Translations under genes and position numbers: made by a program | From: a virus | Length of the DNA: 30,296 nt | Reading direction: 5' to 3' (one strand) | IMG/VR virus record: IMGVR_UViG_3300037485_000275 | Coordinates: 1 to 30,296 of that record | Notes under the pieces: model-generated | Database searches by the model: none | Told to the model about the DNA's origin: nothing | What the model saw: the letters and a program-made list of their open reading frames with translations, nothing else | In this document: piece after piece, positions 1 to 30,296 of the stretch | Layout of the letters: each line of letters starts with the position of its first letter | How positions within the stretch are numbered: the stretch's first letter is position 1

Positions 1-1
1 C

Positions 2-733
2 CTACAGCGCATTGGAGAGCTGACAGCGCAAAAGAAAGCCCTTGAAGAGAAGATTCAATCCCAGCCGCAAACGCCAGCGAAGGTAATCCCTCAAGACGAG
101 AACCCATTCCGCGATGTCGCCTCATTCGAGGAACTCAAAGGAAAGTACGACGAACTTGAGAAGACCCTTGAATCCACTGACGAGATCCTAGAAGAACATG
201 AGGACTACGGTCCCGAGGACATCATCCTAGTGGGAGACAGAGAGTTCACCAAAAAGCAGATTCGGAAAGCCAACCGCAATGCTAGAGAGGCACTGACCAA
301 GTACATCCCCGCTCAACAACAGCATCTGATTCAGATCGCTCAGTATGACCAGATGGCCAAGCAGTACTCCGAAGCGGCTAAGAGCGAAGTACCAGAGATC
401 CAAGACGAAGAGTCCGAGATCGGGAAAAGCTACAAAGCATTGGTGTCTGACCCACTCGTCGACAAACTAAAGTCACAAGTCCCAGAGATTGGTTTCCAAA
501 TTGAATACATCCTAGCTCATGCGGCTCGGTCTATTTACGGAGGAAAGAAGATTAAAGCCCAACCAGCGGTGGGAAATAAGTTGAAGGTGAGTCCATCCTC
601 AACCCCATTTGGTGCTGGAGCAGCTAAGTCTTCCACCCCCAAGAGTGCCAAGGTCGTAGACGCATACAGCCGTTTTGAAAAGAGCGGGAGCGCAGATGAA
701 TGGATTGCTGCCAGAATCGCTAAATTCAAATAA
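2..733 (+). CDS. Scaffold-like capsid assembly protein (5' end cut by window)
   Basis: The reading frame is open from base 2, so the gene begins outside the window; the internal GTG at 230 is not a convincing start. The visible 243 residues are highly charged: a Glu/Lys/Gln-rich coiled-coil-like N-terminal part, an acidic middle (around EEHEDYGPED) and a basic, Ser/Ala/Pro-rich C-terminus ending in a short helical segment (AARIAKFK). Position, composition and the lack of any catalytic motif fit a scaffolding protein, which is usually encoded just before the major capsid gene; that gene begins 19 bases downstream. Identification rests on context and composition, not on a recognised family motif. 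An alternative is a minor head protein with a scaffold-like C-terminus. Confidence 0.6.
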   Translation, partial: LQRIGELTAQKKALEEKIQSQPQTPAKVIPQDENPFRDVASFEELKGKYDELEKTLESTDEILEEHEDYGPEDIILVGDREFTKKQIRKANRNAREALTKYIPAQQQHLIQIAQYDQMAKQYSEAAKSEVPEIQDEESEIGKSYKALVSDPLVDKLKSQVPEIGFQIEYILAHAARSIYGGKKIKAQPAVGNKLKVSPSSTPFGAGAAKSSTPKSAKVVDAYSRFEKSGSADEWIAARIAKFK

Positions 734-752
734 CTCTTAGAAATCTAAAACT

Positions 753-1748
753 ATGCCTATTAGTAACACCTATCAACCCAGCGCACCTGCCGCCAAGACT
801 GGCAAAGGTTCCGCTATCTCGAACCGCGAGGATCTCAGCAACGAACTTGCTATCCTCGCTCCAGAAGAAACCCCGCTCCTTTCGCTCGCATCGAAGGGTA
901 AGGCTTCCTCGACCTACACTGAGTGGACCGTCGATAGCCTTTCCGCTCCTGTGACGACTGGTGTTTCGGAAGGTTCCGATGTGACTTCGTTCAGCGACAA
1001 GTTTGCTGACCGCGCTCGCCTTGGTAACTACATCCAACTCATGCGCCGCGACTACCTCGTGTCGAACTTGCAACAAGCTGTGACGAGCGTTGGTCCTGCC
1101 AACATCGCCCAAGCTGAAGCCAAGTCGATGCGTGAGATCAAGCGTGATATCGAGGCTACCATTGCTTCCAACAACGAAATGTCGGTTGAGAACGGTGCTG
1201 GCACTCCATACTCAATGCGCGGTCTTGGAAAGTGGATTCAATCGTCGGCCCAAGCCACGAACGCTGTTCCTGATGACTATCGTACGCCTTCTGGTTCGAT
1301 CCTCAGCGCAGCTCCTACGGAAACCACCTTCAACGATGTCGTTGGTTCTATCTTCTCCCGCAATGGCGAGATGAACAGCCTCACGCTCGTTGCTAACGTT
1401 GCTCTCCGCAAGGTTGTGAGCGGCTTCACCCGTGCGACTACCGCAGCTAGCAGCCAGACCTACCACGTCAATCAGGACGCGACCAGCAAGCAAATCACAT
1501 TTGCTGTCAACCTCTACGACTCTGACTTTGGTATCGTGAAGATCGTCAACGGCAACCCAAGCTGCATGACCGCTTCGACTGGCCTCGGCTATGTCATCAA
1601 CCCGAAATACCTCGGCTTCAACACCCTCATCCCGATGGGCGCAACTCGCCTTGAGAACCAAGGTGGTGGCGAGCGTGGCTACATCGACGTTGCTGGTACT
1701 CTGGTTGTCAAGCATCCACAAGCCCACGGTAAGATCGCTTATTCCTAA
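753..1748 (+). CDS. Major capsid protein, SU10/DUF5309-like
   Basis: This 331-residue protein matches what I know of the SU10-type (DUF5309) HK97-fold major capsid family. It has an N-terminal stretch about being ordered against the shell (ELAILAPEETPLLSLA, residues about 30-45), then a TEWTVDSL segment, a GNYIQLMRRDYLVS segment and a long helix containing REIKRDIEATIASN. The C-terminus has the GERGYIDVAGTLVVKHPQAH strand typical of the family. It forms the icosahedral shell. Codon use is strongly biased to C-ending codons (CTC, CGC, AAC, ACC), unlike the tail and ejection genes further right, as expected for the most abundant virion protein. The ATG start has an A-rich leader (AATCTAAAACT) and no Shine-Dalgarno sequence. 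It follows the scaffold-like gene directly. Confidence 0.88.
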   Translation: MPISNTYQPSAPAAKTGKGSAISNREDLSNELAILAPEETPLLSLASKGKASSTYTEWTVDSLSAPVTTGVSEGSDVTSFSDKFADRARLGNYIQLMRRDYLVSNLQQAVTSVGPANIAQAEAKSMREIKRDIEATIASNNEMSVENGAGTPYSMRGLGKWIQSSAQATNAVPDDYRTPSGSILSAAPTETTFNDVVGSIFSRNGEMNSLTLVANVALRKVVSGFTRATTAASSQTYHVNQDATSKQITFAVNLYDSDFGIVKIVNGNPSCMTASTGLGYVINPKYLGFNTLIPMGATRLENQGGGERGYIDVAGTLVVKHPQAHGKIAYS

Positions 1749-1784
1749 TCTAATCCAAACAACTAACTAGAAAGACATAAGAAT

Positions 1785-2207
1785 ATGCCTCAACTTATTA
1801 ACCAAGAATCGCGTGGGTTCACCCACTACTTCCGCCTCAATGCAGCAGATCTTGTTGCAGCTGGAACGTCAGCCAAAACTGTCGGTGTAGTTCCTCGCGG
1901 TGGTATCGTTACCAATGCTTCTGTAACTGTCCTCACGGCTATTGCAGGTGCATCTGATATCACCATCACGCTTGGTGTTACTGGAACTGCTGCTGGACTT
2001 GTAGCATCGACTGACCTTGATGCTCTTGTCGCAACAGCTTATAACACTGGTTCGCTAGTCGATACCGAGCCGGGTTACATCAATAACACCACATCGCCAG
2101 TAAACATTATCGCCACTCTTGGCGGTGCTGTTTCTAGCATCACAGCTGGTGACATCGTTATTGGTCTTACCATCCTTGACCCATTTGGTCTTGGATCGAA
2201 TGCCTAA
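1785..2207 (+). CDS. Probable head decoration or small structural protein
   Basis: A 140-residue protein rich in Ala, Thr, Val, Ile and Gly with alternating hydrophobic pattern, predicted all-beta (for example ASVTVLTAIAGASDITITLG). It has no catalytic motif, signal peptide or membrane segment. It lies 36 bases after the major capsid gene and just before a strong intrinsic terminator, so it is probably co-transcribed with the capsid gene at high level, which fits a decoration or cement protein. The leader is A/C-rich (CCAAACAACTAACTAG...). Function is inferred from position and composition; I do not recognise a named family. Confidence 0.6.
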   Translation: MPQLINQESRGFTHYFRLNAADLVAAGTSAKTVGVVPRGGIVTNASVTVLTAIAGASDITITLGVTGTAAGLVASTDLDALVATAYNTGSLVDTEPGYINNTTSPVNIIATLGGAVSSITAGDIVIGLTILDPFGLGSNA

Positions 2208-2216
2208 ACCCTAATT

Positions 2217-2253
2217 GGGGTGGGAGGACTTAAAACACCCTCCCGCCCCTTTT
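2217..2253 (+). terminator. Intrinsic (Rho-independent) terminator after the capsid genes
   Basis: Bases 2217-2227 (GGGGTGGGAGG) pair with 2239-2249 (CCTCCCGCCCC): 11 pairs including one G-T wobble, an 11-base A-rich loop, then a TTTTCTCTT tract. It starts 9 bases after the stop of the probable decoration gene and ends 9 bases before the next start, so it can uncouple capsid expression from the adaptor and fibre genes. Confidence 0.8.
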
Positions 2254-2262
2254 CTCTTACCA

Positions 2263-2541
2263 ATGATCTGCGAAGACGCGCTAACTGACGCACTCGTAAA
2301 GGAGCTTTGCTCTGGACGTGCGCTAAAGGAGGCACTAGAAAACAAACGAGAGATAGCCGCTGCTGCCGAGGCGCGTGCTATGAAGGAATCAAAGTCATCT
2401 TTGGGAAACGCAATCGGTGCTATCCCACAATATGAGTACTTTACAATCGGCAACAAATATGGCATGGAGTGTTGGGACGATAGAGAGTTCGTCCGAGACT
2501 TCTTCAAATCACAATCACACTTGAGAGCAGGACACATCTGA
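2263..2541 (+). CDS. Hypothetical protein, 92 aa
   Basis: Unrecognised family. The ATG at 2263 was preferred over an upstream in-frame TTG at 2215 because the TTG version would translate through the terminator stem. The N-terminal half is helical and charged (ALTDALVKELCSGRALKEALENKR), and the C-terminal half is aromatic (PQYEYFTIGNKYGMECWDD). Its stop overlaps the next gene's ATG region (next start at 2541), so it is translationally coupled to the head-tail adaptor candidate. A small head-completion or assembly role is possible from context only. Confidence 0.6.
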   Translation: MICEDALTDALVKELCSGRALKEALENKREIAAAAEARAMKESKSSLGNAIGAIPQYEYFTIGNKYGMECWDDREFVRDFFKSQSHLRAGHI

Positions 2542-3317
2542 TGCAGACAAAGACCTACACCGAGCTATTTGCGCTGATTCAAGCCCTCTGCGGTGTGGTG
2601 TTTGCATCCATTGAGACTCCCCGCATCAAGGCACTTATCAATCGCCGCGCATTGCGTGCGTATCGTGCTACTAACTATTGGCCTCGCTTCCTAAAGATTG
2701 GCGAGGAACGCAGATTGTCTGGTGACTCTGCCGCCGCTACGACCACTGTGTCTGGCTCATCTTACTTTATCGCTACTGTTGGTGATACCGACTTCACCGC
2801 AATCGGTGCTAGTAGCAACACGGTTGGCGTTTACTTCACCGCTACTGGTGCTGGTTCTGGCACTGGAACCGTATTCCCAGCGTTAGGCTACCTCCCATAC
2901 ACGCAGACTGGCTTGTCCAGCGTTGACACCTTCCTACGCGCCCACAAGCAAGCCCCATATGTCACTGCGTCCGTGCAGGAGTACGACATCATGGTGACCG
3001 CTAATGGTGCTACGCTTGTCGTTGGCGACCTTAACCCAGCCACTGCGTTCTTGACCTACAAGGCACAGCTTACCGACACCTACGGAGATGGTGCTGGCGA
3101 GACATCGGCTATCCCTGCCGAGTGGTATCAGTACCTCGCTCACGGCACATACGCCGACTACCTCCGTGCTGAAGGGCAGCAGGAGAAGGCAGCACTTGCC
3201 GACCAAGAGGCTGAAGGACTGCTCCAAGACGAACTTATCCGCATCGACGAGCAGCATACCTTGCAGATGGTTGCCAACCGCATCTTTACTAACGCTAACA
3301 TGCAAATGCGCTACTGA
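2541..3317 (+). CDS. Head-tail adaptor-like virion protein with an inserted beta module
   Basis: A 258-residue protein. Its helical N-terminus (residues 5-55, with ETPRIKALINRRALRAYRATNYWPRF) and helical C-terminus (EWYQYLAHGTYADYLRAEGQ at 194-213, then a charged helix) resemble the alpha-helical head-to-tail joining proteins of short-tailed phages (T7 gp11/P22 gp4-like role). Between them, residues about 73-111 form a Gly/Thr/Ala-rich module (GDTDFTAIGA...TATGAGSGTGTV) of a type that recurs in unrelated phage structural proteins, so it looks inserted. The gene overlaps the previous stop and abuts the next start (TGATG). The adaptor call is by architecture and position; no sequence identity could be tested. 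Confidence 0.55.
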   Translation: MQTKTYTELFALIQALCGVVFASIETPRIKALINRRALRAYRATNYWPRFLKIGEERRLSGDSAAATTTVSGSSYFIATVGDTDFTAIGASSNTVGVYFTATGAGSGTGTVFPALGYLPYTQTGLSSVDTFLRAHKQAPYVTASVQEYDIMVTANGATLVVGDLNPATAFLTYKAQLTDTYGDGAGETSAIPAEWYQYLAHGTYADYLRAEGQQEKAALADQEAEGLLQDELIRIDEQHTLQMVANRIFTNANMQMRY

Positions 3318-4576
3318 TGAAATACGCTCTTGGAAACATGCTGAATGGTGCGGGTGGGCTTAACGCTGACCAACTTGCCCTCGACCTGCAATTTGCTGCG
3401 GACAAGACGCTGACTGCGCGGAAAGGGCCGACACCTGTGCTGACGCGAGGGAGCACTGGCACATTCGTTGGTAGCAATGGGTTGATCCAGACGGCAGCGT
3501 CAGGAGCAGCCCGCTTCGACCACGATCCGGTCACACTCGCGTGCAAGGGTCTGCTGATCGAGGAGGGGCGGACGAATTTGTTGACTCGTTCAGAAGGATT
3601 AGATGCAAATCCTTGGTTTCCAATCAATACTACCACCATCACATCCAATAATGCCACCGCCCCAGATGGCGCAACAACGGCAGAGAGGTTCACGGTTGGA
3701 GGTACTACGCAATCATATGGAGTTTTTAGTAGTGCATCTTCTTGGACATCTGGAGTTACTTACACCACTAGTTTCTTTTGTAAAGCCGACCAAGTAACCA
3801 GAGTCCGAATTGCTACAGGAAATCCAGCAACGCATCCAATAAGTGTTATTTTTGATCTTACTGGTTCTGGATCTATTATAGGCACTCCAACTGGCACAGC
3901 ATCCATTGAACGATACGCTAATGGTTGGTATAGGTGTGCGGTTACTGCGACAAGCACAGCAACAGGTCTTACATCACTTCGCCTGACTGCCGTGACTGGA
4001 ACTACTGACAACTATCCGGGCAATAGCGTTGATTCGTTTTTGGCTTGGGGGGCGCAGAATGAGGTTGGCTCCTTCGCGACCTCTTACATCCCGACGACGA
4101 CGAGCGCACTAGCACGCAGCGCGGATGTGTGTAGTATCACGGGGGCGAACTTTACTGGGATGTTCAATAGTTCAGATGGAACATTATTTAGCCAAAGTAT
4201 TCTTTCTGATCTTGTGGGATTAAATCGAGGCATTGTCAACATTCGCGGAGGAGCTACACAATTTATTCGGAGTATTTACAGCAATACCCTTTTTAGATCA
4301 CAAGCAAGAGCGAACGATGCTGAAACAACTTTATCGACTGCTACTGGCTTAGTGTTTACTGCGTTTAAAATGGCTATAGCCTATTCTGGAAACGATTTCG
4401 CTTCATCAATCAATGGTGCGTCTCCATCTTTAGTAACCAGAACACTTCCAACTGGGTTGAGCGAACTTAGGGTGGGATCTTTAGATACATCTAATCAACT
4501 CAACGGAACAATATCCTCACTCCGCTACTACAAGAAACGACTCCCGAACGAAAAGCTCCAAGCCCTCACCGCATGA
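3317..4576 (+). CDS. LamG/concanavalin-like phage fibre or receptor-binding protein
   Basis: A 419-residue all-beta protein. Residues about 43-95 hold the widespread phage signature TRGSTGTFVGSNGLIQ, then ARFDHDPVT, then LLIEEGRTNLL, which precedes carbohydrate-binding or concanavalin/LamG-like domains in many tail and head fibres. A first jelly-roll-like domain covers about 96-260 and ends near FATSYIPTTTSA; a second LamG-like domain covers about 275-419 and ends with the usual GTISSLRYYKKRLPNEKLQAL. It probably lies on the virion surface and binds host glycans. Base composition changes within the gene: the middle (about 3600-4020 and 4150-4500) is more AT-rich with rarer codons than the ends, suggesting domain exchange. 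It begins at the TGATG overlap with the adaptor gene. Confidence 0.75.
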   Translation: MKYALGNMLNGAGGLNADQLALDLQFAADKTLTARKGPTPVLTRGSTGTFVGSNGLIQTAASGAARFDHDPVTLACKGLLIEEGRTNLLTRSEGLDANPWFPINTTTITSNNATAPDGATTAERFTVGGTTQSYGVFSSASSWTSGVTYTTSFFCKADQVTRVRIATGNPATHPISVIFDLTGSGSIIGTPTGTASIERYANGWYRCAVTATSTATGLTSLRLTAVTGTTDNYPGNSVDSFLAWGAQNEVGSFATSYIPTTTSALARSADVCSITGANFTGMFNSSDGTLFSQSILSDLVGLNRGIVNIRGGATQFIRSIYSNTLFRSQARANDAETTLSTATGLVFTAFKMAIAYSGNDFASSINGASPSLVTRTLPTGLSELRVGSLDTSNQLNGTISSLRYYKKRLPNEKLQALTA

Positions 4577-4887
4577 TCGACTATATCTTATGCTTCCCCA
4601 GCAAATCCGCAGCCGAGCAATTCGGTATTGCGTCTGGATTCGCGTCCGATGTCGATGGCGAGGTGCAGTCCAACCTTGCCTCACACGAACACGCTATGTG
4701 CGTGGTGGGCGACTACAACGGCGCATGGTGGGTACTTTTCCGCGATCTCGTAGGCATCCCGATTCCAGATGGTGGCGAGCAATTCATCTACTGGGCTAGC
4801 GACTTCACCGTGGACGACGAGGACGGCAACCCTGTCCCAGTCCCAAGACCAATCTCCGATGATGTCCCCAACATTTGGTGGGCATAA
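4573..4887 (+). CDS. Hypothetical protein, 104 aa, downstream of the fibre gene
   Basis: No family recognised. The ATG overlaps the fibre stop (ATGA), so expression is coupled. The sequence is acidic and aromatic: MIDYILCFPS at the start, a central GDYNGAWWVLFRD and a C-terminal DDVPNIWWA. Small genes like this often follow phage fibre genes and act as fibre chaperones or accessory tips, but nothing in the sequence proves that here. Confidence 0.6.
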   Translation: MIDYILCFPSKSAAEQFGIASGFASDVDGEVQSNLASHEHAMCVVGDYNGAWWVLFRDLVGIPIPDGGEQFIYWASDFTVDDEDGNPVPVPRPISDDVPNIWWA

Positions 4888-4905
4888 CTTAACACGAAAA
4901 CATAT

Positions 4906-5058
4906 ATGAAAACTACCGCACTTGGCGTTTTAACCATCGTCGCTACGCTTTCCAGCGTTGGCATCCAACTCCTCAAGGGTGGTTCTCCCGACCTTGTAGG
5001 CGCATTCGCCGCAGTAACCGCAGGCATCGGCCTAATTAAAGCTCGCGACAACAAATGA
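4906..5058 (+). CDS. Small membrane protein, holin candidate, 50 aa
   Basis: The protein starts MKTTALGVLTIVATLSSVG, with one hydrophobic segment at residues 5-24 and a second weaker one at 29-45 (LVGAFAAVTAGIGLIKA), ending in charged ARDNK. This two-segment layout with a C-terminal AGIGL...ARDN resembles small phage proteins often annotated as holin-like. It sits at the head of the lysis cassette and overlaps the next small membrane gene by ATGA. The leader (TAACTTAACACGAAAACATAT) is A/C-rich. Whether this gene or the next is the effector holin, with the other an antiholin, cannot be told from sequence. Confidence 0.6.
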   Translation: MKTTALGVLTIVATLSSVGIQLLKGGSPDLVGAFAAVTAGIGLIKARDNK

Positions 5059-5231
5059 CCACGGAGACTGGAAGGGACTTCCTGCATGGCGTAGCAGGCA
5101 CGGTAGCCCCCGCACTGGGGGTTGTGACATCGTTCCAAGAGCAGTTAGAGTGGGGACTCCGTATGACCTCGCTGACGATTGGTATCATCGTGGGCTTGAT
5201 TTCCCTGTATCGTTTGCTTAAAAAGCTTTGA
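5055..5231 (+). CDS. Small membrane protein, holin/antiholin candidate, 58 aa
   Basis: A 58-residue protein whose soluble N-terminus contains a weakly hydrophobic stretch (HGVAGTVAPALGVVTSF), followed by one clear transmembrane helix (MTSLTIGIIVGLISLYRLL, residues 37-55) and a basic KKL tail. Its ATG overlaps the stop of the preceding 50-residue membrane protein, and the endolysin follows 42 bases later. Size, a single helix with a positive tail and position all suit a holin or its partner. Confidence 0.6.
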   Translation: MTTETGRDFLHGVAGTVAPALGVVTSFQEQLEWGLRMTSLTIGIIVGLISLYRLLKKL

Positions 5232-5233
5232 GT

Positions 5234-5254
5234 AGGTCAAGGTGGGCTTGACCT
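5234..5254 (+). promoter_or_regulatory. Perfect 8-bp hairpin between holin candidates and endolysin
   Basis: AGGTCAAG (5234-5241) and CTTGACCT (5247-5254) form a perfect stem with a 5-base loop GTGGG, extendable by G-T pairs. There is no T-tract, so it is not a standard terminator. It lies 20 bases before the endolysin ATG and may set endolysin translation or mRNA processing. Confidence 0.45.
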
Positions 5255-5273
5255 GTGATGTACAATTCAAGCA

Positions 5274-5837
5274 ATGCAATACCACCAGATTATCGAGCTA
5301 CAGAAGCGTGTAGGAGCCACTCCAGACGGGTTCTGGGGGGAGAAGTCCATAGCAGCATGCAAAGCGCACCTGCGCGGTCTCATGCCAAAGGACCACCCTT
5401 GGCCTGCCACCGACCAAGCTAGCCTCACCAAGTTCTACGGAAGGGCTGGAGATGAGACGCAACTGGTCAACCTAGCTGTCAGCGACCTAGGAGTACGCTA
5501 TGACGGCAAGGACGTTAAGACCATCCGCTGCCACCACAAGGTAGCTCCAAGCCTACGCAGGGTGCTGGAGGCTATCAGCAAGACTCCGCACCATTGGGTT
5601 TTGAAAGAGTATGCTGGCGTGTTTAACAATCGCCCCATGCGCGGTGGTTCTCTGCCTTCCCTGCATGCCCGTGGAGCCGCGATTGACCTTGCTCCAAGTA
5701 CCAACCAATTCCGTGAATCATGGCCAAAATCAGCCAACATGCCGATTGAAGTCATGGAAGCGTTTGCGAAAGAAGGATGGTGTCCAGCTGGGGCCATGTG
5801 GGGTTACGATGCCCAGCATTTCCAAGCCACACGATGA
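5274..5837 (+). CDS. Endolysin: M15-type peptidoglycan peptidase with N-terminal cell-wall-binding motif
   Basis: A 187-residue protein. Residues 5-33 (ELQKRVGATPDGFWGEKS) look like a shortened peptidoglycan-binding repeat (PF01471 type). The C-terminal part matches the M15 D-Ala-D-Ala carboxypeptidase/L-Ala-D-Glu endopeptidase fold, with zinc ligands His131 and Asp138 in SLHARGAAIDL and His182 in DAQHF. It would cut peptide cross-links of the host wall at lysis after holin action. There is no signal peptide, so export should depend on a holin. The ATG at 5274 is the first plausible start after the hairpin; there is no Shine-Dalgarno sequence. The gene overlaps the next by ATGA. Confidence 0.82.
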   Translation: MQYHQIIELQKRVGATPDGFWGEKSIAACKAHLRGLMPKDHPWPATDQASLTKFYGRAGDETQLVNLAVSDLGVRYDGKDVKTIRCHHKVAPSLRRVLEAISKTPHHWVLKEYAGVFNNRPMRGGSLPSLHARGAAIDLAPSTNQFRESWPKSANMPIEVMEAFAKEGWCPAGAMWGYDAQHFQATR

Positions 5838-6133
5838 ACTTTCCCAAGTCCATAAACATTGGTGGACTCAAGGTGAAACTCACCATTGTCGAAAATCTTG
5901 AAGATTTCGGTAGTTTTGATCTTGACCGCATGGTAATTTCTGTCAGGAAAGGCCCAGCCAAAACGATGATTGAGACAATCAGACATGAGATGACACATGC
6001 AGCATTCGCCATTGGCGGCATCGCTCATTGTGAAAATTTCAAAGCTGTTGAGGAAGGGGTAACCCGCTGTCAGGACCATTTATTTTGGCCAGCTTGGGAG
6101 CTATTTCAAGGAAGGTTGTCTAAACTTAATTAA
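5834..6133 (+). CDS. Compact HExxH metallopeptidase-like protein, 99 aa
   Basis: Residues 50-55 read RHEMTH, a zincin HExxH motif (His51, Glu52, His55). EEG at residues 73-75 is well placed to supply a third ligand Glu about 18-19 residues downstream, the gluzincin/SprT/ImmA-like arrangement. The N-terminal half is a small beta sheet (GLKVKLTIVENLEDFG, RMVISVRKG). The ATG at 5834 overlaps the endolysin stop (ATGA), and an in-frame upstream GTG is rejected because it would lie inside the endolysin. The coupling suggests a role in lysis or late host remodelling, but the substrate is unknown. It is much shorter than usual SprT or ImmA proteins. Confidence 0.6.
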   Translation: MNFPKSINIGGLKVKLTIVENLEDFGSFDLDRMVISVRKGPAKTMIETIRHEMTHAAFAIGGIAHCENFKAVEEGVTRCQDHLFWPAWELFQGRLSKLN

Positions 6134-6141
6134 AAACACCA

Positions 6142-6792
6142 ATGGATGTTAATCATGAAAACGCATGGAAGTGGAGGCGTTGGGATGTTCGATCCGATGG
6201 GAAAGTGTTTTGGGCCTATGAGAAGTCATGTTTAAATGGTGAGCATTGGATTGAATGGGAAAAGGCATTGAATTTAAACAAAGCGTCAGCGTTAAATGGA
6301 ACTCGCAGGAGAAAGCTGAATCCCCAAAAATTCAAAGAAGCTAATAGGGACTGGCACAGGAGAAATAAAGAAAAGATCAACCAAGATAGGTGCGTTTTTT
6401 CAATCCCATCGGAAGAAAGAAAAAAAATACGAAATAAAATTTATCAAAAATCTAGATACAATTCAGACCCATTGTTCGCAATGATGGGAAGATTGAGGGC
6501 TAGAGTTAGGGATTTTTTAAAGAATAATGATTATACTAGGTCATCTACGACTGAGGACATAATTGGGTGTGGAAGTGAAGAATTAAAGATTCACATCGAG
6601 TCTAAGTTTGTGGATGGGATGTCGTGGAATAATCGCAGCCTGTGGCACATTGACCACATTATTCCGCTTGCGTCAGCAAAATCATTAGATAAAGTGATTA
6701 AGTTATGTCACTACACAAATCTTCAGCCTTTATGGGCTAAAGACAACCTTTCAAAGGGTTGTAAGCTACAACAACAACCAAAGAAACAATGA
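6142..6792 (+). CDS. HNH endonuclease, probably free-standing homing type
   Basis: A 216-residue protein. The HNH core is WHIDHIIPLASA (His169, Asp171, His172) followed by CHYTNLQPLWAKDNLSKG (Asn193, Asn202), preceded by the family's IESKFVDGMSW segment. The N-terminal half is strongly basic (RRRKLNPQKFKEANRDW), probably DNA-binding. Base composition is more A-rich than its neighbours (AAA, AAT and ATA codons are frequent), consistent with recent transfer. It is inserted between the lysis genes and the phosphoesterase. Its last codons (LQQQPKKQ) are made of the CAA-rich leader of the next gene, whose ATG overlaps its stop. Confidence 0.85.
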   Translation: MDVNHENAWKWRRWDVRSDGKVFWAYEKSCLNGEHWIEWEKALNLNKASALNGTRRRKLNPQKFKEANRDWHRRNKEKINQDRCVFSIPSEERKKIRNKIYQKSRYNSDPLFAMMGRLRARVRDFLKNNDYTRSSTTEDIIGCGSEELKIHIESKFVDGMSWNNRSLWHIDHIIPLASAKSLDKVIKLCHYTNLQPLWAKDNLSKGCKLQQQPKKQ

Positions 6793-7520
6793 CATACAAG
6801 AAGTTCCTCGTCGCTGCCGATAATCACGGTAGCCTAGTCTCGGAAGAGGCTAAAAAGAAGATCCTTAACTTCGCTAAAACATGGAAGCCCGACTACCGGG
6901 TGCATCTAGGCGACTTGTGGGACTTCTCACCGCTCCGCAGAGGCGCAAGCCTAGAGGAGAAGGCAGACGGCATCTCTGATGACTACCGCATGGGCATCGA
7001 GTTCCTAGATGAGTTCAAGCCAAACTATCTCACGCTGGGTAATCACGACGACCGCATCTGGATGAACTCCACCAAGTGTGCTGACGGGATGCTGCGTGAG
7101 CATTGCGCTAAACTAGCTCAAGCCTCCGAGGATGAGTTCCGTAAACGCAAGATCCAATGGGTTCCTTATCATGTGAATAAATACCTCCGTCTTCCAGAAG
7201 GTGGACCAAAATTGATACATGGATTCCGTGCCACGATGTACCCCGCAAAGTCACACTACGAAAACTGGGGTGCTTGCATTCATGGTCATGTCCACAAGCC
7301 CGATGTTTATGTTGCTAGGCATATCGACGGGGAGGCGAGTTTCTCTGTGGGTTGCCTCGCTGACATCGACCAGTTGACCTACGCCGACCGCACGCCAGCT
7401 AAACTAGCGTGGCGCAATGGCTTCCTGTACGGATTGATCAACACCAAGACAGGCGCGTGGCAAGCATGGAATGTAGTCAAGGAAGGCGACGACTGGATTT
7501 CTCCAATGGGAATTCTCTAA
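6789..7520 (+). CDS. Calcineurin-like metallophosphoesterase
   Basis: A 243-residue protein with the complete metallophosphoesterase motif set: DNH at 11-13 (the family DxH), GDLWDF at 41-46, GNHDD at 84-88, a single His144 in LIHGF, and GHVH at 166-169. These bind two metal ions and hydrolyse phosphoesters or phosphodiesters. The natural substrate cannot be read from the sequence; phage members may act on nucleotides, RNA ends or DNA. The start overlaps the HNH stop, with a CAACAACAACCAAAGAAACA leader. Confidence 0.82.
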   Translation: MTYKKFLVAADNHGSLVSEEAKKKILNFAKTWKPDYRVHLGDLWDFSPLRRGASLEEKADGISDDYRMGIEFLDEFKPNYLTLGNHDDRIWMNSTKCADGMLREHCAKLAQASEDEFRKRKIQWVPYHVNKYLRLPEGGPKLIHGFRATMYPAKSHYENWGACIHGHVHKPDVYVARHIDGEASFSVGCLADIDQLTYADRTPAKLAWRNGFLYGLINTKTGAWQAWNVVKEGDDWISPMGIL

Positions 7521-7542
7521 CAACCAACAACCAACCAAAACA

Positions 7543-7764
7543 ATGAGAACAAAAGCACAAGTAGCCTTAACGGCATTAGAACAAGCCCTCAAGATCACGG
7601 GGGTGCAATCTCCCAAACGCGACGACGAGTTTTCAGCAGCAGAGTACGCTGATAAAGCGGAGATGCACATAGAGTCAGCTAGGAGGTTGCTGAATCGCCA
7701 TGTCAAGGATGGCAAGCTGAACTTCCGCAAAACACCCAAGGGACACTTCTACTCGATTGCCTAG
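7543..7764 (+). CDS. Small winged-helix-like protein, 73 aa
   Basis: The pattern EFSAAEYADKAEMHIESARR, then LLNRHVKDGKL and GHFYSIA, resembles a small HTH/winged helix: a helix, a turn, a second helix with SARRLL, a 'wing' after KDGKL and a closing beta strand ending in an aromatic residue. It probably binds DNA; regulator of late genes is a guess. The leader is an exceptionally clear A/C repeat (AACAACCAACAACCAACCAA just before ACA-ATG) with no Shine-Dalgarno sequence. Confidence 0.6.
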   Translation: MRTKAQVALTALEQALKITGVQSPKRDDEFSAAEYADKAEMHIESARRLLNRHVKDGKLNFRKTPKGHFYSIA

Positions 7765-7769
7765 AATGT

Positions 7770-7925
7770 ATGTCATTTGAGCAAATCATTGTCCTAACTG
7801 CTATGTTGTTGTACACTGCGGCTGGGACAAGTTATGCGCTGAAGGGTGATGCTCCTTGGGCGTTGGTGTACTTATCCTACGCTGCCGCCAATGCAGGGCT
7901 AATATGGTCCGAGAGCAATAGGTGA
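7770..7925 (+). CDS. Small two-helix membrane protein, 51 aa
   Basis: Translation begins MSFEQIIVLTAMLLYTAAG and ends AGLIWSESNR. There are two hydrophobic segments, residues 5-21 and 30-46, separated by a short KGD turn, so a hairpin membrane topology is likely. It lies 5 bases after the small winged-helix gene and is the last gene of this plus-strand block. The ATG at 7770 is used because a nearer ATG at 7766 meets a stop after four codons. Function unknown; a membrane or superinfection role is possible. Confidence 0.5.
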   Translation: MSFEQIIVLTAMLLYTAAGTSYALKGDAPWALVYLSYAAANAGLIWSESNR

Positions 7926-7929
7926 AACC

Positions 7930-7979
7930 CCGCCCAGCCATTCGATATAGAGCTGGAACTTTCCTGCTCGGCTGGGCGG
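7930..7979. terminator. Candidate terminator hairpin between convergent gene blocks
   Basis: CCGCCCAGCC (7930-7939) and GGCTGGGCGG (7970-7979) form a perfect 10-bp GC-rich stem around a 30-base loop, which can form a smaller inner GAGC/GCTC stem. It lies between the last plus-strand gene (ends 7925) and the end of the minus-strand operon (8021), so it could stop transcripts from both sides. T-tracts are weak (TTTC on the minus strand), hence moderate confidence. Confidence 0.5.
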
Positions 7980-8020
7980 AGCTAAAGGCTGTGCCTTCCA
8001 CCTCCAGAGTGCTGGATTGG

Positions 8021-8605
8021 CTAGATGCTACCTTGTTTTCGGTAGCTTGTCCAGTTGAAATGCAAGCCGCACCCGTTCTCACGGATTCGATCTAGAACCG
8101 CTGGTGATAGCGTAGAGGCTAGCTTCTCACGGGTGTAATTCGTAATGAGGATCGTCGGCCTTTCGTGGGCGTATCGTGCGTCGATGATAGTCGTGATCTT
8201 CTTGTTCTCGAAGTCAGTCTCGCCGCGCTCTTGGAACTCATCGATGACCAGGAGTCCAGCATCGGTGTACTTCCTCACCACCTGCATCTCGGAGAACTCG
8301 GAGTCTTGGCGGAAGGTGTCCCGAATCTCAAGGAAAAGTCCAACAGCTGTTGTGTAAATAGCGGGTCTCTCCTTCTTACCAGCGTTCCAGCCAAGACCAC
8401 CTGTTGCGTAATGCGAGTCCTGCGGTACAGCCTTGCGTGCAATCTCCCACGCCATGCGGGTCTTGCCCGTGCCATGCGCCCCGTACATCACCACAATACC
8501 CCCAGAATCGACTGTAGCGAGTCCTTGGCGGTAATGTGCCATCCACTCGTCACCAACGGCAGGAGTGGCATTCTCGTATCGTTTTGGGAAGCCCTTGAGG
8601 ATCAT
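8021..8605 (-). CDS. DnaC/IstB-like AAA+ ATPase, helicase loader candidate
   Basis: A 194-residue ATPase with Walker A GAHGTGKT at residues 42-49, Walker B LLVIDE at 118-123, a sensor-1 motif LITNYT at 153-158 and an arginine-finger-like LDRIRE at 171-176. This order and spacing are those of DnaC/DnaI/IstB loaders, which place the DnaB-type helicase on origin DNA. The usual N-terminal helicase-binding domain is short. No replicative helicase gene is seen in the window, so it would load the host helicase. It is the last gene of the minus-strand early operon, and its ATG overlaps the preceding stop. Confidence 0.8.
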   Translation of the reverse strand: MILKGFPKRYENATPAVGDEWMAHYRQGLATVDSGGIVVMYGAHGTGKTRMAWEIARKAVPQDSHYATGGLGWNAGKKERPAIYTTAVGLFLEIRDTFRQDSEFSEMQVVRKYTDAGLLVIDEFQERGETDFENKKITTIIDARYAHERPTILITNYTREKLASTLSPAVLDRIRENGCGLHFNWTSYRKQGSI

Positions 8606-8889
8606 GCGTTCATCACCCCCAAAAGATCCTTAAGATTCTTTACCTCGTATTTCTTCGAGAAAATCTCAGCAGTTAGCCCTCTTTTCCCCATCTCGTTATC
8701 GTGGATGTACCATGAGATCCAGTCATGCGGGTCAATGATCGACAAGATGTCGTCGAATCCGCGCCATATCCTGTCATAGAGCGGCCCGTCAATGTCTAGG
8801 CATCCAGCTCGCAGCGCATTGGTACACGCCATTTCTAGGTTCTCGTATGCTATGATGATCGTCTCAAGTTGTTCTTCGGTTAGTTTCAT
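8602..8889 (-). CDS. Hypothetical protein, 95 aa
   Basis: Not recognised. It is helical and acidic (MKLTEEQLETIIIAYENLEM), with a Trp-rich middle (DPHDWISWYIHDNEMG) and a helical C-terminus. It is coupled by 4-base ATGA overlaps to both the RHH protein upstream and the helicase loader downstream. A loader partner or inhibitor of host replication is possible but unsupported. Confidence 0.6.
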   Translation of the reverse strand: MKLTEEQLETIIIAYENLEMACTNALRAGCLDIDGPLYDRIWRGFDDILSIIDPHDWISWYIHDNEMGKRGLTAEIFSKKYEVKNLKDLLGVMNA

Positions 8890-9176
8890 TTGAAGTGTTT
8901 ATCTAGGATTGAGGTCACGCTGTATCCGCGCTCCCTGTGGTGAATCTTGCTGTAGTCTACTGGTATTGTCGGCTCGATGCGCTCGGATTCCTCGGTTCTC
9001 ACTAGCCTTTCTAGTGCCTTGGAGATCGTGGTTCCCTCACGCTTCGATAGCCTCTGTATCCGCTGGTAGGTTTCGTATGTCAATCTGAATGTGGCGGTAA
9101 TTCTCTGCTCCCAGGGCTTACTCCTTGGTCTTCCTGCGCACAATCTGAATCCATCGTCTTTGGTTTGCTTTGGCAT
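8886..9176 (-). CDS. Ribbon-helix-helix-like DNA-binding protein, 96 aa
   Basis: The segment ITATFRLTYETYQRIQRLSK, followed by REGTTISKALERLVR, has the strand-helix-helix pattern of ribbon-helix-helix (Arc/CopG) proteins: an amphipathic strand, a first helix, a G-turn and a second helix. The N-terminus is basic (AGRPRSKPWEQR). It may repress the early operon or the host. Its start lies inside the preceding 62-residue gene (97-base overlap), and the leader AAAGAACGAACA-ATG fits the phage's A/C-rich pattern. Confidence 0.65.
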   Translation of the reverse strand: MPKQTKDDGFRLCAGRPRSKPWEQRITATFRLTYETYQRIQRLSKREGTTISKALERLVRTEESERIEPTIPVDYSKIHHRERGYSVTSILDKHFK

Positions 9177-9268
9177 TGTTCGTTCTTTCTAAATATATCG
9201 TTGTAGTTGCTTCCGTAGATTGTTGGATCTACCGGCCTTGGTGCTGATCCTTTTCCTGCTCCGCTCAT
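9080..9268 (-). CDS. Small GKGSAPRP-motif phage protein, 62 aa
   Basis: The N-terminus MSGAGKGSAPRPVD followed by YGSNYNDIF is a motif I recognise from many short uncharacterised phage proteins. Its ATG overlaps the preceding stop (ATGA). After about residue 30 the frame runs into the next gene, overlapping it by 97 bases; the C-terminal part (PKTMDSDCAQ...) has no recognisable pattern and may be a read-through tail following loss of an earlier stop. Function unknown. Confidence 0.55.
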   Translation of the reverse strand: MSGAGKGSAPRPVDPTIYGSNYNDIFRKNEQCQSKPKTMDSDCAQEDQGVSPGSRELPPHSD

Positions 9269-9474
9269 AGGTCGATGTCGGTGAATTGTTTCAGTTGTCG
9301 TTCGATGCGATCCATCCTAGTGGTCATGCTGGCGATAGCGGACTCCACCTGTGCGTCGAGGTCTAGTGCTTGCGCTCTCCACCTTTCGGCTTCCTTGCGC
9401 CACCATTCCATCTTGGCGATGGCATCGTTCTTCTCTTCGATTATCTTGTCTATTGCTGTATCTATTGCATTCAT
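9265..9474 (-). CDS. Small coiled-coil protein, 69 aa
   Basis: Almost entirely amphipathic helix with heptad-like hydrophobic spacing (IDTAIDKIIEEKNDAIAKM, then RMDRIERQLKQF). No catalytic motif. The leader AAAACAACAACAACC-ATG is a clean A/C repeat. It follows another coiled-coil gene with a 4-base overlap; the two might form a complex. Function unknown. Confidence 0.6.
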   Translation of the reverse strand: MNAIDTAIDKIIEEKNDAIAKMEWWRKEAERWRAQALDLDAQVESAIASMTTRMDRIERQLKQFTDIDL

Positions 9475-9929
9475 GGTTGTTGTTGTTTTAGTTGTTCATT
9501 TTCAGCTTTAAGTGTTCGGCACACGCTTGACAGGCGGTAGACCTCATGCACAGATTCTAGCCTGCGGTAGAGGTTCTCGTTTTCGTGGGTAAGTTCTTTG
9601 ACCTGTTCCCGTACCTCGTCCCGCTCGCGCTCAAGACGCTCCACCTTACCACGCAAGTCGCATTCACGCTCGGCGGACATGCCAAGCAGTCTGGCTTGTT
9701 CTTCCAGTTCCGCTTTCCAGCCATCCCGCTCTTTCCTCACATCATTGAGTTGCTGTTCTTGAAGTTGGAAAAGCCCACGGCGAAATTCCAAATCGGATTG
9801 CAGCTCGTCACGCTCGCTTTCAAGACGGCGGGCAAGCGTTCGCATTTCGGAATAGCATTTTTCCGTCGAGGCTAATTGCTCATAGGTAAGTGATCTAACA
9901 AGTTCGTCTGTTTCTGGTGTATTGTTCAT
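9471..9929 (-). CDS. Coiled-coil protein, 152 aa
   Basis: From MNNTPETDELVRSL onward the protein is a long charged coiled coil (LARRLESERDELQSDLEF, RKERDGWKAELEEQA, VERLERERDEVREQVKEL). The N-terminus NNTPETDEL with a following aromatic/charged stretch is common in phage early proteins annotated only as hypothetical. I place the start at 9929 rather than an upstream in-frame codon (9998) that overlaps a separate 34-residue membrane gene. The C-terminus LKQQQP is encoded by the CAA repeat that leads into the next start. Confidence 0.62.
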   Translation of the reverse strand: MNNTPETDELVRSLTYEQLASTEKCYSEMRTLARRLESERDELQSDLEFRRGLFQLQEQQLNDVRKERDGWKAELEEQARLLGMSAERECDLRGKVERLERERDEVREQVKELTHENENLYRRLESVHEVYRLSSVCRTLKAENEQLKQQQP

Positions 9930-9933
9930 GGTA

Positions 9934-10038
9934 TTATTGCCAGTAGTCGTCGCCACTTGCCTTGTAGATGATATAGCCAAGCAAGGCAACCATTCCAATC
10001 ATCACGAGGATGACGACGACCACTGGGGTTAAGTTCAT
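9934..10038 (-). CDS. Single-pass membrane microprotein, 34 aa
   Basis: Translation starts MNLTPVVVVILVMIGMVALL and continues GYIIYKASGDDYWQ. One transmembrane helix (residues 4-24) with a short soluble tail. It fills the gap between two early genes exactly (5 bases before the next start, 2 bases after the preceding stop), which supports expression. Function unknown; early phage membrane microproteins may alter host envelope or block superinfection. Confidence 0.5.
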   Translation of the reverse strand: MNLTPVVVVILVMIGMVALLGYIIYKASGDDYWQ

Positions 10039-10040
10039 AA

Positions 10041-10247
10041 TCATGCAGCTTTAGTCATTCGATAGCGAGCAAAGGTCTTGCCATTCTGCTTTGCCATCTC
10101 GGTGACAATCGGGAATCCCGCCTTACGCAGTTCCTCGATCCTTGCTGACAACCTCATGCAGCCCCATTTCTCAAGGGCTTGAAGAGGAGTGATTCCATAG
10201 CCGCGCATGAGCCATGACTCAAGTCTGTGTGTGATGCTCTTTTTCAT
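10041..10247 (-). CDS. Helix-turn-helix protein, HTH_39-like, 68 aa
   Basis: The pattern GYGITPLQALEKWGCMRLSA, then RIEELRKAGFPI, ending in ARYRM, is typical of the small HTH_39 domain (PF14090) found in phages: 'T..eAl..wG..RLsarI.eLr..G.pI'. It is a probable DNA-binding regulator or excisionase-like factor. It is coupled upstream by an ATGA overlap. Confidence 0.7.
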   Translation of the reverse strand: MKKSITHRLESWLMRGYGITPLQALEKWGCMRLSARIEELRKAGFPIVTEMAKQNGKTFARYRMTKAA

Positions 10248-10447
10248 AGCTCGTATGCGTCAACTTCTTCTTCTTTCGGGGTGGTGAAATAGAACTTCTC
10301 GTTGAGTTCTAACATGACAGCATCGTAGACCGCTTCTTGAATCTGATCCAAGGTTGGGTCATCTGTATGCTTGAATGCTCTCTGTGTTCCTCGGCGGCAA
10401 CCTGTTTCTAGGCACTCGCTGATGATTGCGTAGTAGTTTGGTGTCAT
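10244..10447 (-). CDS. Hypothetical protein, 67 aa
   Basis: Not recognised. It contains MTPNYYAIISECLETGCRRG, then a predicted helix-rich segment (TLDQIQEAVYDAVMLELNEKF) and an acidic tail EEEVDAYEL. The leader CAAGAAACGAAACA-ATG lies inside the end of the preceding gene. Coupled on both sides by 4-base overlaps. Confidence 0.6.
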   Translation of the reverse strand: MTPNYYAIISECLETGCRRGTQRAFKHTDDPTLDQIQEAVYDAVMLELNEKFYFTTPKEEEVDAYEL

Positions 10448-10710
10448 TGTTTCGTTTCTTGTTTTTTGGTTTCTCCGTATACTAGTTTATGCTCGCACCT
10501 ACGAACATCCCCTAGTAACTGAAAGAATTCTGTCGCAAATTCCTCGGAGGTCAATGCGGAAAGTTGTTTTTGGAGGCATTTCTTGCACTCGCGGCCACCA
10601 CGGGCTGTTTCTGGACACCCTGCGTTGAAGCACCCAGAGTATGTTGTGGGCCAGAATGGATGCTGATACCAGATATCCGAAACTAGGTTAGCGATCTTGT
10701 CTTCTTTCAT
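10444..10710 (-). CDS. Hypothetical zinc-finger-like protein, 88 aa
   Basis: Four cysteines (Cys27, Cys32, Cys42, Cys45; CX4C-X9-CX2C) suggest a small zinc-binding site, with aromatic N-terminal sequence SDIWYQHPFWPTTYSG. The C-terminus (GETKKQETKQ) is low complexity because it is encoded by the A/C-rich leader of the next gene. Function unknown. Confidence 0.55.
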   Translation of the reverse strand: MKEDKIANLVSDIWYQHPFWPTTYSGCFNAGCPETARGGRECKKCLQKQLSALTSEEFATEFFQLLGDVRRCEHKLVYGETKKQETKQ

Positions 10711-11159
10711 TGTTTCGTTCCGTAGGTTGCGATAAGTAATGCGTCCGCTGTGGCGTGGGTAATCTTGCGGTCTGGAAATAGCTCTTGTGCCTTACGCTTG
10801 GAGACATTCTTGTCGCCCTTCGTCATGCATCCAAGTGCCTTCTGCCAGACTTGTGGGCGCACCCGCTCGAAGGGTATTCCTGCGGCTGTGAGTGCCATCT
10901 CAAGGTTTCCGTAGCCTCGACCAAAACTGAAACTTGAGACCACACCCATTTGCGGACTGGAGGAGACAGCCTCGATGTAGGCCTTGTATTTCCTGCCATC
11001 CAGCGATGACCGAGGATGATTCGTGATGTCGCGGATAAGCTCCCAAAGATCCTGTAGCGTGTCTGGCATCTTCTCGACGCATGCCTTGCCGTCAGATGTT
11101 ATCCACGCGATTCCTCCGTTGGCTCCAGGATCTACCCCGATGATGGTTTCGTATTTCAT
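10707..11159 (-). CDS. RuvC-like Holliday junction resolvase
   Basis: A 150-residue RNase H-fold nuclease. GVDPGANGGIAW at residues 8-19 supplies Asp10, YIEAV supplies Glu63, and the C-terminal HATADALLIA supplies Asp139, matching the acidic catalytic set of RuvC. The middle SFGRGYGNLEMALTAAGIP and VRPQVWQKAL are also family-like. It would resolve branched DNA made by replication and RecE/RecT-type recombination before packaging. It is coupled to the Mom-like gene upstream. Confidence 0.82.
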   Translation of the reverse strand: MKYETIIGVDPGANGGIAWITSDGKACVEKMPDTLQDLWELIRDITNHPRSSLDGRKYKAYIEAVSSSPQMGVVSSFSFGRGYGNLEMALTAAGIPFERVRPQVWQKALGCMTKGDKNVSKRKAQELFPDRKITHATADALLIATYGTKQ

Positions 11160-11833
11160 ATTGATAGCGCTGATTGGGTTTCGATTGCTGATGATATTTC
11201 GTATCTCATGCTTTCCCCTTTTGGGTATGGTTCCTGATCGTATTTCAGTGCCGTTCTCATTTCTGCCCTTTGTTTCTTGCTTCCGTGGAGATAAACATAC
11301 CTGTGCTTTCTCGATCTCTCTTCTAGATAGAAATCATCACCGTATGTATCCCTCATCCATTGCGCCCTGTTTTTTACGCCACGGCTCTTGTCTGCTATTG
11401 TTGCTCCATGAAGATGTTCCATTCCCCTTACCTTCCAGTCCGTCCTCTTTGCACTCAATCCAGTGTAGATAAAGTTTGTGGCTTGATAGACATAGCCGAT
11501 ATGTCCTTGGGCGGTGTCGGCGTAGCTTACAACTATAGAAGGAGATGGCAGCATCCTGATTGACCTTCCGACCAGAAGGCTTGCCATATTTTTCTCATTG
11601 GTGCAGCACAATCTATTTAGCTCAAGCACCATGCTTGACCATTCTTTCCCAGCTATTCCATCTCGGAGTGGAGCTGATGATGGTATTCCGAATGTCACGA
11701 CTCCAATCATCAGGCTGCCTTTGAATGCCCCAAACGCAAAGGATATTGGACACATCCTTTTGGCATAGTGCCTTGAAAGCAACCAAGGGGCGGCTTCGTT
11801 AGCGGTTATACTTATGACATTTACTCCATCCAC
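11156..11833 (-). CDS. Mom-like DNA-modification protein (adenine N6 modification family)
   Basis: A 225-residue protein. Recognisable family blocks are RHYAKRMCPISFAFGAFKG (21-39), VTFGIPSSAPLRDGI (46-60), VLELNRLC (69-76) and VVSYADTAQGHIGYVYQATN (101-120), then FIYTGLSAKRTDW. These match the GNAT-like Mom family, whose phage Mu founder converts adenine in DNA to N6-methylcarbamoyl-adenine and so blocks many restriction enzymes. The start is GTG at 11833, overlapping the preceding gene by 13 bases; no closer ATG precedes the conserved region. Its position between early small genes and the resolvase implies early expression. Specificity and true product are not provable from sequence. Confidence 0.75.
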   Translation of the reverse strand: MDGVNVISITANEAAPWLLSRHYAKRMCPISFAFGAFKGSLMIGVVTFGIPSSAPLRDGIAGKEWSSMVLELNRLCCTNEKNMASLLVGRSIRMLPSPSIVVSYADTAQGHIGYVYQATNFIYTGLSAKRTDWKVRGMEHLHGATIADKSRGVKNRAQWMRDTYGDDFYLEERSRKHRYVYLHGSKKQRAEMRTALKYDQEPYPKGESMRYEISSAIETQSALSI

Positions 11834-12027
11834 AGCTTAAGTTTTAGCTTCTTCGCTAGTCCTATGACAGCATCCACCTCGTTCTCGTCCGAGTTATTGA
11901 ATCGTGTCTCCGACTTGAATGCCACCCATTTCCCATCCTCGCGGCGAATAGTCTTAATGTTCTTCTTGAGCATCCACTTTAGGCGCGGTGATAGTTCTTC
12001 TGGTAGGTCTGGGAATAGTCCGCTCAT
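11821..12027 (-). CDS. Hypothetical protein, 68 aa
   Basis: Not recognised. It has a basic, helical start (FPDLPEELSPRLKWMLKKNI), then WVAFKSETRFNNSDENEVDA and a C-terminal amphipathic helix (VIGLAKKLKLKLWME). Coupled by ATGA to the gene before and overlapping the Mom-like start by 13 bases, so it might be a Mom co-factor or simply an operon neighbour. Confidence 0.6.
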   Translation of the reverse strand: MSGLFPDLPEELSPRLKWMLKKNIKTIRREDGKWVAFKSETRFNNSDENEVDAVIGLAKKLKLKLWME

Positions 12028-12236
12028 CGTGGTTCTGCTAGGATTAGTTCCGACTTGTGACGCGCCACCTCGTAGCCCTTGCCAGTGTCGATGATGACGG
12101 CATCACAGCCTTCCATGTCACGCAGGACATTCTTCATCCATTGCATTTCGTGTTCAAACTCTTGTCGGTATGGTGTGGTAAGTGAGAGATACCCGTTATT
12201 CAAGGCATCCATTGGTGTTAGTATTTCAAATTGCAT
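12024..12236 (-). CDS. Hypothetical protein, 70 aa
   Basis: Begins MQFEILTPMDALNNGYLSLT; the middle is helical with MQWMKNVLRDMEGCDAVIID and the end is acidic. The start at 12236 is preferred to an in-frame ATG at 12290 because it has the phage's typical leader (CCAAAACACAACA-ATG). No family assigned. Confidence 0.58.
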   Translation of the reverse strand: MQFEILTPMDALNNGYLSLTTPYRQEFEHEMQWMKNVLRDMEGCDAVIIDTGKGYEVARHKSELILAEPR

Positions 12237-12324
12237 TGTTGTGTTTTGGAAAATGGTTGCCCTGCGATAAACCCACGGGCCATGGGACATGAACTTCCGT
12301 TATCGCTCGGATGATTGGTCTAGA

Positions 12325-12633
12325 TCAAAAGGGGATGGCTCCGTCTTCATCATCATCCCACTTGTCGGGCTGAAGCGTCTGTTTGATAAAGCTGGGCTTC
12401 TGCGCCTCCCAGTCAACGATCTTGCAGTTTCCAAGGATCGGGCCTTTTTCTCCAGCCGCTTTGCGCTCCTTGCTTATCTTCTGGACGACGAATCCATCAT
12501 ACCCATACTGATCTTTCTCCTCGCGGATTAGGACGCTGATGTTAAGATACTTCTTCCCGTTCTTCGGGGATTCATACAGGGCGGTCTTGTCGATCTTGGT
12601 TGTGTCCAAGCTAATGTCTATTGTTTGTTTCAT
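12325..12633 (-). CDS. SSB-like single-stranded DNA-binding protein
   Basis: A 102-residue protein with a predicted beta-rich OB-like body (IDISLDTTKI..., KYLNISVLIREEKDQYGYDG) and a C-terminal acidic tail DDDEDGAIPF (93-102). A tail of Asp/Glu ending in a hydrophobic PF is the hallmark by which SSB proteins recruit replication and repair partners. Position next to the RecE-like nuclease and RecT-like annealase fits. The body is too divergent for me to assign the OB fold with certainty. Confidence 0.72.
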   Translation of the reverse strand: MKQTIDISLDTTKIDKTALYESPKNGKKYLNISVLIREEKDQYGYDGFVVQKISKERKAAGEKGPILGNCKIVDWEAQKPSFIKQTLQPDKWDDDEDGAIPF

Positions 12634-13433
12634 ATGTATTTCGGTGTTTCAATAATTGCGATTCCTTCAACAGCTTTCGGCCATGTGTCGGTTGCAACAC
12701 AGGTTTGCCATTTCGCTATGGCATTCATGTATCCTGCCCGACCAATGTCAATTAAATTTTCGGACAATTCCACCCACGCCGTTTCGTGTGGATGGTCGGT
12801 TTCGAGGAAGCAGAAGACGAATCTTGTGCGCTTCTCTCCGCTTGCGGCATTCCATAGGTCGAGGTACAAGGCGGATTGCCAGTGCATCCCTCGGTTCACG
12901 ATGTTCCTCTGGAGGTTGTCCAGGCTGTCGATGCTGGCGGTAGTCTTGAGGTCGATAAGGCAATCCAGACCAGTCGGCACGATGTCAATCATGCCCTTGA
13001 CCTCGGTTTCCCCAATCTTTCCGAAGACTGCGACTTCGGTTTGCATGTTTTTGTAAGAACCAAAGTGCTGGGCGTAGTCCTCATGGAATGCCTCGGCGGC
13101 GTATCTTGATATTATTTCATCCTCCTCCGTGACTACGATCTTCCCAGCCTCGCGCTGTAAATCCCTCCATTCCCGCGCCTCCTTGGTTCGGTAGTCCACA
13201 TAGGGGCTGACCGCTACAAGCGATTCTAGGGGCTTTTCTGGCTCAAGAACGGCATAATGGATGAGCGTGCCTAGTTCCATCGCCTTGGAAGACTCCTTAT
13301 TCCGCCCGTGAAGCCACTTGTAGGGGCTTTTGTGGAAGTCAAAGAGCAGGGATTTGCTCACCGGCCCGCCCCTTGGATTGAGGCGGGTTGCTGTGCGGCT
13401 GTAGTAGTCTTGGCAGTTTGTTTCGATTTTCAT
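12630..13433 (-). CDS. RecE-like PD-(D/E)XK exonuclease
   Basis: A 267-residue protein starting MKIETNCQDYYSR at 13433. Catalytic core: GTLIHYAVL (His59), QTEVAVFGKI (Glu133), KGMIDIVP (Asp150) and LIDLKTTA (Asp161, Lys163), followed by the Q-x-x-x-Y motif in MHWQSALYLDL (about 186-190). This is the order of the RecE/exonuclease VIII-type PDDEXK family. It would degrade one strand from DNA ends to feed the RecT-like annealase. I reject a 330-residue version that starts at 13622, because it runs through a separate small gene; the ATG at 13433 overlaps that gene's stop. Confidence 0.82.
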   Translation of the reverse strand: MKIETNCQDYYSRTATRLNPRGGPVSKSLLFDFHKSPYKWLHGRNKESSKAMELGTLIHYAVLEPEKPLESLVAVSPYVDYRTKEAREWRDLQREAGKIVVTEEDEIISRYAAEAFHEDYAQHFGSYKNMQTEVAVFGKIGETEVKGMIDIVPTGLDCLIDLKTTASIDSLDNLQRNIVNRGMHWQSALYLDLWNAASGEKRTRFVFCFLETDHPHETAWVELSENLIDIGRAGYMNAIAKWQTCVATDTWPKAVEGIAIIETPKYI

Positions 13434-13588
13434 CGGATGAAGTGTCGGATTGTTTCGATTGTTTTGTGAAGCCAGCCAGCATTTGGGGCGGCGTTGCGTC
13501 CGAGTGCTTGGATGAGTGCCAAGGTTAGCTCCGCATCCCGCCCGATTACTCGGACGGGTGTGCTGAATGGTGTGTGGGTGACTCTCAT
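13430..13588 (-). CDS. Hypothetical protein, 52 aa
   Basis: Reads MRVTHTPFSTPVRVIGRDAE, followed by a helical LTLALIQALGRN and a C-terminal HKTIETIRHFIR. Its ATG overlaps the previous stop and its TGA overlaps the nuclease ATG, so it is coupled on both sides and likely real despite its size. No family recognised. Confidence 0.52.
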   Translation of the reverse strand: MRVTHTPFSTPVRVIGRDAELTLALIQALGRNAAPNAGWLHKTIETIRHFIR

Positions 13589-13782
13589 GGCTCAACCTCC
13601 TCTCGTACTTCAAGCATGGCATCTGCCACCAGATACGCGTATTTCACTGCCGTTCGAGCGACTCGAAATTCGCATATTGCCCCAGAGAGGGCTTGGCATG
13701 CGAACCAGTCGCGCAGAGACACCCCATCAAATGCCCCAGGACTCGGAAATGCTGGGCCTCCTTCCCATATTTTATTGCTCAT
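13585..13782 (-). CDS. Conserved small phage protein, GGxAFP...SLRDWFA type, 65 aa
   Basis: The pattern GGPAFPSPGAFDGVSLRDWF, then ACQALSGAI and AYLVADAMLEVR, recurs in many phage early regions next to recombination genes. Biochemical role unknown to me. Coupled by ATGA overlaps to RecT upstream and the 52-residue gene downstream. Confidence 0.66.
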   Translation of the reverse strand: MSNKIWEGGPAFPSPGAFDGVSLRDWFACQALSGAICEFRVARTAVKYAYLVADAMLEVREEVEP

Positions 13783-14594
13783 GGTTGTGCCTCCTTGGCC
13801 ATTGCTTCAAATGCGTCCGCGATCTTCTCGGCGTGTGCTTTGACATTGCTTTTGGGTTTAGCCTCGGGCTTGGGTTCCTCGACGATAACCTCAACATCCT
13901 GCACGACGACCTCGGGTTCTTCTGGTTCGGGTTCCGCCACGAATGGGTTTACTTTGGCGGGTGTTACATTGCGCGGAGGCTCGGCAAAGTCTCGCACCTC
14001 GTCTTGCGTATACATGCCCAGAGACATATCCGAAGCATAAGCACGACTCCAGAACGAAGCGGCGCGGTATCGGAGCATCTGACCAGGCATGGTAAGCCAT
14101 TTGCTCCCGTTCTTTGTGCTCCAGCCTTCTTTCTTTGCCATCTCTAGCGTGATGCGCTCGCCTTTTAGCTCTTCGCCTGTTGCCATATCACGGGCCACGG
14201 CATAGCACCAAGTCGGGGCTTCGTCGCTGTCAAACACGAAACGCAGAGGGCTGAACTTGCCGCTTGCGTTGATCATGCCAATAAGCGCAGTCGCTGACCA
14301 TGATGGACGCCCGTGGATGATCGCCAAGTTTTGGCAGACCATGAGCGGGTCAAGCCTTGTGCGCTTTGCCACATTGAGAGCAATCGCGCAGTTTGCCACA
14401 TTGCCGGCAAAGTCCTTGGGGACTAGCGTTGACTTGCTCAACATCATTGCTTGTCTCTGGACTAGCTCAAACGCCTGTGTTTCAGCCGCTACTTGTGCGA
14501 GAATGCCCGAGGTTTGCGGTTCCTGTGCCGCAATCACTTCTTGTTTTTGTGTGTCGTTGTTTTCCATTTCGTTTTTGGGGTTAGGGTTAGACAT
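13779..14594 (-). CDS. RecT-like single-strand annealing protein
   Basis: A 271-residue protein. Conserved core: LVPKDFAGNVANCAIALNVA (about 57-76), LDPLMVCQNLAIIHGRPSWS, then GMINASGKFSPL, GWSTKNGSKWLTMPGQMLRY and SFWSRAYASDMSLGMYTQDE. These are RecT/Bet-type annealase signatures. The C-terminal 70 residues are Pro/Glu/Val-rich and end in a charged helix, probably a flexible partner-binding tail. The first ATG (14594) overlaps the preceding gene; an internal ATG at 14567 has a typical CCTAACCCCAAAAACGAA leader and may be the real start (262 residues). It pairs with the RecE-like nuclease and SSB for strand annealing recombination. Confidence 0.8.
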   Translation of the reverse strand: MSNPNPKNEMENNDTQKQEVIAAQEPQTSGILAQVAAETQAFELVQRQAMMLSKSTLVPKDFAGNVANCAIALNVAKRTRLDPLMVCQNLAIIHGRPSWSATALIGMINASGKFSPLRFVFDSDEAPTWCYAVARDMATGEELKGERITLEMAKKEGWSTKNGSKWLTMPGQMLRYRAASFWSRAYASDMSLGMYTQDEVRDFAEPPRNVTPAKVNPFVAEPEPEEPEVVVQDVEVIVEEPKPEAKPKSNVKAHAEKIADAFEAMAKEAQP

Positions 14595-14814
14595 AGAGGT
14601 TCAATTCGATTCGGCAAACCGAAATATCGGAGGGTTTGGTTATTGGTTCGGATTCATCACGCCGATCATCGTTGAACAATCGTGCGATCATCCTCGCCGC
14701 TCCATTGAATGTGGGCTTGGGGGCTGATCTCTTACGAATAAACGAGTAAGTCGCTTCGTATGCTTGTCCGTTTCTGCAATAATGCAATGCTGTTATGTTT
14801 AGTAGTTGTTTCAT
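14587..14814 (-). CDS. Hypothetical protein, 75 aa
   Basis: Starts MKQLLNITALHYCRNGQAYE and continues with a basic stretch (FIRKRSAPKPTFNGAARMIA). Leader CCCAACCCCAAAACAACG-ATG fits the A/C-rich pattern, supporting translation. No family recognised. Confidence 0.58.
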   Translation of the reverse strand: MKQLLNITALHYCRNGQAYEATYSFIRKRSAPKPTFNGAARMIARLFNDDRRDESEPITKPSDISVCRIELNLYV

Positions 14815-14882
14815 CGTTGTTTTGGGGTTGGGTTGTGGTTATTCTGGTTTGTTTTCCATTCTTTCCAAGCAAAAATGTGAGT

Positions 14883-15221
14883 TTATGCAATTTTTTCTAG
14901 GGGTTCGGGTTCTAATCCCGTCGAATTCGATGGGTTTGAATGCTGGCATTGGGCGGCGATTCCCGCGACAATCCGCGCAAAGTTGGGATCTAGCTCGGCT
15001 CGGTTCAGCACGCGCTCACGGGCATACATCGCGGTGTTATGGCAAGTTCTGTTGACTCGGTTCGTGGCGTCTTGGAATGCGTGGTGATCGCTCCAAAGTG
15101 CCATGACCACTTGCCGCGCCAAGGCCATCGTTTTATGCCTTGTTGGGCCTAAAATGCCCTCCTCGGTCACGTCAAAAGCCCGTGCCGTCTCCGTGAGTAA
15201 CTTGTCGAAATTGGCGATCAT
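14883..15221 (-). CDS. DnaA domain IV-like replication initiator protein, 112 aa
   Basis: Residues about 7-70 follow the DnaA C-terminal DNA-binding domain: AFDVTEEGILGPTRHKTMAL, then ARQVVMALW (35-43) and the signature-like HNTAMYARERVL (61-72), where DnaA has DHTTVxHAxxK. The AAA+ part of DnaA is absent, so it should bind DNA without ATP-driven melting. The tail (residues 78-112) is unrelated. Together with the helicase loader at 8021 and DnaA-box-like sites at 18.2-18.8 kb, it suggests origin recognition by the phage. Confidence 0.72.
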   Translation of the reverse strand: MIANFDKLLTETARAFDVTEEGILGPTRHKTMALARQVVMALWSDHHAFQDATNRVNRTCHNTAMYARERVLNRAELDPNFARIVAGIAAQCQHSNPSNSTGLEPEPLEKIA

Positions 15222-15319
15222 AGGCTAGTCCCTCCGTTTACAAGCCACAAGAGCAGGACGATAATAAGAAGCCAGACACAGCCCCAAAGTGACTCTTCTT
15301 CGTGCGGTGAATAGCTCAT
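15218..15319 (-). CDS. Single-pass membrane microprotein, 33 aa
   Basis: MSYSPHEEESLWGCVWLLII followed by VLLLWLVNGGTSL: an acidic N-terminus and one strong transmembrane helix (about residues 11-27). The ATG overlaps the preceding stop and its stop overlaps the DnaA-like start, so it is coupled on both sides. A longer in-frame version from 15412 is rejected because it lies within the preceding gene. Function unknown. Confidence 0.5.
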   Translation of the reverse strand: MSYSPHEEESLWGCVWLLIIVLLLWLVNGGTSL

Positions 15320-15525
15320 GCGGCCCTTTCCTTTCTGCGATTTGAGCGTAAGAGCTTTGCGAACTCTCGGCGTTCGATTTGGATTCCATTGCACCCGATC
15401 ATCAAGATGCAATGCTTCATAGCAAAGCCCTTGTCGGTGATGATGTTGACGCGCTCATTATAAAAGGGACTTTCCAATATATACGAGCGGCTTCGATTAT
15501 CTAGTCGTTTTGATGTTATTTTCAT
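15316..15525 (-). CDS. Hypothetical basic protein, 69 aa
   Basis: Reads MKITSKRLDNRSRSYILESP, a beta-rich middle (NERVNIITDKGFAMKHCIL) and a basic C-terminal helix (REFAKLLRSNRRKERAA), so nucleic-acid binding is possible. The start at 15525 has the GAAAACGAAACAGA-ATG leader and overlaps the preceding stop. No family recognised. Confidence 0.55.
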   Translation of the reverse strand: MKITSKRLDNRSRSYILESPFYNERVNIITDKGFAMKHCILMIGCNGIQIERREFAKLLRSNRRKERAA

Positions 15526-15683
15526 TCTGTTTCGTTTTCGGTTCGTGTTTCGTTTGTTTCTGTTTCCCAGGCGTGAGGTTCGTCCCAGCATGGTTCATCT
15601 TCGGCATCTGTCCCGCAGACATAGCAGGACGGGTTGCCATGCCATGATCCGCATCGGGAACATTGAAAGTCGGCGGTTGTCAT
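15522..15683 (-). CDS. Small zinc-ribbon protein, 53 aa
   Basis: Two CxxC knuckles (Cys8-Cys11 in FQCSRCGSWHG and Cys20-Cys23 in SCYVCGTD) are spaced as a small zinc ribbon; an acidic region follows. The last residues (a Glu/Thr/Asn repeat, ETNETRTENETE) are coded by the GAAAC repeat that serves as leader of the next gene. Coupled by ATGA overlaps. Function unknown; protein or nucleic-acid binding is likely. Confidence 0.58.
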   Translation of the reverse strand: MTTADFQCSRCGSWHGNPSCYVCGTDAEDEPCWDEPHAWETETNETRTENETE

Positions 15684-15880
15684 GCTTCATTCTTTCCATT
15701 TCTTATGATTTCCATCTTCCATCCGTGCAGATTGGCTGTCTTGTCCATCGCTCGGTTTAGCTCACGGGCAATCGTCTTCGGCGTGATATGTGATCCGTCC
15801 AAGTCCCACCTATCGAGCGGGCGAAAGCGGTTTTCGGTGCAGTCCCAGAGCATGGGGCCAAGTTTAATTTGGTATGTCAT
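15680..15880 (-). CDS. Hypothetical protein, 66 aa
   Basis: MTYQIKLGPMLWDCTENRFR leads into DRWDLDGSHITPKTIARELN and a C-terminal helix/strand (GWKMEIIRNGK). Possibly a small alpha/beta fold. Coupled by 4-base overlaps on both sides. No family recognised. Confidence 0.58.
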   Translation of the reverse strand: MTYQIKLGPMLWDCTENRFRPLDRWDLDGSHITPKTIARELNRAMDKTANLHGWKMEIIRNGKNEA

Positions 15881-16038
15881 GGCTCAGCCTTTCCTTTTGT
15901 GTTTAGTGTCGGTAGATAGTCAGATGGCCGCGCAAGGCGGTATCTTTTAAGGTTCACCCTCCGCGCCATCTTGTCGGACAATTCGGCAACCGCTTTCCCC
16001 GTTAAGGTGTCAATCACGACAAAGGTGTTTTCGCTCAT
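15877..16038 (-). CDS. Hypothetical protein, 53 aa
   Basis: Translation starts MSENTFVVIDTLTGKAVAEL and has a basic middle (DKMARRVNLKRYRLARPSD). The pattern 'VIDT.TGK.V' followed by Arg-rich sequence is common in small phage proteins of unknown role. Coupled by ATGA overlaps to both neighbours, which supports expression. Confidence 0.52.
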   Translation of the reverse strand: MSENTFVVIDTLTGKAVAELSDKMARRVNLKRYRLARPSDYLPTLNTKGKAEP

Positions 16039-16436
16039 GGCTCAGCCCTCCCTTCCGCCTTGGCGATCGCCAAAAGAAGATCGTTCCTTGTTCCAGATAT
16101 AAAGTCGGCGTTGTAGTCAATCCCGCCTGCTTCTTCGTGCTCCTTCCCAAGCAGGAAAAGCATCGCCTCGGCATCTTTCAAGGCCGCCAGCAGTTCAGGC
16201 GCGGTGGCGATAAGTCGGGCGTTTGCCCACATTTCCTCCACATCATGGACATGAGGCCAGCCGGAATCCTTCGACTGGTGTTGGACTTGTGCGATGATCT
16301 TGTCACCTTGCCCAATGTGGGTGTGGGTGAATTCCCATCTCTCCCCATCGTCATCAGTGATTGTCATGGTTGGCGTGTTTACATATCCACGATGGATGCA
16401 CCACGGGCCGCTTGTGTGTGTGTGTATCGTTGTCAT
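16035..16436 (-). CDS. Conserved phage protein with ANARLIATAPELLAAL motif, 133 aa
   Basis: N-terminal SGPWCIHRGY and a central ANARLIATAPELLAALKDAE are hallmarks of a very common phage early protein family of unknown function: a small beta domain followed by a helical segment. Many His residues in HTHTSG and HTHIG. Leader AACAAAACGAAAAC-ATG is A/C-rich. No enzymatic motif visible. Confidence 0.66.
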   Translation of the reverse strand: MTTIHTHTSGPWCIHRGYVNTPTMTITDDDGERWEFTHTHIGQGDKIIAQVQHQSKDSGWPHVHDVEEMWANARLIATAPELLAALKDAEAMLFLLGKEHEEAGGIDYNADFISGTRNDLLLAIAKAEGRAEP

Positions 16437-16462
16437 GTTTTCGTTTTGTTTAGTCTCATCAG

Positions 16463-16494
16463 TGCGGGGCTGACCCGCAGACGGCTCCCGCCGT
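16463..16494 (-). promoter_or_regulatory. Two adjacent GC-rich hairpins in an operon gap
   Basis: TGCGGG/CCCGCA (16463-16468 with 16474-16479, 5-base loop) and ACGGC/GCCGT (16481-16485 with 16490-16494, 4-base loop) lie side by side in the 67-base gap before the gene at 16035. No T-tract follows on the minus strand, so mRNA processing, pausing or attenuation is more likely than full termination. Confidence 0.4.
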
Positions 16495-16503
16495 TTCGAC
16501 TTG

Positions 16504-16797
16504 TTAGCCTCTCACGAATACATGCTCGCCACTTGGCAGTACTCCATGAGAGAAATCGGAGAGCTTGCCCCAGCCTTCGGCCTTGTCCCCGTAAAATTTG
16601 CGGTCTTGATCGACCAGGTGGTCGAGGTAAAGGCTCACGCATGAGGCGTAGACTTCCCCGCCGCTCAGCTCGTGAGGGTAAGGGTAGGATTTCCGCCCCC
16701 GTTGGCTTTTGACTTGAATTACGGAACCGCGTCTTTCAGTCGCTCCAATGTATTTCGCGGTGATTGAGGCGAGCGGCATTGCATTTTTAGTTTTCAT
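16504..16797 (-). CDS. Hypothetical protein, 97 aa
   Basis: MKTKNAMPLASITAKYIGAT, followed by a basic beta-rich part (GSVIQVKSQRGRKSYPYPHE) and a helical GGEVYASCVSLYLDHLVDQD. Leader AAAAATAACAACGATAC-ATG. The order 'rGrkSypyp.el..ge.a...Aa..yl' is seen in other phage early proteins of unknown role. No catalytic motif visible. Confidence 0.6.
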   Translation of the reverse strand: MKTKNAMPLASITAKYIGATERRGSVIQVKSQRGRKSYPYPHELSGGEVYASCVSLYLDHLVDQDRKFYGDKAEGWGKLSDFSHGVLPSGEHVFVRG

Positions 16798-16860
16798 GTA
16801 TCGTTGTTATTTTTAAGGTTATTTCGCCCTGCTTCGCGGGTCGCGCCTGTCTTGTGGATG

Positions 16861-16885
16861 GCTTGCCAATAAGTTAGGGGCAAGC
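16861..16885 (-). promoter_or_regulatory. Perfect 7-bp hairpin in a 108-base operon gap
   Basis: GCTTGCC (16861-16867) and GGCAAGC (16879-16885) enclose an 11-base loop in the gap between the 41-residue membrane gene and the gene starting at 16797. No T-tract on either strand. It may control read-through or transcript stability. Confidence 0.35.
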
Positions 16886-16905
16886 AAGGAAAAAGAATGG
16901 AAACT

Positions 16906-17031
16906 TTAGAGTCCCGCCGCACGCTTGAAAAGTTCAAGGTCGGATGGCCCGCATGCCCCGCCACAAATGGCAATGGCAATGACCAGGCAAGCCACAAGGA
17001 CAACGGCAAGGAATAGGTCACGGATAGTCAT
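16906..17031 (-). CDS. Single-pass membrane or lipoprotein-like microprotein, 41 aa
   Basis: MTIRDLFLAVVLVACLVIAI followed by AICGGACGPSDLELF: one strong N-terminal hydrophobic helix (residues 6-23) with Cys15, Cys23 and Cys27. It could be a membrane anchor or a short lipoprotein, though the lipobox is not clean. The ATG overlaps the stop of the preceding gene (ATGA), which favours this frame over a 75-residue ORF in another frame of the same DNA. Function unknown. Confidence 0.5.
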   Translation of the reverse strand: MTIRDLFLAVVLVACLVIAIAICGGACGPSDLELFKRAAGL

Positions 17032-17261
17032 GCGTCCCCCTTTCCACTTGCCGCTTTCAAGTTAGCAATGGCTGCGACCTTATCCAAACCCCAAACCGGA
17101 GCGGATGTCTTGCGGATGCCGTTATGATAGTAAGCAATGAATCCATCCCTCGTGAAGCCTGACGGATGCCCTGACTTTATCAGGACTGGCTCCGTCATGA
17201 TCTTATCAGGTAAGCCACTCATAAAGTTGAATGTTTCGACTAGTTTCGTTTTCGTTGTCAT
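17028..17261 (-). CDS. Hypothetical protein, 77 aa
   Basis: MTTKTKLVETFNFMSGLPDK, a central GHPSGFTRDGFIAYYHNGIR and a C-terminal helix (LDKVAAIANLKAAS). The leader is a strict repeat, AAACCAAACCAAACCAAACC-ATG, with no purine-rich Shine-Dalgarno sequence. No family recognised. Confidence 0.58.
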   Translation of the reverse strand: MTTKTKLVETFNFMSGLPDKIMTEPVLIKSGHPSGFTRDGFIAYYHNGIRKTSAPVWGLDKVAAIANLKAASGKGDA

Positions 17262-17279
17262 GGTTTGGTTTGGTTTGGT
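17262..17279 (-). repeat. Tandem (AAACC)n leader repeat
   Basis: On the minus strand the unit AAACC is repeated nearly four times directly before the ATG at 17261. It is the clearest example of the A/C-rich leaders that precede most genes here. It lies exactly where a ribosome-binding site should be, so it probably replaces one. Confidence 0.6.
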
Positions 17280-17432
17280 TTAAGCGATGCCGTGCAAATT
17301 ACGCTTTGCCCTTGTCGCTTGTGATTTCCATCCGGCACGAATGCCGTGCCATGCCGTAGGATTTTCTTTCAGCATCTTTTCAGCGTGTGCTATTTCCGCT
17401 TTTAGTGTCGCTTTGTTCTTTTTTGTTTTCAT
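17280..17432 (-). CDS. Small basic protein, 50 aa
   Basis: MKTKKNKATLKAEIAHAEKM, then LKENPTAWHGIRAGWKSQAT and a basic end (RAKRNLHGIA). Lys/Arg-rich and helical, so it may bind nucleic acid. Leader CCAAACCAAACACAACG-ATG supports translation. No family recognised. Confidence 0.52.
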   Translation of the reverse strand: MKTKKNKATLKAEIAHAEKMLKENPTAWHGIRAGWKSQATRAKRNLHGIA

Positions 17433-17450
17433 CGTTGTGTTTGGTTTGGA

Positions 17451-17642
17451 TTATTGGTTTTCAAGGTTGCAAACTGCGACCATGCCTTGAAAGATTTGAA
17501 CCTTAAGCATTTCGACTTCATTTTGATACTCGTATTCGCTCATATCTGATTCCAGATATTTGCGGTCGAGCCTATCAATCGCGCGTTCATATTTGCGCTC
17601 AAGGTAGGATTCAAGGTCACTCGCGATTTGTTGTGTTGTCAT
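17451..17642 (-). CDS. Small charged helical protein, 63 aa
   Basis: MTTQQIASDLESYLERKYER followed by IDRLDRKYLESDMSEYEYQN and a C-terminal EVEMLKVQIFQG: mostly amphipathic helix with many Glu/Arg/Tyr. Could be a small dimerising helical protein. Leader AAATAATCCACACC-ATG. No family recognised. Confidence 0.58.
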   Translation of the reverse strand: MTTQQIASDLESYLERKYERAIDRLDRKYLESDMSEYEYQNEVEMLKVQIFQGMVAVCNLENQ

Positions 17643-17650
17643 GGTGTGGA

Positions 17651-17878
17651 TTATTTGGATTTGGTGATCGCGACAAGGGAAAGGAACCTCTCACGAGTGG
17701 CTTGTGGTGTGCCTTGTGGGTGAGCCGCCCAAATTGAGTGAGCCATAGCCTTTACGAAACGCGAAGGTTTATCGCCCCCGCATTTAACCCATTGACCGCA
17801 TTGAAGCTTCAATTGTCCGCGAAGGATCGCCTCTTGTATTCCAGACTCCCAAAGATTGATTGTTGGTAGATATTTCAT
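17651..17878 (-). CDS. Hypothetical protein, 75 aa, first gene of the early operon
   Basis: MKYLPTINLWESGIQEAILR, then GQLKLQCGQWVKCGGDKPSR and a helical end (TPQATRERFLSLVAITKSK). The phrase 'G.L..qcGQWV.c.......FV' looks like a small recognised phage-hypothetical pattern, with two Cys. It lies nearest the leftward promoter candidate and should be transcribed first. Leader ACAAACAACGATACAAA-ATG. Confidence 0.58.
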   Translation of the reverse strand: MKYLPTINLWESGIQEAILRGQLKLQCGQWVKCGGDKPSRFVKAMAHSIWAAHPQGTPQATRERFLSLVAITKSK

Positions 17879-17926
17879 TTTGTATCGTTGTTTGTTTGGT
17901 GTGCCTTGTTTGCTGGCAACGAGATC

Positions 17927-17955
17927 AATCTAGAATATGGTTTTTAATTTGCCAA
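17927..17955 (-). promoter_or_regulatory. Candidate sigma70-type promoter for the early operon
   Basis: On the minus strand, TTGGCA (17955-17950; 5 of 6 to TTGACA) and TAGATT (17932-17927; 4 of 6 to TATAAT) are separated by 17 bases of AT-rich spacer. Transcription would start about 40 bases before the first early gene (ATG at 17878). The host sigma factor is unknown. Confidence 0.5.
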
Positions 17956-18130
17956 TAAAATCTTTTATCAGATTGAAAATAAATCGAACATTTAAGCTTG
18001 CCAAGTCGCGAAACCACTTATTTCAAGGCATTTCAAGCAATCTCAACACATCAAACAAATCTCACGAAAAACGAGAATTCACACAGAAGCGGGAAACAAA
18101 AGCAAAGAACGAGCGGAGAAGCATACAGAA

Positions 18131-18163
18131 AAGTATCAGAGAAGTATCAGAGAAACATCAGAT
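18131..18163 (+). repeat. Three 11-bp tandem repeats
   Basis: AAGTATCAGAG (18131-18141), AAGTATCAGAG (18142-18152) and the variant AAACATCAGAT (18153-18163) follow with a strict 11-base period, about one helical turn, so a protein could bind the same DNA face repeatedly. They lie in the non-coding origin-like region. Confidence 0.65.
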
Positions 18164-18447
18164 AACAACCAGATAATCCATTCCATCTAATGAAGGAAAA
18201 TCCACAACGCGAGGGAATCGATGGCTTAAGCAATTGATCACTTTAATCATGCCAGTGCGCACATCACGCTATGGCGCGATGGCTTACTGATGGGGATTAC
18301 GCTTGAAGCGTATTATAGTGATGCACCAAAAAGTGTCAAGTTTTTCGTATTTGCCAATAAATTCCAAGCACTAGGCAATGCCACAAGATACAGCCCGAAC
18401 ATGGCGAAACAAGGCATGGAATCCACATGTAGTATGCATCGCGGGAA

Positions 18448-18524
18448 TGTTCCACAGACATCGCGTGGAACACAAGTCGACGCACCATGGCACAGCTGTG
18501 AATGTTCCACGGAAATGTTCCACA
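18448..18524. repeat. Cluster of four TGTTCCAC motifs (DnaA-box-like)
   Basis: TGTTCCACA at 18448-18456, its inverted copy (GTGGAACA, 18465-18472), TGTTCCACG at 18503-18511 and TGTTCCACA at 18516-18524. Each differs from the classical box TTATCCACA at two or three positions. Related xAATCCACA sites occur at 18198-18206 and 18419-18427, and on the opposite strand at 18829-18837. They may be sites for the phage DnaA-like protein. Confidence 0.55.
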
Positions 18525-18642
18525 GAGCCGGCAATACATTAGCGCCTAGCTAATCATTAGTAGCCTGGTCATGTATCACCGCCCCCATCGAATGATTCAA
18601 ACGATTGTTTAATATTCACGGAGCACGAGACACGCATGGCCA

Positions 18643-18679
18643 CATGAACACGCACGCATGAACACTGCACGCATGAACA
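18643..18679 (+). repeat. Iteron-like CATGAACA repeats
   Basis: CATGAACA occurs at 18643-18650, 18657-18664 and 18672-18679, spaced 14 and 15 bases apart; the last two share the 13-mer GCACGCATGAACA. They directly precede a G-run and a GGTCGCGACC palindrome. The layout resembles short iterons bound by replication initiators. Confidence 0.6.
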
Positions 18680-18743
18680 GCACCGGGGGGGCGGGGGTCG
18701 CGACCGGCGATGATCGTAACACTGCCATCCATAAACAAGCCAG

Positions 18744-18806
18744 ACAAAAAATGCCTAAATGGGGCAAGCGTGGTTTAGCCGTCCCCACAAAAAATGGCTA
18801 ACTGGG
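18744..18806 (+). repeat. Pair of 20-bp direct repeats
   Basis: ACAAAAAATGCCTAAATGGG (18744-18763) and ACAAAAAATGGCTAACTGGG (18787-18806) match at 18 of 20 positions with a 43-base period. TTAGCC before the second copy and GGCTAA inside it can also pair as a 6-bp stem. Role unknown; binding site or duplicated promoter element. Confidence 0.55.
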
Positions 18807-18866
18807 CGACCTACTATCGGAGAATTGTTGTGGATTTCCGCGTTAGTGGGTTGCGTTACGAAGTTG

Positions 18867-18895
18867 TTGACATGGTGCATGATTTATCATAGGTT
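18867..18895 (+). promoter_or_regulatory. Candidate late promoter for the rightward block
   Basis: A perfect TTGACA (18867-18872) is followed after 17 bases by TAGGTT (18890-18895; weak -10). The spacer carries a 12-base palindrome, ATGAT-TT-ATCAT (18879-18890), that could be an operator. The weak -10 suggests dependence on an activator. It lies about 45 bases before the first gene of the rightward block. Confidence 0.4.
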
Positions 18896-18941
18896 GCGTT
18901 TGAGCCTGTCCGAGTTGGGTGGGTGAAACCTTTATTATTTT

Positions 18942-19199
18942 ATGGCATCACCTGTATCCTGGGATTTACAAGGCCAAGGCGGAGGCACAGTCCTTAACGC
19001 TGGCACTACTTACACTGGTCCGATTCGTTGGGTTCAAGTTGTGACTGATACTGTACTGTCTGCTCTTACTAGCCCTACTGGTGCGATTGCGAATCCTACT
19101 CGATTGGTTGGACCTACGCTTGCTGGTGGTCTTGGTATTGGTGGTAAGTTTAGTTCCATCACGGTTACCTCTGGTGTGGTTATCGTTTACTTCGAGTAA
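18942..19199 (+). CDS. Small virion-associated protein candidate, 85 aa
   Basis: MASPVSWDLQGQGGGTVLNA, then GTTYTGPIRWVQVVTDTVLS and a C-terminal beta stretch (SSITVTSGVVIVYFE). The all-beta composition and 'TGPIRWVQVVTDTV' style resemble small phage structural proteins encoded next to tail genes. Its stop overlaps the nozzle ATG (TAATG). A head or tail decoration role is inferred from context only. Confidence 0.6.
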   Translation: MASPVSWDLQGQGGGTVLNAGTTYTGPIRWVQVVTDTVLSALTSPTGAIANPTRLVGPTLAGGLGIGGKFSSITVTSGVVIVYFE

Positions 19200-21643
19200 T
19201 GTCGCAGTATCGGTCTACTGGTGGGCTTGACGACTCGATTGGCGAAGATGTTGATCGTGGATTCTCTGGCGTGAACCAGAGGTTGCAGTTGAACCAGTTG
19301 CAGGAGACTGAGGTAAGAGAGTCCTTGAATGGACGCATGGAGGGTTACTGGAGGCCTCGTAAGGGGGTTGTGGAGAAGACCAGTGCGTTGACTGCTGGTG
19401 GTACTCCGTTGCAGCTGCCGTTCTATTTGATTGATGTTGCCAAGACAATTACTTCTGCTTCCTACGCCTCTAATGTGGTAACAATTACCATTACTGGTCA
19501 CGGGTTTGAGGCGGGGTCTAGCGGGTATGCTGTAGTGGCTGGACTAACATTTACTGGCACTGACAATAACGGGCCAAAGGTTCTTACCTATGTTACGGCT
19601 AATACTTTGAGCTTTCCCGTAACTAGCGTTACTGGTGTTTCTGGTACTGGCACATTGAGCCAGATGCTGATCAACGACAACGCTAACGCCAATGTCCGAG
19701 CGTCATGCTTGTTTAGCGACCCTAATACTGGCAACAAGGAATATGTGATTGTGGCACTGGATACGGTTGCCAAGAAGATTGACCTTGCTACTTATGTCGC
19801 CACAGACATCCCGTACCCGATTGGGCAAGCACTAGGTGCTGACACCGAGATGATTCAGGTGTTCGATAAGGTGATGCTTTTCAGAGACGGGCAACAAGCG
19901 TTTGAGTGGTATCCTAATGGCAGGCCTATCCTATCTGCATCACAATCTGGTACTACAGTGACAATGAATGTCCGCGAGCATGGACTTGTTGCTGGTGCTA
20001 GTGTTACGATTGCTGGACTTACTGGTGGAACTCCAGCTAATGGAACGTTTACCGTGCTAGCTAGTCCAGCCCCAACGCAGGATACCTTTGCCTACACCTT
20101 TACGACTAGCCAAACCCAGACCTTTGGCGTTTCTGCTGCCACCATGACTGATGGGTTCACCCTGTCGCCCGGAGGGACTTACACCCAACCACAGACCTTC
20201 AACATCCAAGCAAAGGATGTCGATGTTGTTAGCGGCCTTGTTACAGCAACCGTTTCTGGAAATGTTACGGTTAGGTCTGGAGATATTATTGTGATTCGGG
20301 AATCAGCAACGCCAGAGCTTTCTGCAATGGTGGGTAATGAGTATTATGTCACAGAGGCCACGACCACGACAATTAAATGGTACGCGCCAGTTGGAAATTA
20401 CAACACGTCATCCTCTGACAGCTTTGAGTTTGGTGGTAGGTTCAGCGTGGGCGGTGGGTTTATGCACCAACCCGGTGCTCCTTGGGGTGTTTACTTTCAA
20501 CGCCGCCTGTGGGTTCCTCACTACTACAATTCTTCTGGGCCGTATAATGCGCCAGTCTACACAAGTTCCAAGATTACTGACGAGATTGCGGTTTCTGACA
20601 TCCTAGACACTACCACATTCGACCAGATCGAAAACCAGTTTCGTGTTAGCGGTGGTACTGCAGACTATGTGGTGGGAATGCATGGGTTCTACGACGATGC
20701 TTTGGTTGTGCTTAACCGCAATAGCTTGCATATCATCCAAGGCACACAAGGAAGCCTTCTGGATACCCAAGTTAAGGAGTTGACCTCCGAGGTTGGCTGC
20801 TTGGCTCGTAAGTCCGTGGTAATGCGCGGGAATACGATGATGTTCCTGTCCGACGATGGCGTGTATGCGGTGGAGTTCCTCAACGATTACAACCTTCGCG
20901 GTGCTGACGAGCCTATTTCTAAGAACATCCAGCCGTATATCGACCGCATTAACAAGAATTTCGCGGCACAAGCTGTGGGAGTGTTGTACGACAACCGCTA
21001 TTACCTAGCTGTGGCCTTGGATTCTATCCCAGGAGCTAACGATGCGCGTGGAAACAACTCTATTTTGGTGTTTAACTTCCTAAACAAGGGGTGGGAGTCA
21101 CTAGATACCTATGGAGATTCTCGGTTTTTGATTAAAAACTTCATCATTGGCAGTGCTGGAGTGCGTAATGACATATATGCCGTTACTGGAAATGGTGGTT
21201 TGCACCAGATCGACGCTGTTGATAGCTCTGTTGACCGCTTGAATGTGTCGAATGTAGGTTCTTTACTAGTTACTCCAACGATTAACGCATCTTTGACGAC
21301 CCGTGGGTACGACCTTGGGACGATGGAGCGCAAAAGGTTTACGGATGCTCAGATTGTCATGCAGAACCTTGCTGGTGAGACTGGCGAGTACATGATTTCC
21401 TTTGCATCTGAAGACCCAGACAACGCTTCAGAGATTGGAACCACCACTCAGTTCCTTGGTGGACAGGTTCTATCACCAAGTTCACCTAATGAAGCTGAAA
21501 CTGCTGGCATCAGATGCCGACTTGGTGGTATTCGTGGCTATACAGGAACCATGATCTTGACAAGAACACAGGGTTCCCCCAAGATAAACTCAGTAAAAGT
21601 CGCTGGTTCGGTGACAAATAGACAAATCCTATCACAGAAATAA
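19199..21643 (+). CDS. Tail nozzle/stabilisation protein, P22 gp10/T7 gp12-like
   Basis: An 814-residue protein. The N-terminal block (SGVNQRLQLNQLQETEVRES, then LNGRMEGYWRPRKGV) is the typical opening of podovirus DNA-stabilisation or nozzle proteins. The C-terminal two-thirds is a repeated beta-propeller-like region (GFYDDALVVLNRNSLHIIQG, GCLARKSVVMRGNTMMFLSD, NNSILVFNFLNKGWESLDTY). Two beta modules are inserted: residues about 81-140, and about 243-310 with GTTVTMNVREHGLVAGASVT and NGTFTVLASP (a type shared by many phage structural proteins). It closes the portal and forms the tail tip channel. The start overlaps the preceding stop. Confidence 0.75.
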   Translation: MSQYRSTGGLDDSIGEDVDRGFSGVNQRLQLNQLQETEVRESLNGRMEGYWRPRKGVVEKTSALTAGGTPLQLPFYLIDVAKTITSASYASNVVTITITGHGFEAGSSGYAVVAGLTFTGTDNNGPKVLTYVTANTLSFPVTSVTGVSGTGTLSQMLINDNANANVRASCLFSDPNTGNKEYVIVALDTVAKKIDLATYVATDIPYPIGQALGADTEMIQVFDKVMLFRDGQQAFEWYPNGRPILSASQSGTTVTMNVREHGLVAGASVTIAGLTGGTPANGTFTVLASPAPTQDTFAYTFTTSQTQTFGVSAATMTDGFTLSPGGTYTQPQTFNIQAKDVDVVSGLVTATVSGNVTVRSGDIIVIRESATPELSAMVGNEYYVTEATTTTIKWYAPVGNYNTSSSDSFEFGGRFSVGGGFMHQPGAPWGVYFQRRLWVPHYYNSSGPYNAPVYTSSKITDEIAVSDILDTTTFDQIENQFRVSGGTADYVVGMHGFYDDALVVLNRNSLHIIQGTQGSLLDTQVKELTSEVGCLARKSVVMRGNTMMFLSDDGVYAVEFLNDYNLRGADEPISKNIQPYIDRINKNFAAQAVGVLYDNRYYLAVALDSIPGANDARGNNSILVFNFLNKGWESLDTYGDSRFLIKNFIIGSAGVRNDIYAVTGNGGLHQIDAVDSSVDRLNVSNVGSLLVTPTINASLTTRGYDLGTMERKRFTDAQIVMQNLAGETGEYMISFASEDPDNASEIGTTTQFLGGQVLSPSSPNEAETAGIRCRLGGIRGYTGTMILTRTQGSPKINSVKVAGSVTNRQILSQK

Positions 21644-21647
21644 CGCT

Positions 21648-22280
21648 ATGGGCGCAGTTGATACAACCTACACATTTACCGCTACTGATACTATCACTAG
21701 CGCAAAGATGAATAACATCATCGACCAAACTACGATTACAACCGATGCCATTATTGGAACGACATTGGATGTTGCGTCTGGAAAGCTGAAAATACGTTCT
21801 GCTGGTATCACATCTAACGAGATGGGGTCTGCATCTGTAACACAGGCCGCGCTTGCGCCCAATGTCGTCGGTAACGGGCCGGCGTTTATGGCTTATAGTT
21901 CTGTTGCAACTAGTGTTACTAATGCAACAAACACAAAAATCACACTGGACGCTGAAGATTACGATACAAACTCTAACTTTGCAAATAGTCGTTTTACCGC
22001 AACAGTTGCTGGGTACTATCAAATTACAGGTTCAATTTATGCAAATCCTCCATTATTGACACTAAGAGCTTTGATTTTTAAAAATGGCACAGAATATCGT
22101 GGTGGTTCGCATATTGGTGGAGCTAATGGACAATTCCAAATGGATGTTAATGCTTTAGTTTACTTGAACGGAACCACAGATTATGTTGAACTATATGGAT
22201 ACCAAGCATCTGGTGGAACATATAATATAGGTGCTGGTGCATCAACATACATGTGTGGCTTTTTAGCCCGCTCTGCATGA
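21648..22280 (+). CDS. C1q-like tail fibre/receptor-binding protein
   Basis: A 210-residue protein. The N-terminal 75 residues (ITSAKMNNIIDQ, GKLKIRSAGITSNEMGSASV) look like a trimeric attachment/linker region of phage fibres. Residues about 78-208 follow the C1q/TNF-like jelly roll: GPAFMAYSSVATSV, SRFTATVAGYYQITGSI, LRALIFKNGTEYRGGS, a final STYMCGFLAR strand. This head domain probably trimerises and binds the host surface. The 3' part is AT-richer than its 5' part, consistent with domain swapping. Its stop overlaps the next ATG. Confidence 0.72.
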   Translation: MGAVDTTYTFTATDTITSAKMNNIIDQTTITTDAIIGTTLDVASGKLKIRSAGITSNEMGSASVTQAALAPNVVGNGPAFMAYSSVATSVTNATNTKITLDAEDYDTNSNFANSRFTATVAGYYQITGSIYANPPLLTLRALIFKNGTEYRGGSHIGGANGQFQMDVNALVYLNGTTDYVELYGYQASGGTYNIGAGASTYMCGFLARSA

Positions 22281-22609
22281 ACCAACCGCTAAAGGAAGTA
22301 ACAGAAATATATGAGCGCGATGGAATTGACTTCAACCAACTTCTCTATTGGCATCTGTGCTTTGGTGTTGTCGTTTCTGACGCTGATAGTTTTGCACTAT
22401 GCTTCTTTTCACAAGCCGACTCCCCAGAGCAAGCATGTGAAGTTCACCATTCCGATACACTCTTTGTCACCATGCACTCTGGTGACATGCGGAAAGCTCT
22501 TAGAAAGTTCCGCGACGACTTTGAATACATCGCCTTCCAGCGTGACTTTAAGAATTCACCTAGGGTGAGGGTGTATAACATGCAACAATTTTACTCAAAA
22601 CTCAAATAA
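22277..22609 (+). CDS. Conserved podovirus protein of unknown function, 110 aa
   Basis: Reads MNQPLKEVTEIYERDGIDFN; the region VTMHSGDMRKALRKFRDDFE, then YIAFQRDFKNSPRVRVYNM is a pattern I associate with small proteins encoded in phage tail regions. The ATG overlaps the fibre stop (ATGA); an upstream in-frame codon at 22253 lies within the fibre gene and is rejected. No catalytic motif. It may be a fibre chaperone or a GNAT-like fold remnant, but neither can be shown. Confidence 0.6.
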   Translation: MNQPLKEVTEIYERDGIDFNQLLYWHLCFGVVVSDADSFALCFFSQADSPEQACEVHHSDTLFVTMHSGDMRKALRKFRDDFEYIAFQRDFKNSPRVRVYNMQQFYSKLK

Positions 22610-22618
22610 GATAAGATC

Positions 22619-23668
22619 ATGGGAAAGAAGCCTAAAGCTGTACAAGCACCTCAAGCGGATTACGCTGCTGATATTAGCAAGTTTGTCCAAGCCTATGGGC
22701 AGTCCTTGCCTCAAGTTCTTGCATTTGAGAAGCAGTTCCGCCCAGAGTTCCAAGCACTCAACCTTCAAGATATCTCTGGATTCCTAGGTGGCGTTGGTGG
22801 GCAACAAGGTCTATTTGGTCTTAGCCGCATGGCATCACAAGAAGCTGGACAGCAACTTGGAGCAGCGCGTGAAGCCGAGCTTGGTCAGATGGCAGGACAA
22901 GCACCGCTTACCCGTGGTGTTATGCAAGGTCTTTCGCCAGAACAAGCAGCAGTCGTTAGCGGGTTCGCCTCTGAAGCAGAACGCGCACAAGCAGCAGCAC
23001 AAGGCGTTAGCCCACAGGAGCGTCGAGCTTACGAGCAACAGGCACGTGAAGGTTTTCAAGCCGCAGGTCGTCTTGGTGGTAATCTTGGTATTGTATCTGA
23101 AGCGATGGGCCGCGAGGATGTTCTGGCTCGCAAACGCGCAGAAGCAGCTGCCGCTGGTGGTCGCGCATACGAGGCCGCTCAAGGATTCTATACCAGTCCT
23201 GGACTCGCTCTACTTAGCCAGCAACCGCTCGCCTACCAGACTGGGCAAGGTATGCTTGGACTTGGCATGGGTGGCATGAAGCAGGGAACGCCGGGCTTGA
23301 TCAGCCCAGACATGGGACTTAATCTTGGAGCAGCTGAGAGACAAAATGCGCTTAATGCTAGTGCTGCCACACAACAAGCACGGGCATCGTATAGCTCCGG
23401 CTTGTTTGGTGGACTTGGTGGACTGGCTCAAGGTGTTGGTACTGCTGCCGCCGCAGCAATACCATTTATGATGTCTGATAAAAGACTTAAAACAGACATT
23501 GAAAAAGTCGGCAAAACCAACGCTGGACTTCCAATCTACACCTACAAGTACAAGGGTGACAATAAGACACAAATGGGCGTTATGGCTCAAGATGTTGAAA
23601 AGAAAACACCAAAGGCCGTGAAAGAAGTTGGTGGATTCAAAGCAGTAAATTACGCACTCGTTAAATAA
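22619..23668 (+). CDS. Virion protein with C-terminal peptidase S74-like chaperone domain
   Basis: A 349-residue protein. The first 280 residues are helical and rich in Ala, Gly and Gln (AEAAAAGGRAYEAAQGF, QEAGQQLGAAREAELGQMA), ending in a hydrophobic LFGGLGGLAQGVGTAAAAAI. From residue 284 the C-terminus MMSDKRLKTDIEKVG, then GLPIYTYKYKG, MGVMAQDVE and VNYALV is the intramolecular chaperone/S74 pattern. Ser286 and Lys291 keep the Ser-Lys spacing of the S74 catalytic dyad, but the residue before Ser is Met. S74 domains usually trimerise and then cleave themselves from tail spikes; here the partner region is ejection-protein-like. Confidence 0.68.
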   Translation: MGKKPKAVQAPQADYAADISKFVQAYGQSLPQVLAFEKQFRPEFQALNLQDISGFLGGVGGQQGLFGLSRMASQEAGQQLGAAREAELGQMAGQAPLTRGVMQGLSPEQAAVVSGFASEAERAQAAAQGVSPQERRAYEQQAREGFQAAGRLGGNLGIVSEAMGREDVLARKRAEAAAAGGRAYEAAQGFYTSPGLALLSQQPLAYQTGQGMLGLGMGGMKQGTPGLISPDMGLNLGAAERQNALNASAATQQARASYSSGLFGGLGGLAQGVGTAAAAAIPFMMSDKRLKTDIEKVGKTNAGLPIYTYKYKGDNKTQMGVMAQDVEKKTPKAVKEVGGFKAVNYALVK

Positions 23669-23669
23669 T

Positions 23670-25763
23670 ATGGCACTACTAGGATCATCCGTTGACCCAC
23701 GCCTGTTCATGCAGGACTACTCTGGGTTCACCCGCGCTGCTGAGATTCAAGCTCAGGGAATGCAGAACCTTGGAGCTGCTATCGGGCAAGGAATTAAAGA
23801 CTTTGGTGAGGCTCGTCAAGAGCGCAAGAAGCTGGATGCTCAAATCAAAGCTGACTCTGCAAGTATTGAGTCTGCCATGAAACTTGGGGACAGTCTGGGA
23901 ATCGACATTAAGTCATACCTTGCGCCGATCCAAGCAAAGATAAACGACCCAAACACCACCCCAATGGAAGCTGCCGCATACGGTCGAGCCGCAGCACAAG
24001 GTATTTCCAACGCATTTACACTTGGTATCGGTGCGCAAGACAGGGCAACACGACTCCAACAAGCTGGGATTGAACAACAACTTAGAATTGCTGATCTTGA
24101 AATAAAAGGAAGAAGAGCGGATATTGCGGAGCAAACGGCAATTCAAGGCGCAAAACCAACATTTGACCTCCAAAAAGCAACCATTACTTCTCCAGATGGA
24201 GAGACATTTGAAATGGACATCCCTTACGATAAAAAGAAGGGAATGTTTTTTGACCCAGATGCTGGGAAGTATATTAAGGATGTTAACAAGTGGGGTTTTG
24301 GTGAGCCTTCTTATGTTGAAGGTGAGGCAATGCCGACTCCGACATCTCAAAATGAAATCATTGCCCCATCCACCGCGTATAGTTTTGGGAAAGCTGTTGG
24401 TGGTCCAGATGAATTACAAGACAAATGGACGAATAAAGGATATACATCAACTGGTCCAAATCTAGTTGAGGGTGTTGTTGCCGTAAACACCAATAAGTAT
24501 CCACTTGGAACTATTTTTAAAGACTCAGAGTCTGGCAAGGTGTATGTAGCAGCGGACAGGCATGGGAACAAAGACTCTAGCGTAATTGACTTCTTCCAGA
24601 ATCCAGAAAATTACACTGGAGGGAAGGTAAACAAAAGATTGTCAATTATTGGAGCTGTTCCAAAAAACAAAATCCCTAAAACAAAGGAGGGCATGTCTCA
24701 ACTGATTGAGCAATATAGCAATGTGCCTGATTACAGCACTAGCTCAAATGCTTCTCAAATTGACAACGCTATTTCAATGGGTGGTGATATGACCCAACAA
24801 GCAATGGGTACTCCTCAGCAACAAGCTGAAATTGCTCGTATGATTGAAGAAGAACAATCTATGCAAACCGCTCAAGCTGTTCCTCAAGGTGCGATGGGGA
24901 CCGAACCTTCCATTGCAACGCAACAATCACCACAGGCTCGACCTCAGTTGAGACCTAGGTCTGGATTTGTTCCAGTTAGGCCACAGGGACAAGCGCAATT
25001 TAGGCAAGCGACTCCAGAAGAGGTGGCTACATATGGGACGCAAGGTCAAGTAAACACGGCAACAGGCGAGTTTCGACCGATTCGCCCGCCTTCGGGTATG
25101 GTGATAGAGCAAACAAAAGATGGTGGGTTTCGAGTTGTTCAAGGAGCTGGGGCTGTTGGTCGTCAAGAACAAGCAGCTCAAGCCGCAAAAGAACAAGGTG
25201 TAGAAAGGGCTACAATGGGAACCCAAGAAATTGGACGCGCCCTAAAAGTCTTAGATTCTGGTGTTATGCAAGGATCTGGCCCACTTGCTTCATTTTATAG
25301 AGCTGGGGCGTCAAAGTTTGTAAAAGGAACTCCAGAATACAAACTCGCAAATGATTTTATTGCACCAATTAAGTCAATGCTCGCTTTCAATGAACTCAAC
25401 AAAATGAGGATGGCCTCACCAACTGGAGGGGCTTTGGGTAACGTTGCAAAGTTTGAAACAGACATGCTTCAACAAAGCGCTGGACAACTTGATATTGACA
25501 AAACTGACCCACAGACCCTTAGAGAAAACTTAATGAGGCTTCAGGAAAAGTATCTTGACGTTATTCATGGTTCCTCTGAACAACGCAGGAAGCTCCTTCA
25601 AGAAGGTAAAATAACAAAAGAACAATACTTTGATATTGAATCTTCATATCCAGCGTTTACAATGAGTGCTACTGGCGAAACAGTTCCACGCCAAATGGAA
25701 GGTGTTGCGCCTCAAGCTCAAGAATCAGAAGCAGATCGAATCCTTAGAGAACTTGGAGAGTAA
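23670..25763 (+). CDS. Internal virion (ejection) protein with 3D/double-psi-barrel-like domain
   Basis: A 697-residue protein. The N-terminus has long Ala/Gln-rich helices (residues 20-160). Residues about 255-330 resemble a 3D domain of lytic transglycosylases: GYTSTGPNLVEGVVAVNTNK, PLGT (278-281), VYVAADRHGN with Asp296, and Asp302 and Asp307 in KDSSVIDFF. In MltA-type enzymes such acids line the active site, so this may open peptidoglycan during DNA entry, as T7 gp16 does with another fold. The middle is Gln/Pro-rich (about 370-470), the end helical and charged. It is followed by a larger ejection protein after only 5 bases. Confidence 0.62.
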   Translation: MALLGSSVDPRLFMQDYSGFTRAAEIQAQGMQNLGAAIGQGIKDFGEARQERKKLDAQIKADSASIESAMKLGDSLGIDIKSYLAPIQAKINDPNTTPMEAAAYGRAAAQGISNAFTLGIGAQDRATRLQQAGIEQQLRIADLEIKGRRADIAEQTAIQGAKPTFDLQKATITSPDGETFEMDIPYDKKKGMFFDPDAGKYIKDVNKWGFGEPSYVEGEAMPTPTSQNEIIAPSTAYSFGKAVGGPDELQDKWTNKGYTSTGPNLVEGVVAVNTNKYPLGTIFKDSESGKVYVAADRHGNKDSSVIDFFQNPENYTGGKVNKRLSIIGAVPKNKIPKTKEGMSQLIEQYSNVPDYSTSSNASQIDNAISMGGDMTQQAMGTPQQQAEIARMIEEEQSMQTAQAVPQGAMGTEPSIATQQSPQARPQLRPRSGFVPVRPQGQAQFRQATPEEVATYGTQGQVNTATGEFRPIRPPSGMVIEQTKDGGFRVVQGAGAVGRQEQAAQAAKEQGVERATMGTQEIGRALKVLDSGVMQGSGPLASFYRAGASKFVKGTPEYKLANDFIAPIKSMLAFNELNKMRMASPTGGALGNVAKFETDMLQQSAGQLDIDKTDPQTLRENLMRLQEKYLDVIHGSSEQRRKLLQEGKITKEQYFDIESSYPAFTMSATGETVPRQMEGVAPQAQESEADRILRELGE

Positions 25764-25768
25764 ATTAA

Positions 25769-28729
25769 ATGGCTGACGCAATCACATCAACTATGACCCC
25801 ATCTAGAATTGAAAGGGGAATCGTCAAACTTAACGACATGAGGCTTAATGCCATGTCATCTGGTGACGAGCAACTTGCTGATGAGTACACACGTCAGATC
25901 AAAGTTCTTGGTGGCGAGTTGAAAATGGCTGACCCAGAGAAACGAGCTAAAATGCAACTTGAGCAAAAACAAGCTCAAGAAGCACTTGCAACTGGAACTC
26001 CGATTGGCGCACCAACAACCGAGCTTGGTGGAGAGTTCAAGTCGGCTTTCCCAAATGTTCCGACTATGGAGTCGGCAACTAAAGAAGTAGCCCAATTTGA
26101 AGGGCAATTACCGAATCTTATTGGGAACTTGTTCCAAACATCTCCAGACAAAGTGGATATTCAGTCCGGTCTCCCAGCAAGGGATCGCGTGGAGATGGGT
26201 TTTTTGCCAACGCCAGAAGATAAACTGACATATCTCAAGCAGAAATATGGAGATAATAGCGTTTTTAGTGTCAATATCGCTGGGAATCAAGCCAATGTTG
26301 TAAAACGCAAGGACGGGAGCGTTGTTTTAGCTGACGAAGTTGGAGTCGGGATGAAAGATATTCTTGACCTTAGTGGTGAAGTTGCCCCAACCGTGGCCGC
26401 TGTAGGAGCTGCAATAGTTGCCTCCCCGTCAACTGTAGGCGCAGTAGGAGCAAGTGGCGGAGCATATCTTGGTGTGTCATCATTGCAGGATGCTCTTGCT
26501 AGAGAGATGCTTGGAGTTAAGGTGAAGCCTGGTGAAATCCTTCGTCGTCGTGGTGTTGAAACAGCACTTGGGATGGGGATGGATGTAGCAACCATGGGCC
26601 TCGGCAAAATCGCGGCAAGACGAATTGGCAAAGGCGTTACAAATGAAATAGCCAAATCACTTGAAGAAGATGCTGCTATTCTTGCTAGAGCTGGTTTCCC
26701 AGTCGAAACTCCAGCTGGAGCCGGTGGTGGAGTTCTTGGGCTTGAGAAGCAAAAAGAACTCGCCGCTCGTTTCCCTACGACTCAAACAAAGAGGTTCAAA
26801 AATATAGAACAGCTTCAAAACTTTCAAGAAACGCTGACAAGTGGAAAGCCAACATCAGAGAAGGCATTTACTCAGACACTTGGCAGATTAAGGAGTCAAT
26901 ATGACAATCTTATCTCAAGCGCGGACATTAAAGACAAGAAGGTTCGCCAAGTTATTGACTCAAACATCAACAGAAAGCTGGATGAGCTGCAAAATCCAAC
27001 ATTTAAATCTGAGCCTATTGGTGAAGAGTTGCTTGGGTATTTGGAGCAAGGCAAAAAGACTGCAAATGACATAAAAAACAATGCATTTAGCTCTTTCTGG
27101 GATGAAGCCGATTCCTCTGGAATACAATCAGCACCAGAGGAAATAGCTGATGTTCTTACTGGAGCAATATCAACATTTAAGGTTAAAAAAAATCCTGCTG
27201 TAAACTCTATTATTTCTGATCTCAATAAAAGAACAGAAGATGGTGTTGCGGCATCTCGACTTAAAGCTGGTATTGCATCGGGCAAGATCGAATCAACACC
27301 AGAATTGTTAGAGCAGATTAAAAAAATGGAGTTGAACTCGGCTCCACTTGGAATCAAAGAAATAAATGAATATGTCCAAGTGATCCAAGATGCTGTGCCA
27401 GATGCTGGAGCGATAGGTGGAAAGACTCAGCAACAGGTTGCATCCGTAGCGTCAAATAGATTAAGGGAATTTAGGGATGGCCTTCTTGATTCAGCCGGGC
27501 TTGCCGATAAATTTAAAGCAATAAACTCACAATACGTTAATGATGTGCTTTTATTTGAACGGAACGCACCAGGAGCAATACTTAAAGAAGTTCTTGGAGA
27601 TCAAGGAATGACTCCTATTGGAGCGGTTAACAGAGCAATCCAAGACCCCAAAAACATTCGTGATGTAATTCGTGCTGTCGAGATTGGTGCTCCAGAACGC
27701 GCACCATACATGAGAGGTCAGCTGCAAAAAGCCTATCTAAACAAGATTGGATTGACTGCTGATCGCGGAGCACCATCAACAACGATTGATTTTGATCCAG
27801 AAATTGTTACTGAGCTTTTTGGAATCAGCCCAGCTGGTAGAGTTAACGAGAACTATGGGAGATTGATGGTTGATAAGCTAAATGCACTTAACTCGGCATT
27901 AGCAGACAAAAAGATAAATGTATCAAACGTTGATTCAAGAGATATTTCGGAGCTGTATTCTGCACTCAGTGAGGACTCAAGGAAATCGGTAATTAAGAAG
28001 ATAGTCGAGAAGGCGCAGTATAAGTCTGATGCCGATAAAATGCTAGACAATACGCTTATTTCGGCTGCAAAAAAAGGAGACTGGAATAAACTAGATGTAT
28101 CGGAGTTCTCTAAGACAATGTTTAGAGCACCGCTTTCTGACATTAACTCATTCCTAACAAGAATGCCGAAGTCTGAAAGAAAAGCTCTTCAGTCCGATTT
28201 CGTCGCTGAACTGTTATCAAGATACAGCTCAAGTGGTGATTTTACATCCAATGGGGTTGAGCTTTTTGACGGATCTAAGTTTTTGCGTGATTTTGCTAAA
28301 GACCGCACACTTGGCACTCGCATTAGAAATGTAATGGGAGAAGAGTTCCTTGGGCAGTTTAAAGCTGCGGCGAATCATATTGCTGCGAATAAAGTTACCG
28401 AAAAACAAGTTAGTGAGGTTAACGCAAAGATATTGGCAAGTAAGTCTGGTATTACCCCATGGGTGGTATCTAGGCCAGGCTGGGTTTCAAGCAGGATATT
28501 TGCATCAATGCACGACAGCGATTCATTGCTCCCATTGCTCAAGTTGTCTCAAAAAACAGTAAGCCCAGAGCAATATAATTCCAATATGAAGAAGGCAATT
28601 ATCGGCCTTGTCGGGACTAGGCGCGGATTGGAATCACTTGCTAACCAAGGCAGAAATGACCCAGAGTTCGCCGCCGAAAGTCAAAAAATTGTTGATGAGG
28701 CAATTAAAAGTGGGATGATTCAGAAGTAA
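25769..28729 (+). CDS. Large internal virion (ejection) protein, 986 aa
   Basis: Predicted mostly alpha-helical and hydrophilic with many Lys, Glu, Asp and Ser, typical of the large podovirus ejection proteins that leave the capsid before DNA. One hydrophobic, Gly/Ala/Val-rich segment at residues about 204-235 (EVAPTVAAVGAAIVASPS) could insert into the host membrane. No enzymatic motif seen. AT-rich compared with the capsid genes. The gene stands 5 bases after the previous ejection protein and 62 bases before the terminase small subunit. Specific family not recognised. Confidence 0.62.
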   Translation: MADAITSTMTPSRIERGIVKLNDMRLNAMSSGDEQLADEYTRQIKVLGGELKMADPEKRAKMQLEQKQAQEALATGTPIGAPTTELGGEFKSAFPNVPTMESATKEVAQFEGQLPNLIGNLFQTSPDKVDIQSGLPARDRVEMGFLPTPEDKLTYLKQKYGDNSVFSVNIAGNQANVVKRKDGSVVLADEVGVGMKDILDLSGEVAPTVAAVGAAIVASPSTVGAVGASGGAYLGVSSLQDALAREMLGVKVKPGEILRRRGVETALGMGMDVATMGLGKIAARRIGKGVTNEIAKSLEEDAAILARAGFPVETPAGAGGGVLGLEKQKELAARFPTTQTKRFKNIEQLQNFQETLTSGKPTSEKAFTQTLGRLRSQYDNLISSADIKDKKVRQVIDSNINRKLDELQNPTFKSEPIGEELLGYLEQGKKTANDIKNNAFSSFWDEADSSGIQSAPEEIADVLTGAISTFKVKKNPAVNSIISDLNKRTEDGVAASRLKAGIASGKIESTPELLEQIKKMELNSAPLGIKEINEYVQVIQDAVPDAGAIGGKTQQQVASVASNRLREFRDGLLDSAGLADKFKAINSQYVNDVLLFERNAPGAILKEVLGDQGMTPIGAVNRAIQDPKNIRDVIRAVEIGAPERAPYMRGQLQKAYLNKIGLTADRGAPSTTIDFDPEIVTELFGISPAGRVNENYGRLMVDKLNALNSALADKKINVSNVDSRDISELYSALSEDSRKSVIKKIVEKAQYKSDADKMLDNTLISAAKKGDWNKLDVSEFSKTMFRAPLSDINSFLTRMPKSERKALQSDFVAELLSRYSSSGDFTSNGVELFDGSKFLRDFAKDRTLGTRIRNVMGEEFLGQFKAAANHIAANKVTEKQVSEVNAKILASKSGITPWVVSRPGWVSSRIFASMHDSDSLLPLLKLSQKTVSPEQYNSNMKKAIIGLVGTRRGLESLANQGRNDPEFAAESQKIVDEAIKSGMIQK

Positions 28730-28791
28730 TCTAGAAAAGCCTTGCGCGGTAACCAGTTGTAGGTTAAGAAGTCCTAGTGACCTCTGAACCA

Positions 28792-29358
28792 ATGAGCGAC
28801 GATCCAAACGAAAAGCTAAAGCGTGACTATGTTGACGAGCGAGCTGATAAGGCGGCTTGGTTTCTTGAAGTAAAGGAACGGGCCAAGCACCAGCACGGCA
28901 ACACGGTTGAACATTACGCCCCGAACAAGGCGGCTCTGGCCTTATGGCTATCTGCACAGGGGGCCAGGCTATCGGACATCAAGAACAAGACTGGACTCTC
29001 GCGTGAGATCATCCGTGGGCTTGAGTGGAGGCACAGCGACACCCTAGAGACAAAGCGCAAGGAGTTTTCAATGCGGTATGCTATTGCCGCGCAGGAGTAC
29101 ACCGACTTGCTATTTGAGCGATCCCAACAACTGTTTGACAACCCCGACGAGCTGGCGAAGATTAGCCCAGATAAGTTGGCCGTCACGGTGGGTATCCTTA
29201 CGGACAAGGCGGCACAGCTTACAGGCATGGCTACCACGGTCGTCGAGCACCGCAAAGGTCCAAGCCTTGATGACGCAGCCAAGATGATTGCTGACGCTAA
29301 AGCTCGCATCGCAAACAAAGTCAAAGAAAGCGCAGTCGAAGCCGAGATAATCGCATGA
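28792..29358 (+). CDS. terS: Terminase small subunit
   Basis: A 188-residue protein. Residues about 46-80 form an HTH (KAALALWLSAQGARLSDIKN, TGLSREIIRGLEWRH) for pac/cos recognition; the middle is helical (oligomerisation), and the C-terminal SPDKLAVTVGILTDKAAQLT segment is common in TerS proteins. It would select the phage DNA for packaging. ATG at 28792 is chosen over a GTG at 28777. The large subunit is not in the window and probably lies right of the cut edge, after the HNH gene. Confidence 0.72.
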   Translation: MSDDPNEKLKRDYVDERADKAAWFLEVKERAKHQHGNTVEHYAPNKAALALWLSAQGARLSDIKNKTGLSREIIRGLEWRHSDTLETKRKEFSMRYAIAAQEYTDLLFERSQQLFDNPDELAKISPDKLAVTVGILTDKAAQLTGMATTVVEHRKGPSLDDAAKMIADAKARIANKVKESAVEAEIIA

Positions 29359-29723
29359 TACAGGAACCAGAATCAAGGTTTGTTGATTACATCTCTCACA
29401 TGGGCGATGTGCCTTATCGATTTGTAGTCGATCATGACGGAAAAGAACACAAGTGCCGTACGCTTGTTTATGCTTCCTACTTGGCGGAAAAACTCGACGC
29501 TAACATCTGGTCAATAGAGCAATGTAGATTTATTGATCCATACATTGGAAGATGTAGATACTGCAAAAAACACAAGGAACTTCACTTTGTGGATGGCAAC
29601 CGAGGATCACTTCCTCCAGAGGATGATTCATTTGGATGCCACGAATGTGGGAGCGTGTATCGGATAATCGACATCCTAATGGAAACAGGAGCGTACAAGG
29701 TTGACGAACCTAAAGGGTCCTGA
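29355..29723 (+). CDS. Hypothetical zinc-ribbon protein, 122 aa
   Basis: Two CxxC pairs (CRYC, Cys67-Cys70; CHEC, Cys95-Cys98) 24 residues apart suggest a zinc ribbon. An N-terminal beta-rich part (PYRFVVDHDGKEHKCRTLVY) precedes it. The ATG overlaps the terminase small subunit stop, so it is co-translated. Likely a nucleic-acid or protein-binding accessory factor; the exact role is unknown. Confidence 0.58.
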   Translation: MIQEPESRFVDYISHMGDVPYRFVVDHDGKEHKCRTLVYASYLAEKLDANIWSIEQCRFIDPYIGRCRYCKKHKELHFVDGNRGSLPPEDDSFGCHECGSVYRIIDILMETGAYKVDEPKGS

Positions 29724-29732
29724 TAAAAAACA

Positions 29733-29765
29733 AGCGTCGACTGGATATGCAGTCCAGAAGACGCT
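29733..29765 (+). promoter_or_regulatory. Hairpin between the zinc-ribbon gene and the HNH gene
   Basis: AGCGTC (29733-29738) pairs with GACGCT (29760-29765), and CTGGA (29741-29745) with TCCAG (29753-29757), around a 7-base loop with a 2-base internal mismatch. No T-tract follows. It may limit read-through into the inserted HNH gene or be a processing site. Confidence 0.4.
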
Positions 29766-29787
29766 CTAACACAATACATAAACTACT

Positions 29788-30296
29788 ATGAAAAGTGCTG
29801 AAAAGAAAAAGCCAGAGCAGATGCTCGATGTCAAGGAAATATCTCAATATCTGGATTACTTGCCAGAAACTGGGGATTTTATCTGGAAGGTTAAAACAAA
29901 AACCAACAAAGTCGGGAATATTGCTGGAAACACGAATTGGCGTGGATACACTTCAATTTGGATAAATGGAATGCAATATTACGCCCATCGTCTTGCTTGG
30001 GCTTTACACTATGGTTCTTGGCCTAATTGTGACATTGACCACATTAACGAGAATAAATCCGACAATAGGATTTGCAATCTTAGGCACGCGAACAGATCGC
30101 AAAACATGTTTAATAGAGGCAAGAACAAAAATAACACCTCTGGATTCAAGGGCGTAGCATTTTGTAAAGACACTGGTAGATGGAGAGCGCAAATAAGCAT
30201 TTATAAAAAATCCATAAAGATTGGGAGGTTCGATACAAAGGAAGAAGCCTCTCGTGCTTATTTAGAAAAAGCCAAAGAGCTGAGAGGAGAGTTTGC
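29788..30296 (+). CDS. HNH endonuclease with AP2 DNA-binding domain (3' end cut by window)
   Basis: At least 169 residues, open to the edge. HRLAWALHYG and CDIDHINENKSDNRICNLR (His67, Asp84, His85, Asn93) form the HNH core, and SGFKGVAFCKDTGRWRA through YKKSIKIGRFDTKEEASRAY (about 118-158) is an AP2 domain, the usual architecture of phage HNH homing endonucleases. It stands right after the terminase small subunit, the typical insertion place between terminase genes. Leader ACACAATACATAAACTACT is A/C-rich. Confidence 0.82.
   Translation, partial: MKSAEKKKPEQMLDVKEISQYLDYLPETGDFIWKVKTKTNKVGNIAGNTNWRGYTSIWINGMQYYAHRLAWALHYGSWPNCDIDHINENKSDNRICNLRHANRSQNMFNRGKNKNNTSGFKGVAFCKDTGRWRAQISIYKKSIKIGRFDTKEEASRAYLEKAKELRGEF

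Follow-up and report, generated by a model that had tools for sequence, protein, structure and literature searches.

A Mom-family gene in a replication and recombination gene cluster of a metagenomic virus

The IMG/VR record IMGVR_UViG_3300037485_000275, a metagenomic and possibly fragmentary sequence whose entire 30,296 bases form the window analysed here, encodes a real member of the Mom family of DNA-modification enzymes, a relative of the Mom protein of phage Mu. This identification is solid. By analogy with Mu, we further consider it very likely that the gene, mom, specifies a catalytically intact enzyme that is made together with replication and recombination proteins and modifies adenines of the phage DNA against restriction. 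An HNH endonuclease gene runs off the far end of the record, which is therefore probably incomplete there.

Family identity, predicted fold and active site

The protein aligns with positions 4-202 of the 202-position Pfam Mom model PF25680 at 130.9 bits, the curated cut-off being 27.1 bits, and also matches phrog_1384, 'Mom-like DNA modification protein' (Table 1). Up to an E of 1, PF25680 was the only Pfam model that it matched, and none of the general acetyltransferase models did. Among solved structures compared by plain sequence, Mu Mom (8bv8) matched at 1e-8 and the next entry at 0.26; in a pairwise comparison, identity to Mu Mom (NP_050657.1) was 27% over 209 aa (E 3e-13). A weak match of residues 6-149 to the XF1762 family (NF045478; 9.9e-8) scored 31.9 bits, under the curated cut-off of 50 bits. 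An AlphaFold2 model built from 36 sequences (the record and IMG/VR loci) had a mean pLDDT of 85.7 and a pTM of 0.79 and was poor only at the C-terminal tail. With this model, Foldseek ranked two chains of 8bv8 first and second (8.6e-11 and 9.1e-11) and a third entry at 1.4e-4, with GNAT acetyltransferases in the ranks below 8bv8, and VIA-align gave Mu Mom a Z of 18.6, with an rmsd of 3.6 across 178 residues, while the second-best entry reached a Z of 12.2. The predicted fold is of the GNAT type, and among solved structures Mu Mom is the nearest to the model by a wide margin. An earlier note on this DNA, made from its letters, had proposed a Mom-like gene here and a structural comparison with Mu Mom as the check; with PF25680, phrog_1384 and 8bv8 in agreement, the last both by sequence and by fold, that proposal is borne out.

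The reading frame is real rather than a chance occurrence, because it has the Pfam Mom score, relatives in IMG/VR at 42-88% identity and a low dN/dS. In codon comparisons, dN/dS was about 0.05 relative to the nearest relative, L002, at a dS of 1.4, which is near synonymous saturation, and 0.03-0.1 for other close pairs in the family; mom is under strong purifying selection and is maintained as a protein. The peptide blocks VLELNRLC and IVVSYADTAQGHIGYVYQATN were both found exactly in the translation, and position, start codon, length and the 13-base overlap of the mom start with the upstream open reading frame were likewise as the note had described them. Both the GTG start and this overlap recur in the close relatives L002 and L003, and the annotated start is therefore probably right.

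The PDB title of 8bv8 names S124A an 'inactive mutant'. In an alignment of 65 distinct sequences, Mu Mom among them, this serine (S124 in the 241-residue numbering) corresponds to S85 of the record's protein and is invariant (65/65), as are H22, Y23, E71, L72, R74, S103, A105, D106, Y116 and Q117. The N of the ELNR motif is kept in 64 of the 65, and the residues of the H-Y, ELNR, S-x-A-D and YQ motifs are all present in the record's protein. Annotated phage homologues retain nearly all conserved positions, with single sequences (CRP-902) departing at N73, S103 and D106. A mutational study of Mu Mom reportedly named R101, D139 and Y149; were that numbering to begin 10 residues further on, these residues would coincide with conserved positions, which we take as a lead only. 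Conservation and this mutational work suggest the roles of the active-site residues other than S124, and since all of the putative residues are kept, the enzyme is predicted to be catalytically intact.

Compared with Mu Mom, the record's protein shows whole-length homology, the GNAT-type fold and the putative active-site residues including the serine, but the long extension at the N terminus of Mu Mom is missing from it, and its region around residues 127-165, a stretch in which homologues differ in length and sequence, is longer. Comparison of L057-L075, L077-L079 and L081 with L020-L037 revealed two length forms of Mom, of 204 aa and about 222 aa, with very similar N-terminal halves; they differ opposite residues 127-165, where the long form reads GLSAKRTDWK...EHLHGAT... 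and the short form GTTKERTDMAGEDGKHSRH... The differing segment looks swapped and could set target specificity.

Gene cluster and its counterparts in relatives

The gene lies in a cluster of small minus-strand genes in which small open reading frames without a family are set between replication and recombination genes (Table 1). Its stop overlaps the downstream RuvC-like gene by 4 bases. The open reading frame directly downstream of the RuvC-like gene carries a pattern of four cysteines, SGCFNAGCPETARGGRECKKC, with which its product might bind zinc; up to an E of 1, Pfam offered no match for it. The earlier note had placed mom in an early small-gene operon beside a RuvC-like resolvase; the small-gene cluster and the RuvC-like neighbour are present, whereas early expression is what the gene content would suggest.

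Table 1. Features of the mom cluster and of the end of the record (coordinates of mom include the stop codon).
Feature	Position	Strand	Details
DnaC-like helicase loader, distal end of mom cluster	8021..8605	minus	phrog_50 2.7e-38
88-aa ORF with four-cysteine pattern	10444..10710	minus	
RuvC-like Holliday-junction resolvase	10707..11159	minus	phrog_1770 9.5e-26, phrog_159 2.5e-5
mom, Mom-family GNAT-fold DNA-modification enzyme	11156..11833	minus	225 aa, GTG start; PF25680 6.5e-38, phrog_1384 9.8e-50, 8bv8
68-aa protein, no confident family match	11821..12027	minus	81% identical and position kept in L002, L003
88-aa protein, no confident family match	12024..12290	minus	also upstream of mom in L002, L003
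102-aa protein, phrog_24909	12325..12633	minus	2.2e-9
RecE/exonuclease VIII-like PDDEXK nuclease	12630..13622	minus	PF12684 4.8e-20, phrog_412 5.6e-49
RecT-like single-strand annealing protein	13779..14594	minus	phrog_561 1.7e-69
HNH endonuclease, runs off record end	29788..30296	plus	phrog_99 1e-68

In L002 and L003 the local gene order of the mom region is kept as far as the contigs reach. In more distant relatives mom still lies in a DNA-metabolism cluster with other neighbours (AAA_25, DnaB, Toprim, DUF1376, RusA and RtcB). At two of these loci, L052 and L054, an RtcB-type RNA ligase gene begins right at the end of mom (RtcB 2.2e-59 in L052). The phage collection held no DNA nearly identical to positions 9000-21000 of the record, and 271 phage records carry a Mom relative at <60% identity, several of them annotated as Mom-like and some as 'acetyltransferase'. 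In Roseobacter CRP-902, mom stands beside a helicase and a VRR-nuclease, the latter overlapping it; in Microbacterium WaterT it is beside DNA polymerase I; in Listeria LP-026 and LP-124 and Acinetobacter JeffCo it has small-gene surroundings; and in Bacillus Riggi it adjoins the terminase large-subunit gene. The Mom-like proteins of these six are about 36-46% identical to that of the record, and their settings are likewise mostly of the small-gene or DNA-metabolism kind, but the neighbours differ from those in the record. Mom genes are thus already known in many phages, often among small DNA-metabolism genes. The non-late position, which the earlier note had contrasted with that in Mu, is not unusual outside Mu and cannot count as a novelty, given the comparable clusters in CRP-902, LP-026, LP-124, JeffCo and WaterT. 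Matches of Mom relatives in genome contigs were scattered, mostly to metagenome bins and at <=49% identity, and no host is claimed.

Regulation

Expression of Mu mom is under the control of Com, a translational activator. It is also controlled through Dam/OxyR sites, with three GATC sites, that lie upstream of its promoter (PMC10434257). Neither a Com activator nor an upstream GATC cluster, the elements of a Mu-type regulated operon, was found in the record. When all six frames of the 30-kb record were searched with the Com zinc ribbon PF10122, nothing matched up to an E of 1. The record may be a fragment but does include the position overlapping the mom start, and the open reading frame at that position matched no family. 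GATC is absent between 11313 and 12323; with the mom start at 11833, this leaves about 490 upstream bases free of the site. In this respect, as in its replication and recombination setting, the gene is unlike mom of Mu; in the Riggi study, too, neither C nor Com was identified by the authors (PMC3853051). To the earlier note, a GTG start combined with a 13-base overlap had hinted at controlled expression. However, 10 of the 17 gene junctions examined in the cluster overlap by 4 bases and one more by 8, and special translational control finds no support there. Overlapping genes being the norm here, the 13 shared bases suggest translational coupling of an ordinary kind.

Proposed function and alternative readings

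Mom enzymes are GNAT-superfamily acyltransferases that act on adenine N6 and are encoded by phages as well as bacteria (PMC7824862, jumbo phage review). In the mechanism that we favour, Mom would be produced together with the replication and recombination proteins of the phage, a view consistent with the recurrence of its homologues beside DnaB, AAA_25, Toprim, DUF1376, RusA and DNA polymerase I. The GNAT-type active site would then, by analogy with Mu, transfer a small group to adenine N6 of the replicating phage genome, and the modified DNA, once packaged, would resist host restriction enzymes. Mu Mom, whose product is N6-(methylcarbamoyl)adenine, masks the viral DNA from bacterial restriction enzymes. 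Because identity to Mu Mom is only 27% and the region 127-165 is variable, neither the group that is added nor the target context need be that of Mu. On these same grounds, a Mom-fold enzyme with the same anti-restriction role might add another group, or act on another base or in another sequence context; we regard this as possible but rather unlikely, since no active-site residue of Mu Mom has been lost and the fold comparison places Mu Mom well ahead of other GNATs. This possibility is a variant within the favoured explanation, and the confidence placed in the two overlaps.

It is very unlikely that the protein is an ordinary GNAT acetyltransferase that acts on a protein or small molecule and has been mislabelled as Mom. 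Its fold is that of a GNAT and some phage homologues bear the label 'acetyltransferase', but the Mom model is the only one in Pfam to respond, the margin in Z favours Mom and the catalytic serine of Mom is kept. Equally small is the chance of a self/non-self pair made up of Mom and the RuvC-like nuclease next to it, with Mom marking the DNA of the phage and the nuclease cutting DNA that lacks the mark. The overlap of the two genes, their adjacency in L002, the VRR-nuclease overlapping mom in CRP-902 and the Mom-REase fusions of jumbo phages, for which self/non-self marking and cutting has been predicted (PMC7824862), would accord with such a pair. However, of the 80 IMG/VR loci only 9 have a RuvC-like gene close to mom, and its distance from mom varies, which rules out a conserved partnership; resolvases of the RuvC type are also standard components of clusters like this one. 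We give hardly any credence to the combined reading of a Mom with a non-Mu modification or context, its specificity set by the region 127-165, that is paired with the adjacent nuclease for self/non-self discrimination.

The favoured explanation, an intact Mom-family enzyme that would protect phage DNA, leaves the picture of the family unchanged. The record adds a well-supported, non-Mu, Com-less Mom to a family whose only solved structure found is 8bv8, which helps annotation and the selection of a new Mom for tests. Together with its relatives, it indicates that replication and recombination genes are common companions of Mom. If the enzyme is active, many restriction enzymes would be blind to the DNA of this phage.
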